From the NCBI GenBank assembly GCA_949297185.1, contig CASFRM010000014.1, positions 1 to 61,149 on the forward strand: 61,149 nt of DNA. The letters are read 5' to 3'. Made by a program: the position numbers and the translations under genes. The notes beneath the pieces are model-generated. The model was not told the DNA's origin. It ran no database searches and saw only the letters and a list, made by a program, of their open reading frames with translations. The stretch is from an uncultured Pseudomonadota bacterium (GTDB taxonomy: Bacteria > Pseudomonadota > Alphaproteobacteria > RF32 > CAG-239). Positions 1 through 61,149 of the stretch are shown here, piece by piece. The first letter of the stretch is position 1. Each line of letters begins with the position of its first letter.

Positions 1-1
1 G

Positions 2-304
2 AGCGCCGAGCTATGGGAAGATAATACCAATGGCGAATTATTGCTTGAAAATTTAACCCAAGCCATAACTACTTTGCGTTCGTTTGCCGAAGAACTGGGA
101 AATAATTACAGCATAATCAAAACCCGAGTTAACTTTACCGAAGGTCTAACCGATGTTTTAGAAACCGGTGCCGATGATTTAACCTTGGCCGATATGAACG
201 AGGCATCGGCTGAGTATCTTACTTTGCAAACCCGTCAACAGTTGGCAATTAATTCGCTATCGTCAGCCTCGCAATCGGCCAGTAGTATTGTTTCTCTGTT
301 TTAA
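2..304 (+). CDS. flagellin, C-terminal part (5' end outside window)
   Basis: The frame is open from the first bases of the window to a TAA, giving the last 100 residues of a flagellin. The C-terminal D0 helix is clear: a heptad-patterned stretch ending ASQSASSIVSLF, preceded by LTLADMNEASAEYLTLQTRQ, which is characteristic of alphaproteobacterial flagellins. The protein would be exported by the flagellar type III apparatus and polymerise into the filament. The first TTG (position 41) lies inside the domain and is not the real start. Export genes lie elsewhere in this window (fliO/P, fliQ/R/flhB), so the flagellar genes are dispersed. Confidence 0.9.
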   Translation, partial: SAELWEDNTNGELLLENLTQAITTLRSFAEELGNNYSIIKTRVNFTEGLTDVLETGADDLTLADMNEASAEYLTLQTRQQLAINSLSSASQSASSIVSLF

Positions 305-310
305 GAAATG

Positions 311-337
311 TCATTCTCGGGCTTGTTCCGAGAATCC
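311..337. repeat. intergenic palindrome (REP-like), possible flagellin terminator
   Basis: The arms ATTCTCGG and CCGAGAAT flank the loop gcttgtt at 313-335, just after the flagellin stop. The TCAT-arm-CTTGTT-arm pattern recurs at 8311-8374. It is therefore probably a dispersed intergenic repeat that may also stop transcription; there is no long T-run. Confidence 0.6.
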
Positions 338-461
338 ATAAAATTTTTATCTAATCATTATCCATAATAAAATGATAAGAAATTACTCATTATTTTTTGT
401 TGATTTTTATTAAAATAGGTGCACAAGTTATATCAGACAATAACAAGGGGAGCTGTTTGAA

Positions 462-803
462 ATGAAGCCTTTGTATCCGGTGTTTTTGCTGTTGATTTCT
501 AATGTTTTTATGACATTTGCCTGGTATGGGCATTTGAAGTTTAAGTCAACGGCTTTGTGGTTGGTGGTTCTTGCAAGTTGGGGTATAGCATTTTTTGAAT
601 ATTGTTTTCAGGTGCCGGCTAATCGTATCGGGCATGAATTCTTTGATGCTCCGCAGCTTAAAGTAATGCAAGAGGCGATTACCATTGTGGTGTTTTGTAT
701 ATTTTCGGTGTTTTATCTTAGAGAAGGATTGAGATGGAACTATATCGTAGGTTTTTTGCTGATTCTGCTAGCGGTATTTTTCGTGTTTAAAAAATGGGAT
801 TAA
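462..803 (+). CDS. DMT-family membrane protein (DUF486)
   Basis: The product is 113 residues with four hydrophobic helices, at about residues 5-22, 30-48, 66-86 and 92-110. This is the length and layout of the DUF486 family in the drug/metabolite transporter superfamily. PANRIGHEFFDAPQLK between helices 2 and 3 is the family's most recognisable segment. It would act in the inner membrane, probably as an oligomer, and its substrate is unknown. The ATG has a strong GGGGAG Shine-Dalgarno 8-9 bases upstream. The gene stands alone, is followed by a good terminator, and is the last core gene before the accessory island. Confidence 0.85.
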   Translation: MKPLYPVFLLLISNVFMTFAWYGHLKFKSTALWLVVLASWGIAFFEYCFQVPANRIGHEFFDAPQLKVMQEAITIVVFCIFSVFYLREGLRWNYIVGFLLILLAVFFVFKKWD

Positions 804-811
804 ATACTAAA

Positions 812-840
812 AAAAAGACACCGCAAGGGTGTCTTTTTTT
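812..840 (+). terminator. rho-independent terminator after DUF486 gene
   Basis: The stem AGACACC/GGGTGTCT closes a GCAA tetraloop and is followed by seven T, eight bases after the stop codon. A-run/T-run symmetry would let it work in both directions. Confidence 0.85.
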
Positions 841-1176
841 AGTATTGGCGGAGTAGTAAATCTCAACGGTATTAAGCATACTAAATCAAAAACACTCCAA
901 TCTCAAATAACAGGGAATCTACAGGGAATTTCACTACGATTCTCTCCTCCATACCATCATGTTTACCTTGAATTACTTAGCTTACCCCAAAATCCTTCCC
1001 CAAATTATCAGGGAATTTAAAATTAAATACAGGGAAATTTAATATATTTTAATTTTGCAATTAAATAATTATTTTTAGGTTGCAATTCATGTTATTTATT
1101 TGTACGATTAACTGATTATTTTATATTAGTTAGTATAAACTAACATATTATCAAAATAGCTGGAGAACATTTAGTA
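841..1176. other. non-coding left edge of the accessory island
   Basis: No convincing gene is present; the open frame at 829-1020 begins inside the terminator. Four copies of CAGGGAA(T/A) occur at 911, 922, 1009 and 1030. On the minus strand, 846-867 reads like a decayed tRNA 3' end finishing in CTACTCCGCCA. The last 100 bases are very A+T-rich and hold the promoter region of the methyltransferase gene, including a perfect palindrome at 1129-1144. Confidence 0.5.
1129..1144. promoter_or_regulatory. palindromic operator candidate upstream of the m5C methyltransferase
   Basis: GTTAGTATAAACTAAC is a perfect 6-bp inverted repeat with a four-base centre, 32 bases before the start codon. A site here could bind a dimeric repressor or the methyltransferase itself. 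No controller gene is adjacent. Confidence 0.45.
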
Positions 1177-2250
1177 ATGAGTGCAAATCAATATTCGGAA
1201 GATAAAAAAAATAAAAATCATCTAACCGCGATTGATTTGTTTTGCGGTGCAGGTGGATTAACTCTTGGGCTTAAACAGGCTGGATTTTCCGTTATAGCAG
1301 GAATAGAACTTGATACTATTGCGGCAGAATCGTACAGAATGAATCATACTGAAGCTTTGTGTATACAAAATGATATCAGAAAAGTTGATCCTAAATGTTT
1401 GATGGAACATTTAGGGTTAAAAAGGGGAGAGTTGTCTCTTTTGGCTGGCTGCCCACCATGTCAAGGGTTTTCAACTCTTCGAACATATAAAAAAGGACCT
1501 TCTGTTTCTGATGAGAGAAATAATCTTTTATTTGAGTATTTAAGATTTATCGACGTTTTCTTACCGAAAGCAATTATGATGGAAAATGTTCCTGCTCTGG
1601 CAGAAGATTGGCGAATGCAAGAATTTAAAATTAAGCTTCGCGAATTAGGTTATTTTATTACCGACACATCTGTAAGAATAGAAAATGCAGCAGATTATGG
1701 AGTGCCTCAGAGACGGCGTCGAATGATTATGCAAATTATGCGGGATCAAGAAGTTCCTGCTCCTCAAAAAAGTAAGCATGTAACTGTTGGAGAATGTTTT
1801 AATAAAGCAGCATTAAAGCCTGTAGGAAAGCAAAAAGATCCTCTGCATGATAGTTTGACTAGGCATAGCAAGAGAATACAAGAAATTATTAAGGCCATCC
1901 CTAAAAATGGAGGAAGTAGATCCAGTTTACCTGAACACTTGATTTTACCTTGTCATAAACGGAATACAAATGGCTTTAAAGATGTATACGGAAGAATGAG
2001 TTGGGATGATGTAGCCCCAACAATAACTGGCGGATGTACTAATCCTTCAAAAGGACGTTATCTTCATCCATTCGAAGATAGAGCTATTAGTTTAAGAGAA
2101 GCTGCACTACTCCAAACTTTTCCTATTGATTATAAATTTTCCTTTAGAGGGGGAAAAGGACGAGTAGCATTAATGATAGGAAACGCAATTCCTCCAGAAT
2201 TTATTAGAAGACATGCCTCTATTTTATCCGAAATCCTAAAAAGAAAGTAA
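1177..2250 (+). CDS. DNA (cytosine-5-)-methyltransferase
   Basis: This 357-residue enzyme transfers methyl from S-adenosylmethionine to C5 of cytosine in DNA. The ordered m5C motifs are all visible: motif I DLFCGAGG (residues 20-27), motif IV GCPPCQGFS with catalytic Cys95, motif VI ENVP (136-139), motif VIII QRRRR (178-182), and motif X GNAIPPEF near the C-terminus. The length is normal for a monospecific type II enzyme, with the target-recognition region between motifs VIII and IX. The next gene begins six bases downstream and encodes a GHKL ATPase with a nuclease-like tail, so the pair is read as one restriction-modification unit, with this enzyme protecting host DNA. The recognition sequence cannot be deduced. 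Confidence 0.93.
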   Translation: MSANQYSEDKKNKNHLTAIDLFCGAGGLTLGLKQAGFSVIAGIELDTIAAESYRMNHTEALCIQNDIRKVDPKCLMEHLGLKRGELSLLAGCPPCQGFSTLRTYKKGPSVSDERNNLLFEYLRFIDVFLPKAIMMENVPALAEDWRMQEFKIKLRELGYFITDTSVRIENAADYGVPQRRRRMIMQIMRDQEVPAPQKSKHVTVGECFNKAALKPVGKQKDPLHDSLTRHSKRIQEIIKAIPKNGGSRSSLPEHLILPCHKRNTNGFKDVYGRMSWDDVAPTITGGCTNPSKGRYLHPFEDRAISLREAALLQTFPIDYKFSFRGGKGRVALMIGNAIPPEFIRRHASILSEILKRK

Positions 2251-2255
2251 ATAAC

Positions 2256-4220
2256 ATGAATAATGAAATTCAAAAACTTCATCTGGCATTTCATGGCAAA
2301 ATAATCGACCATTTAGGTATTCAAATGTATCAAAGTCCTACAGCTGCAATAGCAGAAATAGTTTCAAATGCATGGGATGCAGATGCAGAACATGTTAATA
2401 TAGATTTTAACTTTCAATCTCAAGATAAAGCTAATTGGAGTATTACTATAAGAGATGACGGGCATGGAATGAGCTTTAATGATTGCCAACGTCGTTTTTT
2501 AAATGTAGGGTACAATCGTCGTGAAACAAAAGGAGCAAATGAGAAATCTCGAAAAAAACAAAGACCTATAATGGGGCGCAAAGGCATTGGTAAATTTGCA
2601 GGCTTTGGGATAGCTCGCTTTATTACGGTTGAAACAGTTTGTGAAGATGATTCAGAATTAACAAAATTTGAATTAGATTTAAATACAATCCGACAAGGAG
2701 ATAGTTATGTTTCAACACAACCTTTAGAAATATCCGTATTAGAACACAAAAGACAACAAAAAGAAATTACAAAAGGAACAAAAATAATTTTACACGATTT
2801 GAAAATAGCGAGACAAATTCCAGAAGAGCAATTTGCTAAATCTCTGGCAAGAAAATTTTTAATAAATTCAACAGCAGACAATTTTGAAATAAGGCTAAAT
2901 GGAAAGGAACTTCCCAATGGGACAGATTTACCAAATATAGAACTTTCTTTTCCTAAAGATTTCCCAGATGCTGATATTAAGTCAAGAAATATCCAGATTA
3001 ATTCTGATGGTTGGGCTACAGAAAGATTGCCTAATGGAAAAACAGTTCAATGGCGTATCCAATTTTGTAAAGAATTAATAAACAATGAAGAAATATCAGG
3101 AGTAACTATTTTTGCTCATAAAAAACTAGCTCAACGACCATTTATGTTTAATATGACAGGAGGAAGCGCAAGTCAAGCGGGTCCTGAATATATTTCAGGT
3201 TGTGTTGTAGCAGATTGGGTCGATGAATTTGGTGAAGATATAATTTCGACAGAACGACAGAGGCTAAATTGGGAGCACCCTGAATTGAAAGAATTCCAAG
3301 TATGGGGAGAAAAATTATTGCGGAGACTTTTAAGTATATGGAAGTCTAAAAGAACAGAAAAGAAATTAAGAGAATTAGAGGGAAAAGTTAGTAAGTTTTC
3401 TGATCGTATTCATGCTTTAGGATTAGAGGGACCAATTGTAAAAAAGGCACTTGAAAAAATAGCAAGTATTGAGAAAATAAATCAAGAGCAATTTATAGAA
3501 TTAGGTGATGCTGTTTTACTTGCTTGGGAAGGTGGACGGCTCAAAGGACTCATAGATCAGATTAGTAGAACCGATGAATTAAATGAAGCGGATTTAGTAC
3601 AAATATTAATTGAAGCAAATGTTATAACTGCATTACATACAGCAGAAACAGTACAAGCAAAATTGCTTGCTATTCAGGGATTAAAAGAACGTGTAGAAAA
3701 AAGAGAGTTAGAGAACGCTGTTAGGGATTTTATCGCAAAAAACCCATGGCTTATTTCCCCTAAATGGGAGACATATGTAAAAGAAAGACGACTAGATACT
3801 ATTTTGCAATCAGCAGCAAAAGATAGTTTAAATAGTGATGACGAATTTAGAGGAAGAGTGGATCTTCTATTATCAAGTGGTGATCATTTATTACTTCTAG
3901 AATTTATGCGACCAGGATTAACCGTAGATAAAGATCATTTATATCGTTTTAATCAATATACAGACTATATTCAAGATCGCATAAATACTGAAACAGCTCT
4001 TGGATTTAGAAGAATTACTGGATATCTAGTAGCTGATAATATAGCAAATAAGATTGGAATGTCTACGACTTTAGAGAACATGCAAAAAAATCAACGTTTT
4101 GCTATTTCTTGGGATAGTCTGATAAAACAAGCTGAACATTGGTGGAAAGATTTTCTTATAAACGTCAAGGCTAGAGTTCCTGATGATCCGAGAATTCAAG
4201 CAATACAAAGCAGTAAATAA
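2256..4220 (+). CDS. GHKL (MutL/MORC-like) ATPase with nuclease-like C-terminus, restriction partner
   Basis: The N-terminal third is a GHKL ATPase: N-box E34-x3-N38 in AEIVSNAWDADA, DDGHGM (67-72), and the glycine-rich lid GRKGIGKFAGFG (107-118). A charged helical middle (about 360-520) leads to an all-beta/alpha tail. There RVDLLL (D536) and LLLLEFMRPG (E549) match a PD-(D/E)XK core with Met551 in the usual Lys position. GHKL ATPases of this MutL/MORC type next to DNA methylases are an established class of restriction-modification component. Six bases separate it from the cytosine methyltransferase. I infer ATP-driven DNA clamping or cleavage of unmethylated DNA; the missing Lys makes catalysis uncertain. 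Starts of several internal open frames are shadows. Confidence 0.8.
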   Translation: MNNEIQKLHLAFHGKIIDHLGIQMYQSPTAAIAEIVSNAWDADAEHVNIDFNFQSQDKANWSITIRDDGHGMSFNDCQRRFLNVGYNRRETKGANEKSRKKQRPIMGRKGIGKFAGFGIARFITVETVCEDDSELTKFELDLNTIRQGDSYVSTQPLEISVLEHKRQQKEITKGTKIILHDLKIARQIPEEQFAKSLARKFLINSTADNFEIRLNGKELPNGTDLPNIELSFPKDFPDADIKSRNIQINSDGWATERLPNGKTVQWRIQFCKELINNEEISGVTIFAHKKLAQRPFMFNMTGGSASQAGPEYISGCVVADWVDEFGEDIISTERQRLNWEHPELKEFQVWGEKLLRRLLSIWKSKRTEKKLRELEGKVSKFSDRIHALGLEGPIVKKALEKIASIEKINQEQFIELGDAVLLAWEGGRLKGLIDQISRTDELNEADLVQILIEANVITALHTAETVQAKLLAIQGLKERVEKRELENAVRDFIAKNPWLISPKWETYVKERRLDTILQSAAKDSLNSDDEFRGRVDLLLSSGDHLLLLEFMRPGLTVDKDHLYRFNQYTDYIQDRINTETALGFRRITGYLVADNIANKIGMSTTLENMQKNQRFAISWDSLIKQAEHWWKDFLINVKARVPDDPRIQAIQSSK

Positions 4221-4384
4221 TATTTTAAAAAAATTTACAAAGAAAGCTAAATAATGTGATTTAGATATCTGTATTTTTTATATTGAAAGAGAAAATGAAT
4301 ACTTTACCATACTGGATAAAAGTTCAGTTAGATTTTTTACTTTAAAACTCAAAAACGAACTTAAGAGTACAATATTGTTACAAT

Positions 4385-4870
4385 TTAAATAACCTTATTC
4401 TTTTTCAATTCATATAAAAGTTGCTCTAAAGTTTGTCCTGCCCAAATTATTAATTTAATGTTCTCTGCAGATGGCTCTTTAGAACCATGAAAAAAATTAC
4501 ATCGTATCTTATAAATAACCTTTAAATAATTATAAAGGCTACTATTACAACTATTAAAACGCGCTATAATTTTTTCTTTCCCATAAAGTCCTAATCTGCT
4601 GCCTTGTTCATCCTTGTAAGGGATCATTTTAAATGATTGCACAAAACCATTTTTCAAAGCATTATAAACCTTTTGAGCCGCTTTATTTTTAGATAATTGC
4701 ACCGATCCTAAAACATCTTTCATATGATATGTTTTAGAATACCAACTATTATATTGCATCCAAGTAAACATAAAATGAAAGACTTCTTGTTGTTCTTGTG
4801 GTAACAAATCTACTCTCATCCAAAACGTCCAATCGGCTACTGTTAACTTCTCATTTTTTCTTGCTACCAT
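4385..4870 (-). CDS. HEPN-like protein, last gene of the type III R-M operon
   Basis: The 161-residue alpha-helical protein carries R-C-N-F-F-H at residues 123-128 followed by GSK. This fits the Rx4-6H signature of HEPN domains, which often form metal-independent RNases or toxin/antitoxin partners. It is the last gene of the minus-strand operon, seven bases after the res stop codon, so it is cotranscribed with the restriction subunit. The N-terminal 110 residues show no motif I recognise; basic and aromatic residues are frequent. An abortive-infection RNase triggered when restriction fails is one possibility; a nucleic-acid-binding accessory is another. There is no family name I can assign with confidence. 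Confidence 0.65.
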   Translation of the reverse strand: MVARKNEKLTVADWTFWMRVDLLPQEQQEVFHFMFTWMQYNSWYSKTYHMKDVLGSVQLSKNKAAQKVYNALKNGFVQSFKMIPYKDEQGSRLGLYGKEKIIARFNSCNSSLYNYLKVIYKIRCNFFHGSKEPSAENIKLIIWAGQTLEQLLYELKKNKVI

Positions 4871-4877
4871 CTCTTCA

Positions 4878-7800
4878 TCACTCCCCGACGACTTTCATAA
4901 GGTCCTCGTAGGTTTCGACGACTTCATACTTAACACTATCGGAGCTAATTGCGGCAAAGTGTTTTCTGGCACAGGCGATTTTAGATTTTTCAACCCCTCT
5001 TAATTCCAGCTCTAAGTTCTCCATATTTCCTTTAGTTTCTGCCACAAAGTAAATATGTTTGACACATCCCTTATTGAAAGCAATAGCCCAATCGGGGTTA
5101 TATTTTCCGACCGGAGTAGAAATATAAAATCCTCGAGGCAACTTTGCATAAACAGCAACTTCTTCGGCATGCTCCAAGGAATTGGCCATATTTTTCTCTG
5201 TCTTGGCGCTAGAATCCGCAATAACATGGCTATAAATATGTTTATTGGGTGTTGGGACGGTATTTTCCAAGCTACCTTTGAGTTTGGGCTCGGTAAAGAC
5301 ATTCATATCATAAGTTTCCGTAATCCGATCATACTTAATCTCTTCCACAATCGCTGTAGCCTTTTGCTCATTGATGATATTGGCCGCTCGGGTGATAAAT
5401 TCTTCCGGATTTGCCTCAAACAGCTTAAATCGGCTTTCTTTTATGCCTGACATTATCTGTGCCAGAGTTTTTCTGGTTAATCCGGTAAGTTGAACCAACT
5501 TATCTAACAAGTCATATTTTACGGAAGTATATTTTCCAACTTGAATTGCTTCTCTTCGTTCGGAGGTAAAGCCAAAGGCTTCTCCTTTTTCGGCTTGTTG
5601 TTTATCCAACTCATCCATTTGTCCGGTTCTGATAACAGCAACCGTTTTGCTAACATAGAGTTTTTCATCTAAGGCATAAATTGCCTTTTTTATCAACTCA
5701 TCACTGTCAAATACCACGCGATAGGTTGATTTAACATTGATTTTGTTCCACAAATCTTGAAATTCTTGCTGATGAAGTTTTTTATCATTAAGCTTAACCT
5801 CAACCACCTGATTGCGTGCATTATCAATTTTAACCGGCTTATAAATTGTTTCAATAACCTTGATAATTTCGGCACTATCATATCCTTCAATCGGCTTAAA
5901 TGTACCAGCCTCAACATCATTATGATATTGCTCGGTTAGTTTGCCTCCCTTAACATAACCATTAGCATATAGACATCCATATATATCTAAGGCCTTTTCT
6001 TTATCAACCAGTTGTCCATCAATAGTTCTATTTTCAAACAATTCGGCAGAAATGCTCCGCGGCCTATCATGCATTGCATCGGCAATATCGGTTTGCAGAT
6101 TAGAAACAAAATCTTCATAAGATTCACTGGCAATAACCGTTAGTTGGTTAACTTCTTGAACATCATCTCCCAAAACACTTTCATCCATGCGCTCGCCATT
6201 TTGATTGACCGACAAACGCAAACCTCGGCCAATTTCCTGACGACGAGAAGTGTTGTTGTAGCTTTGCTTTAACGGGCAAATCTGAAAAACGTTCGGATTA
6301 TCCCATCCTTCACGCAAGGCTGAATGCGAAAACAGAAAACGCACCGACTCGGATAAATTCAAAAGTTGCTCTTTGTTTTTCATAATCAAATCATAGGCAT
6401 CAACATCATCTGAGCCGACAGCGTTTCTTTTTACTTCTGAATCCTTAAACTTTTTGCTTTTCTTATCTATTGAAAAATATCCCTTATGACATTTTGTGGC
6501 ATCGGTATTTTCAATAAATTTTCGATAATTCGGATTAAAATCAAGCTCGGCAAGATAGCTTTCTTTAATATTGTTATATTCTTCCTCAAAAATTTTGGCA
6601 TAAATACCGTTAGCCTCTCCGGCATCATTAGAAAGTCTATAATTTGCCACTTCATCAATAAAGAACAAAGACAAGACTTTTATTCCGCTTTCCAGCAAAA
6701 CTTGCTCACGTTCAAAATGGCTTTGGATAGTCTCTCTGATTTGAATGCGCCGCAACTGTTCTTCGGTTGTGCTGCCAACCACATCTCCGGCAAAAAGCTC
6801 GGTTCCATTTTGAAAAGTAACCGAGTTGGAGCGACCATCAATATGCGTAATCAACCAACCATGGCGATATTCATCCAACTGTCCGGATAAATCATAAAGA
6901 TTATCCCCTTCATCACAATTTCTGATTTTTTTGACAATGCCGGATTTTCCTCGATAATCAAACTCCAAACGAGCCGTCGGGTTTTTGTTTGCCGAAACAT
7001 TTATCCCGGCCAAATAAGCATAACCGCTGGTTGCACTATCTCCAACCACGGAAATTCCCTTAACGGCAATCTTTTTGACCAATTTTTTATTATAGGCATC
7101 TTGGGCATCCAAGCGATAGATGATATTTTTGTTCAACTCCGGCGGCGTGGCTGAATAGCTGATACGAAACAAAGGATTAAACCTTTTAATTGCTTTTTGA
7201 GTAACGGCATCGGCAGTTCTACCCAAAGACTGAGGCTCATCCAAAATCAAAATCGGATTTGTTTTGGCAATCACATCAATAGGTTTGCGCCATTTGAAGC
7301 TTTCTTGCTCTGAGAAAATAATACGAGATTCTTTGCTTTTTCCATCTTCTTTGAGCGATGCGGCAAAGGCCTGCGAATTGATAATCATCACCCTGATTTT
7401 GCTGTCTGTGGCAAAGGTTTCAATCTCATTCAAGTTCTGAGAATTATATACAAACTCCATAATAGACTTGTGATATTCTTGCTGAAAATGCTTGCGTGTA
7501 TTTTCAAAAGACTTTTTTACCCCTTCTCGAATAGCCACACTCGGCACAACGATAATAAACTTTGTCCAGCCATATAAATGGTTAAGCTCATAAATTGTTT
7601 TGATGTAAGTATAAGTCTTACCGGTTCCGGTTTCCATTTCTATGGTTAGGTTAATATCATCGCCAACTTTTCCGCTAGGCTTTAGCCCCAGCGCGATTTG
7701 TTTTTTGTGGATATTGTCCCAAACTTCTCTTTCAGAAATAAGCAACGGACTATTGGCAAAAGCATCTTGCTCAAAAGAGGTTTGCGTATTTTTAACATCT

Positions 7801-7928
7801 TTTCCGGGATCCAAGATATAACGCGTTGGTTTGGACTTTGGCTGTCCGGCAAAGATATCACAAACCGCGTTGCAGGCATCTATCTGAAATTGCTGATGCT
7901 TAAATTTGAGTTCTATTTTTGCCGACAT
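4878..7928 (-). CDS. res: type III restriction endonuclease, Res subunit
   Basis: This is an ATP-dependent translocase/endonuclease of 1016 residues, a normal length for Res. Superfamily-2 helicase motifs appear in order: Walker A METGTGKT (98-105), LILDEPQSLG (motif II variant DEPQ), ISYSATP (motif III), REGWDNPNVFQ and QEIGRGLRLSV (motif VI). The C-terminal nuclease core is YNPDWA followed by FVAETKG, about residues 945-967, a PD-ExK arrangement. It acts with Mod, encoded upstream at 8389-10374. The start overlaps the GIY-YIG stop by one base and the HEPN-like gene follows at seven bases. No truncation or missing motif is visible. Confidence 0.95.
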   Translation of the reverse strand: MSAKIELKFKHQQFQIDACNAVCDIFAGQPKSKPTRYILDPGKDVKNTQTSFEQDAFANSPLLISEREVWDNIHKKQIALGLKPSGKVGDDINLTIEMETGTGKTYTYIKTIYELNHLYGWTKFIIVVPSVAIREGVKKSFENTRKHFQQEYHKSIMEFVYNSQNLNEIETFATDSKIRVMIINSQAFAASLKEDGKSKESRIIFSEQESFKWRKPIDVIAKTNPILILDEPQSLGRTADAVTQKAIKRFNPLFRISYSATPPELNKNIIYRLDAQDAYNKKLVKKIAVKGISVVGDSATSGYAYLAGINVSANKNPTARLEFDYRGKSGIVKKIRNCDEGDNLYDLSGQLDEYRHGWLITHIDGRSNSVTFQNGTELFAGDVVGSTTEEQLRRIQIRETIQSHFEREQVLLESGIKVLSLFFIDEVANYRLSNDAGEANGIYAKIFEEEYNNIKESYLAELDFNPNYRKFIENTDATKCHKGYFSIDKKSKKFKDSEVKRNAVGSDDVDAYDLIMKNKEQLLNLSESVRFLFSHSALREGWDNPNVFQICPLKQSYNNTSRRQEIGRGLRLSVNQNGERMDESVLGDDVQEVNQLTVIASESYEDFVSNLQTDIADAMHDRPRSISAELFENRTIDGQLVDKEKALDIYGCLYANGYVKGGKLTEQYHNDVEAGTFKPIEGYDSAEIIKVIETIYKPVKIDNARNQVVEVKLNDKKLHQQEFQDLWNKINVKSTYRVVFDSDELIKKAIYALDEKLYVSKTVAVIRTGQMDELDKQQAEKGEAFGFTSERREAIQVGKYTSVKYDLLDKLVQLTGLTRKTLAQIMSGIKESRFKLFEANPEEFITRAANIINEQKATAIVEEIKYDRITETYDMNVFTEPKLKGSLENTVPTPNKHIYSHVIADSSAKTEKNMANSLEHAEEVAVYAKLPRGFYISTPVGKYNPDWAIAFNKGCVKHIYFVAETKGNMENLELELRGVEKSKIACARKHFAAISSDSVKYEVVETYEDLMKVVGE

Positions 7929-8215
7929 TACACAAATTCCTCATATAAATCATTAAAATTAGGATTTTCTTTTATAATTAAATTAATTTTCCAATCTCTG
8001 TGCCAATTTTTTAATTGCTTTTCGCGAGCGATTGCATCAGTTAAAAGATCATATTGCTCTACATAAACCAGCTTATGTACACTATATTTTTTTGTAAAAC
8101 CATCTATCAAATTATTTTTATGCTCAAACACACGTCGAATAATATCATTAGTTACACCTATATAGAATGTGGAATTAGTTTTATTTGTCATAATATAAAC
8201 ATATCCTTTTTTCAT
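7928..8215 (-). CDS. GIY-YIG domain protein (UPF0213-type)
   Basis: The 95-residue single-domain GIY-YIG nuclease reads YVYIMTN near the N-terminus and FYIGVTNDI at about 17-25, with a conserved Arg in RRVFEH and Glu in AIAREKQLKNWHR. The family is widespread as solitary small genes and its substrate is not established; a structure-specific DNA nuclease role is possible. It sits between mod and res in the type III operon, overlaps res by one base, and is preceded by a REP-like repeat. It may have been inserted with that repeat rather than being a functional R-M part. Confidence 0.85.
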   Translation of the reverse strand: MKKGYVYIMTNKTNSTFYIGVTNDIIRRVFEHKNNLIDGFTKKYSVHKLVYVEQYDLLTDAIAREKQLKNWHRDWKINLIIKENPNFNDLYEEFV

Positions 8216-8302
8216 TTAACCTTCCACAACTCAACATACAACAATATGCTTCAAAAAGCAGGATTCACCATATAAGACAGCGGTACAGCCATTATCCCTA
8301 AC

Positions 8303-8374
8303 GGCATAACCGTCATCCCGAACTTGTTTCGGGATCTCTTTTCCACCGGATGCTGAAACAAGTTCAGCATGACG
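8303..8374. repeat. composite REP-like palindromic repeat between mod and the GIY-YIG gene
   Basis: Two hairpins lie in tandem: ATCCCG-aacttgttt-CGGGAT at 8315-8335 and ATGCTGAA-acaag-TTCAGCAT at 8350-8370. Outer arms CGTCAT (8311) and ATGACG (8369) pair across the whole unit. Half of the same design occurs at 311-337. It splits the operon physically and could stop or stabilise the mod transcript. Confidence 0.75.
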
Positions 8375-8388
8375 AAGCGACAACAACA

Positions 8389-10374
8389 TTACATTACCCT
8401 TACATTATCTTTGGCTTGTTTATCATCCCAATGGCAGATGGTTTTGAAAATTTCAAACATATTGATTTTTTCATCATCTTTTTCAAAACAAGAATCTCTA
8501 AATACCACGCGTGTTGGGGTGAGTTCTGCCATTTTGGTGATGGTTGCGGTGCTAACATTTTTATCAAAACAAGCAACCAAATCATTGTCACCGACAATAT
8601 GAATGGTATTCTCGCCCACTTTAACCTCTTGCAGCGGCAAAGAGAGAGAAACACCCCATTCCACCATAACCCCAAACAGCAAATCGAGCGGTGTGCGATC
8701 GGCTTTGATATTATCAATACTGCTTAACAAATCGGCTTGTTTGAGCTCGCTTGGTTTGTAATATACATCTTGCATATTAGAATCATCAACCTTCAAAACC
8801 CTAAAACCGATATCCAAATCTGTTTTTCCGGTTTCTTGCACGATTTTATCACCGGCACGGCGAATACGCTCTTTCCCAATTTCACAAATATTTTTGTAAC
8901 CATTTTTATAGGCTTCTGATTTTTCATCGGTTTCTTCCGGTAGTTGCACCATAATAAACTTGCGATTGCCACCATCTTCGGCATTAAGCTGCATCACGGC
9001 ATGCGCGGTTGTTGCCGAGCCGGAGAAGAAATCAAGAACTAAATCATCTTTTGTTGAAAAAGATGCCAAAAAATTACTGATAATTTCCTCATCTTTAGGA
9101 AAGGGAAAAATATCTCCGTTCATTAAATTTCTCAGACGTTTACTGCTTCCCCGTCTATCTTTATAAAAAACTGTTTCCTTTAGCTGCGTTTCATTATCTT
9201 TTAAATATCTTTTCTTACAAGGAACACCATCTTCATTAAAATGAATTAGATTATTCTTTATATCACATAATAAATCTTCGATCTTGGAATAAGCCCATCC
9301 TCTTTGTGGAGTCTTAACAACCTGTCCAGTATATGGATTAGTTATTTCCCATTTTGGTCCGCCTCCACCCCCTCTAGATATATCAGAAGCAAAATAAACT
9401 CCATTCTCATCTATCCATGAATAGTGAGAATGTGCTTTACTATCACTATCATTAGGTAATGTTGCATACCATTCTTTTAACTTTTGTGATGCTTCATCAT
9501 AATTATCATAAGTATTTGTTAACTCGTTTACTTTGTCATATATTTCAACTAAGCCTTTTTTCTTTTCATGCCAAGAAATATTGACTTCTGAACAATAATT
9601 TAAATTTTTAGCAAAGCATAACATATATTCATGAGATGTTGAAATATATTTTGACGCATTTCTACGGCCACCTTTCCAAATAAAATTAGCCACAAAATTA
9701 TCTTCGCCAAACACCTCATCACAAATCTTTTTAAGATTTGCAACTTCGTTGTCATCAATAGAAATAAAAATCACACCGTCGTCGGTTAACAAATCACGAG
9801 CCAATTTCAAACGCGGATACATCATAGAGCACCAGTCTGAGTGGAAACGCCCGCTTGATTCCGTATTGCGAACAAAAGACTTGCTCAACAAGCGGTTGTC
9901 CTCTTCATCAAACAAATCTATCCCTTGGTTCATTTCTTCTTCAGATTGCACCCGATTATCATGATAAACAAAATCACTTCCGGTATTATACGGCGGATCA
10001 ATATATATCATCTTGATTTTGCCCAAATAACCTTCTTCCAAAAGTTTGAGCACTTCCAAGTTATCACCCTCAATATAAAGGTTTTCGGTTGCATCCCAGT
10101 TTTTGCTTTCCTCTTTGCAGGGGCGCAAAGTTTTGCGAATAGGTTTGTTAGCCTCCACCATAGCCGCATTTTTGCCCACCCACTTAAACTCATAGGTCTC
10201 GCGTGCATTTTCATCCACCACATCGGCCAGTTCGGCCTTTAAACGCTCAAAATCTACCTTGCCGTTTTGGACTGCCGCCGGACAAAGCTCTGCCACTTTG
10301 GCCAAAACCTTATCATAAGGCTTTGCCTCCATCCCAAGCTTTTCAATTTTTATATCTGTTGTTTCCTTACTCAT
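8389..10374 (-). CDS. mod: type III R-M adenine methyltransferase, Mod subunit
   Basis: This is an N6-adenine methyltransferase of 661 residues that also supplies DNA recognition for the Mod/Res complex. Motif IV DPPYNTGSDF (126-135) precedes the SAM-binding motif I DFFSGSATTAH (about 445-455), the beta-class order. NLYIEGDNLEVLKLL before motif IV is typical of Mod. The region between (about 190-420) is the target-recognition part and, as expected for Mod, is the least familiar and most A+T-rich part. The ATG overlaps the RhuM stop by four bases (ATGA), showing translational coupling. No simple-sequence tract of the kind that makes some mod genes phase-variable was seen. Confidence 0.95.
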   Translation of the reverse strand: MSKETTDIKIEKLGMEAKPYDKVLAKVAELCPAAVQNGKVDFERLKAELADVVDENARETYEFKWVGKNAAMVEANKPIRKTLRPCKEESKNWDATENLYIEGDNLEVLKLLEEGYLGKIKMIYIDPPYNTGSDFVYHDNRVQSEEEMNQGIDLFDEEDNRLLSKSFVRNTESSGRFHSDWCSMMYPRLKLARDLLTDDGVIFISIDDNEVANLKKICDEVFGEDNFVANFIWKGGRRNASKYISTSHEYMLCFAKNLNYCSEVNISWHEKKKGLVEIYDKVNELTNTYDNYDEASQKLKEWYATLPNDSDSKAHSHYSWIDENGVYFASDISRGGGGGPKWEITNPYTGQVVKTPQRGWAYSKIEDLLCDIKNNLIHFNEDGVPCKKRYLKDNETQLKETVFYKDRRGSSKRLRNLMNGDIFPFPKDEEIISNFLASFSTKDDLVLDFFSGSATTAHAVMQLNAEDGGNRKFIMVQLPEETDEKSEAYKNGYKNICEIGKERIRRAGDKIVQETGKTDLDIGFRVLKVDDSNMQDVYYKPSELKQADLLSSIDNIKADRTPLDLLFGVMVEWGVSLSLPLQEVKVGENTIHIVGDNDLVACFDKNVSTATITKMAELTPTRVVFRDSCFEKDDEKINMFEIFKTICHWDDKQAKDNVRVM

Positions 10375-11360
10375 CGCGGCTCCTTTTTATCCTGTTTTGA
10401 TATTTTATGCTCCAATGCCTTAATGCTTTGCAAATAGGCTTCTTCGACAGGTGTCAGAGTTTGTTCTTGATATTTTTTATATTCTTCATCAACTTTTTTC
10501 ATTGCTTTTTTATGACTTATTTTTCCTGCACCTTGTAATAACTGTTCTCCAGTCGCTGACAGAATTTTATCTAAATGTTCAATATAGTCCCTCATGTATA
10601 AATGTTCATGTCTTTTAGCATAAACTTCAGCAAAATCGAAATATCCTGAAACTATATTATTTAAGATTTTTAGCTCGTCCTCTTCTAAATAATTTTTAGC
10701 AATTTTGGCCTCTTGTTTTGTCGGCAAAGAACCAGAGAAAGTTTTTAATCCCATAAAAGGTTTATCGGCATTAACACGTTCGTAAATCACCTCTGCTGCC
10801 GTATGTCCATGTGCGGCATAGTGTAATTTATTTTGAACTATCTTGAAAAATTCCAAAGATTCGGGAGCTTGCGGATCATAATCCCGACTTGTTGCATATA
10901 AATCAAGAACCTGTCTGTATAAAACCTTTTCTGAGGAGCGGATATCTCTGATGCGATCAAGTAATTCTTTCCAGTAATCACCACCACCGTTATTTTTCAA
11001 ACGTTCATCATCTAATGCAAAGCCTTTTTCTATATATTCTTTAAGAACCGATGTTGCCCAAATTCTAAATTGGGTTCCTTGCTTTGATTTTACGCGATAT
11101 CCTACCGCAATAACCATATCTAAATTATAGTAATTAGTAGGTTTTGTAGAAAAATCGGAATTTCCGAATTTTCTCATAACATTTTGTTCTTCAAGTTCTT
11201 TTTCTTCAAAAATATTAAGAATATGCTCATTGATGGTAGACTTGCTTCTATTAAAAATAGTAGACATCTGCTCTTGGGTAACCCAAAGAGTATTATTATC
11301 TAGCTTTACATCTAATTTCGTTTTTCCATCATCTGACTGGTATATGATAATATTGCTCAT
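10371..11360 (-). CDS. RhuM family protein
   Basis: The 329-residue protein has the RhuM signature: an N-terminal winged-helix-like region (TLWVTQEQMSTIFNRSKSTI, about 27-47), YYNLDMVIAVGYRVKSKQGT, FRIWATSVLKEYIEKGF, then a Fic/DOC-like helical part with KLHYAAHGHTAAEVI. RhuM proteins are common in mobile islands and inside R-M operons; their biochemical role is unknown despite an old virulence label. Here it is coupled by ATGA overlaps on both sides, to DUF4391 upstream and mod downstream, so it is part of the operon and not a passenger. I infer a DNA-binding or modification accessory. Confidence 0.85.
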   Translation of the reverse strand: MSNIIIYQSDDGKTKLDVKLDNNTLWVTQEQMSTIFNRSKSTINEHILNIFEEKELEEQNVMRKFGNSDFSTKPTNYYNLDMVIAVGYRVKSKQGTQFRIWATSVLKEYIEKGFALDDERLKNNGGGDYWKELLDRIRDIRSSEKVLYRQVLDLYATSRDYDPQAPESLEFFKIVQNKLHYAAHGHTAAEVIYERVNADKPFMGLKTFSGSLPTKQEAKIAKNYLEEDELKILNNIVSGYFDFAEVYAKRHEHLYMRDYIEHLDKILSATGEQLLQGAGKISHKKAMKKVDEEYKKYQEQTLTPVEEAYLQSIKALEHKISKQDKKEPR

Positions 11361-11983
11361 ACCCCCTCCTTTAGGGACTTTATCATAGACTTAATTTCTA
11401 ACTTTTTCTTTAACTGCGGCTCATTATTCATCTTATTTTCAAGTTGCTCTATCTTTTTTGCGATTTTTTCTTGCTCTATACTTCTTGAAACCTTTTCTTT
11501 GAGCCCCTTTTCTGCATTTTCTTCAATTTTGCCACCGCTTATTTGCTTAATCAGACTTTCGTAGATGGCATCAATGCTTCCTCCTTCTATATCAAGAGAA
11601 ATCTCTTTTTGCCAATTACTTGTCCATCTCTTAACAATGCTGATATTGTCTTTGTTTTTATCTTTATAAGCAATGCTAAGGCAATATTTTCCATCAAATT
11701 CCAAAACGAACAAAACATATGCTGCGCGAATGCTTTTATCCATTAAGTCTAAAAGTTGTGTATTGCATACTCGTCTTTTTAATACAACTCTTAAAACCAT
11801 TATTTCTGGAAAGATACTTCCTTCCTTAACATTTAAGCTTCGTGTCGAGAACTGATTTGTGGCCATAATTTTGGCAACATCATTAGTCATTGCCGTTTTT
11901 AAAGAGGTCGAAAATTCGCCGTATTTATAAAATTTTTCTTTGGCAATAAATTTATTGGGAAGCTCCGTCGTCTTTGGAAACAT
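11357..11983 (-). CDS. DUF4391 protein
   Basis: The 208-residue protein begins with the family pattern FPKTTELPNKFIAKEKFYKY and contains VLRVVLKRRVCNTQLLDLMDKSI and a WTSNWQKEI segment. The last 60 residues are a charged coiled coil. DUF4391 proteins are known mainly from operons containing a SNF2-like helicase and a type III-like methyltransferase, exactly this setting. The start lies one base after the helicase stop and the stop overlaps the RhuM start, so stoichiometric expression is likely. Its function is undescribed; an adaptor between the helicase and Mod is an inference from context only. Confidence 0.8.
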   Translation of the reverse strand: MFPKTTELPNKFIAKEKFYKYGEFSTSLKTAMTNDVAKIMATNQFSTRSLNVKEGSIFPEIMVLRVVLKRRVCNTQLLDLMDKSIRAAYVLFVLEFDGKYCLSIAYKDKNKDNISIVKRWTSNWQKEISLDIEGGSIDAIYESLIKQISGGKIEENAEKGLKEKVSRSIEQEKIAKKIEQLENKMNNEPQLKKKLEIKSMIKSLKEGV

Positions 11984-14900
11984 TTATTTTTTACTCCCAT
12001 AAACTTCTTCATTAGACTTCAGCACAACAAAACAAATCAACTCAAAATCATCCAAGCCCTTGATTTCACCTTGTCCAAAAGTGCTACTGCCATCTGAAAA
12101 TAAACTATCAACCTCGGATTCGTCTTTAACTTGAATAATTGATTGAATAGCTTTACCCAACAAATCGGAATATTTGCTCATGTCCATCCCATCTTTGGTT
12201 TGTTTATTAAACAAAGCACAACGACTTTTGTCCGGCGTTGAAAAGCCCTTACACACCAAGCGCATATAACTCAACAACTTGTGAGGCTCCAAATGATTAT
12301 ACTGCACAGTCCCGTCATCTTTCATATAAACCATGTAAAACGGGTGTAACCTGTTTGGATTATCAATATCTCTGACATTGTTAACATTTCTCAAGATATA
12401 AATAACCCCCGGAGGCAGACCATCTCCGGCAGCCATGGCAACAGCATGCATGCCCATCGGAGCTTTTTCAACATCATCATGGTGTTTTTTATATTCAACC
12501 AAATCCAAACGAAATTCATTTAACCCCAAATCCATGATATTGACACCACCAGAAACATCTTCGGGATCAACAACCTCTTTTTGCAATTTTTCCAGCTGTT
12601 TTCTGCGGTACTCTAAATCTCCTTTTTCGGTTATATCAATCGGATTATCCTCACCAGTTGAGGTCATAACCGTAATTTTCATACGAGTTTCAACACGATT
12701 TTTAAGGTTAATATATTCGTCTAACTTAATGTTTGGCCAAAAGTTAACTAATTGAATTTTATCATTTTGACTGCCAATTCTATCGATTCGACCAAATCTT
12801 TGAATAATTCTAACCGGATTCCAGTGAATATCAAAATTAATCAGATAATCGCAGTCTTGAAGGTTTTGTCCCTCTGAGATACAGTCTGTACCAATTAGAA
12901 TATCAATATCCCCCTCGGGAATTTTATTTAATTTATTGCGATCTTTTGAAATGGGTGAAAAACAGGCCAAAACAGTATTGAAATCAGCAGGCATCTTATC
13001 AATGGTTGTTTTTCCATCTGTTGAGCCAGTAACCATAGCCGTATTTAGCCCAAGTTCATTTTTAATAATCTTGCTAAGATTGTCGTACAAATATTCTGCC
13101 GTGTCTGCAAATGCTGTAAAAATCAAGACTTTTTTATTGCCATCATTTATCGGATGTTTAATTTTGTTGCGAACGACCTCTAACAAAGTTTGGAGTTTTT
13201 TGTCTTTTTCCGGAGTTATGGTCGATACCTCTAATAACAAATGCTCCAAAATCTCCTTATCGGTATTTAAATCAACTCTCCATGCTCGATAATCCATATC
13301 CTTAAAATCAAGCTGATATTTACCACCTGCAGAAATCAAATCAGATAATTCACCATCAAAATCCAATTCTATTTCATCGGAATAGGTACTATATGTCTTG
13401 TTTTTTTCATAATTATCAATTGCCGAAATAGCTTTTTGAATTTGCTCAAGAATTTTTGAGGTTGTAATTCTAAAAGAATAAACCGAACTTTCTAAACGTT
13501 TAAGCAAATTAACAGCCATCAACTGTTTCAAACCAAATTCTCGTCCGGCCAAAGAAATACCCATTTTACCGCGTTTGCCATATTTGCTTTCATATTTAGC
13601 TAAACGACTGGGAAACAAATAAGATGATGGACTATAAACAGATAAGTTTAAGCTTTCCAAAGACTTAAAAATCTCTTCATAACTTATATTTGTATTATCT
13701 GCCAAAGATGGAGACTTGTTAATAGGCGGCAATCTGGTCGGAAACTTACCAATTTCGGTCATATCATAATATTTTTCGATATGTTTGCGGCTTCTGGCGA
13801 TTGTTACGGAATCCAAAACTTCAAAAAAGTCAAAGTCAAGTTCGCTTAATAGCCGCTCTGTTGTTCGTTCTTCTGTGGGTAATTTGCTCCATAGATTAAA
13901 GGCTCTTTGCGCATTGTTAAAAATCGTTGATAGGGGTTTTTGAGTCTTCAATTTTTTATTTAATTCATCTTCAACACCTTCGTATGCCAGTTGCAACTGA
14001 TTTTTTAGATCAACAAACCGATTATTGACCGGAGTAGCAGAAAGCATAAGAACTTTTGTCTTGACACCCGTTTTAATAACATTTTTCATCAATGTTGCAT
14101 AGCGGTTAAAATGCTCAAGCCCGTCTTCATCCGTTGTTACCAATGAGCCATTGCGGAAATTATGGCTTTCATCAATAACTACGAGATCATAGTTACCCCA
14201 ATTAATAAGAGATAAATTTACCCCATTTGTATAGCCACTTTCACGAGATAAATCCGTATGAAACAATACATCATAACGAAGTCTGTCATTAATAAGTGGA
14301 TTATTCTGATAATTTCCCTTGTAATTCATCCAGTTATCAGAAAGTTTTTTAGGACAAAGAACCAAAACATTTTTATTTCTATTTTCATAATATTTGATAA
14401 CCGATAATGCCGTAAAAGTTTTACCTAAACCAACACTATCGGCCAAAATACAGCCATTAAACTTTTCTAGCTTATGAATAATTGCCAGTGCTGCATCTTT
14501 TTGAAAAGAATATAACATATTCCAAACTTGGCTATTTTTAAAACCTGTTGCTTCGTTGGGGATGTTATCCTCTATATCTTCCAAAAACTCGCTAAATATA
14601 TGATATAGCGTTATCATATAAATAAATTCCGGAGAATTCTCTTCATAAACAAGCTCTATATGTTCCAAAACCTGCTCGGTTACATCTTTCATATGCTCTT
14701 TGTCGTTCCAAACTTCCTCAAAACCTTTAATATATTGCTTGGTGTATGGAGCAGGTATTTTCATAGTCATTTTAAATATATCATTTCCACGTTCACTTCC
14801 TAAATCAACCGTAGTGAAACCATCAAGAGGCATATATGTATAATCTTCATTGATATTTAAAAAGCCGACAATTCCGCGCGTTGCTGATATATTTGATTTA

Positions 14901-15241
14901 AATTTAACTTTATTTCTTATCCATTCGGCACATTCTTTAGAAATTGCTTTTTGTGTCATCTGATTTCTCAGGCGAACCTCAAACTCAGTACCATATAAAC
15001 TCTTCTCTCTGTTTAATCTTGGGATATAAAACTCTCGCTTCTCCTTTTCTATCTTATCACCTAAAAAAGCCGGACTGGTAAAAATAAAACGCAACTCATC
15101 AATTTTATTGAGCTGTTTCTTTAAGCTTTCATAAGCATAGATAGAAAAACAAGAAGCCGCTATGGATAATTTACTTCCTGATTTGATTTCCTCTTTCAGA
15201 TCATCAACTAATCTTGTTGTCCTATTATCAAACTGTTGCAT
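11984..15241 (-). CDS. SNF2-like helicase with N-terminal PLD-like domain
   Basis: The N-terminal 120 residues resemble the phospholipase-D-like nuclease fold used in defence helicases (KLSIAASCFSIYAYESLKKQ, LRFIFTSPAFL), but I see no canonical HxK. Helicase motifs follow: Walker A DSVGLGKTF (about 268), VVIDESHNFR (motif II DESH), LMLSATPVNN (motif III), IGTDCISEGQNLQ and QRFGRIDRIGS (motif VI). At 1085 residues it matches PLD-helicases of defence islands. It probably translocates on dsDNA rather than unwinding it. It is the first large gene of the operon, six bases after the small HTH gene, and adjoins DUF4391. Confidence 0.88.
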   Translation of the reverse strand: MQQFDNRTTRLVDDLKEEIKSGSKLSIAASCFSIYAYESLKKQLNKIDELRFIFTSPAFLGDKIEKEKREFYIPRLNREKSLYGTEFEVRLRNQMTQKAISKECAEWIRNKVKFKSNISATRGIVGFLNINEDYTYMPLDGFTTVDLGSERGNDIFKMTMKIPAPYTKQYIKGFEEVWNDKEHMKDVTEQVLEHIELVYEENSPEFIYMITLYHIFSEFLEDIEDNIPNEATGFKNSQVWNMLYSFQKDAALAIIHKLEKFNGCILADSVGLGKTFTALSVIKYYENRNKNVLVLCPKKLSDNWMNYKGNYQNNPLINDRLRYDVLFHTDLSRESGYTNGVNLSLINWGNYDLVVIDESHNFRNGSLVTTDEDGLEHFNRYATLMKNVIKTGVKTKVLMLSATPVNNRFVDLKNQLQLAYEGVEDELNKKLKTQKPLSTIFNNAQRAFNLWSKLPTEERTTERLLSELDFDFFEVLDSVTIARSRKHIEKYYDMTEIGKFPTRLPPINKSPSLADNTNISYEEIFKSLESLNLSVYSPSSYLFPSRLAKYESKYGKRGKMGISLAGREFGLKQLMAVNLLKRLESSVYSFRITTSKILEQIQKAISAIDNYEKNKTYSTYSDEIELDFDGELSDLISAGGKYQLDFKDMDYRAWRVDLNTDKEILEHLLLEVSTITPEKDKKLQTLLEVVRNKIKHPINDGNKKVLIFTAFADTAEYLYDNLSKIIKNELGLNTAMVTGSTDGKTTIDKMPADFNTVLACFSPISKDRNKLNKIPEGDIDILIGTDCISEGQNLQDCDYLINFDIHWNPVRIIQRFGRIDRIGSQNDKIQLVNFWPNIKLDEYINLKNRVETRMKITVMTSTGEDNPIDITEKGDLEYRRKQLEKLQKEVVDPEDVSGGVNIMDLGLNEFRLDLVEYKKHHDDVEKAPMGMHAVAMAAGDGLPPGVIYILRNVNNVRDIDNPNRLHPFYMVYMKDDGTVQYNHLEPHKLLSYMRLVCKGFSTPDKSRCALFNKQTKDGMDMSKYSDLLGKAIQSIIQVKDESEVDSLFSDGSSTFGQGEIKGLDDFELICFVVLKSNEEVYGSKK

Positions 15242-15247
15242 GGTAGT

Positions 15248-15418
15248 TTATTCCCGACAATTGTTAATCCATTGTTCAAGTTCTGATTTTTTAAAACGCC
15301 AGAACTTTCCTACTCTAAAAGCGGGAAGTTGTTTTTCTGCTACCAGTTTATAGACTGTTTTTTTAGCAAGCTTTAAATATGCTGCAACTTCATCAACCGT
15401 TAAAATTTCATTATCCAT
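15248..15418 (-). CDS. small excisionase-type HTH protein, first gene of the R-M operon
   Basis: This 56-residue open frame, MDNEILTVDEVAAYLK to ELEQWINNCRE, is a complete HTH_17/excisionase-family winged-helix domain (TVDEVAAYL, KKTVYKLV, LPAFRVGKFWRF). An AAGGA Shine-Dalgarno lies eight bases before the ATG, and the stop is six bases before the helicase start. Such proteins bind DNA either as recombination directionality factors or as transcriptional regulators. Because it leads the R-M operon and lies far from the recombinase, a regulator of the operon is more likely, though excisionase for the island's serine recombinase remains possible. Confidence 0.85.
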   Translation of the reverse strand: MDNEILTVDEVAAYLKLAKKTVYKLVAEKQLPAFRVGKFWRFKKSELEQWINNCRE

Positions 15419-15441
15419 GGAGCATTCCTTATAAAATATTA

Positions 15442-15467
15442 AAATTATGCTATAAAGATAAATCTAA
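15442..15467 (-). promoter_or_regulatory. candidate promoter of the type III R-M operon
   Basis: Read on the minus strand, TTGCAA is followed by 17 bases and TAGCAT, then the AAGGA ribosome site and the ATG of the small HTH gene. The boxes are imperfect but the spacing is ideal. No other minus-strand promoter is obvious upstream of the operon. Confidence 0.4.
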
Positions 15468-15549
15468 TTTTGCAAGAAAAAACTTCAAAAGGAATAAAAC
15501 GGAGCCAAAAGACTAAAAAAGAGAAACAACTTAATTTTTACTGCTTGAG

Positions 15550-15870
15550 TTATTTCAAAACTTCAACAAATTTGGATAAGGTATGAATTTGTTCATCCGA
15601 AAGGTGCCTAATATTTGCAATCAACAAGGACTCTTCTGCTGCACGTTTGGGACTAATGTTGTCATCAACATTATCATCTAAAATCATGCTTAATCGGCAA
15701 TTAAGAGCTTTTGCAATATCGACCAAGGTCTCAAAATGTGGATAATTGACACCTCTTTCTATGTTTGATATAGCCTCAACAGAAACGTCACATCGCTCAG
15801 CTAAAACTTCTTGTGTCATTTTAGCCGCTTGTCTAATAGCCTTAATTCTCAACCCGATCTTTTTCTTCAT
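15550..15870 (-). CDS. XRE-family transcriptional repressor
   Basis: This 106-residue Cro/C1-type regulator has a five-helix HTH at residues 5-62: IRQAAKMTQEVLAERCDVS, then VEAISNIERGVNYPHFETL and IAKALNCRLSMIL. A short acidic linker and a C-terminal helical tail, probably for dimerisation, follow. It is divergently transcribed from the four-gene operon at 15991-19123. The 120 bp between them hold three AAGTTT(T/A)ACT-type half-sites, one of them within the likely promoter, so it probably represses that operon and itself. Stand-alone XRE repressors of this size commonly control toxic or defence operons in islands. Confidence 0.9.
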   Translation of the reverse strand: MKKKIGLRIKAIRQAAKMTQEVLAERCDVSVEAISNIERGVNYPHFETLVDIAKALNCRLSMILDDNVDDNISPKRAAEESLLIANIRHLSDEQIHTLSKFVEVLK

Positions 15871-15887
15871 GTTTTACCCCACAATTA

Positions 15888-15961
15888 GAAGTTTAACTTA
15901 AAGTTTTTGCTTGAAAACGGAGTAAAACTTGTATAATTTTTATGTAATAGAAGTTTTACTT
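15888..15961. promoter_or_regulatory. shared operator/promoter region of XRE gene and four-gene operon
   Basis: Related boxes occur at 15890-15900 (AAGTTTAACTT), 15921-15930 (reverse complement of AAGTTTTACT) and 15951-15961 (AAGTTTTACTT). A TATAAT lies at 15932-15937 with TTGAAA at 15911-15916 (15 bp apart) or TTGCTT at 15907-15912 (19 bp). The central box falls between the -35 and -10 elements, the expected place for a repressor. Confidence 0.6.
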
Positions 15962-15990
15962 AATAAAATAAAAATCTATAGGCTAACATA

Positions 15991-16875
15991 ATGAAAAATC
16001 GAGCAATGTCTGAAAAATTTTTTTATGAGTTTAAAAGCGGAAAGTATCAAAACATCCTACAAACTGTAAAGCAAGACGATGATTTAATTATGTGCCTGCG
16101 AGGTGATTATATTACCATATATTATAAGAGTATGCGTATATTGGAAATATCCGAAAATGGCGAATATGATGTTGATAAAAACTACGGCATTATTCCTCCA
16201 AACGATGATACAAATTGGATAGAATATTTCAAAAATGCCAAATTTGCCTTGAATTCTTACAATAAAACTAAACAAATGAATAAACTTGAAAAGGAAGTTC
16301 AACAAGCAATTGTTAAAGAAAACAACACAAGCTCTATCTGTAATGAAACCGATTACTTTATTATTGATATAGAATATACTCAGCCGGAATTTGATGGCAG
16401 ATTTGATGCATTAGCTGTCTATTGGCCTAAAAACAAACGCAAAAATGGTCATAATCTACAACTAGCGTTCATTGAAGTTAAAGCCGGCAATAATGCTATT
16501 GGAGGGACTTCCAGTATTGCAAAGCATTATAAATCGGTTATTGATTTTTTGAATAATCTTACCCAGAATAATGAAAAGGAACAATTTATCCAAGATATCG
16601 AAAAAATGATAGCTCAACAGCGAGACTTGGGATTATGGAATATTCCTCATAATAAACACGAAATAACTTTGTCTCGCTCAATCAAGCCTCAATTAATTTT
16701 TATTCTTGCCAACTATAATCAAAAATCAACAGCTCTACGCAATGAATTGGATAAATTTTCAAGCATTAACAGCAAGCCTCCTTTTGAATTGAAATTTGCT
16801 ACGTCATCTTTTGTCGGATATGGCCTATATGGTAGCGGAATGATTACTATAGATAATATATTAGATAAAAAATAA
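15991..16875 (+). CDS. PD-(D/E)XK-like nuclease protein, first gene of the XRE-linked operon
   Basis: The 294-residue protein is not one I can name. Its middle carries a restriction-endonuclease-type core: D139 in DGRFDALAVYW, a loop, then LAFIEVKAG with E162-V-K164. Spacing and strand pattern fit a PD-(D/E)XK nuclease. The N-terminal 110 residues look like a separate alpha/beta domain (CLRGDYITIYYKSMRILEI). It heads four closely spaced genes (9, 11 and 29 bases apart) under the divergent XRE repressor. A DNA- or RNA-cleaving effector is the simplest inference. ATG at 16006 is an alternative start. Confidence 0.65.
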   Translation: MKNRAMSEKFFYEFKSGKYQNILQTVKQDDDLIMCLRGDYITIYYKSMRILEISENGEYDVDKNYGIIPPNDDTNWIEYFKNAKFALNSYNKTKQMNKLEKEVQQAIVKENNTSSICNETDYFIIDIEYTQPEFDGRFDALAVYWPKNKRKNGHNLQLAFIEVKAGNNAIGGTSSIAKHYKSVIDFLNNLTQNNEKEQFIQDIEKMIAQQRDLGLWNIPHNKHEITLSRSIKPQLIFILANYNQKSTALRNELDKFSSINSKPPFELKFATSSFVGYGLYGSGMITIDNILDKK

Positions 16876-16884
16876 GGAGCTAAA

Positions 16885-18081
16885 ATGAAGGCATGCATTA
16901 GAAGGGGCGCAAACCAAATCGGAGGATCTGCTGTTGAAATTATAGCAGATAATCAACAAAGGTTGATTATAGATATTGGGTTACCTCTTGATGCAGAGGA
17001 AAATACCCAAGACCTTCTTCCTCAAATTGACGGTCTTAAACATAAGACACCTGATTTGCTAGGTATCTTAATATCTCATCCCCATCAAGATCATTATGCC
17101 TTAGGATTACATATTGATAAAGACATCCCTGTTTTTATGAGCCATGCGACATCAAAAATAATGGAAGTTGCCACACAGCATAATATTCCTGACGCATTTG
17201 TCTTTAGCAATATCAATATCTTTGAAAATCAAAAAAGTTTTAAAATCGGGAACTTCAACATTACACCCTATTTGGTTGATCATTCGGCCTATGAGGCTTA
17301 TGCTTTTTTAATTGAAGCTGACGGCAAACGTTTGTTTTACAGCGGAGATTTTCGTGCACATGGTCGAAAATCCAAATTATTTGAATCATTCATTAAAAAT
17401 CCTCCGCAACATATAGATACATTATTAATGGAAGGCTCTTGTTTAGGACGAGATAAATCCGAGCAATACGAAAGTGAAACCGAGTTGGAAGAAAAGTTTT
17501 TTGATATATTTAAGCAAACAAGGGGGATAAGCCTTATTCAAACATCTTCGCAAAACATTGATAGAATTGTTACCATCTACCGAGCATGCAAACAAAGTAA
17601 CCGCACATTGGTAATGTCTGGGTATACAGGACATATTCTGCAATGTTTAGAAAATTCACATTTACCAAATTTTACATGGCCGGATGTTAAAAAAATGAGC
17701 CAATCAGTTACAAGAAAACATGAAATATCTGTTGAAATGATAGAAAAGTCTCCCGATAAATACACAATCCTTTTGGGCGGCCAGATATTTAATATGCTAA
17801 AAAACAGTTTCCTTTTAAATAATGAAGCTTCATTTATTTATTCCATGTGGGATGGTTATAAAGAACTATATAAAGAGCGACTGGAACTAATTCAAAATAA
17901 AGGGGTTAATATGTTTGATATTCACACCTCAGGACATGCAGATATTCCAAGTCTTCAAAAATTTGCATCAGCTCTTAATCCTCATCAATTGGTTCCGATT
18001 CATACTTTTCTCCCGCAAGAGTTCAAAAAGCTATTCAATAATGTAGTTATTTATGAAGATAATCAAATATTTACAATATAA
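16885..18081 (+). CDS. MBL-fold/beta-CASP RNase J-like hydrolase
   Basis: The 398-residue metallo-beta-lactamase-fold protein reads IRRGANQIGGSAVEI at the N-terminus, then HPHQDH (65-70), VDHS (131-134), YSGDFRAHG (about 151-159), HTSGHAD (about 346) and PIHTF. These are the metal ligands and beta-CASP motifs of the RNase J/CPSF73 group of RNA-processing nucleases. It is shorter than RNase J (about 550) because the C-terminal domain is lacking, as in solitary MBL exonucleases. It lies nine bases after the nuclease-like gene. In this operon an RNA-degrading role, or processing of the partner's product, is inferred. Confidence 0.85.
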   Translation: MKACIRRGANQIGGSAVEIIADNQQRLIIDIGLPLDAEENTQDLLPQIDGLKHKTPDLLGILISHPHQDHYALGLHIDKDIPVFMSHATSKIMEVATQHNIPDAFVFSNINIFENQKSFKIGNFNITPYLVDHSAYEAYAFLIEADGKRLFYSGDFRAHGRKSKLFESFIKNPPQHIDTLLMEGSCLGRDKSEQYESETELEEKFFDIFKQTRGISLIQTSSQNIDRIVTIYRACKQSNRTLVMSGYTGHILQCLENSHLPNFTWPDVKKMSQSVTRKHEISVEMIEKSPDKYTILLGGQIFNMLKNSFLLNNEASFIYSMWDGYKELYKERLELIQNKGVNMFDIHTSGHADIPSLQKFASALNPHQLVPIHTFLPQEFKKLFNNVVIYEDNQIFTI

Positions 18082-18092
18082 GGACAAAGTAA

Positions 18093-18791
18093 ATGGATTT
18101 AAAAAACAACTTAGAACTTATAATCGGTGGTATTGCATCTACTGTCGCCATGGCCGCAATTATTTTTAGATTTGTCTTTTTTGAAATAGATTTAAGCACA
18201 ACAGCTGATTTTATAAAAGACTTTTCAGAAATTATTGTATCGGTTTTAGTCTTTTTTGTTGCCGTTAAAAGTATCTTAAGCCAGAGTAAAAAAAAGGAAA
18301 CTTTCAAAAAAGTTTTTGATGAAGAGCTTCAAGCATGGATGCAACGCAATCGCCCACTGATTTCTAAAGAGAACCGTTTTCAGGTTGAAAATGCTGACAG
18401 ATATTTTATTTTGTCGGATCATGATCACATTTTTGATATTGGAGAAGATTTTCAAGACGACAAAAAGTATCAAAAAGGTGTGTTTGTTCAACTTCCCCAC
18501 ACATTTACAACTAATGATAAAATTATTTTCTTTATGAACAAGAGTACATTTATGGCACGAGCAAAGGCTAAAGATAGCGATGTAGATGCAGAAATAGATA
18601 AACTCATATATCGAACTGCAAATTGTATTAGTGCCAAATTTGGTAAAGAATTATTTGAGGCAAGTGGAGATCCCAAACATCATCAAATCCATGTCAAAAT
18701 AAAGACCCGAGATCTTGACACGCCAGAAGATGCCAGAACAATAATAAAAATGCTTGATTATGTAATGATTTTATACTTAGCCGCAGCTTAA
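18093..18791 (+). CDS. two-helix inner-membrane protein of the XRE-linked operon
   Basis: I do not recognise this 232-residue protein. Two transmembrane segments lie at about residues 9-32 (IIGGIASTVAMAAIIFRFVF) and 46-62 (EIIVSVLVFFVAVKSIL). A long soluble domain with a helical linker (KKKETFKKVFDEELQAWMQR) follows. The soluble part has no Cys/His metal site or nucleotide-binding motif that I can see. Architecture of two helices plus a cytoplasmic domain is common for membrane-disrupting defence effectors. It lies 11 bases after the MBL gene, so cotranscription is near certain. Whether it anchors the nucleases at the membrane or is itself an effector is open. Confidence 0.6.
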   Translation: MDLKNNLELIIGGIASTVAMAAIIFRFVFFEIDLSTTADFIKDFSEIIVSVLVFFVAVKSILSQSKKKETFKKVFDEELQAWMQRNRPLISKENRFQVENADRYFILSDHDHIFDIGEDFQDDKKYQKGVFVQLPHTFTTNDKIIFFMNKSTFMARAKAKDSDVDAEIDKLIYRTANCISAKFGKELFEASGDPKHHQIHVKIKTRDLDTPEDARTIIKMLDYVMILYLAAA

Positions 18792-18820
18792 ATTTTAACT
18801 CAAACCGAAAGGAAAAAGAC

Positions 18821-19123
18821 ATGAGAAATTTTAAAATAGAAAGAACCGGAGTCGTTCGAGATGAAAGAGGAATGAAAGTTGGTACGGTTCAAAGAAATAC
18901 CCTAAGAGATGCTAGAGGATCCCGCCTCGCAGAAATATCTGGAGATAGAATCAAGGATAGTCGAGGTTTAACTTTAGGAGAAATTAGCGGCTCAAGAATA
19001 AAAACGAGACGAGGAAATACAGTTATGGAAATTGATAAAATTCCTCTTGATTACGAAATGCCAGTTTCTCCGGCAATGGCCGCAGCAATCATGCATTTTT
19101 TTATCAAACCGATTTTTGATTAA
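18821..19123 (+). CDS. small beta-repeat protein, last gene of the XRE-linked operon
   Basis: The 100-residue protein consists of four tandem repeats with a period of about 16 residues: VVRDERGMKVGTV, TLRDARGSRLAEI, RIKDSRGLTLGEI and RIKTRRGNTVMEI (residues 11-71). A short tail rich in Ala and Met follows. Each repeat predicts a beta-hairpin, and the pattern resembles the 4-fold beta-flower type of small repeat protein; I state that from pattern only. The strongly basic, regular surface suggests binding to nucleic acid or assembly. A GAAAGGA ribosome site precedes the ATG and a strong terminator follows, closing the operon. Confidence 0.65.
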   Translation: MRNFKIERTGVVRDERGMKVGTVQRNTLRDARGSRLAEISGDRIKDSRGLTLGEISGSRIKTRRGNTVMEIDKIPLDYEMPVSPAMAAAIMHFFIKPIFD

Positions 19124-19147
19124 AATTTCAGCTTAGTTATAATTGAA

Positions 19148-19175
19148 AATGCCGAGTACTTACTCGGCATTTTTT
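19148..19175 (+). terminator. terminator of the XRE-linked four-gene operon
   Basis: AATGCCGAGTA/TACTCGGCATT forms a 10-11 bp stem with a minimal loop, followed by six T, 25 bases after the last stop codon. Confidence 0.9.
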
Positions 19176-19195
19176 GTTATACAATGGAAAACAAC

Positions 19196-19260
19196 GTATA
19201 TAATATACATAAATACACTTAAATAAAAGTATTGACATTTATAATATACTTTGATATACA
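19196..19260 (+). promoter_or_regulatory. promoter and palindromic boxes of the terminase/recombinase module
   Basis: TTGACA at 19232-19237 is followed after exactly 17 bases by TATACA at 19255-19260. GTATATAATATAC (19196-19208) is a near-perfect palindrome, and TATAATATAC recurs at 19240-19249 within the spacer, suggesting a repressor site. The first gene starts 30 bases downstream. Confidence 0.65.
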
Positions 19261-19289
19261 TAAGCACATAAGAAGGTAAGGAGGGCTCT

Positions 19290-19655
19290 ATGGCATTTGA
19301 AAAATTTATTATCCAAACCAAAAAAAACTTCCCAACTGCGTCAATTTCAACGCTTGGAAGACTTAGCCTAAATGAGGCTGCAATCTCTGCTTTTGGTTTA
19401 CAAACAAAAAACTTTGCAGAACTTTTTTACGATTCGGAAAAGGTGCTTATTGGCATAAAATTTTTGAATTCAGAGACAGAAAACAGTCTCAAAGTTCAAA
19501 GACGCGACAACTCTGGTATGTTTTTATCGGTTAAAAGCTTCTTCAAAGCCTATCAGATTGACTACTCAACTACATATTTTTGTGAAGTATCACAAGATGA
19601 AAAGGATAAAGACTTTTTGATAATAAACTTAAACACCAAGACAGAAAGGAGATAG
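19290..19655 (+). CDS. small conserved-type protein of the mobility module, function unknown
   Basis: The 121-residue protein begins MAFEKF and has an all-beta look: SISTLGRLSLNEAAISAFGL, NFAELFYDSEKVLIGIKFLN and SGMFLSVKSFFKAYQI. The pattern of a start box, a -YDSE--LIGIKF- strand and a -FFKAYQI- helix recalls small proteins found repeatedly in island and phage settings, but I cannot name the family and assign no function. A GGAGGG ribosome site precedes the ATG, and a consensus promoter lies directly upstream. A 195-bp non-coding leader separates it from the ParB-like gene. A DNA-binding or regulatory role is possible, nothing more. Confidence 0.6.
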   Translation: MAFEKFIIQTKKNFPTASISTLGRLSLNEAAISAFGLQTKNFAELFYDSEKVLIGIKFLNSETENSLKVQRRDNSGMFLSVKSFFKAYQIDYSTTYFCEVSQDEKDKDFLIINLNTKTERR

Positions 19656-19850
19656 ACCAATGAACCGTTGACAATAAAAAAAAGAGGTTAAGAAACCGCT
19701 ATTTCCCAACCTCAGAAGAAATGTTAAAAATTAACATCTCCAATCAAGAGTTATCTTAACATTTCTCCGAATAAAATCAATCTTTTTTTTACTTATACCA
19801 TTTGCGGTTTAGGTACAAATTCATTTTTTCAATAAGAAAGGAGAAAGTTA
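19656..19850 (+). other. structured non-coding leader before the ParB/methyltransferase genes
   Basis: No gene is visible. Inverted repeats are dense: GAGGTT/AACCTC (19684-19713), TGTTAA/TTAACA (19722-19736) and the longer AGAAATGTTAA (19717-19727) with TTAACATTTCT (19756-19766). The last two pairings are mutually exclusive, as in attenuators. A T-tract at 19782-19790 follows. Confidence 0.5.
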
Positions 19851-20348
19851 ATGGACAATTCATTAATTATTGAAAATATAAACCTTACTTCGTTAAAAAC
19901 ATATCATAACAATGCCAAAGTACATAATGAAGAGCAGCTTCAAGCCTTAGCTTCGTCAATTAAACAATTTGGCTTTAATTCCCCCATTTTGATTGATGAG
20001 AAAAACGAAATCATTGCCGGGCATGGCCGATTAGAAGCTGCCAAAATTGTCGGATTGACAGAAGTTCCTGCCATCAGGCTAACTCATTTGTCTGAAGTTC
20101 AAAAACGTGCATACCGTCTTGCTGATAACAAAATTGCTGAAAAAGGCGGATGGAATGAAGACATTCTCAAACTTGAACTTTCTGAGTTAGAAAGCCTGTG
20201 TAATGATTTTGACATAACGATCACCGGTTTTAGTTCTGTCGAGTTAGATGTGTTGCTTGATGATACCGGCAATTCACATAAAATTGCAGCCAGGAGATAT
20301 TTGGCACCTTGGCAATCATCGGATTATCTGCGGCAATTCTCAAGATGA
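19851..20348 (+). pseudogene. ParB-like N-terminal part of a frameshifted methyltransferase
   Basis: The first 140 of these 165 residues are a ParB/Srx-fold domain: LKTYHNNAKVHNEEQLQALA, FNSPILIDEKNEIIAGHGRL and VPAIRLTHLSEVQKRAYRLADNK. In phage and island adenine methyltransferases this domain is fused to the catalytic part in one chain. Here, after LDVLLDDTGNSHK the reading frame continues as unrelated residues to a stop at 20348. The expected continuation (LQPGDIWHLGNHRIICGNS) is in the +1 frame of the same DNA. The A-run at 20280-20283 has one base too many for a single chain. It is therefore a frameshifted gene, or a read-through by +1 slippage, or an assembly error. Confidence 0.75.
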
Positions 20349-21123
20349 AGAAACCTTCTCAAAATTGATGCAAACTCAAAAAGCAAAGATGGTTTTGCAA
20401 GATCCTCCTTTTAATGTTGCCATTAACGGGCATGTTTGCGGAAGCGGCAAAACCAAGCATAAAGAATTTGCTTTTGCCTCTGGTGAAATGACTGATGATC
20501 AATTTATCAAATTTTTAGAAACAAACTTCAGACTTTGCGCCTCTTTTTCACAAGAAGGCTCTCTTCACTATAACTTTATGGACTGGCGACATATTCTTCA
20601 TATATCGGTTGCAGGAAAAAATGTTTTTGACTCACTGATTAACCTTTGTGTGTGGAACAAAGGAACTGGCGGCATGGGCAGCTGCTACAGAAGCGCACAT
20701 GAACTCTGCTTTATTTTCAAAAAAGGAAATAAAAGTCACACTAATAATGTTGAGCTTGGCAAAAATGGTCGCTACCGAACAAATGTTTGGAATTATCCCG
20801 GAGTAAATAGTTTTGGTCGTCATCGACAAGACTTAAAAATGCATCCTACAGTAAAACCAGTAGAAATGCTTTATGATGCTATTTTAGATGTAACCAAGCG
20901 TGGTGATTTAGTTTTAGATTCGTTTTTAGGTTCTGGCTCAAGTTTAATTGCTGCCGAGAAAGCACACAGGATCTGCTATGGCATTGAATGCGAGATGCTT
21001 TATATCGATACCACAATCAGACGTTTTCAAAATATCTTCAAGATTGATGCTGTCCGTGAAAAAGACGGTAAGACATACAATCAATTATTGGAAGAACTAA
21101 AATCAGGAGACACTCATGACTAA
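20248..21123 (+). CDS. adenine-specific DNA methyltransferase, catalytic part (frameshifted from ParB-like part)
   Basis: This frame carries a beta-class N6-adenine methyltransferase core: LQPGDIWHLGNHRIICGNS, DPPFNVAIN (motif IV) and LDSFLGSGSSLIAAEK (motif I), ending with IECEMLYIDTTIRRFQ. The annotated ATG at 20248 is only the first one in frame; the true N-terminus should be the ParB-like domain in the preceding frame. Without it the catalytic part still holds both active motifs. Orphan methyltransferases of this type modify phage or island DNA and sit beside terminase genes. Its stop overlaps the DUF5681 start (ATGA-type), so downstream expression depends on it. Confidence 0.85.
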   Translation: MCCLMIPAIHIKLQPGDIWHLGNHRIICGNSQDEETFSKLMQTQKAKMVLQDPPFNVAINGHVCGSGKTKHKEFAFASGEMTDDQFIKFLETNFRLCASFSQEGSLHYNFMDWRHILHISVAGKNVFDSLINLCVWNKGTGGMGSCYRSAHELCFIFKKGNKSHTNNVELGKNGRYRTNVWNYPGVNSFGRHRQDLKMHPTVKPVEMLYDAILDVTKRGDLVLDSFLGSGSSLIAAEKAHRICYGIECEMLYIDTTIRRFQNIFKIDAVREKDGKTYNQLLEELKSGDTHD

Positions 21124-21496
21124 TAAGACTTATGATGTTGGCTATTGCAATCCACCACAACACTCCCGCTTTCAGAAAGGGAAAAGCGGCAATCCTTCAG
21201 GACGTCCTAAGCACAGCCGAAATACCTATAAGCTATTGGAAGATATTTTGGAGCAGAAGGTTTCAATCGTCCAAGATGGTAAGCAAATCAAAATTTCAAA
21301 GAAGGTAGCTATTCTTTTGCAGGCAGTCAATTCTGCGGTTAAAGGCGATACAAAAGCCATTCGCGATTTATTTCCTCATTTGTTGGCTGTCGATGCCAAA
21401 CAAGAAGAGAAAGAACAAAAAAGAGCTTCACTTAAAGCTGATGATTTAAGCATAATTAATAATTTTTTGCAAAATAAGGAGACCGGAAATGGTTAA
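21116..21496 (+). CDS. DUF5681 protein
   Basis: This 126-residue protein shows the DUF5681 signature FQKGKSGNPSGRPK (about 19-32), an Arg/Gly/Pro-rich clasp followed by helices. The family is found beside terminase genes in prophages and islands, and its role is unknown; a small-terminase-like DNA-binding function is sometimes suggested by position. It overlaps the methyltransferase by eight bases and the next gene by eight, so the module is tightly coupled. A second, shorter DUF5681-like protein is encoded after the terminase. Confidence 0.85.
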   Translation: MTNKTYDVGYCNPPQHSRFQKGKSGNPSGRPKHSRNTYKLLEDILEQKVSIVQDGKQIKISKKVAILLQAVNSAVKGDTKAIRDLFPHLLAVDAKQEEKEQKRASLKADDLSIINNFLQNKETGNG

Positions 21497-21980
21497 ATTT
21501 AAAGTAGATAAATTACTCAATTTTTTAGAACAAATAAGTCACAATGCTTCCTCTCCGAAGCAACTACTGCAAAATCTTGCAAAAGATTTCCGGTCGTTGA
21601 GTTCAGAAGAACAAAAAGATTTTCAGCAATTATTGCTTGATATGCTTGATAAAACTTGCAGTTTCAAAAAGATAAAAATCGCTCAGGATGCCGAAAGTAA
21701 AGTAAAAAGGCCTGAATTTCCTAAAGACATTTTTGAAAAATTGCTTTGGGAATTACAGGACAAACCATCTGAATATATTGAACCTCAGCTGGAGATGATG
21801 CGAGCTTGTCTTTCTTTTCCATCGGGCAAACAATCTAAAACAGCATCAAGTGCTGTTCAAGAAATGAAGTTGAGCTTATCTCACAAAGGTTTTTCATTAG
21901 CTAAAAAACGCAACGTCTTCTTAAGATGTTTGTACGAAACATTTTTGCTTCAGGAGCTGTACAATGATATCGATGAATAA
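21489..21980 (+). CDS. unrecognised helical protein between DUF5681 and terminase
   Basis: The 163-residue protein is predicted almost entirely helical, with charged stretches (LLNFLEQISHNASSPKQLLQ, RSLSSEEQKDFQQLLLDMLD). No catalytic motif is visible. It overlaps both neighbours (8 bases with DUF5681 and 17 with the terminase), so it belongs to the packaging-like part of the module. Small helical proteins upstream of large terminases are often small terminase subunits, which is a reasonable but unproven guess here. Confidence 0.6.
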   Translation: MVKFKVDKLLNFLEQISHNASSPKQLLQNLAKDFRSLSSEEQKDFQQLLLDMLDKTCSFKKIKIAQDAESKVKRPEFPKDIFEKLLWELQDKPSEYIEPQLEMMRACLSFPSGKQSKTASSAVQEMKLSLSHKGFSLAKKRNVFLRCLYETFLLQELYNDIDE

Positions 21981-23490
21981 CCAAGACTTGCTTAAGGCTA
22001 TTTTACGCTCAGATCTAAAATCATTTGTCACAAAAGTGTTTTTTGATGTATCACCCTCGGCTCAATATCTTGATAATTGGCATATTGATCTTATTTGCCA
22101 AGAATTAGCACAAATGATAAATGGTCAAGAAACGCGTTTAATAATTAACATTCCACCTCGATATTTAAAATCCATAATCTGTTCGGTTGCGCTTCCGGCT
22201 TTTATTTTAGGACATAATCCGCAAAGCTCTATTATCTGCGTAAGTTATTCGGATGATTTGGCGGCAAAACATGCTAATGATTGTCGCAGAATAATTACCT
22301 CACAATGGTATCAAGAGCTATTTCCCGAAACAGTGTTAAGCAGCAATAAAAAATCAACATCAGATTTTGAAACTACTAAAGGAGGAGGAAGATTTTCTAC
22401 CTCCATAAACGGCACATTAACTGGACGAGGAGCAGATTGGATTATAATTGACGACCCCATAAAACCGACAGATGCAATGTCTGACAATATCAGAGATAAA
22501 GTCAATGATTGGTATCGATCAACTCTATATTCCCGTCTCAACAATAAAGTTGAAGGAAAAATCATTCTGATTATGCAGCGCTTACATGAAAATGACATGA
22601 CCGGATTTTTGCTTGAAAGCGATAAAAAGTTTAAACTCATCAAACTCCCCGTCATTGCGGAAGAAGACGAAACATGGATTTTAAAAAATCAATTTACACA
22701 AACAACGCGTACAATCGAGCGACATCCCGGAGATCTTTTGCATCCACAGAGAGAAAACCTTGAAACGATTAAAGAATTGCAAGATTCTTTAGGCGAATTT
22801 GCCTTTGCAGGGCAATACCAACAAAATCCCGTTCCCCAAAGTGGTGGAATGGTAAAAAAGGACTGGATGTACTTTTATAATGAGCTGCCAGCATTAAAGC
22901 AAATCATTTTGTCTTGGGATACGGCAAGTAAAGATGGCTTTGACAATGCATATTCTGCATACGTCTTACTTGGTGTTGATTACAACCGCAAATATTATTT
23001 GATAGAAGCTAATCGCTATCGGCTCAATTTTCCAGAACTAGTAAAAACAGTAGATAGAATGAATGATCAATGTATTGATTTATTTAAGCAAAAGCCGGAT
23101 CTCCTTATTGAAGATGCCTCATCCGGGACACAACTTATCCAAGTTTTAAGAGGAGAATATGGTCTATCTCCACATGCAATCAGAGCCGAGCAAGACAAAA
23201 TTTCACGTATGCAAGCGGTATCTCTAGCAATAGAGCAACAAAGACTGTTATTTCCTAATCAAGCCGGAATATGGTATCAAACTTTTGAAAAAGAGCTTTT
23301 AACATTTCCAAAATCAAGATTTAAGGATCAATGTGATGCCTTGAGTCAAGCAGTGTGCTTTTTATCTTCAGAGATACAAAATCCGCAAATCAAACCATAT
23401 ATAGCCACCGGCAATCATTTTTACACTAGTGGACATCGATCAACCTATAAAGTACATCCTATGCGAGATCCAAGGAAACTAAGACATTAA
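21964..23490 (+). CDS. phage-type terminase large subunit
   Basis: The 508-residue protein is a full-length large terminase. The ATPase has IINIPPRYLKS as the Walker A-like loop (about 58-68), ICVSYSDDLAAKHANDCRR, GTLTGRGADWIIIDDP as Walker B (about 155-170), and IMQRLHENDMTG as coupling motif. The RNase H-like nuclease has LSWDTASKDG, LIEDASSGTQLI and QCDALSQAV supplying acidic residues. Large terminases pump DNA into capsids, yet no portal, protease or capsid gene is near, so here it either packages the island into a helper phage's capsid or has another DNA-processing use. Nothing suggests decay. Confidence 0.92.
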   Translation: MISMNNQDLLKAILRSDLKSFVTKVFFDVSPSAQYLDNWHIDLICQELAQMINGQETRLIINIPPRYLKSIICSVALPAFILGHNPQSSIICVSYSDDLAAKHANDCRRIITSQWYQELFPETVLSSNKKSTSDFETTKGGGRFSTSINGTLTGRGADWIIIDDPIKPTDAMSDNIRDKVNDWYRSTLYSRLNNKVEGKIILIMQRLHENDMTGFLLESDKKFKLIKLPVIAEEDETWILKNQFTQTTRTIERHPGDLLHPQRENLETIKELQDSLGEFAFAGQYQQNPVPQSGGMVKKDWMYFYNELPALKQIILSWDTASKDGFDNAYSAYVLLGVDYNRKYYLIEANRYRLNFPELVKTVDRMNDQCIDLFKQKPDLLIEDASSGTQLIQVLRGEYGLSPHAIRAEQDKISRMQAVSLAIEQQRLLFPNQAGIWYQTFEKELLTFPKSRFKDQCDALSQAVCFLSSEIQNPQIKPYIATGNHFYTSGHRSTYKVHPMRDPRKLRH

Positions 23491-23546
23491 TAAAACTTGA
23501 CTTAAGACAATGAAAGAGCCTTCATGCAACAATATGGAGGCTCTTA

Positions 23547-23804
23547 ATGTATAAAAAACCGCCTATAGCACACCAATTTCAAAAAGGAAAATCTGGAAAT
23601 CCGAATGGTCGACCCAAAATCTCCGATTCGGCACTATTTGATTTGACTTCCTTGTTTTTGCAAGCGTTACTGTTAGCAAGGAACAAAGATAAAAGTTCCC
23701 GAGACAAATTAAGCAAAATAAGGGAGATTTTGTATGAAAAGGAAAATTCATCTACCCAAAAACATCGAAGAGCTAAAAAAATTATCACAAAAAAAGCAGG
23801 CTGA
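23547..23804 (+). CDS. short DUF5681-like protein
   Basis: This 85-residue protein repeats the signature HQFQKGKSGNPNGRPK (about 9-24) seen at 21116-21496, then a helix and a lysine-rich tail. It is shorter than the usual family member, and its last 71 bases overlap the DUF2924 gene in another frame. It may be a duplicated and shrunken copy. Its ATG follows an AGGCTC-poor site, so translation may be weak. Confidence 0.65.
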   Translation: MYKKPPIAHQFQKGKSGNPNGRPKISDSALFDLTSLFLQALLLARNKDKSSRDKLSKIREILYEKENSSTQKHRRAKKIITKKAG

Positions 23805-24186
23805 GCTTTGGGAGCGTTATGTAAACAGCCCTTACAATCACCAGCTTAGAGCATTGTGGTATTATATTGCTTGCGAAAATGCCAATCTTAAGATTGAACG
23901 CAAACACCTAATTAAGTTAGAAAAATATGCTGAAAACCCTGATGAATGTATGATTAAGGTATACAAAACCAAATATAACCTTCATCCGGGGACAGAAATT
24001 ACTAAAACCTATCACGGCCGACAATATAAGGTTACTATCGCCGAAACGGATGATTTTATCTACAATGGGCAGCATTATAAAACACTGTCTGCCATTGCTA
24101 AAGAAATCTGCGGTATAAAAGTTTCCGGTTATGACTTCTTTGGCTTAAACAACAAACGAGCATTAAAGGAGGCAACACATGACTAG
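23734..24186 (+). CDS. DUF2924 protein, partner of the serine recombinase
   Basis: The 150-residue protein has the DUF2924 layout: ELWERYVNSPYNHQLRALWYY near residue 25, LHPGTEITKTYHGRQYKVTI (about 90) and the hallmark YKTLSAIAKEICGIKVSGYDFFGL at the end. The family is almost always encoded immediately before a large serine recombinase in alphaproteobacterial islands and prophages, as here, with an eight-base overlap. Its role is not established; a recombination accessory or directionality factor would fit. The start at 23734 has GGGAG ten bases upstream and is preferred although it overlaps the preceding gene by 71 bases. Confidence 0.85.
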   Translation: MKRKIHLPKNIEELKKLSQKKQAELWERYVNSPYNHQLRALWYYIACENANLKIERKHLIKLEKYAENPDECMIKVYKTKYNLHPGTEITKTYHGRQYKVTIAETDDFIYNGQHYKTLSAIAKEICGIKVSGYDFFGLNNKRALKEATHD

Positions 24187-25828
24187 AATAAATTGTGCCG
24201 TCTATGTTCGTAAATCTACCGAAAAAGGATTGGAGCTTGAGTTTAATTCATTGCATAATCAAGAAGAAGCATGCCGAAGCTATATATTATCACAAGCCTT
24301 TAACAACTGGGAGTATTTCAAAACTTATACCGATGGCGGAATTTCTGGTGGCACCATGGAACGTCCGGCCTTAAAACAAATGCTTGAAGATATTCGACAT
24401 GGATTAATACAGACAGTGGTGGTTTATAAAGTTGATCGTTTGTCCCGCTCAATTATGGACTTCCATAATATGATGAAAGAATTTGATAAATATGGTTGCA
24501 GCTTTGTTTCAATTACCCAAGCCTTTGACACGTCGACTTCCATGGGCAAGCTAACACTAAACATGCTGCTATCATTTGCTCAATTTGAGCGAGAGGTGTC
24601 TTCGGAACGTGTCCGTGATAAAATCCGTGCCAGTAAAGCCAAAGGCCTATGGACTGGAGGGATACCTAAACTAGGTTATGATATTATAGATAAAAAACTG
24701 GTTATAAATTCAATAGAAGCTGAACAGGTAAAAGATATTTTTGAAAGCTATTTAAAATGTGAATCTTTGGCAGAACTTGAAACCTTTGTCCAAACCAAAG
24801 GAATTACCCATAAACATTGGATTACTAATAAAGGTGTTGAGAAAGGCGGAAAACCATTAAAAACATCGGCATTACATAGGTTATTGCATGAAAAAATATA
24901 TTTAGGTTTAATTGAAAACAAGAAAACAGGACAAACTTTCAAAGGACACCATCAAGCAATTATCTCCAAAGAATTATGGGAGCAGGTACAAAATAAGCTG
25001 AAAGAAAATGATAAATGCAAAAATTCCAATCATGTACCAAATAATAATTTACTTACCGGAAAGCTGTTTAACACAGAAGGAACCGCCTTTGGCAACCAAG
25101 CAAACAGCAAAAAGAAAAGTACAAAACGCTATTATTACGCAATAAAAGGTTTATTTCTGCCGACAGAGCAAATTGATAAACTTACAAAAGAAGCAATAAG
25201 CGAAATTCTTGACAGCAATCTCAATGGAATAAACAAAGACAGTTCACTTGCTTTAAAGTTAATAAATTTTGCAGATATGGACTATTTAAAGCAGCGCAAC
25301 TTTATCCGTAACTTTGTTAACAAAATAATTTATCAAAAAGATCGCTTAACATTCTTTTTTAACACCGATCCTTTAATTCTATCAGCTTATACTGGTAATG
25401 CGTTAAACGAAAATAACAATCCATTAGACTTTATAGCCGACAATACCAACAATCAAATCATCTATGAAAAACAAGTGATTATTAATCGCGGATTATCAAG
25501 TAATATCTATAATGCCGGAAAAGTCGGACTGATGAGTATTAATGATAACAATCGCCTCATTGTCCGTGCCTTAGCTTATGCTTGGAAATTTAAGAAACTC
25601 TACGAAAAGGGACTAAGCACCGATGACATAGCCAAACAAGAAAAAATGTCGAAACGAACTATCTACAAATACCTAAATCTTGCCTACCTCTCACCAAGAA
25701 TAATTAATCAACTTCTCGATGGAACCTTAAACATTAACCTGCAAACACTATTTGAAATAGCTTCTAAAAACCTGAGTTTTGACGAGCAGGAAAAGATTCT
25801 AAATCTTCAATTTCTTGAGAATCTTTAA
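24179..25828 (+). CDS. large serine recombinase
   Basis: The 549-residue site-specific recombinase breaks and rejoins DNA through Ser13 (AVYVRKSTEKG). The resolvase domain spans about 1-150, with DRLSRSIMDF and the FAQFEREVSSERVRDKI helix. A recombinase domain with GGIPKLGYDI and LIENKKTGQTFKGHHQAII follows. The C-terminal 200 residues are helical, with an HTH-like segment KLYEKGLSTDDIAKQEKMSK. No zinc-ribbon Cys pairs are present. Length and start are standard. It overlaps DUF2924 by eight bases. This enzyme is the most likely integrase of the island, and it lies near the right-hand tRNA-Ser. Confidence 0.92.
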   Translation: MTRINCAVYVRKSTEKGLELEFNSLHNQEEACRSYILSQAFNNWEYFKTYTDGGISGGTMERPALKQMLEDIRHGLIQTVVVYKVDRLSRSIMDFHNMMKEFDKYGCSFVSITQAFDTSTSMGKLTLNMLLSFAQFEREVSSERVRDKIRASKAKGLWTGGIPKLGYDIIDKKLVINSIEAEQVKDIFESYLKCESLAELETFVQTKGITHKHWITNKGVEKGGKPLKTSALHRLLHEKIYLGLIENKKTGQTFKGHHQAIISKELWEQVQNKLKENDKCKNSNHVPNNNLLTGKLFNTEGTAFGNQANSKKKSTKRYYYAIKGLFLPTEQIDKLTKEAISEILDSNLNGINKDSSLALKLINFADMDYLKQRNFIRNFVNKIIYQKDRLTFFFNTDPLILSAYTGNALNENNNPLDFIADNTNNQIIYEKQVIINRGLSSNIYNAGKVGLMSINDNNRLIVRALAYAWKFKKLYEKGLSTDDIAKQEKMSKRTIYKYLNLAYLSPRIINQLLDGTLNINLQTLFEIASKNLSFDEQEKILNLQFLENL

Positions 25829-26267
25829 AATAGCGATATAGAGGCCCATCACGATTGAGCTTTACAAAGATTCCCATCTGATATCGATAAATACCATCTG
25901 GATTTGTAAAGGCTTTTAATTTTCTGACATCAGAATTATACTCATTATTCCACCATCCTTTAAACTCAATAATAACTTGATTATTGTGGTTGGTGGCACG
26001 TTTATGAAGTATTAAATCTGGCCGTGTTTTAAATTTTTCTCCTGTATCAACATCCATACACCACTTAGCTTCTTCTCCGTTTTTATTATATTCACAATCT
26101 AAATCATATCTATTCAATTCAGTGTCATATTTCATTAAGTCTTGTAAATAATAATAAATTCGAGAAACACAAGCTTGTTCCATTCCTCCTCTTTCAATAA
26201 GACATCGATCGTTATTATAGAACATGTGAATGGCTTCATTTAAAATAGATATAAATCGTTCAATCAT
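25764..26267 (-). CDS. small PD-(D/E)XK nuclease-like protein
   Basis: Starting at the ATG with an AGGGG site, at 26267, the protein has 167 residues. RPDLILHKR places D84 and, after a strand, VIIEFKGWW places E101-F-K103, a PD-(D/E)XK core; flanking helices fit the small restriction-like fold. A longer frame back to 26411 adds 48 residues without a ribosome site. Its last 65 bases overlap the end of the serine recombinase on the other strand. It is transcribed alone, between recombinase and tRNA-Ser, a common position for a cargo gene. No relative can be named. Confidence 0.6.
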   Translation of the reverse strand: MIERFISILNEAIHMFYNNDRCLIERGGMEQACVSRIYYYLQDLMKYDTELNRYDLDCEYNKNGEEAKWCMDVDTGEKFKTRPDLILHKRATNHNNQVIIEFKGWWNNEYNSDVRKLKAFTNPDGIYRYQMGIFVKLNRDGPLYRYFKDSQEIEDLESFPARQNSGF

Positions 26268-26409
26268 TTTCCCCTCGCTAAAGTGACTCGCATAAAATCG
26301 GCAATGTATGTAACTGCCGGAAATTTTGCGTTTTTTGATTTTAAATGAGCTTACCATAGTCAATTTATCAAAGTCAACCGCCCGCAAAGCCCGCAATACC
26401 GGAGGATGC

Positions 26410-26435
26410 AAAAAAAGACGCTATATCTAAGCGTC
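26410..26435 (-). terminator. terminator of tRNA-Ser
   Basis: On the minus strand GACGC/GCGTC brackets a nine-base loop and is followed by seven T, starting 13 bases beyond the tRNA CCA end. Confidence 0.7.
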
Positions 26436-26448
26436 CTTTCAAATAAAC

Positions 26449-26540
26449 TGGCGGATGAGGAGGGATTTGAACCCCCGATACGAGTCACCCCGTATACACG
26501 ATTTCGAGTCGCGCGCATTCAGCCTCTCTGCCACTCATCC
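26449..26540 (-). tRNA. tRNA-Ser(CGA)
   Basis: The minus strand folds as a class II tRNA: acceptor GGATGAG/CTCATCC, discriminator G and encoded CCA, anticodon stem CGCGA/TCGTG with loop CTCGAAA (anticodon CGA), a long variable arm and T-arm GGGGGTTCAAATCCC. It marks the right end of the accessory island. Its upstream DNA repeats its first ten bases (see the 161-bp repeat). Confidence 0.92.
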
Positions 26541-26866
26541 ATTTGGTGCTTTTATTTTCAAAATAATATTTGTTTCAAATCCTTTTGGATGCGCGCTCCT
26601 TCGGGCTAAAGCCCTCTCGCGCTTAATTGGCTCGTAGCATTTAAAATGCTTCTCGCCGATCTACACTGCGTTGCGATTCCAGCCTCTTAAGCCACTCATC
26701 CATTTGGTGTTTTTATTTTCAAAATAATATTTGTTTCAAATCCTTTTGGATGCGCGCTCCTTCGGGCTAAAGCCCTCTCGCGCTTAATTGGCTCGTAGCA
26801 TTGAAAATGCTTCTCGCCGATCTACACTGCGTTGCGATTCCAGCCTCTTAAGCCACTCATCCATTT
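26531..26866. repeat. 161-bp tandem repeat containing tRNA-Ser 5' ends
   Basis: Copies begin at 26531, 26692 and (only the first bases) 26853. Copies 1 and 2 differ by only a few bases (for example C/T in GGTG(C/T)TTTT and T/G in AGCATT(T/G)AAA). Each unit starts with the tRNA-Ser 5' end CCACTCATCC (plus strand). Each then carries GGGCTAAAGCCC and AGCATT-AAAATGCT hairpins. The unit ends in a variant D-arm-like stretch. No gene lies in it. Confidence 0.85.
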
Positions 26867-27045
26867 TTGCGTTGATTTCTGAAAATTCACATCTTCGCTC
26901 ACTATCTATTAGCCGTTTTATTTTTATTTTGCAAGCAGATTTTATATTTTTTATTATTATTGCGGAATTAATTTTTAAGGTTGATTTATTTTGCTTGCAG
27001 AGTAAAATGCTTTCATTCGTTAAAACTTATATAAAGGATAGCTAT
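26867..27045. other. A+T-rich upstream region of the kdsB-like gene
   Basis: Nothing coding is visible. The stretch is strongly A+T-rich and should hold the promoter of the kdsB-like gene, but several equally weak boxes make a choice impossible. TTTTGCAAGCAG and TTTTGCTTGCAG (26928, 26988) are an imperfect direct repeat. Confidence 0.35.
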
Positions 27046-27861
27046 ATGAAAACTCTGATTGGTATTCCGGCTCGTTATGGTTCTACTCGTTTTCCCGGTA
27101 AACCTTTGGCTAAAATTGCCGGCAAAGAAATGCTCTTGCGGGTGTGGGAAAATGCTCTTAAAGCTGCAGCGAAGTTTGATGGTTGTGAGGCTTTTGTGGC
27201 AACCGATGATCAAAGAATTGTCGATTTTTGTAAACAACATAATATCAATGTAATGATGACCTCCGAAAATTGTTTGACCGGAACCGACAGAATTGTCGAA
27301 CTAGCTCACAAAATGCCGGAAAAACCGGAGTTTGTCGTTAATTTGCAAGGTGATAATCCTTTGTGTCCGACTTGGTTTGTTGAGGCCGTTATTGCCGCGT
27401 ACTATAACGATAATACCGTCGATACCGTTACTCCGGTGGTTAATTTGAGTTGGGAAGAACTCGATAATTTACGTGAACATAAAAAGTCTACTCCTTTTAG
27501 CGGTACAACAGCCGTGTTTGACAGTAAGGGCGATGCTTTTTGGTTTTCGAAAAATATTATTCCGGCAATTCGTAAAGAAGAAAAAATTAGAGAAAATTCG
27601 CCGTCTTCTCCGGTATATCGTCAAGTCGGATTATACGGATATCGTATGGATATCTTGGATAAAATCGCTAACCTACCTGAAGGTAAGTATGAAAAACTTG
27701 AAGGCCTGGAACAACTTCGTTGGATCGAAAATAATATTAAGGTGCGTTGTGTTCAGGTTGATTATCGCAACTATAAAAAAATGGCTTCGCTCTCCGGGGT
27801 TGATTCTCCTGAGGATGTGGCCAGAGTGGAAAAAGTTTTGGCCGAGTGCGGCGAATTTTAG
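27046..27861 (+). CDS. kdsB: 3-deoxy-manno-octulosonate cytidylyltransferase-like (CMP-Kdo synthetase)
   Basis: The enzyme would activate Kdo with CTP to CMP-Kdo for the inner core of LPS, in the cytoplasm. Visible motifs are IPARYGSTRFPGKPLAKI at the nucleotide loop (residues 6-23), VATDD, NLQGDNP, and RQVGLYGYRMDIL with the C-terminal EGLEQLRWIENNI. The ATG at 27046 with AAGGA seven bases upstream gives 271 residues, a little over the usual 245-260. An earlier in-frame start at 26788 lies in repeat DNA and is rejected. LQGDNPL instead of the common QGDEP is a small departure, so another sugar cytidylyltransferase remains possible. The phosphatase gene follows at 12 bases. Confidence 0.85.
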   Translation: MKTLIGIPARYGSTRFPGKPLAKIAGKEMLLRVWENALKAAAKFDGCEAFVATDDQRIVDFCKQHNINVMMTSENCLTGTDRIVELAHKMPEKPEFVVNLQGDNPLCPTWFVEAVIAAYYNDNTVDTVTPVVNLSWEELDNLREHKKSTPFSGTTAVFDSKGDAFWFSKNIIPAIRKEEKIRENSPSSPVYRQVGLYGYRMDILDKIANLPEGKYEKLEGLEQLRWIENNIKVRCVQVDYRNYKKMASLSGVDSPEDVARVEKVLAECGEF

Positions 27862-27873
27862 GAGTTTTTTATT

Positions 27874-28515
27874 ATGACTACCAGAATAATTATTGCCAGA
27901 CACGGAAATACCTTTACCAAAGACCAAACTCCGACCCGCGTTGGCGGAAGAACCGATTTACCTTTGGTCGAAGAGGAAAGAGGAACACTGGTTGGAAAAT
28001 ATCTTAAAGATGTCGGCTTACTGCCGGATAAAATCTGGGCAGCTCCGCTAAAAAGAACCATGAAAACCGCAGAGTTAGCAGCTGCGGCTATGGGAATAAA
28101 TTTGCCGGTTGAAGAAGATAATTCGTTTCGCGAAATAGATTACGGACCGGATGAAAATAAAACCGAAGACGAAGTTATTGCTCGTATCGGTCAAGAGGCT
28201 ATTGATAAGTGGAATGCCGAAGCAATTGTGCCTGATGGCTGGAAAGTCGATGTTGAAGGTACAATCAACACATGGATTGATTTGGGCAAGAAAGTATTTG
28301 CCGAATATAAGGATAAAAATGTGTTGGTGGTTTCATCAAACGGGGTTATTAGGTTTGCTCCTTATTTGACTGGAGATTTTGCGAAGTTTGCTTCTGAACA
28401 CGATATTAAAGTCGGAACCGGTTGTGTTTGTATTTTTGAGAAAGAAAATGAAAACACTCCGTGGAAGTGCATTGAGTGGAACTTAAAGCCAAAAAAATAT
28501 TTTGAAAATAAGTAA
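27874..28515 (+). CDS. histidine phosphatase family protein
   Basis: The 213-residue phosphoglycerate-mutase-like phosphatase has the catalytic RHG in IIIARHGNTF (residues 8-10), a proton donor Glu in FREIDYG (about 87), and a second His position replaced by LVVSSNGVIRF, where SN rather than SH appears. That replacement of the second catalytic His is unusual and may lower or alter activity. It follows the kdsB-like gene by 12 bases and ends at a terminator, so the two form an operon; a link to Kdo metabolism is inferred only from this. Confidence 0.85.
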   Translation: MTTRIIIARHGNTFTKDQTPTRVGGRTDLPLVEEERGTLVGKYLKDVGLLPDKIWAAPLKRTMKTAELAAAAMGINLPVEEDNSFREIDYGPDENKTEDEVIARIGQEAIDKWNAEAIVPDGWKVDVEGTINTWIDLGKKVFAEYKDKNVLVVSSNGVIRFAPYLTGDFAKFASEHDIKVGTGCVCIFEKENENTPWKCIEWNLKPKKYFENK

Positions 28516-28539
28516 TAAAATCAAAAAACTGCCGAGAAA

Positions 28540-28571
28540 AAATTCCGTACGAGCTGCGGAATTTTTTTTGG
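28540..28571 (+). terminator. terminator after the phosphatase gene
   Basis: AAAATTCCG/CGGAATTTT forms the stem around a nine-base loop and is followed by a run of T. Confidence 0.8.
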
Positions 28572-28733
28572 CATAAAGAAAAGCTGCAACAAAAAAAAGG
28601 TGGTTTAGATGATTGTTTCAAGTTTAATCGCAATGCGGAGCCCGATGCAACCAAAAAAGCATTTTTTGGTTGCAAAAAAAAAAAAATACTTATCATAAGA
28701 AGTATAGGGTGTTTATTATTTAGGGGACGTGTC
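28572..28733 (+). promoter_or_regulatory. upstream region of the Cys-rich genes with a 13-A tract
   Basis: It holds a hairpin AACCAAAAAA/TTTTTTGGTT, an uninterrupted run of 13 A at 28674-28686 about 48 bases before the ATG, and an imperfect hairpin ATACTTAT/ATAAGAAGTAT. AGGGGAC provides the ribosome site. Homopolymer length changes here could alter expression. Confidence 0.45.
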
Positions 28734-29705
28734 ATGAACAGAATCGTTTTCTTTGTGATAGCGGCAGTAATGTGCTATGGTGCGTGTTGGGCCAAGGTGG
28801 TGCCTGTGCACGAGTATATGCAATCACGACTTACTGATGGTTTGCAAGCTCCATGTTTTAATTATCCGCTGAATAGTTGTCCGACCAACGGAGTTTGTGA
28901 TAAGTGTCCTTCTGGCAATAAATATGTTTTAAATGAATGTATTTCTCCTTATGTTTTAAGTGGGGTTTCTTGCGTATGTCCTGCGACAGTTAAGCTAGCA
29001 TATACTAATGATAAATGTGTACAAACGTGTAATGGAAATTGTGTTAAGAAAAGCTGTACCCCAAGCTCAAATCAAAGTGGATGTACAAACGGAACCATGA
29101 AGTGTGATAACGGCTGCGGTAGTAAGACCAGAGTTTGTTGTAATGCCTGTGTCGATTTGATAACGACGAAGCCAAGTAATTCAAGCTATACCTACGCATC
29201 ATGTAAAGATGGAAGCGGAACTAAGCAAATTAAAAACGGTTGGCAATGTAATAACGGGTATTACAAGGTTGGTAATGCGTGTGAAAAAATCTGTAATACA
29301 AATTCTTGTTCCGGTTATACTTTGACATCTTGTCCGATGGGTAAAGTTTGTAGTGGGTGTAGTGTAGTGAATTCAGATTGTTCGAGCGGCGGTAAAAAAT
29401 ATAAAGTTACCGGATGTACGGCGGTGTCGTGTATAGGGTATACATTAACATCTTGTCCAGAGGGAACAATATGCGAATCTTGTGATAAGATTAATTCAAA
29501 TTGCTCTAGTGGTGGTAGAAAATATAAAGCTATCGGTTGTGCATTAAATTGGGTGGATACGCAAAGTTATTGGTGTGCCGTGCCGCAGACTACCGATTGT
29601 ACGGCTTTGGGGTATGATAAATCAAGTGGTTCGTGCAGTGGTGAGTTAATGCAGTTCGGTTGTCCGTTTGATAAAACTAAATTTGCCTGTATTGAATTAT
29701 ATTAG
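28734..29705 (+). CDS. secreted cysteine-rich repeat protein
   Basis: An N-terminal signal peptide (FFVIAAVMCYGACWA, cleavage near residue 20) is followed by about 40 cysteines in 300 residues. Two near-identical repeats of about 40 residues occur: SCSGYTLTSCPMGKVC and SCIGYTLTSCPEGTIC, each with NS(D/N)CSSGG(K/R)KYK. The C-terminal module TTDCTALGYDKSSGSC-CPFD-C is shared with the next gene. I do not recognise the family; disulphide-rich surface proteins of this look suggest adhesion or host contact, which is inference. A strong AGGGGA site supports the ATG. Confidence 0.75.
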   Translation: MNRIVFFVIAAVMCYGACWAKVVPVHEYMQSRLTDGLQAPCFNYPLNSCPTNGVCDKCPSGNKYVLNECISPYVLSGVSCVCPATVKLAYTNDKCVQTCNGNCVKKSCTPSSNQSGCTNGTMKCDNGCGSKTRVCCNACVDLITTKPSNSSYTYASCKDGSGTKQIKNGWQCNNGYYKVGNACEKICNTNSCSGYTLTSCPMGKVCSGCSVVNSDCSSGGKKYKVTGCTAVSCIGYTLTSCPEGTICESCDKINSNCSSGGRKYKAIGCALNWVDTQSYWCAVPQTTDCTALGYDKSSGSCSGELMQFGCPFDKTKFACIELY

Positions 29706-29716
29706 GGAGAAAAGCG

Positions 29717-30439
29717 ATGTCTATGTTGCATAATATGTTGTTATTGACCGGTGTGTGCGGCGGATGTTTAGCTGCTTGGAATGTGAACGCGGTTGATTGT
29801 GTGGAAAGCGATTGTGCCGCTTTGGGGTATAATATGGCCGAGGATGTTTGTGAGGGGCCGTTGGTGCGTTGTCCGTTTGATACATCAAAAGTAATTTGTA
29901 AGGAAAAAAAGTCTTGTGATGATGCTGTGCGAGGAGATATTTTGTATTCAGATTTTACTTGCAGTAGTGATATTGTTCCGGGTAAGACTCCTATTGCTGT
30001 AGTATTAGAACCGAGTACCCGTACAGCAATTGCTGTAAACCATAGCCGAAAAGAACTCATCTTAGGAAGTTGTAGGTATGCTGAGACTGATACTTCTCTA
30101 TATTATCAAACTCCTGAAGCGATATCATACATGGTTGAAAAACATGGGTGTTCTTGTCCAGCCTGTGATTATATATTGTCATATTCGACAGAGGGAACAG
30201 AAGCGGGTGATTGGTTTCCGCTAGAAGGAGTTGTTAAATATGAAGAAGTTCAAGATACTTTAAGAAGGATATCAGGAAATGTGATATCTCAAGAAGAATA
30301 TTGGGGCTTTTATTGCCTATTTAATCGGGGTAATTATGGAAAAGTAGTATGTCGCTATCGTGTTCTTGGAAGAAACGGGATAGGGAATGAGTATCTACCC
30401 TATAATCCTCTTCCTGTATATCCAGGGATACATTATTAA
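29717..30439 (+). CDS. secreted protein sharing the C-terminal module of its neighbour
   Basis: The 240-residue protein has a signal-like N-terminus (LLLTGVCGGCLAAWNVNA). Residues about 27-62 read SDCAALGYNMAEDVC-EGPLVRCPFDTSKVIC, the same DC-ALGY-C-CPFD-K-C module that ends the preceding protein. The remaining 180 residues are unrelated, with few cysteines (CSCPACDY). The gene starts 12 bases after the previous stop with GGGAGAAAAG as ribosome site, so both are made together. Function is unknown; export beyond the inner membrane is likely. Confidence 0.7.
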   Translation: MSMLHNMLLLTGVCGGCLAAWNVNAVDCVESDCAALGYNMAEDVCEGPLVRCPFDTSKVICKEKKSCDDAVRGDILYSDFTCSSDIVPGKTPIAVVLEPSTRTAIAVNHSRKELILGSCRYAETDTSLYYQTPEAISYMVEKHGCSCPACDYILSYSTEGTEAGDWFPLEGVVKYEEVQDTLRRISGNVISQEEYWGFYCLFNRGNYGKVVCRYRVLGRNGIGNEYLPYNPLPVYPGIHY

Positions 30440-30573
30440 TCTAACGATATAAAAACAAGTTTTAAGCGGGTGGTTTATTTGATTTTGACATAGCACATAT
30501 TATATCCGCTTAAATCAGGTACCCCCTAGTAAGATTGTCTTGCCCGGGGGTATCGCCTTTTGTATAAACTGTG
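30440..30573. terminator. convergent intergenic region with GC-rich hairpin
   Basis: TACCCCC at 30520 and GGGGGTA at 30545 pair around an 18-base loop between the Cys-rich genes and the convergent fliP. No T-run follows on the plus strand. A role as bidirectional transcription barrier is likely. Confidence 0.4.
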
Positions 30574-31311
30574 TTACTGGAAACTATTCATCAAAGAACC
30601 GGCTAACATATACCAGCCATCTATTAATACAAAAAAGATTATCTTAAACGGCAGAGATATTACACTCGGTGGTAACATCATCATACCCATCGACATTAGA
30701 ACCGAGGCAATAACCATATCAATTATTAAGAACGGTATGTATATCAAAAAACCAATTTCAAAAGCTCTTCTTAGCTCGCTTATCATAAAGGCGGGAATGG
30801 TTGTTTTTAATGAAGCCTCTTTAATGTTTTCGGGCTTTTCTTTGGCTAAGTCGTTAAACAGCAACAGGTCTTTTTCGCGAGTGTTTTTGACCATAAATTC
30901 TTTTAGCGGTTCTGCAGCTTTTTCCAATCCTTCGGTAAGTTCTATCTTCTCATCAATAACCGGTTTGATGCCTTGCTCCCAAGATTTCTCAAAGGCAGGT
31001 GTCATAATAAAAATCGTCATGAAAAAGGCTAAAGATATCAGAACCATATTAGGCGGGGTAGCATTGGTGGCAAGAGCCGAGCGGGTAATCGAAAATACTA
31101 CGATTAGGCGGGTGAAAGATGTCATCATTATGACAATGGACGGAGCTAATGACAGAACCGTTATAAGCGCCAAAACTCCAAATATTCGTGCCGATGCCGT
31201 GCCGGTCGAAACTTCGCCTAAATCCAGACTCAAGTTTTGAGCAAATGCAGGATGTGCCGCACTTACAAAAATTATGCTAAACAGAAATAATTTTATTATC
31301 TTTTTAATCAT
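30574..31311 (-). CDS. fliP: flagellar export protein FliP
   Basis: FliP forms the core of the flagellar type III export gate with FliQ and FliR. From the ATG at 31311 it has 245 residues. It starts with a cleavable signal peptide (IIKLFLFSIIFVSAAHPAFAQ), as FliP alone among gate proteins does. Hallmarks SIVIMMTSFTRLIVVFSITR, LPPSVISLPFKIIFFVLIDG and FAFMISELRRAFEIGF-like segments are visible (here IPAFMISELRRAFEIGFLIY). It overlaps fliO by eight bases. A longer frame back to 31389 lies inside fliO and is rejected. Confidence 0.95.
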   Translation of the reverse strand: MIKKIIKLFLFSIIFVSAAHPAFAQNLSLDLGEVSTGTASARIFGVLALITVLSLAPSIVIMMTSFTRLIVVFSITRSALATNATPPNMVLISLAFFMTIFIMTPAFEKSWEQGIKPVIDEKIELTEGLEKAAEPLKEFMVKNTREKDLLLFNDLAKEKPENIKEASLKTTIPAFMISELRRAFEIGFLIYIPFLIIDMVIASVLMSMGMMMLPPSVISLPFKIIFFVLIDGWYMLAGSLMNSFQ

Positions 31312-31588
31312 TTTTCCCGACTTTCTTTGCGGAGGAGTGTAGTAATACATTGTTATTGCCGATAAGCAACAAATACTCGGAAGAATCACATTCCATTAAA
31401 ACAACGGAAGTTTTAGAATCGATAATTTTTCTTTCGATAATTTGAATACGATTGCTTTTTTGGTTTGGTCCAAGATTAATTGCACAACCTTTACTTTGGC
31501 AAAACTTGATAAACCACAAAACAATAAATACTAAGCCCAGCACAAATACGAGTGAGAGTAAGGCTTGTAAGATATGTCCGAATTCCAT
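31304..31588 (-). CDS. fliO: flagellar protein FliO
   Basis: FliO assists assembly and stability of FliP. This short version (94 residues) has one membrane helix at about 8-28 (LLSLVFVLGLVFIVLWFIKF) and a small beta domain with RIQIIERKIIDSKTSVVLME and EYLLLIGNNNVLLH, typical of the family. It is placed directly before fliP with an eight-base overlap. The identification leans on this position, since FliO diverges strongly. Confidence 0.85.
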   Translation of the reverse strand: MEFGHILQALLSLVFVLGLVFIVLWFIKFCQSKGCAINLGPNQKSNRIQIIERKIIDSKTSVVLMECDSSEYLLLIGNNNVLLHSSAKKVGKND

Positions 31589-31694
31589 CTGATTTTCCTT
31601 GAATTAATGCTTGCGCCGATTATACTTCTTTGTGCTGGGATTAGTCAATAAAAGCCTTGCCCTTGTTGATATTGTTTGGTATCTATATCTTGCT

Positions 31695-32207
31695 ATGGAA
31701 AAGAAAAAAGAAATTATCTCTCAAGAGAGGCGAACCGACGGCTTAGTTAATATGAGCGGTTTGCTGATGCCGTTGGCTAAAAAAATGCTCGGTAAAAAAG
31801 CTTTTGCCGAGGCTGATGTAATATGTAATTGGCAAAATATTGTCGGTGAAGATACTGCCAGTTTTTCAAGGCCCTTAAAGATAGAATTTAAAAGGGGAGA
31901 AAAAGTTAACGGGTGTCTTTATATTGAAACATTGAGCGGTGCCGCGGCTCTTGAATTGCAGATGAAAACCAAGCTGATTATTGAAAAAGTTAATACATTT
32001 TTTGGCTATGGTGCAGTGCAAAATATTAAGATATTGCAGAATCTGCAAGATATATCCGTTAAGCCTATCAATAACCATGAAAAAATACTTGTAAGCAAGG
32101 AAGAAGAATCTTATATTGAAAGCGCGGTCGGGGAAGTTAAAAATAAAAATTTGGCCGAAGCGTTGCAGAACTTGGGACGCGCTGTGATTAAAAATAATAA
32201 AAAATAA
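31695..32207 (+). CDS. dciA: DciA-like (DUF721) protein
   Basis: DciA-type proteins load the replicative helicase DnaB in bacteria lacking DnaC. From the ATG at 31695 the protein has 170 residues. The DUF721 core lies at about 20-110 (ICNWQNIVGEDTASFSRPLK, CLYIETLSGAAALELQMKT, INTFFGYGAVQNIKI-like). The tail is charged. The longer frame beginning at 31611 adds 28 hydrophobic residues without a ribosome site. Its stop overlaps the start of the DsbA-like gene by one base. Confidence 0.8.
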   Translation: MEKKKEIISQERRTDGLVNMSGLLMPLAKKMLGKKAFAEADVICNWQNIVGEDTASFSRPLKIEFKRGEKVNGCLYIETLSGAAALELQMKTKLIIEKVNTFFGYGAVQNIKILQNLQDISVKPINNHEKILVSKEEESYIESAVGEVKNKNLAEALQNLGRAVIKNNKK

Positions 32208-32929
32208 TGGAATGTATTATGGAAAAGTTTATTAAAAGAATTAGTGCGATTTTGACAGTTGTTGTGTTGTATCTTCTGGTAGGCGGTTTTTATCTGCAAT
32301 CAAAGGGATTTGTTTCTGATCCCGATAATTTTTTTGTATTGGCAAAACCGGCTCAGGCTGCTCAAAAAGCTAAAAGGGTAATTCCTGATAATTATGCTTT
32401 TCCGGATCAGCATGTAATGGGCGATAAAAATGCTCCGGTGACCTTGTATGAATATTCCTCGTTTGCTTGCACCCATTGTGCTACTTTTCATCTCAAAGTA
32501 TTGCCTCAGATTAAAAAAGAATTTGTCGATAAAGGTTTGCTAAAAGTGGTTTTTGTGCCTCTGCCGTTAGATAAAAATTCTATGGATGCCGCTTTGTTGG
32601 CTGAGTGTGTGGGTGATGATGAATATTTTGATTTTATCAATGTATTGTTTAAAAATCAGGGCGATTGGAGTTTGTCTTTTCATCCGCAAAAAACTTTAAT
32701 CCAATATGCCGTATTTAGCGGTGTTAATAAAGATTTGGCTGAAGCTTGTCTTAAAAATGATGCTAATGCCGAGGTCATTTTGACTAATCGTCAGAACGGA
32801 TTGTCAGATATCGGAATCTCGGGGACGCCGTCGTTTGTAGTGTCTTCTAGAAAGGGAAATGAATTGGTCGAAGGCTACAAATCTTTTGATGATTTTAAAG
32901 AAATTATCAATAAACATTCTAACTTTTAA
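32207..32929 (+). CDS. DsbA-family thiol-disulphide oxidoreductase
   Basis: A membrane anchor or signal at about residues 8-30 (RISAILTVVVLYLLVGGFYL) leads to a periplasmic thioredoxin fold. The redox motif is C88-T-H-C91 in FACTHCATFH, with the cis-proline loop SGTPSFVV near residue 207. This is the DsbA/DSBA-thioredoxin_4 type widespread in alphaproteobacteria, which catalyses disulphide formation or isomerisation in exported proteins. The cysteine-rich proteins at 28734-30439 are possible clients. An alternative ATG at 32219 is equally possible. Confidence 0.88.
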   Translation: MECIMEKFIKRISAILTVVVLYLLVGGFYLQSKGFVSDPDNFFVLAKPAQAAQKAKRVIPDNYAFPDQHVMGDKNAPVTLYEYSSFACTHCATFHLKVLPQIKKEFVDKGLLKVVFVPLPLDKNSMDAALLAECVGDDEYFDFINVLFKNQGDWSLSFHPQKTLIQYAVFSGVNKDLAEACLKNDANAEVILTNRQNGLSDIGISGTPSFVVSSRKGNELVEGYKSFDDFKEIINKHSNF

Positions 32930-32990
32930 AAAATAATATTCGTTGTTTGCCTTTTTTTAATAACTGCTTAATAATTGGTGGTGTAGTGTC

Positions 32991-33296
32991 TTGAGTATGG
33001 AAAAAGCATCTGAAGATATTGAACAGCTGGGTAAAAAAATTGCCAAGCTTCGCCAAAAAGAAGCAGCTGTTAGGCGTGAAAACAAAAAGACTACTCTGAA
33101 CAGAGCATCTAAGCTCGGGTTTAGAATCGCAGTGGATTTATTATCGGCTTTATTTGTCGGAGCGGCAATAGGGTATCTGGTCGATGAAACTTTTGCAACA
33201 AAGCCTTGGTTTATGGTGGTGTTCTTGTTTTTGGGCGGCGCTGCCGGAGTACTTAATGTGTATCGGCTGGCAAAGTCTGAAGATGCTAAAATATGA
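32991..33296 (+). CDS. atpI: ATP synthase protein I
   Basis: AtpI helps insert the c-ring. The 101-residue protein has a charged N-terminal helix and two membrane helices at about 45-63 and 71-90 (LLSALFVGAAIGYLVDETFA, PWFMVVFLFLGGAAGVLNVY), the alphaproteobacterial form. Starts at TTG 32991 and ATG 32997 are both possible. It opens the F0 operon, 14 bases before atpB. Confidence 0.9.
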   Translation: MSMEKASEDIEQLGKKIAKLRQKEAAVRRENKKTTLNRASKLGFRIAVDLLSALFVGAAIGYLVDETFATKPWFMVVFLFLGGAAGVLNVYRLAKSEDAKI

Positions 33297-33310
33297 GGAG
33301 ATAACTAAAA

Positions 33311-34033
33311 GTGTCAAACCCGCTCGAACAATTTGTTATTAAACCTATTATCCCGATTGAAGTAGCCGGGGTTGATATATCTTTTACAAATTCATCGCTG
33401 TTTATGGTTTTGGCGGTGGTAGTGTCGACCTTGATAATGGCCTTTTGTTTAAGAAAAAGGACTATGGTACCGGGAATGCTGCAATCTGTTCCCGAAAGTT
33501 TGTATGAGTTTATAAATAATTTGCTCAGAGAAAACGTCGGGGTCGAGGGACTAAAGTATTTCCCGTTTATTTTTACCGTTTTTGTGTTTATCGCTTTTGG
33601 TAATTTGTTAGGATTGTTCCCTTATGCATTTACCTTTACATCACATTTAACAGCAGTTGGCAGTTTGTCGCTGGTCGCTTTGTTGTTTAACATTGCGGTT
33701 GGTGTCAAAAATAAAAAATTAGGCTGGTTCAGAACATTTCTACCCAGAGGTATTCCTTTGGCATTGGCTCCGCTTATTGTGCCGATTGAAATGATATCTT
33801 TTTTATCAAAACCGTTTAGCCTTACAGTCCGTTTGGTCGCTAATATGACGGTCGGACATATTATGCTCAAAATTATTGCCGGTTTTGTTGTAAGTTTGGG
33901 CGTGTTGGGTATAATTCCTCTGTTGTTTAACGGAGCCATTGTCTGCTTTGAGATATTTATTTCTTTGCTGCAGGCGTTTATTTACACCGTGCTTAGCTGC
34001 ATCTATCTTGGTGAAGCTTTGCATGAACACTAA
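33311..34033 (+). CDS. atpB: ATP synthase F0 subunit a
   Basis: Subunit a forms the two half-channels of the proton path. The 240-residue protein has the essential Arg in the segment FSLTVRLVANMTVGH (about residue 170) and terminal ICLLQAFIYTVLSCIYLGEA-like helix. It begins with GTG, with GAGGAG nine bases upstream. Gene order and length are standard. Confidence 0.96.
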   Translation: MSNPLEQFVIKPIIPIEVAGVDISFTNSSLFMVLAVVVSTLIMAFCLRKRTMVPGMLQSVPESLYEFINNLLRENVGVEGLKYFPFIFTVFVFIAFGNLLGLFPYAFTFTSHLTAVGSLSLVALLFNIAVGVKNKKLGWFRTFLPRGIPLALAPLIVPIEMISFLSKPFSLTVRLVANMTVGHIMLKIIAGFVVSLGVLGIIPLLFNGAIVCFEIFISLLQAFIYTVLSCIYLGEALHEH

Positions 34034-34080
34034 TATATAATTATGTGAAACAACTAATATTTATTGGAAAGGATTAAAAA

Positions 34081-34302
34081 ATGGAACCTTTAGCTTTTAT
34101 CGGCGCCGGTATGTGCGCTTTGTCAATGATGGCTGCCGCTTGGGGCGTTAGTCAGGTTTGGACAACTATTATTTCTACCGTAGGACGTAATCCTCAGGTA
34201 AAGAAAGATGTTGATATCTATGGTTGGGCCGGATTTGCAGCCGTCGAAGCTATTGCATTGTATGCTTTGGTTATTGCATTGGTTATGTTGACCGGAAACT
34301 AA
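34081..34302 (+). CDS. atpE: ATP synthase F0 subunit c
   Basis: The 73-residue hairpin of two membrane helices has the polar loop GRNPQVKKD. The ion-binding Glu56 lies in AAVEAIALYALV. The residues after Glu are Ala-Ile, so the Na+ signature (Glu-Thr/Ser) is absent and proton use is expected. GGAAAGGA precedes the ATG. Confidence 0.96.
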   Translation: MEPLAFIGAGMCALSMMAAAWGVSQVWTTIISTVGRNPQVKKDVDIYGWAGFAAVEAIALYALVIALVMLTGN

Positions 34303-34386
34303 GTTGTCTTAATTATCCTTTCAGAACGGGAGGCTCGCTAGATGCTTGCTTCCCGTGTGAAAAGGAGATTGAAAGCGAGATGTCTT

Positions 34387-34878
34387 ATGCCACAGTTGGA
34401 TTTTAGTGTTTTTCCTTCTCAGTTGTTTTGGTTGGTAATTTGCTTTATGACAATGCTTTTTATCATGAGCCGTTTTATTATACCTAAAACCGCCGAGATG
34501 ATTAATTTGCGCCGTGCTAAAATTGATGCGGATTTGGAACAGGCCGAAGAAATTAAAAAACATGTGGAGGAGACTCTGGAGAAATATAAAAAATCTTTGG
34601 CTGAAGCAACGGCTAAGGCTAATATTTCCTTGCAGAAAACTCGCGATGAACTTAATGAAACAGTAGCCAGAAAACAAGAAGAAATCAGCCTTAGAATGAA
34701 GTCTGAGATGGAAGAAAACGAGAAAAAAATCGATGAGGCCAAAGATAGAGCAATGAAAAAGGTTGAAGAAGCTGCAGCGGATTTGGCTATCGATGTATTG
34801 GAAAAATTGGGGTTTTCGGGTATTAAGGCTAAAGATGCCAAAAATGCCTTAGACTTGGTAAAGAGAGAGCAATTATGA
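34387..34878 (+). CDS. atpF': ATP synthase F0 subunit b'
   Basis: One membrane helix (LFWLVICFMTMLFIMSRFII, about 13-32) is followed by a long charged coiled coil for the peripheral stalk. The ATG at 34387 gives 163 residues; an earlier frame start at 34342 is within a probable leader. Paired b' and b genes in the order a-c-b'-b are an alphaproteobacterial and photosynthetic-lineage arrangement, so this first copy is called b'. Confidence 0.88.
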   Translation: MPQLDFSVFPSQLFWLVICFMTMLFIMSRFIIPKTAEMINLRRAKIDADLEQAEEIKKHVEETLEKYKKSLAEATAKANISLQKTRDELNETVARKQEEISLRMKSEMEENEKKIDEAKDRAMKKVEEAAADLAIDVLEKLGFSGIKAKDAKNALDLVKREQL

Positions 34879-35474
34879 CACAGATGAATCCTGATGCCGA
34901 ATTAATTGATGCTACACAAATGGCTGTGTTTGATGCCGCTTCCGATGTCGTTGGATGGTGGGATAATATGGTCGATGCCATAAAAGCAAATCCGTTTTAT
35001 TTTGAGGCAGAATTTTGGGTCGCTGCGGCTTTTGTTTTGGTTGTTGTTGCTTTGGCAAAACCTGTGGTGCGAATGATCAAAAAAATGTTTAAGCAACGCA
35101 GTGATATGATTGCCGAAAGAATTAATGAAGCTGTGGAATTAAAGGAAGATGCTCAGAGGTTGTTGGCTGAGTATGAAAGAAAGTTTCGCAGTGCAGAAAA
35201 AGAAGCAAATGATATTTTGTTAAAATCAGAACGCGAAATAGAAGCGTTAAAAAGAGATACTTTGGCTAAACTTGATGCTGAAATGATAGTCAAAGAAAAA
35301 GAAATTAAATCGCGTTTGAAAATGGCTGAGGTTAGTGCATCAAGAGAAATTGCCGATACCACTGCAGATTTGACAATAGAAGTGGTAAAGAAAATTTTGG
35401 CAACAAGTCTTGATGATAAGGCTTTGGCTAAACTCGTAGACAATTCAATTGATAATCTTAAAAAATCAGCCTAG
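34875..35474 (+). CDS. atpF: ATP synthase F0 subunit b
   Basis: The second stalk subunit has 199 residues, with a 50-residue N-terminal extension before its membrane helix (EAEFWVAAAFVLVVVALAKP, about 44-63) and a C-terminal coiled coil ending in DLTIEVVKKILATSLDDKA, the delta-binding part. It overlaps b' by four bases. The F1 genes do not follow; the convergent pheA comes next, so F1 is encoded elsewhere. Confidence 0.93.
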   Translation: MTQMNPDAELIDATQMAVFDAASDVVGWWDNMVDAIKANPFYFEAEFWVAAAFVLVVVALAKPVVRMIKKMFKQRSDMIAERINEAVELKEDAQRLLAEYERKFRSAEKEANDILLKSEREIEALKRDTLAKLDAEMIVKEKEIKSRLKMAEVSASREIADTTADLTIEVVKKILATSLDDKALAKLVDNSIDNLKKSA

Positions 35475-36313
35475 TTGTTCTCGTCTCGGTAAGGATGACT
35501 GCGGTAGGTTCCGAGCATGGTGATTTCGTCGCCGAAAAACTGCAGCTCATTTATTGCATTTTTAAATGCTTGTCGATCGGGGTGTGATTCTACCTCAATA
35601 TAGAACTGGGCGGCAAAAAATTTTCCGTGCAGAAGATAGCTTTCAAGTTTATTGATGTTTATGGCGTTGGTGGCAAATCCTCCTAGCGCTTTGTATAGCG
35701 CAGCGGGAATGTTTTTTGCCTTAAAAATCAGTGAGGTAATGAATTTTTGTCCGTCATCTTGCGGGATTTTGTGTTCTCGTGACATAACCAAAAAACGTGT
35801 GGTATTATTGGCTGCATTTTCAATATTTGACGCTAATATCGGCAAATTGTAAAGTGAGGCAGCTGATTTTGAAGCTATGGCAGCTATGGATTTGTCATTG
35901 TTATTTATAATAAGTTCGCAAGAAAGTGCCGTGTCTGCTTGAGCTGACGGAATAATATTATTGTTTTTTAGAAAATTTGAGCATTGAGCAAGCGCTTGCG
36001 GGTGCGAAAATGCTGTTTTGATGTCGGTAAGTCTACTTCCGGGCAAGCCAATTAGCTGGTGATGGATATGTAGAAAATGTTCTCCGATTATATAAAGAGG
36101 TGTCTGAGATAGAAGAAAATGGACATCGGCTACTCGTCCGGCTGCCGAATTTTCTATCGGGATAACTGCTAAATCGGCTTTTTTTTCCTGTACGGCAGAA
36201 AAAGCTTTATCGAAACTCGCGCAAGGCATATAGTTATCGTCGGGATACAATTCTTGGCAGGCCAAATGGGAATAGGCCCCAAGGACTCCTTGAAATGCTA
36301 TTGTTTTTTTCAT
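35471..36313 (-). CDS. pheA: prephenate dehydratase
   Basis: The monofunctional enzyme converts prephenate to phenylpyruvate for phenylalanine synthesis. In 280 residues it shows IAFQGVLGAYSHLA at the start, DLAVIPIENSAAGRV, and NTTRFLVM with the catalytic Thr. An ACT domain (about 188-275) contains NINKLESYLLHG, where the usual ESRP effector motif reads ESYL, so phenylalanine feedback may differ. Its stop overlaps the atpF stop region by four bases, a tail-to-tail arrangement. Confidence 0.93.
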   Translation of the reverse strand: MKKTIAFQGVLGAYSHLACQELYPDDNYMPCASFDKAFSAVQEKKADLAVIPIENSAAGRVADVHFLLSQTPLYIIGEHFLHIHHQLIGLPGSRLTDIKTAFSHPQALAQCSNFLKNNNIIPSAQADTALSCELIINNNDKSIAAIASKSAASLYNLPILASNIENAANNTTRFLVMSREHKIPQDDGQKFITSLIFKAKNIPAALYKALGGFATNAININKLESYLLHGKFFAAQFYIEVESHPDRQAFKNAINELQFFGDEITMLGTYRSHPYRDENN

Positions 36314-36314
36314 G

Positions 36315-37034
36315 TTAATTTGCCTTTAGCTTATTCCATCCGGCTTTACGAGCTTTTTGGTTTTCTTGTTCTTGTTGCCAGTTTCTTATCGGTTCGTTCT
36401 TTTTTTGGAGTAAGGCTTTTTGCTCATCGGTTTGAGCAACACCTATCGGCATAAGCTGATTGAACAGAGCCGGTGAGGCAAAATCAACTTTGTTTTTGAT
36501 AAGCGGATCAATTATGGCATCGATAATCTGAGCTGCCGGTTTGGCATTAAAAGCGGTAATGTTGCCGGCGTAGAAAAAGGCAAGTGCATGGCACGGCGAT
36601 GAGAGTAAAACATCGGTGGAATCAACGCCGCGAACAAAACGCAGCATAATTTGCGGACGGATAACACAATTTTCGGTTTGGTCAAATATAATATTGTTAG
36701 GGTTCATCATCAATTCTGATTTGATAAGTGTTTGCAGTTCTTGGTTGATAACTCCACAAAAACCTACAACAGCCATACCATCAAGAGTGTAACCAGTATA
36801 GTTTTCAGGACGATTGGCAATCTGGTAACAGAATACTTGTTCTGAGTTTACTATATTGTTTAACGCTGAAGGACCGATTGCTGATGAAATTTTTTCTAAT
36901 ACGGTGTTGTATTTTGGATCTGGTTTCCAGGTTGCTTCTTGGGGATTTTGTGATGTGGCATCGGCATCTTGAGCAAAAGCCGGCGAAAAGGTTATAAGAC
37001 AACAAATCAAAACGGCGGTGAATCGCAACAACAT
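36315..37034 (-). CDS. secreted protein of unknown function
   Basis: The 239-residue protein has a clear signal peptide (FTAVLICCLITFSPAFAQ, cleavage after about residue 21). The rest has four cysteines (VFCYQ, VGFCGVI, ENCVIRPQ, SSPCHALAF) likely to form disulphides, and a charged C-terminal helix. I recognise no family. It lies one base from the pheA start, so it is cotranscribed with it, although a metabolic link is not evident. Confidence 0.7.
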   Translation of the reverse strand: MLLRFTAVLICCLITFSPAFAQDADATSQNPQEATWKPDPKYNTVLEKISSAIGPSALNNIVNSEQVFCYQIANRPENYTGYTLDGMAVVGFCGVINQELQTLIKSELMMNPNNIIFDQTENCVIRPQIMLRFVRGVDSTDVLLSSPCHALAFFYAGNITAFNAKPAAQIIDAIIDPLIKNKVDFASPALFNQLMPIGVAQTDEQKALLQKKNEPIRNWQQEQENQKARKAGWNKLKAN

Positions 37035-37116
37035 AGTATTTTCTCCTTTATTTATCGCTCGAGATTATATAACTTTATTTTCGGTTTTCCAAGGAGATAA
37101 AAAAAGATAGTAACAC

Positions 37117-37144
37117 AAAAAAGCCTCCGATTTCCACGGAGGCT
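37117..37144 (-). terminator. terminator of rpmJ
   Basis: On the minus strand AGCCTCCG/CGGAGGCT closes a seven-base loop and is followed by six T, 31 bases beyond the rpmJ stop. Confidence 0.9.
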
Positions 37145-37174
37145 GAGAGTCTCTAAAAATTTAAATATCAACGA

Positions 37175-37300
37175 TTAACCTTGACGAGCTTTCAGCTTCG
37201 GGTTCTTTTTGTTGATTACATATACGCGGCCTTTGCGGCGGACAACTTGACAGTCCTTATCGCGAACTTTTTTGCTTTTTAATGAACTGTAAACCTTCAT
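37175..37300 (-). CDS. rpmJ: 50S ribosomal protein bL36
   Basis: This 41-residue open frame reads [20 protein letters not shown] and continues with [21 protein letters not shown], the proteobacterial bL36 of the zinc-free type (only one Cys). It binds 23S rRNA in the large subunit. It stands alone with its own terminator, as it often does in alphaproteobacteria. The downstream secreted-protein gene at 37034 is beyond the terminator. Confidence 0.97.
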
Positions 37301-37452
37301 CTTCTTAATCCTTCAATCTTAAAAGTTGTCTGCAACCTATTATAAATTAATCTGATTGTCAACTGATATTTTTTATTTCTTGGTAAAAAATAAGATTAAT
37401 TTGCTTTTTTTGTGATTACTTATATAATTACAATCCTGTTGAGAGGTTAGTT

Positions 37453-38040
37453 ATGTGTAAAAAAATACTGTTTTTTTTAGCTTTGCTGTGGGCGACTCCC
37501 GCTTTTTCGCAAATGTCTTATATTGATGAGGCCAGAGCTTTGGGTGCCGTAGCAGGGCAGGGTTTGGCTTGTGGTTCGGCTAAATATGATACTTTTGAGT
37601 TGTTGGCCAGAGCAATAATTTTAACTAAATCTCCTAATGATGCGCTGCAAGATAAGGCTTTGAGAGTGTTTACCGAAGAAAAAGCCGATGTCTTTGTGTC
37701 AAAACAGTTGGATAATTTTGCCGATTGTCAGAATATTGTGAATCGTTTTGATGCTCAAGATATTTTTAAGGCTTCGCTTTATGCCGACGGTACCATAAAA
37801 ATGCCTGACGGTCAGGTGCTTACTCCGCGAAATCCGTATGATGCTACTATGATTTATGATAGAAACTCTAATGTAAGACAAAGAGCTGCAGCTATTTATA
37901 ATAAAGATGTAAGTAATGTTAGAAAAGTGGAGTTTAAGGATGCCTCGATGCAAGCCGGACGACAGATAAAGCCGGCCGGAGCTCAAACCGGAAGTCAACA
38001 AATTTTGACTATGCCTAAGAGAATCTCCCGTAAGAAATAA
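37453..38040 (+). CDS. periplasmic protein of unknown function
   Basis: A signal peptide ([18 protein letters not shown]) precedes a 175-residue mature protein. It has a helical N-terminal half with two cysteines ([16 protein letters not shown]) and a basic, low-complexity C-terminus ([15 protein letters not shown]). Such early-paired Cys and the helical bundle recall small periplasmic proteins of alphaproteobacteria, but I cannot name the family. It is probably separate from ettA, which starts 71 bases later. Confidence 0.65.
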
Positions 38041-38110
38041 AAAGTTATTGCATAATCTCAAACTTGCCTTTATATTGCGGGCAAGTTTAATTTGTTGTGG
38101 AGAATTTATA

Positions 38111-39793
38111 ATGGCTGCAGTCCAATATGTATTTGTCATGCAAAATTTAACCAAAGTGTTTCCCGGCGGTAAAGAGCTGTTTAAGGGGATAACTTTGTCA
38201 TTTTTACCGGGGGCTAAAATCGGTGTCTTGGGTGTGAATGGTGCCGGTAAGTCGACTCTTTTGAAAATTATGGCCGGCGTTGATAAAGAATTTAACGGTG
38301 AGGCTTGGGCTGCCGATGGGGTTAAGGTTGGATATTTGGAACAAGAACCAAAACTTGATCCCAGCAAAAATGTTATGGAAAACATTATGGACGGTTTGGG
38401 CGAAACCAGAGATTTGTTGAAAAAATTTGAAGAAGTTTCAATGAAATTTGCCGAGCCGATGTCTGATGAAGAAATGAATGCTCTTATTGAAGAACAGGCC
38501 GAGTTGCAGGAGAAAATTGATGCTTGCAACGGTTGGGATTTGGAAAGAACTATTGAAATTGCCATGGATGCGTTGCGTTGTCCGCCGGCTGATGCCGATG
38601 TTACCAAACTTTCTGGCGGTGAAAAAAGACGCGTGGCTTTGTGTCGTTTGTTGTTGCAACAGCCCGATATGCTATTGCTTGATGAGCCTACCAACCACTT
38701 GGATGCCGAATCGGTCGCTTGGCTGGAAAGACACCTTAAGGATTATAAGGGTACGGTAGTGATGGTTACTCACGATAGATACTTTTTGGATAATGTAACG
38801 GGGTGGATTTTGGAACTCGACCGCGGACAAGGTATTCCTTATGAGGGAAATTATTCTTCTTGGTTGGAACAAAAGCAAAAACGTCTTGAGCAAGAGGCCA
38901 GAGAAGAAACCGCAAGACAGAAGGTGTTGGCTAATGAATTGGAATGGATTCAAAAGAATCCGAAAGCTCGTCAGGCAAAATCTAAAGCACGTATCAATGC
39001 TTATGATGAATTGTTGGCTCAAGCAACCAAAGATAAGATTACTACTGCCAATATTAATATCCCGATGACCGAAAGATTGGGCGATTTGGTGATCGAGGCA
39101 AATCATATTTCTAAAGGATATGGCGACAGAATTTTGATTGACGACTTGTCATTTAAAATTCCTAAAGGAGCCATCGTGGGAATTATCGGACCTAACGGTG
39201 CCGGTAAGACTACTTTGTTTAGAATGATTACCGGACAAGAGAAACCGGATTCCGGCGAAATCAGACTTGGTGAATCGGTCGATTTGGGATATGTTGATCA
39301 GTCGCGTGATGAGCTTGATCCTAATAAAACGGTTTGGGAAGAAATTTCCGACGGGCTTGATATGATTAAACTAGGAAAAGGCGAAGTGCCGTCCAGAGCT
39401 TATGTCGGACAATTTAACTTTAAGGGCGGCGACCAACAGAAGAAGGTTGGTCAGCTTTCCGGCGGTGAGAGAAACCGCGTGCACTTGGCTAAAATGCTTA
39501 AAAAAGGCGCTAATGTGATTTTGCTTGATGAACCGACCAATGATTTGGATGTTGATACATTGCGTTCTTTGGAAGAAGGTATTATGGCTTATCCGGGGTG
39601 CGTACTGGTTACATCGCACGATAGATGGTTTTTGGATAGATTGGCAACTCATATTTTGGCCTATGAAGATGATGGTCATGTCGAATGGTTTGAAGGAAAC
39701 TTTGAAGAATACGAAAAAGACAAGGTTCGTCGTCTTGGTGAAGAGGCTTTGAGACCTCATAGAAACAGGTATAAAACCTTAACCAGACAATAA
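38111..39793 (+). CDS. ettA: energy-dependent translational throttle protein EttA (ABC-F)
   Basis: EttA binds the ribosomal E site and gates the first peptide bond according to ATP level. The 560-residue protein has two ABC domains: Walker [10 protein letters not shown] and GPNGAGKTT, signatures [12 protein letters not shown] and [12 protein letters not shown], Walker [12 protein letters not shown] and [11 protein letters not shown]. The EttA-specific arm insertion (about 95-140) and linker with [18 protein letters not shown] are present. The ATG at 38111 has GGAG 10 bases upstream; a longer frame from 38048 is rejected. A perfect terminator follows. Confidence 0.95.
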
Positions 39794-39823
39794 ATATACA
39801 TTTTTGAAAATGATGCTTGTGTG

Positions 39824-39856
39824 CCCGTATGAATAAATTTATTCATACGGGTTTTT
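39824..39856 (+). terminator. terminator after ettA
   Basis: A perfect 14-bp self-complementary arm pair, CCCGTATGAATAAA with its reverse complement, is followed by five T. The stem needs a tight turn at the centre. Confidence 0.92.
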
Positions 39857-39962
39857 GTAAAAAAAAGTAAGTTGGGGAATATTTAATATTTGTTTAGAAA
39901 TATGTGCTAATTTGAGCTAAATTGAAAATAGTTTTTGTTGGCTTTAATTCTGGATTGATAAA

Positions 39963-41039
39963 ATGTTACTTGCATATTTAGATGGTTTTTCATGGGCTGA
40001 TTTTGTAACCAGCCCTTATTGGCGCTCTTTTTGGGCTTTCTTTACTGCTCTTTTGGTCGCTTTGGCTTTGGGTAATAAAACAGTTGATTTACTTCATAAA
40101 CATCAACTCAAAGGTCAGCCTATCAGAGAAGATGGTCCTCGATCACATCTCTTGACTAAAAAAGGTACTCCGACCATGGGAGGAATTTTAATCCTCGGAG
40201 CGGCAATATTGTCTATGTTGTTGTGGTGTAACCTTAGTAATGTTTTTGTGTGGGTCGGCATTGCCGTGTTGCTTATTTACGGTATAGTCGGATTTATTGA
40301 TGATTATATGAAAGTTACCAAACAGACCTCCGCCGCTATGACTGCAAAGATGAAACTAATTTTACAATTTGCGACAGCTTTGGTTGCTATTCTTCTCATA
40401 ACCAATTATACACCTGAGGAATATAAATTTATCTTAAACTTCCCTTATACTCACGGATATTCTTGGAATCTGGGATGGTGGTATGTGCCTTTTGCCATGA
40501 TTGTTATTGCCGGTGCTTCTAACGGAGTTAACTTAAGCGACGGACTTGATGGCTTGGCATCAGGGCTGCTCTCTTGCGCGTTTGTAGTTTTTATGGCAGC
40601 CGCTTATATCTCAGGAACCGCTCTGGCGTTGCAATACTTTGTACCTGTTATTCCTCAAGCTGCCGATGTGGCAATCATGTGCGCCGCCGTCGTCGGGGCT
40701 TGCTTGGGATTCTTGTGGTTTAATGCCAAACCGGCACAAATGTTTATGGGTGATACCGGCTCGCTCGCATTGGGTGCTTTTTTGGGTTTGGTGGCTGTTA
40801 TGCTTAAACAAGAAATTTTACTCGCTATTGCCGGCGGCGTCTTCGTAATGGAGTCAGTTTCGGTAATGATTCAGGTCGGTTGGTTTAAAATTTCCGGCGG
40901 TAAGAGATTCTTCAAAATGGCACCAATACATCATCATTTTGAACAACTCGGTTGGGCTGAGACAAAGGTGGTATTTCGGTTTTGGTTGATAGCCATTATT
41001 TTGGCAGTTGTTGCTTTGGCAGCATTTGTTAACAAATAA
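39963..41039 (+). CDS. mraY: phospho-N-acetylmuramoyl-pentapeptide-transferase
   Basis: MraY makes lipid I on the inner membrane. The 358-residue protein has ten membrane helices and the catalytic motifs FIDDYMKV (about 115), NLSDGLDGLASG (about 185) and IHHHFE near the C-terminus. It begins the local cell-wall cluster, with ettA and a terminator upstream instead of murF. ftsW starts 14 bases downstream with GGAGG. Confidence 0.97.
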   Translation: MLLAYLDGFSWADFVTSPYWRSFWAFFTALLVALALGNKTVDLLHKHQLKGQPIREDGPRSHLLTKKGTPTMGGILILGAAILSMLLWCNLSNVFVWVGIAVLLIYGIVGFIDDYMKVTKQTSAAMTAKMKLILQFATALVAILLITNYTPEEYKFILNFPYTHGYSWNLGWWYVPFAMIVIAGASNGVNLSDGLDGLASGLLSCAFVVFMAAAYISGTALALQYFVPVIPQAADVAIMCAAVVGACLGFLWFNAKPAQMFMGDTGSLALGAFLGLVAVMLKQEILLAIAGGVFVMESVSVMIQVGWFKISGGKRFFKMAPIHHHFEQLGWAETKVVFRFWLIAIILAVVALAAFVNK

Positions 41040-41053
41040 ACGGAGGATTTCCG

Positions 41054-42193
41054 ATGTGGGTATCTTTTTCCAGAACCAGTAGAAATATTGTTGCTAATTG
41101 GTGGTGGACGGTTGATAAATGGCTGCTTGGTGCAGTCGTGTTTTTGCTCGGTTGCGGAATGGTGCTGAGTTTTTCGGCTTCTCCGGCGGTTGCTCAAAGA
41201 ATTAATGTCGGAACTTATCATTTTGTGTATCGGCACTTGTTTTATCTTGGAATTGCCGTTACGGTGATGATGTCTTTTTCTATGCTGGGGCTGAAATATA
41301 TAAGAAGATTTGCTCTTCTAGGGTATACCGTAGTGTTGTTCTTATTGATGGCTACTTTACTTTTTGGAGTGGAAATTAAAGGTGCTAAGAGATGGTTGGA
41401 TTTGGGCGTGCAAATTCAACCTTCGGAGTTTTTGAAACCAACATTTATCGTCTTTACAGCGTGGTTGTTTGAAATGCAACGCAGATACAGAAATTTTCAT
41501 GGCGTGGTTATAAGTATTGTTTTGACCGGATTAACTTGCTTTATGTTGTTGCGTCAGCCTGATTACGGTATGACCTTCGTTGTTGCAGTTATTTGGTTTG
41601 TGCAGTTGTTTTTGGCCGGATTGCCGATAAAACGCTTGCTTATCGTCGGTGCTTTGTTAGTGGCCGTGTTTATTGTCGGATATTTTGCCTTGCCTCACGT
41701 TCAGGTCAGAGTTGAGCAGATGCTCGCCGGTGTGTTCGGAGGAGAACCTTCCTATCAGGTTAAAAGATCTTTGGAGGCTTTTAAAAACGGTGGATGGTTT
41801 GGCGTAGGTGTCGGCGAAGGTGTGGTTAAATGGCATATCCCCGATGCGCATACGGATTTTGTTTTTCCGGTTGCTGCCGAAGAATACGGAATGTTTTTCT
41901 GTTTGGCCATCGTATTGGCTTATGCCATAATTGTGGTTCGCTCAATGTGGCTTTCGGTAAGAGATGATAATATGTTTATCGTTTTATCGGTTTGCGGTTT
42001 GGCAGCAAGTTTTGGTTTGCAGGCTTTTGTTAATATGGCATCTACACTACAGTTGGGGCCAACCAAAGGTATGGCACTGCCTTTGGTGTCTTACGGCGGT
42101 TCTTCGCTTTTGGGGGCATCGCTCGGAATCGGAATGTTGCTGGCTTTAACCAGAAAAAATGTTCATGCGGAGGATAAAGATGACGAAGCATAA
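41054..42193 (+). CDS. ftsW: lipid II polymerase FtsW
   Basis: FtsW is the septal SEDS glycosyltransferase. The 379-residue protein has ten helices, GAKRWLDLGVQIQPSEFLKP, the catalytic-loop region ending in PDAHTDFVFPVAAEEYG, and PTKGMALPLVSYGGSS. It directly follows mraY, so murD, normally between them in alphaproteobacteria, is missing. Its end overlaps murG by 14 bases. Confidence 0.96.
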   Translation: MWVSFSRTSRNIVANWWWTVDKWLLGAVVFLLGCGMVLSFSASPAVAQRINVGTYHFVYRHLFYLGIAVTVMMSFSMLGLKYIRRFALLGYTVVLFLLMATLLFGVEIKGAKRWLDLGVQIQPSEFLKPTFIVFTAWLFEMQRRYRNFHGVVISIVLTGLTCFMLLRQPDYGMTFVVAVIWFVQLFLAGLPIKRLLIVGALLVAVFIVGYFALPHVQVRVEQMLAGVFGGEPSYQVKRSLEAFKNGGWFGVGVGEGVVKWHIPDAHTDFVFPVAAEEYGMFFCLAIVLAYAIIVVRSMWLSVRDDNMFIVLSVCGLAASFGLQAFVNMASTLQLGPTKGMALPLVSYGGSSLLGASLGIGMLLALTRKNVHAEDKDDEA

Positions 42194-43277
42194 TCACAAA
42201 AAACTTATCATTTTAACGGCAGGGGGAACCGGAGGACACGTGTATCCGGCTGATGCTTTGGCAGAAGAATTGGAAAAAAGAGATTGTGAAGTTATGCTCT
42301 TTACCGATAGCCGCGGTTTTATGAACTATAAAGGAAAATTAGCACAAATTCCAAACCGAAAAATATGTTCGGGCAGTGTGGTCGGAAAATCTTTGATGAC
42401 TAAGCTTATCAGCTTGTTTAAGGCTGGTTTGGGTGTATTACAGGCTTTTTATTATCTGGTTATTAAAAGACCTGATTGCGTGGTCGGTTTTGGCGGATAT
42501 GCCTCGTTTCCGACGGCTATTGCGGCAATAGTTTTAAGAATTCCTCTGATTATTCATGAACAAAATGCCGTAATGAGCAGAACTAACAGAATTTTGGCGC
42601 CGTTTGCCACCGTTATTGCCGAAAGTTTTGCTCAAACTCAAAAAGTTCCGGCTTCGGCTAAAACAGTATTAACCGGTATGCCTATAAGAGAAAATATTGC
42701 CGTATTACATAATCAAGAAAATGTGTTTGCGGCAGATGTCCTCAATTTGTTGGTGTTAGGGGGCTCGCAAGGGGCGAAAGTATTTGCCGATACAGTTCCT
42801 GATGCGATAAAACTATTGCCCGAATCACAACAAGAAAAAATAAATATTTGGCAACAATGTCGTAAAGGTGATGAAGAAAAAGTTTTGGCAAAATATGAAC
42901 AAACAAAGGCAAAAGTGATTGTGAAATCATTTTTTGAAAATATTGCCGAAGTTTATAAGAAAACAGATGTTATAATTTCAAGAGCCGGAGCTTCTTCGGT
43001 TTATGAAATTGCGGCGGTAGGTATCCCTGCGGTATTGGTTCCGTTGCCGATTGCTGCCGATAATCATCAGTTTTATAATGCAAAAAGTTTTGGCGATGCC
43101 GTTGTATTGATTAATCAAGATGAGTTTACGGCAGAAAAAATATGCAAGTTAATGCAAGAGTTTATTGCTTCGCCAAGTAAGCTGCAGGATATGTCAACAG
43201 AGTTGAAAAACAAAGCAATTGTTAATGCGGCAGAAAGATTGGCAAATACGGTAGAAAAAATTTGCGAAGGAAAATAA
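42180..43277 (+). CDS. murG: UDP-GlcNAc:lipid I N-acetylglucosaminyltransferase
   Basis: MurG converts lipid I to lipid II at the inner face of the membrane. From the ATG at 42180 it has 365 residues, with TAGGTGGHVYPA (about 13-24), FGGYASFP, LIIHEQNAVMSRTNR, VLGGSQGA and ISRAGASSVYEIAAVGIPA-type donor-site motifs. The start is inside the end of ftsW (14-base overlap). The stop is one base before murB; murC, expected here, is absent. Confidence 0.97.
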   Translation: MTKHNHKKLIILTAGGTGGHVYPADALAEELEKRDCEVMLFTDSRGFMNYKGKLAQIPNRKICSGSVVGKSLMTKLISLFKAGLGVLQAFYYLVIKRPDCVVGFGGYASFPTAIAAIVLRIPLIIHEQNAVMSRTNRILAPFATVIAESFAQTQKVPASAKTVLTGMPIRENIAVLHNQENVFAADVLNLLVLGGSQGAKVFADTVPDAIKLLPESQQEKINIWQQCRKGDEEKVLAKYEQTKAKVIVKSFFENIAEVYKKTDVIISRAGASSVYEIAAVGIPAVLVPLPIAADNHQFYNAKSFGDAVVLINQDEFTAEKICKLMQEFIASPSKLQDMSTELKNKAIVNAAERLANTVEKICEGK

Positions 43278-43278
43278 T

Positions 43279-44202
43279 ATGTTTGGCTGGAAATCTAAAA
43301 AAAGTGATTTGTTAAAATTTTTGCCGGAAGTGAAAGGAAAATATCTTCCGGGTGAGATTTTGAGTAAGTATACTTGGTTTGGGGTCGGAGGACCGGCCGA
43401 GGTGATGTTTTGTCCCGAAGATGTTGAAGATTTGAAGCATTTTATGAAAAATAAGCCTTATAATCTTCCGATTTTTGTTTTGGGCGGCGGTTCTAATCTT
43501 TTGGTGCGCGATGGAGGAATTCCGGGAATAGTTATAAGGTTAAGCACTAAATTTTATAAAAAAACCGAAATAAGCGAAAATCAAATAACTTGCGGTGCCG
43601 GTTTGAGAAATAGTGAACTTAAAAAAATCATGGCCGATAATAATATCGGCGGGTTGGAATTTCTGGTTTCAATCCCCGGTACTTTGGGCGGAGCAATAAA
43701 AACTAATGCCGGATGTTTTGGCAAAGAATTGAAAGATGTTTTACTTAAGGCAAAAGTAGTTAATTCTGAGGGCGATGAATTGGAAGTGTCTGCCGATGAT
43801 TTTAATTTGGGATATCGCTGCAGCTTTTTTCCGGAAGAGTGGATTGTTACCGAGATGACCCTAAAAACTATTCCGCAAAATCCGGAAAAAACATTGGAAA
43901 TTTTGGAAGAGCAAAAAGCTTATCGTCAGAAAACTCAGCCCGTGAATGCTAAAACCGCCGGTTCGACATTTAAGAACCCAGATGGTTTGAAAGCTTGGGA
44001 ATTAATTAAGAAAACCGGAAGCAATAAGTTTAAGGTTAATGGTGCGGAAGTTTCTGATGTGCATTGTAATTTCTTGATTAATACCGGTAAGGCAAAGGCC
44101 AAAGATATTGAGGAATTGGGAAATAAAATCGTTGAAAATGTTAAAAAAGAAACATCCATTGTTTTGGAATGGGAAGTTAAAAGGGTTGGTGTTGCAGAAT
44201 AA
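43279..44202 (+). CDS. murB: UDP-N-acetylenolpyruvoylglucosamine reductase
   Basis: The FAD enzyme reduces UDP-GlcNAc-enolpyruvate to UDP-MurNAc. The 307-residue protein has YTWFGVGGPAE, FVLGGGSNLLVRDGG for FAD binding, FLVSIPGTLGGAIKTNAGCFG, the catalytic Ser in AGSTFKNPDG and the terminal Glu in LEWEVKRVG. It matches the short type I/II family size. Overlap with ftsQ is one base. Confidence 0.97.
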   Translation: MFGWKSKKSDLLKFLPEVKGKYLPGEILSKYTWFGVGGPAEVMFCPEDVEDLKHFMKNKPYNLPIFVLGGGSNLLVRDGGIPGIVIRLSTKFYKKTEISENQITCGAGLRNSELKKIMADNNIGGLEFLVSIPGTLGGAIKTNAGCFGKELKDVLLKAKVVNSEGDELEVSADDFNLGYRCSFFPEEWIVTEMTLKTIPQNPEKTLEILEEQKAYRQKTQPVNAKTAGSTFKNPDGLKAWELIKKTGSNKFKVNGAEVSDVHCNFLINTGKAKAKDIEELGNKIVENVKKETSIVLEWEVKRVGVAE

Positions 44203-45035
44203 TGACAACAGAGGTTGCCGAAAATAACAGCGGAAAAATTATCCGCCCTAAAAAAGAATGGCCGGAAAGATTGCGTGCGACTTTGGCCGTGCTTTTCTTT
44301 ATTGCTTTGGTAGCTTCTCTTATTGTTATTTTGAAAAATGATTTGGTTAATAAGAAAATTGAAGAAACCAAGTCGTTGGTTATTGATTATATCGGCGCAC
44401 AGGGCTTTACGCTTGATGATGTAATTATTACCGGCAGAAATCGAACAACTTTAGATGAAATAAATAAAGTGGCAAATCTAAAGCGCGGTGATAATATCCT
44501 AAAAATTAATGTTAATGAACTCAAAAGAAATCTCGAAACCTTGCCTTGGGTTAGAATGGTCAGAGTTAAAAGGTCTTTTTTACCTAATATCATCAGAATC
44601 GATATTGAAGAAAAGAATGTTTTGGCTATATGGCAGCTTAATGAAAGGTTTTATCCTATTGATACCGATGGATATATTATAGAGGCAGATTACAGAGCTT
44701 CGAAACCGATGTTGCTTATTGTCGGAGCCGGAGCGGCAGATAATATATTGACTTTATTGGAAACAATTAAAGAATTAAGCCCTGATTTTATTGCCCGCAT
44801 CAAGGTGGCAAATTATATTTCCAAACGGCGGTGGAATATAATATTGGATGATATTGCAAACGGCATTACCATTAAATTGCCGGAAGAAAATTTTGCGGCA
44901 GCATGGAAAAAATTGTTAAAACTTGATGCCGAAAAAGGAATTCTTAAGCGTAAATTAACCATCATCGATTTAAGATTAGACGATAAAGTTACTGTAAAGC
45001 TCAAAAAAAAACAGAGCAAAGCAGAAAGTTCGTGA
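44202..45035 (+). CDS. ftsQ: cell-division protein FtsQ
   Basis: FtsQ is the bitopic scaffold of the divisome. The 277-residue protein has a cytoplasmic N-terminus, one membrane helix (TLAVLFFIALVASLIVILKN, about 28-47), a POTRA domain (GFTLDDVIITGRNRTTLDE, RMVRVKRSFLPNIIRIDIEE) and the beta domain. A highly basic tail (KKKQSKAE) ends it. ddl, usually before ftsQ, is absent. Confidence 0.93.
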   Translation: MTTEVAENNSGKIIRPKKEWPERLRATLAVLFFIALVASLIVILKNDLVNKKIEETKSLVIDYIGAQGFTLDDVIITGRNRTTLDEINKVANLKRGDNILKINVNELKRNLETLPWVRMVRVKRSFLPNIIRIDIEEKNVLAIWQLNERFYPIDTDGYIIEADYRASKPMLLIVGAGAADNILTLLETIKELSPDFIARIKVANYISKRRWNIILDDIANGITIKLPEENFAAAWKKLLKLDAEKGILKRKLTIIDLRLDDKVTVKLKKKQSKAESS

Positions 45036-45059
45036 ACATAAAATTTGAGGGAAACCACG

Positions 45060-46319
45060 GTGCAGCACTCTTTTGGTAAAACATCTACGGTAGCGGCTTT
45101 GGATATCGGTTCGTCCAAAGTATGTTGCGTTATTGCCAAAGTTACCAAAGATAAAAAAATCAGTGTGGCCGGTTATGGTTATAATGCTTCGCGCGGAATT
45201 AAAAACGGTGTAGTGACCGATATTAGCCAGGCGACGATTGCAATCGGCAATGCCGTGCAAGATGCCGAACAGATGGCTAATGAGAGAATCGATAAAGTGA
45301 TTGTCAGTGTGGGAAGTGAAAAAGTTAAGAGTTATCTTAAAACAGCATCTATTTCTCTTAACAAAAATCGTCCGATTTCCGATGCCGATTTGGAAAAAGT
45401 TTATATGAAAGGTACGGCAAAAGTTAATGTCGGGGATTATAATTTAGTGCATTGCATTCATAACAGTTATCGCTTAGACGGCGGAGAGCTGCTTAAAGAT
45501 CCGCACAATTTGTTTGCTGACGAACTGTCTATTAATATTTTGCTCGGTTTGGTGCCGGAACATGTTTGTAAGAATCTTAATACCATAATTGAAAATGCTC
45601 ATTTGGATATATCGGGCAGAGTTTTTGATTCTTATGCTTCCGGTTTGGCTTGTTTGGTCGATGATGAAAAAGAAATGGGGGCAACAATCGTCGATATGGG
45701 CGGTGGTACAACCTCAATCACTTCGTTTAAAAACGGACACCCGATTTATTTCGGCGCAGTGCCGGTCGGCGGTAATAATGTTACCAACGATATAGCTTAT
45801 GGGCTTACTACTTCTTTTTCTTATGCCGAAAGACTAAAAACTTTGCATGGTTGTGCTTTCCTTACCGCTCAAGATGATATTGATACCATCAATGTATATC
45901 CGGTTGGTGAAGAAGACGATAGTTGTATTAAGCAAGTGCCGAGAGCCGAGCTTATCAATATTATAACTCCGCGTATCGAAGAGACTTTTGAAATGGTTAA
46001 CCGAAAGCTTAAAGAGGCCGGTTTTGAAAATGATTCTTCTCATCGCGTTGTTTTAACCGGTGGTGCTTCGCAACTTCCTGGGGTGGTCGATGTTGCGGCT
46101 ATGGTACTAGATAAACAAGTGCGCTTAGGAAAACCTCATCATATTCTTAACTTGCCGGATACTTTGGCTGAGCCTGCTTTTTCTACTTGTATCGGTATGA
46201 TTTTGTTTGATGTTAATTTTAGTGAAAGAAGACCGAAAAAAATTATTGCCAAATCTGTTTCCGCAGGCGATTCTTGGCTTGATAATGCTACAATGTGGCT
46301 TAAAACTCTTTGGGGTTAG
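45060..46319 (+). CDS. ftsA: cell-division protein FtsA
   Basis: The actin-like protein tethers FtsZ to the membrane. The 419-residue protein has ALDIGSSKVCCVIAKV (phosphate-1), IVDMGGGTTSI (phosphate-2) and VVLTGGASQLPGV (adenosine). The 1C subdomain lies at about 80-160. The amphipathic membrane-targeting tail WLDNATMWLKTLWG closes it. The GTG at 45060 with GAGGGA eight bases upstream is preferred over the TTG at 45045. Confidence 0.96.
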   Translation: MQHSFGKTSTVAALDIGSSKVCCVIAKVTKDKKISVAGYGYNASRGIKNGVVTDISQATIAIGNAVQDAEQMANERIDKVIVSVGSEKVKSYLKTASISLNKNRPISDADLEKVYMKGTAKVNVGDYNLVHCIHNSYRLDGGELLKDPHNLFADELSINILLGLVPEHVCKNLNTIIENAHLDISGRVFDSYASGLACLVDDEKEMGATIVDMGGGTTSITSFKNGHPIYFGAVPVGGNNVTNDIAYGLTTSFSYAERLKTLHGCAFLTAQDDIDTINVYPVGEEDDSCIKQVPRAELINIITPRIEETFEMVNRKLKEAGFENDSSHRVVLTGGASQLPGVVDVAAMVLDKQVRLGKPHHILNLPDTLAEPAFSTCIGMILFDVNFSERRPKKIIAKSVSAGDSWLDNATMWLKTLWG

Positions 46320-46368
46320 TTTTTTTTATTTCTTAGTAACCAAAACTTAAGGTATTTTGTTTATACTT

Positions 46369-46406
46369 CCTTACAAACAAGAAATTTTGCTTTTGGATTT
46401 GTAAGG
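46369..46406 (+). promoter_or_regulatory. stem-loop sequestering the ftsZ ribosome-binding site
   Basis: CCTTACAAA (46369-46377) and TTTGTAAGG (46398-46406) are perfect complements with a 20-base loop. The AAGG of the ftsZ Shine-Dalgarno (AAGGAG, 46403-46408) lies in the 3' arm, so folding would hide it. Twelve bases separate the arm from the ATG at 46419. Confidence 0.7.
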
Positions 46407-46418
46407 AGTCTTTGTATT

Positions 46419-48065
46419 ATGAGTATAAAATTGGCAGTACCTGAGAAAAATATGGTGCAATTAAAACCCAGAATTTCGGTTATCGGTGTTGGCGGCGGCG
46501 GTGGAAATGCCGTAAACAACATGATTACCAAAAAGCTGGAAGGTATTGATTTTATTGTGGCTAATACCGATGCTCAGGCTTTGGAAAATTCTAAAACACA
46601 AAGACGAATCCAACTCGGTTTGGAAACGACCAAAGGTTTGGGCGCAGGTGCCAGACCTGAAATCGGAAAATTGGCTGCCGAAGAAGCTCTTGAAGATATT
46701 AAAAGAGAGTTGGAAGGAGCTAATATGGTCTTTATTACTGCCGGTATGGGCGGCGGTACCGGATCCGGTGCTGCTCCGGTAGTGGCAAAAATTGCTAAAG
46801 AGCAGGGTATCCTTACCGTCGGTGTGGTTACAAAACCGTTCCAATTTGAAGGCAAAAAACGTTCGGAAACAGCAGAAAAGGCCTTGGAAACTTTTACTAA
46901 AGAAGTAGACAGTATCATTGTTATTCCAAACCAAAACTTGTTTAGAATCGCCGATAAAAAAACAACTCTCGTCGATGCTTTTGTGATGGCAGATAATGTT
47001 CTTTATGATGGTGTTCGTTCAATCACCGATTTGATGATGATGCCGGGGCTTATTAACCTCGACTTTGCCGATGTTAAAGCTATTATGGAAGATAAAGGCA
47101 AAGCCATAATGGGAACCGGTGAGGCAGAAGGTGAGGATAGAGCAATTAAGGCTGCCGAACAGGCTTTGGCTAATCCGCTGCTTGATGATTGCTCTATGAA
47201 AGGTGCAAAAGGCGTACTTATCAATATTACCGCAAGTGAAGATATAACCTTAATGGAAGTTGACGATGCCGTTAACAGAATCAAAGAAGAAGTTGATGAA
47301 GATGCAAATATTATCTTTGGTTCAAGCTTTGACAGCACTATGGATGGAAAAATCAGAGTTTCGATCGTGGCTACCGGAATCGATGAGAATCTTAAAGTTC
47401 CTGCTGAGCCTGTGAGAAAAGCAGAACCTCTTCGCCCGCAGGTAATCGAAAAGGAAGAAGTAAATATTGAGAAAGCTCCCGTAGAAGTTATTGAGGCATC
47501 TGTTGAAGCAACAGAGGAGGATAAGGAAAATGATGAGGTAGTTGAGGTGGTTAGTGAAATTGCCGAAGCTGTCAGAGCACCGCAACAAACCGAAGTTTTT
47601 GATGATTTTGATAATTTGGGAAAATCTGAGGTTATGGGCGATATGCCAAATGCTTCCGCCTTGTTTAAAGCAATTATAAATAAATCAAACGAGATTCAAG
47701 AAGAAAATAATGTTCCGAGCAACGAAGAAAAGCAGTTGAGCGAGGCTCTTAAGAATCAAGAGGATTTCTTTGTTCCGAAAACAGCTTTGAGAATGCCTGA
47801 AGAAGAACCGGAATTGTTTCCTAATCACAATCCGGCACCGGTTGTTCAAAAGAGACAAGAGGAAGAAGAAAAACTTATTGTAAATGATGCTGAACCGCGT
47901 CGCCGTAGCTTTATCGAAATTATGACCGGTCGCTCAATAGCTAAGAAAAATCAGCAAAAGCAGGCTGTTCGTTTGCAAGAGCCGGTAGCTCCAAGCTTTG
48001 TTGATGATGAAGCAGAAGATGACAAAGTTAATTTGGAAATTCCGTCATTTTTGAGAAGAAGATAG
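46419..48065 (+). CDS. ftsZ: cell-division protein FtsZ
   Basis: The tubulin-like GTPase forms the Z ring. The GTPase body (about 1-330) has [12 protein letters not shown], the GGGTGSG tubulin signature in [15 protein letters not shown], and [12 protein letters not shown] long, acidic, low-complexity linker (about 335-530) and the conserved terminal peptide [10 protein letters not shown] that binds FtsA and regulators follow. At 548 residues it has the extended linker typical of alphaproteobacteria. Confidence 0.97.
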
Positions 48066-48080
48066 TTTTTTTATTCACGG

Positions 48081-48117
48081 AAAAACGCGGGGGCTTAGAG
48101 CTCCCCGTTTTTTTATT
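48081..48117. terminator. bidirectional terminator between ftsZ and hdaA-like gene
   Basis: ACGCGGGG/CCCCGT with a loop of ten bases is followed by seven T on the plus strand, and by A-rich sequence upstream that would serve as the T-run on the minus strand. Confidence 0.75.
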
Positions 48118-48844
48118 AAAATAAGTTAAATTGTAAATCAGAATTTAGGTACGATATTGCTTCTTTGGCGATGTTTACGCTAACAGCTCGCTTTTTGGAA
48201 AGAGAGATATTGTCTATTTCTTCAACCAGTTTGCGAGCGTAGGAAAATGAGCGTTGCATGTTTTTTAGCAAATAAGTTAAAACATCTTGCGGCGGAGTTA
48301 TTTGTCTGTCCATAAACAGCTTAACCAAAAGAGCCAGCAAAAGCTCGTCATCTGGCATTTTTATTTCTATTGCCGGAACAATGTTCATGCGGGAACGCAA
48401 GTCTGCCAATGAGAAATTAAGTCTTGCCGGAGCAGATTGCGAAGTAAATAAAATATTGCCGCCCAAATCTCGGTAGGTGTTATAGATGTGAAATAAGGCT
48501 TCTTGATTTGAGAGTTCATCAATGTCCTCGATAACAATTTGCGGGCTTGTCTCGAACAAATCATGGCTCATTTCTATATTGAGCTGAGAAGCTTTGATAA
48601 AAGGAATACGGTAAGGATGATGAGTTAATACCGCTACATTTTGGGCAAAAACATTGGCCAAATGTGTTTTGCCGCAACCTGAAGGACCATATATGCAAAT
48701 GGCAAAATACGGCCACGATGGCCATAGCTCTACCATCGATACCGCTTCTTTGTTACATTCGGCAATCATAAAGTCTTCTCGTCCTAAGCTTGGGCGATGC
48801 GGAAAATTAAGTGCCAGTTGGCTTATGTCTTCTGTTTTACTCAT
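48116..48844 (-). CDS. hdaA: HdaA-like DnaA-family ATPase
   Basis: HdaA promotes conversion of DnaA-ATP to DnaA-ADP with the sliding clamp and so limits re-initiation. The 242-residue protein starts with QLALNFPHRPSLGREDFM, a clamp-binding-like QLALNF motif at residues 9-14, and has AAA+ motifs CIYGPSGCGKTHLA and VIEDIDEL. A DnaA domain IV is absent, as expected. It is the last gene of the pgm-to-hdaA operon and overlaps cckA by eight bases. Confidence 0.88.
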   Translation of the reverse strand: MSKTEDISQLALNFPHRPSLGREDFMIAECNKEAVSMVELWPSWPYFAICIYGPSGCGKTHLANVFAQNVAVLTHHPYRIPFIKASQLNIEMSHDLFETSPQIVIEDIDELSNQEALFHIYNTYRDLGGNILFTSQSAPARLNFSLADLRSRMNIVPAIEIKMPDDELLLALLVKLFMDRQITPPQDVLTYLLKNMQRSFSYARKLVEEIDNISLSKKRAVSVNIAKEAISYLNSDLQFNLF

Positions 48845-51461
48845 TGTGGCTTCTATTTAAGACATCAAAAACTTTTGCTGTCAAGTCTCCCAAGCTGTAT
48901 GGCTTGGTGATAAATTCAAAATCGTTGGTGTTGTCGACTTCTTGTCTGGCTATGTCTTCTGAGTAGCCGGAAGCTAAAATAACCGATATTTGCGGTAGCT
49001 TTTCTTTTACCTTATTAGTTAGTTGGGCTCCGCTCATTCCGGGGAGAACCATATCGGTAAGCAGTAAATCAAAGTTATTGTCACCTTCTAATATTTCGAG
49101 AGCATTTTCGGCGGAGTTACTGTCAACCACTTCATAGCCTTTTTTCTTTAAGGCTCTGACGCCAAACGCTCTGACCGAATCTTCGTCTTCGACAAATAAA
49201 ATGCGTGCCGGATGACCGGATACTCCGGCTGCGGTATGGCTGCGGTCGATGGTGTTGGAGATATTAATGCCCATTATTATTTTTTGATTAATATTGGAGG
49301 GGGTTGATATTCTTTCTTGTACCTTTAGTATCGTTTCTCCGGAACTGTCTTTGATGATTGGTGAGGCCGAAATATGGTTGTTGTCCTCATCAGGACCATG
49401 TTCAAATCGGGGAAGGTAGATGGAGAAAGTTGTTCCTTTACCAACAGTAGAATCTACTTTGATAAATCCTTCGGTTTGTCTGACGATACCGTAAACCATG
49501 GCAAGTCCCAGTCCGGTGCCGGAACCGACGATGTTTTCTTTGGTGGTAAAGAATGGATCGAAAATACGAGACATATTCTCTTTAGGAATGCCGCAACCGG
49601 TATCGGTGACATCTATTACTACAAAGTCTCCCGGCATTATCGTGTCGTCACCAAAAATAAATTTCTCGGGTAAATAATATGTGTGGGTAGAGATGGTTAG
49701 AGTACCTGTTCCTTCCATCGCATCTTTGGCATTTACGGCTAAATTTATTATTACCTGCGAAAACTGGTTGGGATCTACTTTGACATATCCTAAATCCGAT
49801 TCATGTTTGAATACGAGCTTGATTTTTTCACCTAAAATTCTTTTTAGCATTTGGCTTAGGTCGGCAAAGTTATCGGTGACATCAATAAGCTTGGGAATTA
49901 GTGGTTGTTTGCGTGAAAAGGCTAGTAACTGTCTTACCAATGAAGTGGCACGATTGGAGTTTTGCTTAATCTGTATTAAATCGGCAAAAGAGGGGTCGCC
50001 GACACCATGGCGTTGCAGCAGCAAGTCGGTAAAGCCGATAATCGCCGTTAACAGGTTGTTGAAGTCGTGAGCGACACCTCCGGCTAGTTGTCCTACAGCT
50101 TGCATCTTTTGGGCTTGTGAAAATTGTAACTCCAGATTTTTTTGTTTGGTGTTGTCAATTACATAGATAATGAAGTTTGCACCGTCTTCGCGTGAACTCT
50201 TATTTAGTTTGTTGATATATAAATTTAAATCTCGTTCCGGAGTTTTGAGTTCTAGGCTTAAAGAATTTTCATCAATTTTTTCTATTGCTTGGCGCAAAAG
50301 CTGGATGTTCTCTGGCGAAAGAGCTTTGTATATATTTATAAAGCTTTCTTTTACTCCGAAAAGTTCTTGTGCTTTGGGATTGGAATTTTTTATTTCGCCT
50401 TGGGAGTTGATGAAAATCATTCCTATCGGGGAATTATTAAACAGCCATTTAATCTCATCCAGCGATTGGTGGATTTGTTGTTGCAGCTCGCTTAAAGTCG
50501 GGAGATCGTGAATAACCACGCCGCGAAACATGGTTTGTTCTTTGTCGCGATAAGAGCTTTGAAAAACATAACAATCAATGTCGTCGCCATTAATATTTTT
50601 GAAGTGGGCAGGGCCAAACCAAAATTCTTTATCAAGTGGTATCTTGCAGTCGTCACTTAAAAAGTCGCTCAATGAAAGGTCGTTAAATTCGTGAGGAGAT
50701 TTGCCTAATATCTTAGAAAGGTCATTGTTAATATAAGATATGGTTTGTTCTTTGTTTATGTTGTATAGGCCAACAGGTAGATCATCAAGAAAGTCATGAA
50801 GCTGATTGTTTTCTTCTTTGAATATGCGATCCATGTTTTGACGAGCGGTAATGTCATTTAGTGTCCAATAAAAATAGGTTTCTTTTTTTATTCTTTTTAC
50901 CGAAAAAGCTCCGTCAAATATATTGGGCTTTTTGAGGTATATGGGACGGAGAGATATTTCATAATATTCAAGGTCATTAAAAATTAAAGAATGGCTGGGT
51001 TTGGTAATCAAAGATAGCGTTACTTTTTCGGAACATAAGTTTTTGCGTGCGGTTTGCAGGCGATAAAAAGCTGCTTTATTGGCGGCTCCGTCTGCCAGAT
51101 TGTCGGCTAAAAATGACAGCACATCTTTGTCTTTTAGTGTGTCTTTAGCCGGGGCATTTTCAATTATACTTTCCCCCAGAGGGTTTTCGATACGGCGGAG
51201 TTTAAAGTCATTTTTAATTATCTCGTTGGCAAAACCTCCGTAGCTTATGGCCGCTTCTCCGGCATTTAGGGTTTTTATTGCCGTAAGCAAGCAGTAAATT
51301 GTTACAACACTGGTTGTCAAGGTGCTGTAGATTTGTTGTTCGGGAACAATAAAAAACCAGATAAGGCTTAAGGTTAGCAGTATCAGTGCAAAAGCAAGCT
51401 TTAGTAAAGCATTCTGCAATATCTTATCGGGTCTATTGTTGGTTTTTGAGTTGCATAACAT
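48837..51461 (-). CDS. cckA: CckA-type hybrid sensor histidine kinase
   Basis: CckA sends phosphate through ChpT to CtrA and CpdR, controlling the cell cycle and flagellar genes. The 874-residue protein has two membrane helices (about 18-60), PAS-like domains to about 440, a HisKA domain with H465 in AGGVAHDFNNLLTA, a HATPase with NLAVNAKDAME, TDTGCGIP and GTGLGLAMVYG, and a receiver domain with the phospho-Asp in LLLTDMVLPG (about 802). The domain order matches Caulobacter-type CckA. Its start overlaps flhB by 29 bases, so it sits in the flagellar export operon. Confidence 0.92.
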   Translation of the reverse strand: MLCNSKTNNRPDKILQNALLKLAFALILLTLSLIWFFIVPEQQIYSTLTTSVVTIYCLLTAIKTLNAGEAAISYGGFANEIIKNDFKLRRIENPLGESIIENAPAKDTLKDKDVLSFLADNLADGAANKAAFYRLQTARKNLCSEKVTLSLITKPSHSLIFNDLEYYEISLRPIYLKKPNIFDGAFSVKRIKKETYFYWTLNDITARQNMDRIFKEENNQLHDFLDDLPVGLYNINKEQTISYINNDLSKILGKSPHEFNDLSLSDFLSDDCKIPLDKEFWFGPAHFKNINGDDIDCYVFQSSYRDKEQTMFRGVVIHDLPTLSELQQQIHQSLDEIKWLFNNSPIGMIFINSQGEIKNSNPKAQELFGVKESFINIYKALSPENIQLLRQAIEKIDENSLSLELKTPERDLNLYINKLNKSSREDGANFIIYVIDNTKQKNLELQFSQAQKMQAVGQLAGGVAHDFNNLLTAIIGFTDLLLQRHGVGDPSFADLIQIKQNSNRATSLVRQLLAFSRKQPLIPKLIDVTDNFADLSQMLKRILGEKIKLVFKHESDLGYVKVDPNQFSQVIINLAVNAKDAMEGTGTLTISTHTYYLPEKFIFGDDTIMPGDFVVIDVTDTGCGIPKENMSRIFDPFFTTKENIVGSGTGLGLAMVYGIVRQTEGFIKVDSTVGKGTTFSIYLPRFEHGPDEDNNHISASPIIKDSSGETILKVQERISTPSNINQKIIMGINISNTIDRSHTAAGVSGHPARILFVEDEDSVRAFGVRALKKKGYEVVDSNSAENALEILEGDNNFDLLLTDMVLPGMSGAQLTNKVKEKLPQISVILASGYSEDIARQEVDNTNDFEFITKPYSLGDLTAKVFDVLNRSHNE

Positions 51462-52506
51462 AGTTAATTACCTCAGCTACAGCTTTGAAGTGTTCGGTCG
51501 GTATGGTTTGATCAAGTTCGGTCGATGCGAAAAGAGCTCTTGCCAAGGGCGGATTTTCAACAATCGGAACATCGTTTTCTTCGGCAAGAGCCTTGATTCT
51601 TAATGCTACATTGTCAACACCTTTGGCAGTTACTTTCGGTGCCGGCATGGTCGCCATATCATAGGACAATGCTACCGCATAATGGGTCGGGTTGACAATA
51701 ACAACATCGGACTTGGGGACATTTTCCATCATGCGTTGGCGGGCTCTTTCCATGCGGAGTTGGCGTATCTTGGATTTGACCAACGGGTCACCTTCCATTT
51801 GTTTGTATTCTTCTTTAACCTCTTGTTTGGTCATTCTTAATTTTTGCAAATGGGAATATTTTTGCCAGGCATAGTCGCCTGCAGCAATAACCAATACGGC
51901 TATGGTGACCGTAAAAAGCAACATAACTACAATGTGATGAATAAAATCTAAAATTCCGTAGTTATCCATGGTCGGCAACAATTCGGCTTGCGGTATGTAG
52001 GGTTGTAAAACTTTATAGGCTAGAAAACTGACCACCGTAATTTTGATTATACCTTTGATGCTTTCAACAATCTTTTGTTTGTTGATGAATTTGGGAAGGG
52101 CTGCAAAAATGTTTAGTTTATTCCAATTTGGTTCCAGCTTTTTTGGGGCATATATAAAGCCGGTTTGGCTTAGCGAGGCAAATATGCCCAAGACCATAAA
52201 AATAGCAAAAGGTATGGCCATGACCTTAAAAAATCCAAAAATAGCCTGTTCAAGCAATACAACAAAATTGCCGCTGTCGACATGCGTGCTGCCTGAACGA
52301 GAAATGAAAGATGAACCTATTTCTCCTACCCATTTGCACATTATCGGCATAAATAGCCAAACTACAAAAAGGCAGCCAATGAGAATGATAAAACTTTTGG
52401 CATCTTGCGATATTGCAACATCGCCTTCTTCTTTGGCTTTGGAAATTTTGCGTTCCGATGGTTCTTCTGTTTTGGAGGATTCGTCTTCGTCTTCAGGTGC
52501 AGTCAT
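51433..52506 (-). CDS. flhB: flagellar export switch protein FlhB
   Basis: FlhB controls substrate switching from hook to filament subunits. The 357-residue protein has an acidic N-terminus, four membrane helices to about 215 and the cytoplasmic domain with the self-cleaving NPTHYA at about 272. The ATG at 52506 with GAGGAG seven bases upstream is chosen; the TTG at 52521 would put its own ribosome site inside the gene. Eleven bases separate it from fliR. Confidence 0.95.
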   Translation of the reverse strand: MTAPEDEDESSKTEEPSERKISKAKEEGDVAISQDAKSFIILIGCLFVVWLFMPIMCKWVGEIGSSFISRSGSTHVDSGNFVVLLEQAIFGFFKVMAIPFAIFMVLGIFASLSQTGFIYAPKKLEPNWNKLNIFAALPKFINKQKIVESIKGIIKITVVSFLAYKVLQPYIPQAELLPTMDNYGILDFIHHIVVMLLFTVTIAVLVIAAGDYAWQKYSHLQKLRMTKQEVKEEYKQMEGDPLVKSKIRQLRMERARQRMMENVPKSDVVIVNPTHYAVALSYDMATMPAPKVTAKGVDNVALRIKALAEENDVPIVENPPLARALFASTELDQTIPTEHFKAVAEVINYVMQLKNQQ

Positions 52507-52517
52507 TGCATAACTCC

Positions 52518-53273
52518 TCAACCATGAAACAGATATAAACCATCATCATAATAGCGGAAAAAGACCAGTATTATGATAGGAACCGTAATAAACAAAACTC
52601 CAAGCCCAAGATATATTTGCAAGGGCAGAGACAAGAAGAAAATATTTAGTTGGGGCATTAAACGCGATACTAAGCCCATTCCGGAATAAAAGATTATGGT
52701 AAAGGCAATAAACGGGGAACCCAGCTTAAAACCAAAACTAAAAGATTTATCGATGGTTTGGGTTATGTGTTGAGCCATATCTCCCCAAGGCAGTACTTTT
52801 CCGGGGATAAAAAGTTGGTAGCTGTCTACAATAGCCTTTATCATCAGGTGGTGAATATCTGTTATAAAAATAAAAGTAACCGCAATAATGCTTAAAAATG
52901 TTTCGATAATCATGGTTTGGGTTTGAAATGCCGGATCAAAAATTTGGGCGTTGGAAAAACCGATGGCTTGTGAAGCTATTGAACCGGCAAAATTGAGGGC
53001 AAAAAATAAAATTTGCATGACCATGCCTAAAAAAATTCCGGTAGTAATCTCGGCTAACACATAACCAAAAAAGGTCGCAAAATCTTGTGGCTCGGCGGGC
53101 AGTTCTGAGTATAGCAGCGGTTGTAGTATTAGTGTCACTGCTAAGGCTAAAATCAGGCGGACTTGTATATTAACATAAGATGCCGAAAAGCCGGGCATTA
53201 ACATAAATATTGCACCGACCCTCATGAATATTAAAATATAGCTGTAGAGGCTGATGTTGAAAAGTTCAACCAT
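52518..53273 (-). CDS. fliR: flagellar export gate protein FliR
   Basis: FliR completes the FliP-FliQ-FliR export gate. The 251-residue protein has six membrane helices, with FMRVGAIFMLMPGFSASYVN near the start and GLGVLFITVPIIILVFF near the end, and ASQAIGFSNAQIFDPAFQ in the middle, characteristic of the family. Eight bases follow fliQ. Confidence 0.94.
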   Translation of the reverse strand: MVELFNISLYSYILIFMRVGAIFMLMPGFSASYVNIQVRLILALAVTLILQPLLYSELPAEPQDFATFFGYVLAEITTGIFLGMVMQILFFALNFAGSIASQAIGFSNAQIFDPAFQTQTMIIETFLSIIAVTFIFITDIHHLMIKAIVDSYQLFIPGKVLPWGDMAQHITQTIDKSFSFGFKLGSPFIAFTIIFYSGMGLVSRLMPQLNIFFLSLPLQIYLGLGVLFITVPIIILVFFRYYDDGLYLFHG

Positions 53274-53281
53274 GTCTAAAA

Positions 53282-53545
53282 CTAACCTCCGGCTATTCTG
53301 GCAAATAAGCTGTCAGATAAGGTTTGCATCTGACCAAACATAAACGGAAATAATAATACCAAAGCCAAAAATACGCAGATTATCTTAGGCACAAAGGCCA
53401 AGGTCATTTCTTGAATTTGGGTTAAGGCCTGAAAAATACCTATTATCAAACCAACAGCTAAGGCAACACCTATTATCGGAGTTACTATCTTTAGCAAGGT
53501 AAAAATTCCGTCTCGGGTAATTTCAAATATTTCGGCTTCACTCAT
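53282..53545 (-). CDS. fliQ: flagellar export gate protein FliQ
   Basis: The 87-residue protein has two membrane helices separated by a short loop (TPIIGVALAVGLIIGIFQAL, then KIICVFLALVLLFPFMFG) and the conserved QALTQIQEMTLAFVPK between them. Its size and layout are standard. It begins six bases after the stop of the GH114-like gene. Confidence 0.95.
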   Translation of the reverse strand: MSEAEIFEITRDGIFTLLKIVTPIIGVALAVGLIIGIFQALTQIQEMTLAFVPKIICVFLALVLLFPFMFGQMQTLSDSLFARIAGG

Positions 53546-53551
53546 AAGTTA

Positions 53552-54661
53552 TTACTCCAGAGGGGTTTGTCTTTCAAAATATTGGTAGTTTTCAATTCCG
53601 GTAAAGAAAACTCCGTCAAAACCGGATCTGATTATATCGCGGAAATAATGGGAGAGAATTTCTTGCCATTTGGGGTGCCAATATTGGGTGATGTAGGCAT
53701 CTTGCGTGGAAAATGATTTTCTTTCCAGCCATATGGGATCTCCTTGTTTCCAGTCGCGGTTCCAAAAATAATCTGCCGGTGATGCTTCGGAAACATTAAG
53801 AATCGCAATCAAAAGCCTTTTGGAGCCGTTGTGTTTGAAACGAATACGTTCGATATCATCGGAGGAAAAAGTAGTTTCATTATCATAAAGCGCCGGCATT
53901 ACGATTATGTCGTAGTTGGTTTTAGCCAATTCTTCTACAAGAGCGTCTTTGCTTTTGTATTGGGATGTATCGGTTAAAAATAATATGTTTTGGGCATCAT
54001 CAACTTTATATATGTTTTTTGACGAATCGTTTAGGCTATTGTGGTCGTCGGTATTGTCAAAAGCTTGGTTGATATCGGTAAAAGCGTAGCTTATTCTTTT
54101 ATCAATCATGGCATTTATATAGGCCGATGCTAAAGAATCTTCATCAGCACACTGCTCAATAGTTATTTTTCCTAAACCATATTTTGCGGTTATAATATTT
54201 TCTTTGTTTTGGCCACAGTAAAAATTATTTAGGGCAATTGCATCTATAGAGTGAAGATATTCATATGCGGCGGTGTGTTTGAGAGGATCCTTTTCGACGA
54301 AATCATCGTTGAATAAGAATGACTTATCTTCGGCATTTTCATTATGGCGAGCCTGATTGTAGCCTTCGCGTTCGTATTCCCACAGACTTTTGGTTAATAA
54401 GTCTTGTCCTTCGTGAGCAATAATTTGAAAATCAGGCTTTTGTTCTTTGGCATATCTTATAAGCATTAGCAAATTATCGCGCATTAGACTACGATAATTA
54501 GGGATTGATTGCGGAACTTCTTGAAAGTCTAGAATCCGTTCGGAATCGGTATAGGGGTTGTAGTGGTGAAAGCCATACAACCCTGCAGCCGCCTCATTGG
54601 CTGAGGCGGCTATAATAGATAAAGCAGTAAGTATTTTTAAGCTTGTCTTAAGTGATAACAT
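53552..54661 (-). CDS. secreted GH114/TM1410-like protein
   Basis: From the ATG at 54661 the 369-residue protein begins with a signal peptide (LKILTALSIIAASANEAAA). It has features of the TIM-barrel family around GH114 and TM1410 (also mislabelled Cys-tRNA synthetase-related): LLMLIRYAKEQKPDFQIIAH, IDAIALNNFYCGQ, and GFDGVFFTGIENYQYF near the C-terminus with the catalytic-type acidic residues. It probably acts on extracellular polysaccharide, inferred. It overlaps the end of pgm by 14 bases and lies before fliQ. A further upstream start at 54706 lies inside pgm and is rejected. Confidence 0.75.
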   Translation of the reverse strand: MLSLKTSLKILTALSIIAASANEAAAGLYGFHHYNPYTDSERILDFQEVPQSIPNYRSLMRDNLLMLIRYAKEQKPDFQIIAHEGQDLLTKSLWEYEREGYNQARHNENAEDKSFLFNDDFVEKDPLKHTAAYEYLHSIDAIALNNFYCGQNKENIITAKYGLGKITIEQCADEDSLASAYINAMIDKRISYAFTDINQAFDNTDDHNSLNDSSKNIYKVDDAQNILFLTDTSQYKSKDALVEELAKTNYDIIVMPALYDNETTFSSDDIERIRFKHNGSKRLLIAILNVSEASPADYFWNRDWKQGDPIWLERKSFSTQDAYITQYWHPKWQEILSHYFRDIIRSGFDGVFFTGIENYQYFERQTPLE

Positions 54662-56267
54662 CTGCTTTGTGCTTTCCTGTTCTTTCCGGTATCTCGGCAA
54701 CTTCAAGGGCTATGTCGGCCAAGGGAGCTACCATATCAAGAGGAGCTTTTAAGATATCTTTGGCAGAAAATCTTTCTAGGTATACTCTGATTGTGGCTCC
54801 AGATGAGCCGGTGCCTGATAAACGGTACACGATGCGAGAACCATCGGTAAAGCGGATAATTAATCCGTTTTTGGTTGATGAGCCGTCAACCGGATCGTTG
54901 TATACAAACGGAGCGGCTTTATCAACAACAAATTCACCAAAGGATTTGCCATTGAGGCTGGGCAGTTTGTTTTCCAAATCTGCCATCAATTTGTCGGCAA
55001 CGGCGCTTTCTACACCTTCAAAGTCAAAACGAATGTAGTAGCTGCGGCCATATCTTTGCCAGTGTTCTGTTGTGATTTCTTCAACTGTTTTATCGGTAAC
55101 AGCTAAGATATTGAGCCAGAATAATACCGCCCAAATACCGTCTTTTTCACGAATGTGTGAAGAACCGGTTCCGAAACTTTCTTCGCCACAGAAAGTAATG
55201 CGTTTGGAATCCATCAAGTTGACAAAATATTTCCAACCGGTCGGGACTTCATAATAACCGATGTTGTGTGCTTTGGCCACTCTTTCTACCGCGGTTGAGG
55301 TGGCAGCTGATTTTGCTACGCCGTAAATTCCGTTTTTGTAGTAGGGAATTAAATTAAAGTTATCGGTTAAAATAGCCAAACTGTCGTTTGGGGTAACAAA
55401 AAAGCTTTTACCCAAAATCATGTTACGGTCACCGTCACCGTCGTTGGCGGCTCCGAAGTCTGCAGCTTTATCTGAGAACATAAAGTCAACTAATTCTTTG
55501 GCGTAAACCATGTTGGGGTCGGGGTGCAAACCTCCGAAATCTTCTTTTGGGATATAGTTTACCACAGAGCCTTTGGCAGCGCCTAAAATGTTTTCAAAAA
55601 TTTCTACGGCATAGGGGCCGGTAACAGCATTCATGGCGTCAAAACGCATGGTGAAGCCTTTGGCAAACAGTTGTTTGATGGCTGCAAAATCAAATATTTT
55701 TTGCATCATCTCAACATAGTCTTTTACCGGATCAATAATTTCTATTTCCATTCCACAGTATGTAAAAGTTCTTAATTGTGATAACTCGACATCTTCGGCG
55801 TCACAAATTTTGTATTCTTTTATGTTTAGAGTTTCTTGATAAATTTTGTCGCTTACCGAGTTTGGAATCTGGCCACCGGTTTCGTTGGAATATTTTATGC
55901 CAAAATCGCCGTTTTCACCGCCGGGGTTGTGTGAGGCTGACAATATAAATCCGCCGTTTAGTTTGTTTTTGAGAATTACATTGGAACCGGCAGGGGTAGA
56001 GATAAAACCATTTTGTCCGATGATGAGTTTTTTAACGCCGTTGGCAGCTGACATTTTAATTATTTTTTGAATGGCTATTTTGTTATAAAAACGACCATCA
56101 CCGCCTAATAGAAAAGTTTTGTCAGATAAATCTCCGATTACATTAAAAATACTTTGCATAAAGTTTTCTACATAATTGGGTTGCATGGCAATTTTTGATT
56201 TGCGACGCAGACCGGCAGTACCCATTTTTTGGTCGGTGTACGGGGTAGTGGCAACAGTTTTAATCAT
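54648..56267 (-). CDS. pgm: phosphoglucomutase (alpha-D-glucose)
   Basis: The enzyme interconverts glucose-1-phosphate and glucose-6-phosphate, supplying nucleotide sugars for envelope polysaccharides. The 539-residue protein has the phosphoserine loop FILSASHNPGG with Ser112, the metal loop AANDGDGDRN (about 275-285), the sugar loop GEESFGTGSSH and the phosphate-binding RLSGTGSSGATIR. It is the eukaryote-like 540-residue type common in alphaproteobacteria. It heads the operon with the GH114-like, flagellar and cckA genes. Confidence 0.96.
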   Translation of the reverse strand: MIKTVATTPYTDQKMGTAGLRRKSKIAMQPNYVENFMQSIFNVIGDLSDKTFLLGGDGRFYNKIAIQKIIKMSAANGVKKLIIGQNGFISTPAGSNVILKNKLNGGFILSASHNPGGENGDFGIKYSNETGGQIPNSVSDKIYQETLNIKEYKICDAEDVELSQLRTFTYCGMEIEIIDPVKDYVEMMQKIFDFAAIKQLFAKGFTMRFDAMNAVTGPYAVEIFENILGAAKGSVVNYIPKEDFGGLHPDPNMVYAKELVDFMFSDKAADFGAANDGDGDRNMILGKSFFVTPNDSLAILTDNFNLIPYYKNGIYGVAKSAATSTAVERVAKAHNIGYYEVPTGWKYFVNLMDSKRITFCGEESFGTGSSHIREKDGIWAVLFWLNILAVTDKTVEEITTEHWQRYGRSYYIRFDFEGVESAVADKLMADLENKLPSLNGKSFGEFVVDKAAPFVYNDPVDGSSTKNGLIIRFTDGSRIVYRLSGTGSSGATIRVYLERFSAKDILKAPLDMVAPLADIALEVAEIPERTGKHKADVIT

Positions 56268-56363
56268 AACGCATCCTTAAATGATAAAATTGAAAATAAA
56301 AATCACTTCATAATTTATCATTTGTGAGCTTTAAAACAAGGATTATAACAAAGTTATCAGCAT

Positions 56364-57149
56364 TTAGTGAAAAATAAATTCAGCCAAAGCATTAAGCTCC
56401 ATTTTGGCTGCCAAATGAGACATACTCATCTTTCTTGATAGTTTGTCTTGGTTAAAGTCTAAAACTGTCAGACCCTCAAGAAAAAGTTCTTTGTATATAA
56501 CGCGGTCTTTTAGGCCGGAGGTGAATCTAAAACCATAAAGCTTGCCTAAATCTTCAAGCTTGGTGAAAACGGCATCTTTGTTACGAGAACGAATCGGAGA
56601 TATTTTGTTGCCGCAAACCACCCAGTTTAGGTATGGAAGTCCTTGGGCAGCCAAGTGCTTTTTGGTGTCCCATACAAATTCGGCGTAGTGTCCGGCTTTT
56701 AGTATTTCTCCACTTGCGTAGTCAATATCAGCAATTGCCGATAAATCAACCAAACTATCGCCTATAGGGGTTACTAAAGTGTGTGGATATTTATGTGCCA
56801 GCTCAAAAAGGTAGTTTTTGGTGCCGGGGGTGTCAATTATGATAGCGTCAAATTGTTGCTTTAAATCTTCAATTAAGTTGGTTATTTCAAGAATATTGGA
56901 TTGGTTGTCAACGGGTTCAAAAACATAGTGTACAGGTGTGGGCAAGGTAATGGCGTTATTTTCGGCATACTTATGGCGATTGGATATGTATTTACTTAAA
57001 GATCCTTGTCTTCCATCAAGGTCTATTACCGCAATCTTGAAGTTTTCGTACATTAGTCTTACGGCTAAATGCATGGCAATAGTTGATTTGCCGGTGCCGC
57101 CTTTTTCATTGCCGATTACTATTATATGGGTGCTGGAATTAGTGCTCAT
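56364..57149 (-). CDS. mipZ: division-site selection ATPase MipZ
   Basis: MipZ forms a polar gradient through ParB and inhibits FtsZ assembly away from midcell. The 261-residue ParA-family protein has the deviant Walker A NEKGGTGKST (about 13-22), IAVIDLDGRQGSLSKYI, DAIIIDTPGTKNYL and the MipZ-specific NWVVCGNKISPIRSRNK. Length fits. It overlaps dacA by four bases (ATGA). ParB and ParA are not in this window. Confidence 0.95.
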   Translation of the reverse strand: MSTNSSTHIIVIGNEKGGTGKSTIAMHLAVRLMYENFKIAVIDLDGRQGSLSKYISNRHKYAENNAITLPTPVHYVFEPVDNQSNILEITNLIEDLKQQFDAIIIDTPGTKNYLFELAHKYPHTLVTPIGDSLVDLSAIADIDYASGEILKAGHYAEFVWDTKKHLAAQGLPYLNWVVCGNKISPIRSRNKDAVFTKLEDLGKLYGFRFTSGLKDRVIYKELFLEGLTVLDFNQDKLSRKMSMSHLAAKMELNALAEFIFH

Positions 57150-58300
57150 TTATTAACCATCGCTATGTGTTGAGAATCGTTAACCTCAACAACAATACAC
57201 GACTTATTTGCTCTTTTCAAACTATAACAAGTTTTATCCGCTTCATTTTTTGCCAGACCTACAAGTTGAGCCCTATATACTATAGCGGAGCCTTTAGAAG
57301 CCGGTTCAACATTGATTTCGGTTTTTTGAGCGTAGGGTAGGTGAATTTCACTTTGGATATTTAGTGCGTAATTGCGGGCTTTGATATAATTTGAAAAGGC
57401 TCCGATTTGTATTCCCCATGTGCCATTCGAACCATTAGAAGTTATATCTTCGGAAAATGACGGAAGCTCAAGTTTGGCATAAATGCGGTGTGAGGTTTTT
57501 TCTTTAAGTCCTTTGTTCATTAGTTGAGCAACCTTTAGGTCACGATTTTTTATGCTGTCGTGTCCCATGGTTACGGCAATTACGCGGCGACCGTTCCTTT
57601 CGGCTGATGTTACTATATTATACCCGGCAGCAGATGTATAACCGGTTTTCATACCGTCGGCGCCTTTGAATTTTTTTAACAGATGGTTGTGAGTGTAATA
57701 GGTGCGGCCTTTATAGGTAAACTTTTTTGCAGAGAATAAATCGTAATACTCGGGAAAATGGTGATAAACGGCACTGCCTAATATAGCCATGTCACGGGCA
57801 GTGGTTTTTTGCTGGCGGTTGGGAAGACCTGAAGCATTTTTGAAAGTGGTGTTTTTCATACCTAAGTCACGTGCGGTTTGGGTCATCAGTTTGGCGAACT
57901 CGGCTTCGCTGCCGCTCAAATTTTCGGCTAAAACAGTAGCACAGTCATTAGCTGATTTTATTATGAGGGCCATTATCGCATCTTTTACTTTAATGGTTTC
58001 TCCGGCTCTTACACCAAGTCTTGAAGGTTCGCGATTGGCTGCAAAACGCGATACTTTTAATTCGTCATCAAGCTCAATGTCGCCTCTTTCAAGGGCATTA
58101 AATGTTAGGTATAGGGTCATTAGCTTAGTTAATGAGGCCGGATAGCGGAGTTCATCGGCATTGTATTGAGAAATTACTTCTCCAGAAAGAGCATCTATTA
58201 CAATTGAAGAGGTTGTGCGTTTGGCATATGCCTCTCCTGTATATGCTAAAATCGCCAATAACCAAGTAAAACCAAGCAAAAAGCTGCTTATTTTTTTCAT
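57146..58300 (-). CDS. dacA: D-alanyl-D-alanine carboxypeptidase with SPOR domain
   Basis: This penicillin-binding protein trims the terminal D-Ala from peptidoglycan. The 384-residue protein has a signal peptide (about 1-26), S56-L-T-K59, S117-A-N119 and K218-T-G220, the three serine-carboxypeptidase motifs. The C-terminal region (about 290-384) is a SPOR domain (GTWGIQIGAFSNYIKARNYA) that binds denuded glycan at the septum. The ATG at 58300 is preferred to the upstream start at 58324. It is coupled to mipZ by an ATGA overlap. Confidence 0.95.
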   Translation of the reverse strand: MKKISSFLLGFTWLLAILAYTGEAYAKRTTSSIVIDALSGEVISQYNADELRYPASLTKLMTLYLTFNALERGDIELDDELKVSRFAANREPSRLGVRAGETIKVKDAIMALIIKSANDCATVLAENLSGSEAEFAKLMTQTARDLGMKNTTFKNASGLPNRQQKTTARDMAILGSAVYHHFPEYYDLFSAKKFTYKGRTYYTHNHLLKKFKGADGMKTGYTSAAGYNIVTSAERNGRRVIAVTMGHDSIKNRDLKVAQLMNKGLKEKTSHRIYAKLELPSFSEDITSNGSNGTWGIQIGAFSNYIKARNYALNIQSEIHLPYAQKTEINVEPASKGSAIVYRAQLVGLAKNEADKTCYSLKRANKSCIVVEVNDSQHIAMVNK

Positions 58301-58440
58301 GTTGTGAACCCTCATTTTTCCCATTTTGGCTTATGTTATAACGAAAAAGAAAACAAATTATTAATCTTTGAAAAAATATTTTGTAAATTTAGCTTGACTT
58401 TATGTTGCTTTATAATTAAAAAGTTCTGGTGACTGACAAT

Positions 58441-58518
58441 GGCGGATGTAGCTCAGTTGGTTAGAGCGCTGGTTTGTGGTACCAGATGTCGTGAGTTCGA
58501 ATCTCATCATCCGCCCCA
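58441..58518 (+). tRNA. tRNA-His(GTG)
   Basis: The fold is complete: G-1 at 58441 pairs with C73, the 7-bp acceptor GCGGATG/CATCCGC, D-arm GCTC/GAGC, anticodon arm CTGGT-TTGTGGT-ACCAG (GTG), T-arm with GTTCGAATC and encoded CCA (58516-58518). A terminator lies directly downstream. Confidence 0.97.
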
Positions 58519-58566
58519 TTAGTTTAAAGCTCCCTTAATACAAGGGAGTTTTTTGTTGTATAAAGC
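58505..58566 (+). repeat. 62-bp direct repeat, copy 1 (tRNA-His 3' end plus terminator)
   Basis: It starts in the T-arm/acceptor of tRNA-His (CATCATCC) and includes its terminator (CTCCCTTAATACAAGGGAG then T-run, 58530-58554). The identical 62 bases recur 281 bases downstream at 58786. Confidence 0.95.
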
Positions 58567-58785
58567 ATAGCAAAAAATCTTGGGCGGATACCGATTTGCT
58601 CATGGAAGAGCAAATCGGGATGAGATATTCTGGCTCGTAAGCTTTTGTCTTGTGCAATGGCAAAAGCTAACTCGCTGCGGTCACCGCCCGCGCAAAGCTT
58701 GGTTCGCGTCGCTTAAAGCTAGCTCCCAAGTCTAGCGGGAGCGTAAGTTACGGCTGAAAAAACAAGTAGTTTTTTACAGCCTAAC
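58567..58785 (+). other. chained-hairpin element between tRNA-His-end repeats
   Basis: No protein is encoded. Hairpins follow one another: GATTTGCTC-atggaa-GAGCAAATC (58593-58616), AGCTTTTG/CAAAAGCT (58638-58666) and GGCTGAAAAAA/TTTTTTACAGCC (58752-58780). GGCGGAT at 58583-58589 copies the tRNA-His 5' acceptor and pairs with ATCCGCC at 58790-58796, giving a pseudo-tRNA more than twice the normal length. Confidence 0.7.
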
Positions 58786-58847
58786 CATCATCCGCCCCAT
58801 TAGTTTAAAGCTCCCTTAATACAAGGGAGTTTTTTGTTGTATAAAGC
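58786..58847 (+). repeat. 62-bp direct repeat, copy 2 (tRNA-His 3' end plus terminator)
   Basis: It is an exact copy of 58505-58566, including the 3' acceptor half and terminator of tRNA-His, but without a normal tRNA body before it. Flanking bases differ on both sides of the two copies, so it is a defined duplication. The A+T-rich stretch to 58975 holds nothing else recognisable except the thioesterase promoter region. Confidence 0.95.
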
Positions 58848-58975
58848 CAATAATAAAATTGTTATAAAATAAAGATTTTTGAAGATTTTTTAATATTTCA
58901 CTTGTTTTTTTCTTATAAAAAATATATTACCAGAGTCATATAATTATTTTTTTATTAATTATTTAAAATATTGTT

Positions 58976-59752
58976 ATGGACTTAGACGTACTGAAAGAGA
59001 AACTGTTGTTAATTGGGCAGTTTAGCAAGTTGTCTACTTTTTCTTTTAACCATGATATGGCATATTATGAGTGTGATAAGAGAGGTAGAATAAGACTTGT
59101 TACTTTGATGAATTTGATGCAAGATGCGGCTCAAACACATGTAGCAAAACAAGGTTTTAGTACTGTTAGTATGGCAAAAATTTCGCGGGCGTGGATGGCT
59201 AATAAGTATGCTATCAAAATTAAAAGACCGCCCAAAGCCGGTGAAAAAATTATGGTTTCGACGTGGGTGTCTGAAATCAGTAAAATTACGGCTATGCGAG
59301 AATTTTTAATTACTGATACCAGAGGAAATGTTTTGGTTGAGGCCATCAGTAAATGGGTTTTGGTTGATGTGGTGCGAAAAAAAGCTGTGGAATTGCCTAC
59401 AGTGTCACTAAGAACCAAGACTTTGTTTAAGTCAAATTTTATTCAGCCAGCCGTGCAGCGCGAGGACTATAAAAAGAAGTTTACCGTCTATTATGACAAC
59501 ATTGATTTTAATCAACATGTAAACAACTCTTTTTATCCTTTATGGGCCAGCGAGACTATTAGTCGAGATTTTAGATCAACTCATTCTCCTGAAGAGATTG
59601 TTATTTCATACAAACATGAGGCAACATACGGAGAAGAGATTGAAGTAAAAACTCAGATTGATGGACAAATTACTTATCATTCTATCGTTTCTAACGGTGA
59701 TAAAGAATGTGCCAGAGTTACAATCAAATGGCAAAGCAATGCAACGGTGTAA
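58976..59752 (+). CDS. acyl-ACP thioesterase (FatA/FatB-like)
   Basis: The 258-residue double-hotdog enzyme hydrolyses acyl-acyl-carrier protein to free fatty acid. The second hotdog has the catalytic N-x-H in DNIDFNQHVNNSFY (about 172-185), and the first has LMQDAAQTHVAKQGF and RAWMANKYAIKIKRPP. This is the bacterial type of the plant FatA/B family. It is transcribed alone, and a terminator shared with mutT follows. Confidence 0.88.
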   Translation: MDLDVLKEKLLLIGQFSKLSTFSFNHDMAYYECDKRGRIRLVTLMNLMQDAAQTHVAKQGFSTVSMAKISRAWMANKYAIKIKRPPKAGEKIMVSTWVSEISKITAMREFLITDTRGNVLVEAISKWVLVDVVRKKAVELPTVSLRTKTLFKSNFIQPAVQREDYKKKFTVYYDNIDFNQHVNNSFYPLWASETISRDFRSTHSPEEIVISYKHEATYGEEIEVKTQIDGQITYHSIVSNGDKECARVTIKWQSNATV

Positions 59753-59757
59753 AACAG

Positions 59758-59792
59758 CATCCCCTTGTGTGGAACAAGAGGGATGTTTTTTT
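59758..59792. terminator. bidirectional terminator between thioesterase gene and mutT
   Basis: CATCCC-CTTGT and ACAAG-AGGGATG pair with one mismatch around GTGGA, followed by eight T on the plus strand; mutT stops within it on the other strand. Confidence 0.8.
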
Positions 59793-60189
59793 AAATCGGC
59801 AGCTTTCTTATTTCGTCTAGCAATTCAATATCGGCAGCGGCAAATTGGTATTTATCAAAATCTTGCGGGGATATCCACGCTGTGGCGCTGTGTTCGATAT
59901 CTATAATTTTTGCATCGGGATTGGTCATTGATGCTTTGTATAAATTTACCTCAACTTCACCAAAATCGTATTGGTGTGTTACTTGACATATAAATTCACC
60001 GATAGAGGTATCAATTTGCAGTTCTTCTTGTAATTCTCTGCGCAGGGCTTGCTGCAGAGTTTCTCCTTCTTCTTTTTTGCCTCCGGGAAATTCCCATACC
60101 AGAGGTGGCTTTTTATGAGCCGGCCTTTGGGCTATAAAAATTTTGTGATCTTTGATTAGTGCAGCGGCAGCAACAATTATTTTTTTCAT
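59791..60189 (-). CDS. mutT: 8-oxo-dGTP diphosphatase MutT
   Basis: The Nudix enzyme removes oxidised dGTP from the pool. The 132-residue protein has the complete Nudix box GGKKEEGETLQQALRREL followed by QEELQI (about 36-58), and PPLVWEFPGGK before it, characteristic of MutT. It is monocistronic on the minus strand. Confidence 0.92.
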   Translation of the reverse strand: MKKIIVAAAALIKDHKIFIAQRPAHKKPPLVWEFPGGKKEEGETLQQALRRELQEELQIDTSIGEFICQVTHQYDFGEVEVNLYKASMTNPDAKIIDIEHSATAWISPQDFDKYQFAAADIELLDEIRKLPI

Positions 60190-60299
60190 TTATTGTTCCT
60201 TAATATACAAATTTTCTTGGTATTATTATCCTTTTGCTTGAAGTGTCAATATTTTATATGTAAATTAAAAGCATTAATAATTTGAAACAGGTGATAGTT

Positions 60300-60908
60300 A
60301 TGAGGTTATTGGTTTTCTTGTTAACTTTTGTTTGCGGAGTTGCTCAGGTAAATGCTGCTGTTACTGAAAGCGGTTCGAAGGTTTTGTCTGAGGGAGAAAA
60401 AGTTAAAAGTTTCTTAGAAATTGATATGGAAGAAAGAAAGTTACAAAAAGAACAAGAAAAAGTTCAGGAAAACATTACAGAGGATGATAAAACAACAGAA
60501 ACGCAAGATTTAACAGAGGAAGCAAAGCCAGAAGAACAGAAAGAAGATGTGGAAGAAGAACAAGAAGAAAAACTTTTGAGCGAAAGAGAAAAAAAACTTA
60601 TGTTATGGCGAGCTCAAATTGAAGAAGAAAGAGCTAATGAAACAAATCGTTTTAAGAAAAAAGCCATTGAAAACACCATAAAACGTGAAAAAAAATATGA
60701 AGAAATTATGAAGCGCAAAATGGAAAAAGCTTCAAGGTTTCAAAAGGCTGCTATGGAAAAAGCCGAAAAAGAAAAACAAGAAAAACTAAAAGAAGAGATG
60801 CAACCATCAAAATCAAGATTTACCGAAAAAGCTAAAAAAAGAGCAGAAGAAAGAGCTAAAAAGCGTGAAGAAAAAGAAAAAAGGTTAAAACGCAACCAAG
60901 AAAATTGA
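60300..60908 (+). CDS. secreted charged coiled-coil protein
   Basis: From the ATG at 60300 the 202-residue protein has a signal peptide (LLVFLLTFVCGVAQVNA) followed by a mature part made of about half Glu and Lys. It reads as one long coiled coil (EEKLLSEREKKLMLWRAQIE, EKKYEEIMKRKMEK). Low complexity hides any family. A periplasmic spacer or filament protein is plausible. The ATG at 60282 lacks a ribosome site. Confidence 0.65.
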   Translation: MRLLVFLLTFVCGVAQVNAAVTESGSKVLSEGEKVKSFLEIDMEERKLQKEQEKVQENITEDDKTTETQDLTEEAKPEEQKEDVEEEQEEKLLSEREKKLMLWRAQIEEERANETNRFKKKAIENTIKREKKYEEIMKRKMEKASRFQKAAMEKAEKEKQEKLKEEMQPSKSRFTEKAKKRAEERAKKREEKEKRLKRNQEN

Positions 60909-61149
60909 GCAAAAATATCTTGCTTATGTAATTTTATGTGTTATTTTCTCGCTGTATTTAATTATTTTGTATTGAACAGTACTGTGTCGGAATCCGAACC
61001 ACAAATCGTGGTTCTCGTCCGATGTGTCTCAGCCAATAAAAAAGCACCCGTTTAGGGTGCGAAGGGTCGCTACATGGATTGTGCACACGCTAACGCATAG
61101 TGCACCCTTACGGGCTGACGCGTTCCGCCACTCCACTGTCGCGGTGTGT
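60909..61149. other. hairpin-rich non-coding right edge
   Basis: The stretch holds ACAGTACTGT (60976-60985), the hairpin GAACCAC-aaatc-GTGGTTC (60996-61014) inside TCGGA/TCCGA, a minus-strand terminator (GCACCC/GGGTGC with A-run, 61037-61060) and two GTGCAC boxes at 61081 and 61100. Minus-strand sequence from the window end resembles the 5' part of a tRNA (TGGCGGAACGCG), but the gene, if any, is cut by the edge. Confidence 0.5.

What the first reader, a model, noticed from the sequence alone, without database searches (positions are those of the whole stretch)
15550..19123. XRE-controlled four-gene operon: nuclease-like, RNase J-like, membrane and beta-repeat proteins
A stand-alone XRE repressor faces an operon of four tightly spaced genes: a PD-(D/E)XK-like protein (D139, E162-V-K164), an MBL/beta-CASP RNase-like hydrolase (HPHQDH), a two-helix membrane protein and a basic four-repeat beta protein. 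The combination of two nucleases with a membrane component under a repressor, between an R-M operon and a mobility module, looks like an undescribed defence or toxin system. The families are read from motifs; the grouping as one system is inferred from spacing, shared terminator and operator layout.
Basis: partly seen in the sequence, partly recalled or inferred. Interest (0 to 1): 0.8.

Follow-up and report, generated by a model that had tools for sequence, protein, structure and literature searches.

The report
Mobile nuclease pair with swappable partner
The flagged operon is built on a recurring pair of genes, a constant RNase J-like nuclease and a fast-changing partner that looks like a restriction-enzyme nuclease, which travels on mobile DNA and is probably an undescribed antiviral system; the operon's other two genes look like local extras.

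Summary
In detail: a divergent XRE gene and four tightly spaced genes, PD-(D/E)xK-like, RNase J-like beta-CASP hydrolase (MBL), two-helix membrane protein (TM) and beta-flower protein (BF), closed by a terminator. One four-gene system is not supported: in what I searched, TM occurs only in near-identical copies of one mobile element. The core is PD+MBL. Of 28 distinct MBL loci (genomes, plasmids, viral contigs) 19 have the same PD family next to, overlapping or fused with MBL; three more have another nuclease-like neighbour (by eye); six have neither. Leave-one-out profiles recover all 16 PD proteins tested. Ten residues, including an E, D-x-E, D and E-x-K, are invariant in 14 PD proteins. PD is exchanged around a fixed MBL: two loci whose MBL proteins are 98% identical have PD proteins 18% identical. 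The window element lies in an island with restriction systems; a relative's island carries Gabija. No searched library model or paper describes the pair. Best reading: an undescribed mobile two-nuclease module, probably anti-phage, with PD as variable partner and MBL as constant nuclease.

The parts
15550..15870 (-). XRE/Cro-type HTH protein, 106 aa, divergent from the operon; putative repressor
   Evidence: HTH_3 E 6.1e-16; 68.6% identical XRE divergent from PD+MBL in G024; not found by tblastn near the other MBL loci
15871..15990 (.). XRE-PD intergenic region; three AAGTTTTACTTA-like sites at 15889-15900, 15919-15930, 15951-15962 (possible operator)
   Evidence: pattern chosen after the fact, chance level window-wide; no promoter-scan hit here
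15991..16875 (+). PD: PD-(D/E)xK-like protein, 294 aa, variable partner; E100, D126-x-E128, D139, E162-V-K164
   Evidence: 10 invariant columns in 14 relatives; leave-one-out profiles; no Pfam, NCBIfam or PDB support for the fold
16885..18081 (+). MBL: RNase J-like metallo-beta-lactamase/beta-CASP hydrolase, 398 aa, constant component
   Evidence: Lactamase_B_2 49.5 bits, RMMBL 24.8 bits; catalytic motifs invariant in 7 aligned relatives; nearest solved chain EF2904 2az4 E 1.1e-33, then RNase J
18093..18791 (+). TM: two N-terminal hydrophobic helices plus a soluble domain, 232 aa; accessory
   Evidence: hydropathy; 2 of 58 relatives, no plasmid, viral-contig or PDB match; in 31 loci only the near-identical copies
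18821..19123 (+). BF: beta-flower protein, 100 aa, with C-terminal hydrophobic segment; accessory
   Evidence: PF21785 E 4.1e-9, 36.7 bits, below cut-off 38
19145..19174 (+). intrinsic terminator closing the operon
   Evidence: fold -20.2 kcal/mol for 19120-19180, z -6.0; not listed by the scan
15544..25797 (.). mobile block shared with G025 (96.7% identity): XRE, operon, ParB/methylase genes, terminase large subunit, serine integrase
   Evidence: blastn; PHROGs
21964..23490 (+). terminase large subunit of the element
   Evidence: phrog_38 E 4.5e-98
24179..25828 (+). serine-type integrase of the element
   Evidence: phrog_95 integrase E 2.9e-96

Best explanation
The heart of the finding is a two-gene nuclease module, PD+MBL, carried on mobile elements, plasmids and defence-type islands. 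Shown by sequence: the pair is conserved, usually adjacent or overlapping and once fused; MBL keeps a beta-CASP active site; PD keeps an E / D-x-E / D / E-x-K set typical of PD-(D/E)xK nucleases; PD changes far faster than MBL and is replaced in situ. Inferred: the two proteins form a complex in which MBL is the constant nuclease (more likely acting on RNA, since it is closest to RNase J and EF2904) and PD is the variable part that recognises, or first cuts, invading nucleic acid, so that PD is what phages select against. In the window the pair is transcribed from a region faced by an XRE gene, probably a repressor that keeps a costly nuclease low until infection or element induction. TM and BF are an element-specific add-on, perhaps tethering the complex to, or acting on, the membrane. 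The most likely role is anti-phage (or anti-plasmid) defence.
For: Core pair: PD family beside MBL in 11 of 15 genomes found by MBL profile searches (neighbours; profiles), 7 of the 9 best plasmid records (6 of 8 after removing a duplicate; for two of them adjacency is read from coordinates only) and 2 of 5 distinct viral-contig loci. The 7 plasmid records with a PD match all carry the MBL close by (gaps from overlap to about 0.65 kb). In-frame MBL-PD fusion in G516. Leave-one-out profiles: 16 of 16 PD proteins recovered, E 2.3e-13 to 4.6e-55; with the full model the only other hit among 2061 ORFs was the second frame of one frameshifted PD. Profile-profile links: A4-A7 97.7%, A7-A8 99.8%, A4-A8 76.2%. 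Ten invariant columns. PD swap: G551 and G645 loci have flanks, MBL and HAD-like gene 93-99% identical in DNA but PD unalignable, protein identity 98% against 18%; PD identity is lower than MBL identity in 101 of 105 pairs. Context: window island with type II-like and type III restriction genes; G025 island with GajA 3.3e-158, GajB 4.6e-194 and HEC-05; a IIG-type restriction gene beside the Rhizobium copy, DUF262 beside the Prevotella MBL, a PycTM-like gene beside the G569 copy. Patchy presence: MBL subfamily in 8 of 289 and 9 of 398 genomes.
Against: No function was tested. PADLOC neighbours are guilt by association, and I checked only chosen neighbours. The PD fold rests on motifs: no Pfam, NCBIfam or PDB hit, structure prediction off. 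6 of 28 MBL loci have no PD-like neighbour, and the three counted as other nuclease-like (L035, L037, L061) are by eye; L061 has E-V-E, not E-x-K. Several seed MBLs were first reached through PD, so 4 of the 15 genomes are not independent; without them 7 of 11. PD in the window against G025 shows no sign of positive selection (pN 0.032, pS 0.109). G551 and G645 are given as different families although their contigs are nearly identical, so one may be misbinned. The C-terminal P-x-H-T pattern was found in 11 of 15 MBLs and H-T-S-G-H-A in 14 of 15.
Confidence: 0.5

Rival explanations
1. Element-maintenance or conflict module: PD+MBL is a selfish stabiliser or an inter-element weapon that kills plasmid- or element-free or competing-element cells, not a phage defence.
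For: Carried on a serine-integrase element, plasmids and viral contigs; XRE gene as in toxin-antitoxin and phage immunity loci (RstR, HipB and TrbA models are among its weak hits).
Against: No small antitoxin gene recurs; XRE was found only with the window copies and G024; both genes look enzymatic; neighbours are often defence genes.
Confidence: 0.2
2. RNA or DNA processing module for the host or the element (for example maturation of an element RNA or repair of broken ends), with no direct role in conflict.
For: MBL is closest to RNase J and EF2904; a HAD-like gene follows the pair in G562, G631, G551 and G645, and RNase_T exonuclease genes precede a second MBL in G024.
Against: Patchy presence, mobile context and replacement of PD around a fixed MBL are unusual for housekeeping processing.
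Confidence: 0.17
3. The four genes XRE-PD-MBL-TM-BF act as one four-component system; loci without TM and BF are reduced forms or use other membrane parts.
For: Tight spacing and a shared terminator; a beta-flower-like gene lies in the same strand run as MBL in G221 (PF21785 E 2.3e-6, below cut-off) and a beta-flower gene lies about 2.9 kb from the MBL on the Prevotella plasmid.
Against: TM has no match in 31 loci other than the near-identical copies; the two beta-flower cases lack the PD family; beta-flower genes occur in 7 of 58 genomes of the class and in many copies in the window's own genome.
Confidence: 0.13

Closest known systems
HamM-type MBL nuclease + trypsin-like protease module (Hachiman, AVAST, Lamassu, DRT; PMC12799240, passages read)
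   Same: An MBL-fold nuclease paired with a partner gene that recurs in defence loci.
   Different: HamM is a ComEC-like MBL deoxyribonuclease activated by a protease; here the MBL is of the RNase J/beta-CASP type and the partner is PD-(D/E)xK-like, with no protease gene among the neighbours read.
Cas14 of type VII CRISPR-Cas (PMC10910872, PMC12669027, passages read)
   Same: A beta-CASP nuclease used as an immune effector, with target RNA cleavage shown there.
   Different: Cas14 works with Cas7/Cas5 and a CRISPR array in archaea and has a Cas10-like C-terminal domain; the neighbours read here show none of these (I ran no CRISPR-array search).
RNase J / EF2904 (PDB 2az4) beta-CASP hydrolases
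   Same: Fold signature and catalytic motifs.
   Different: 398 aa; 60.1 bits against a cut-off of 400 for TIGR00649; linked to a variable nuclease-like partner and mobile DNA.
Beta-flower proteins PF21785 (PMC10584680, passages read)
   Same: BF repeats and C-terminal hydrophobic segment.
   Different: Just below the Pfam cut-off; gene context with a nuclease pair.
Restriction-type PD-(D/E)xK nucleases
   Same: Invariant E, D and E-x-K.
   Different: No methyltransferase in the module; no detectable sequence similarity to a Pfam or PDB family.

Membership tests
RNase J (TIGR00649 subfamily) | score over the curated cut-off (400 bits) | tested here: not met
   60.1 bits
MBL/beta-CASP hydrolases | HxHxDH, later H and D ligands, acidic motif A, C-terminal His motifs | tested here: met
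   invariant in the 7-sequence alignment; by pattern HxHxDH 15 of 15, HTSGHA 14 of 15, PxHT 11 of 15. That motif C His points to RNA is recalled from the literature (the paper was not held)
PD-(D/E)xK nuclease superfamily | conserved E / D / E-x-K residues | tested here: met
   E126, D142, E144, D169, E186, K188 (L010 numbering) invariant in 14 of 14
PD-(D/E)xK nuclease superfamily | alpha-beta-beta-beta-alpha-beta core fold | not testable with these tools
5-fold beta-flower PF21785 | score over the gathering cut-off | tested here: not met
   36.7 bits against 38, E 4.1e-9; NCBI names a 32% similar Prevotella protein 5-fold beta-flower
Systems in PADLOC-DB 2023 | hit of a component to a system model | tested here: not met
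   MBL, TM, BF no hit; PD only Cmr5 at E 0.0027, taken as chance; PD and MBL of G562 and G631 no hit
Anti-phage defence system | protection against phage | not testable with these tools
   context only
HamM-protease module | adjacent gene with a trypsin-like protease domain | tested here: inconclusive
   partner genes read are PD-like; Pfam scans of chosen partners showed no protease
Type VII CRISPR (Cas14) | cas7/cas5 and CRISPR array | not tested
   no array search run; no Cas gene noticed in the neighbours scanned

The most novel reading that the evidence does not exclude
A new class of bacterial immunity in which a constant beta-CASP (RNase J-type) nuclease is armed by interchangeable PD-(D/E)xK partner cassettes: the partner is the recognition half and is exchanged as a whole gene in the arms race with phages, while the blade stays the same.
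Probability: 0.33. Interest if true: 0.85.

Novelty: new variant of a known kind. Interest (0 to 1): 0.6.

Why it matters
If true, it adds an RNase J-type nuclease with an exchangeable partner to the known designs of bacterial immunity, and gives a natural experiment: near-identical loci that differ only in the PD gene. That makes the question of how recognition is separated from execution directly testable. It also puts a beta-flower protein, a fold without known function, in a defined gene context.

Tried and rejected
Rejected: the Prevotella 233-aa gene beside a beta-flower gene as a TM relative (same length by coincidence; BLASTP E 2.2). Rejected: PD or TM on phage records, plasmids or viral contigs by the window's own sequences (no match); only the MBL profile reached plasmids and viral contigs, and three weak MBL hits in phage records were not opened. 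Rejected as evidence of transfer to Bacilli: L016, a 3.5-kb contig with 99.5-100% identical proteins in a Bacilli-labelled MAG, is more likely misbinned; no other match in 295 genomes of that phylum. Rejected: positive selection on PD in the window copies. PD counts by the early profiles are lower bounds: 3 of 58, 2 of 385, 3 of 398; they missed PDs that later turned up beside MBL in the same genomes (G098, G202, G516, G551, G561, G569, G645).

Dropped rows: of 25 plasmid records I opened 7 and counted the 9 with MBL identity of 30% or more; H10-H25 are not counted. Of 8 viral loci two weak ones (L064, L065) are not counted and L058/L059 count once. Near-identical window copies (G025=L017, L018, L016) and the two G024 MBLs are not in the 28. 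The G294 MBL (L038) has lost most motifs by pattern and may be decayed; it is counted among the six without PD.
Full report
Observation. The window holds a 106-aa XRE gene on the minus strand and, divergently, four plus-strand genes with gaps of 9, 11 and 29 bp, followed by a strong hairpin with a U tract. Family scans give HTH_3 for XRE, Lactamase_B_2 plus RMMBL for MBL, PF21785 beta-flower just below its cut-off for the last gene, and nothing convincing for PD and TM. The operator layout is suggestive only.

Where it sits. Window 15544-25797 is 96.7% identical to a block in a relative of the same genus (G025), from just outside XRE to near the end of a serine integrase gene; the block also holds ParB-like/methylase genes and a terminase large subunit. 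Left of it the two genomes differ: the window has type II-like restriction genes (1177-4220), a type III restriction system (4878-10374), a PDC-S05 gene and an HKD/Snf2 helicase; G025 has HEC-05, Gabija A and B and a type II methyltransferase. Short matches at 835-1040 and, beside a tRNA-Ser gene, at 26277-26541 suggest that the whole stretch between is a variable island; that is an inference from two genomes.

Is it one four-gene unit? No. In G024 XRE (68.6% identical), PD (about 55%) and MBL (64%) are kept while TM and BF are absent and a WYL regulator follows. In G318, G562 and G631 PD and MBL are adjacent, again without TM or BF. In tblastn over 31 loci TM was found only in the near-identical copies, and BF there plus one distant hit on the Prevotella plasmid.

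The PD+MBL core. Searching genomes with an MBL profile (E at most 1e-50) gave 8 of 289 genomes of the class and 9 of 398 of the phylum, 15 genomes in all. Reading their neighbours and testing with PD profiles, 11 of 15 have the PD family beside MBL: own, G318, G098, G202, G561, G569 (frameshifted), G516 (fused), G551, G562, G631, G645. Two (G321, G311) have other genes with D and E-x-K motifs, by eye. Two (G221 with an ankyrin gene; G294, whose MBL has lost most motifs) have neither. Four of the 15 had first been reached through PD or are the window itself; without them the count is 7 of 11. Among plasmids, 9 records hold an MBL of at least 30% identity; 7 of them, 6 after removing a duplicate, carry PD, adjacent or overlapping except in Ochrobactrum where about 0.6 kb lies between; for Cereibacter and Sphingomonas changnyeongensis I have only match coordinates. 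R. leguminosarum and Prevotella lack PD. Among viral contigs, 5 distinct MBL loci were held; the PD model, built before, hits the gene just upstream in two (E 1.7e-33 and 2.5e-29), while a third has a different gene with D and E-V-E by eye and two have none. In all: 19 of 28 with the PD family, 3 with another nuclease-like neighbour by eye, 6 without.

PD is one family. Leaving each of 16 PD proteins out in turn, a profile of the others recovers it at E 2.3e-13 to 4.6e-55; the model of all 16 hits, among 2061 ORFs of the loci, only those 16 and the other frame of the frameshifted one. The 2061 include an out-of-family MBL locus on an E. coli plasmid, which gave no hit. Profile comparisons join the three subgroups (the A4-A8 link is weak, 76%). 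In 14 aligned proteins, 18-37% identical to the first, ten columns never vary; they include E126, D142, E144, D169, E186 and K188 of the Rhizobium protein, which are E100, D126, E128, D139, E162 and K164 of the window protein. This fits a PD-(D/E)xK active site, but no library or PDB entry confirms the fold, and structure prediction was off.

MBL is a beta-CASP enzyme. HxHxDH, the later His and Asp ligands, the acidic motif and the C-terminal His motifs are invariant in seven aligned sequences; in 15 loci HxHxDH is found in all, HTSGHA in 14 and PxHT in 11 by pattern. The nearest solved chain is EF2904 (2az4, E 1.1e-33), then RNase J. It is not an RNase J by NCBIfam's cut-off (60.1 against 400 bits).

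PD is exchanged. The G551 and G645 loci share flanks, MBL and HAD-like gene at 93-99% DNA identity, but the PD genes cannot be aligned (43%); as proteins MBL is 98% and PD 18% identical (BLASTP finds 24% over 87 aa around the motifs). G562 and G551 have MBL 67% and PD 16%. PD identity is below MBL identity in 101 of 105 pairs. In the window copies PD differs more than its neighbours (95.4% DNA against 98.5% MBL, 99.9% TM, 100% BF for window against L017), with most changes and a 12-nt indel in about 120 nt near the 3' end, but synonymous changes are raised too, so this is an exchanged or older allele, not a sign of positive selection. The two G551/G645 contigs are so alike that one may be misbinned; the allele difference stands.

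A fusion. In G516 one reading frame runs from MBL into PD without a stop; the other two frames are closed at the junction. The contig ends inside PD.

Accessories. Recurring neighbours of MBL, mostly by eye, are an IetA-like AAA ATPase (G562, G631, G098 by profile; G551 and G645 by eye), a HAD-like gene (G562, G631, G551, G645), WYL regulators (G024, G221, Prevotella), a 124-158-aa protein with G-I-F-W (L009, L010, L011, L013), a 61-68-aa repeat protein (L010, L011, L014, L040), and a beta-flower-like gene in the same strand run as MBL in G221. Beta-flower folds resemble Tubby domains that bind membrane lipids (PMC10584680, passages). TM plus BF may thus be a membrane-side add-on.

Mechanism. 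Shown: gene pairing, fusion, motifs, exchange, mobile and defence-type context. Inferred: complex formation, RNA as MBL's target, PD as recognition part, XRE as repressor, anti-phage role. I put 0.5 on this whole reading; that PD+MBL is a genuine module I hold at about 0.95.

Known or new. Closest are the HamM MBL-protease module (PMC12799240, passages) and Cas14 of type VII CRISPR (PMC10910872 and PMC12669027, passages). Searches of the paper library for the pair listed no paper that, from titles, abstracts or the passages I read, describes it. The library lacks most subscription papers and bioRxiv as such, PADLOC-DB is of 2023, so the pair may be described elsewhere.

Noticed in passing
window 19851-20348 and 20248-21123: ParB-like and methylase parts are two overlapping ORFs here but one 450-aa ORF in G025 (L005 13372-14724): a frameshift in this copy.
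   Followed up: partly
window 11984-15418: HKD+Snf2 helicase (PADLOC C3a139 E 3e-117) preceded by a 56-aa HTH over the NCBIfam cut-off for MAD1 of the methylation-associated defence system (85.9 against 80 bits).
   Followed up: no
window 26449-26540: tRNA-Ser beside the right end of the variable island.
   Followed up: partly
G000:C6:91622-96942: Long beta-flower repeat frames (1107 and 1469 aa) in the window's own genome; similar ones in G006, G036, G055, G083.
   Followed up: no
L006 438-3201: A second MBL of the family in G024, about 5 kb from the first, preceded by two RNase_T-like exonuclease ORFs.
   Followed up: partly
L010 7230-7436, L011 within 5993-6475, L014 4722-4928, L040 2212-2397: A 61-68-aa two-repeat protein with Y-D-E-x-G near MBL genes in four loci; no Pfam family.
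   Followed up: partly
L009 4549-4953, L010 4516-4992, L011 4552-4995, L013 6247-6621: A small protein with a G-I-F-W start next to MBL in four plasmid loci; no Pfam family for those scanned.
   Followed up: partly
L052 6263-8368: 701-aa protein with a PycTM-like region (E 2.8e-10) just downstream of PD+MBL in G569.
   Followed up: no
L016 (3495 bases): Nearly identical operon on a short contig in a Bacilli-labelled MAG; probably misbinned.
   Followed up: partly
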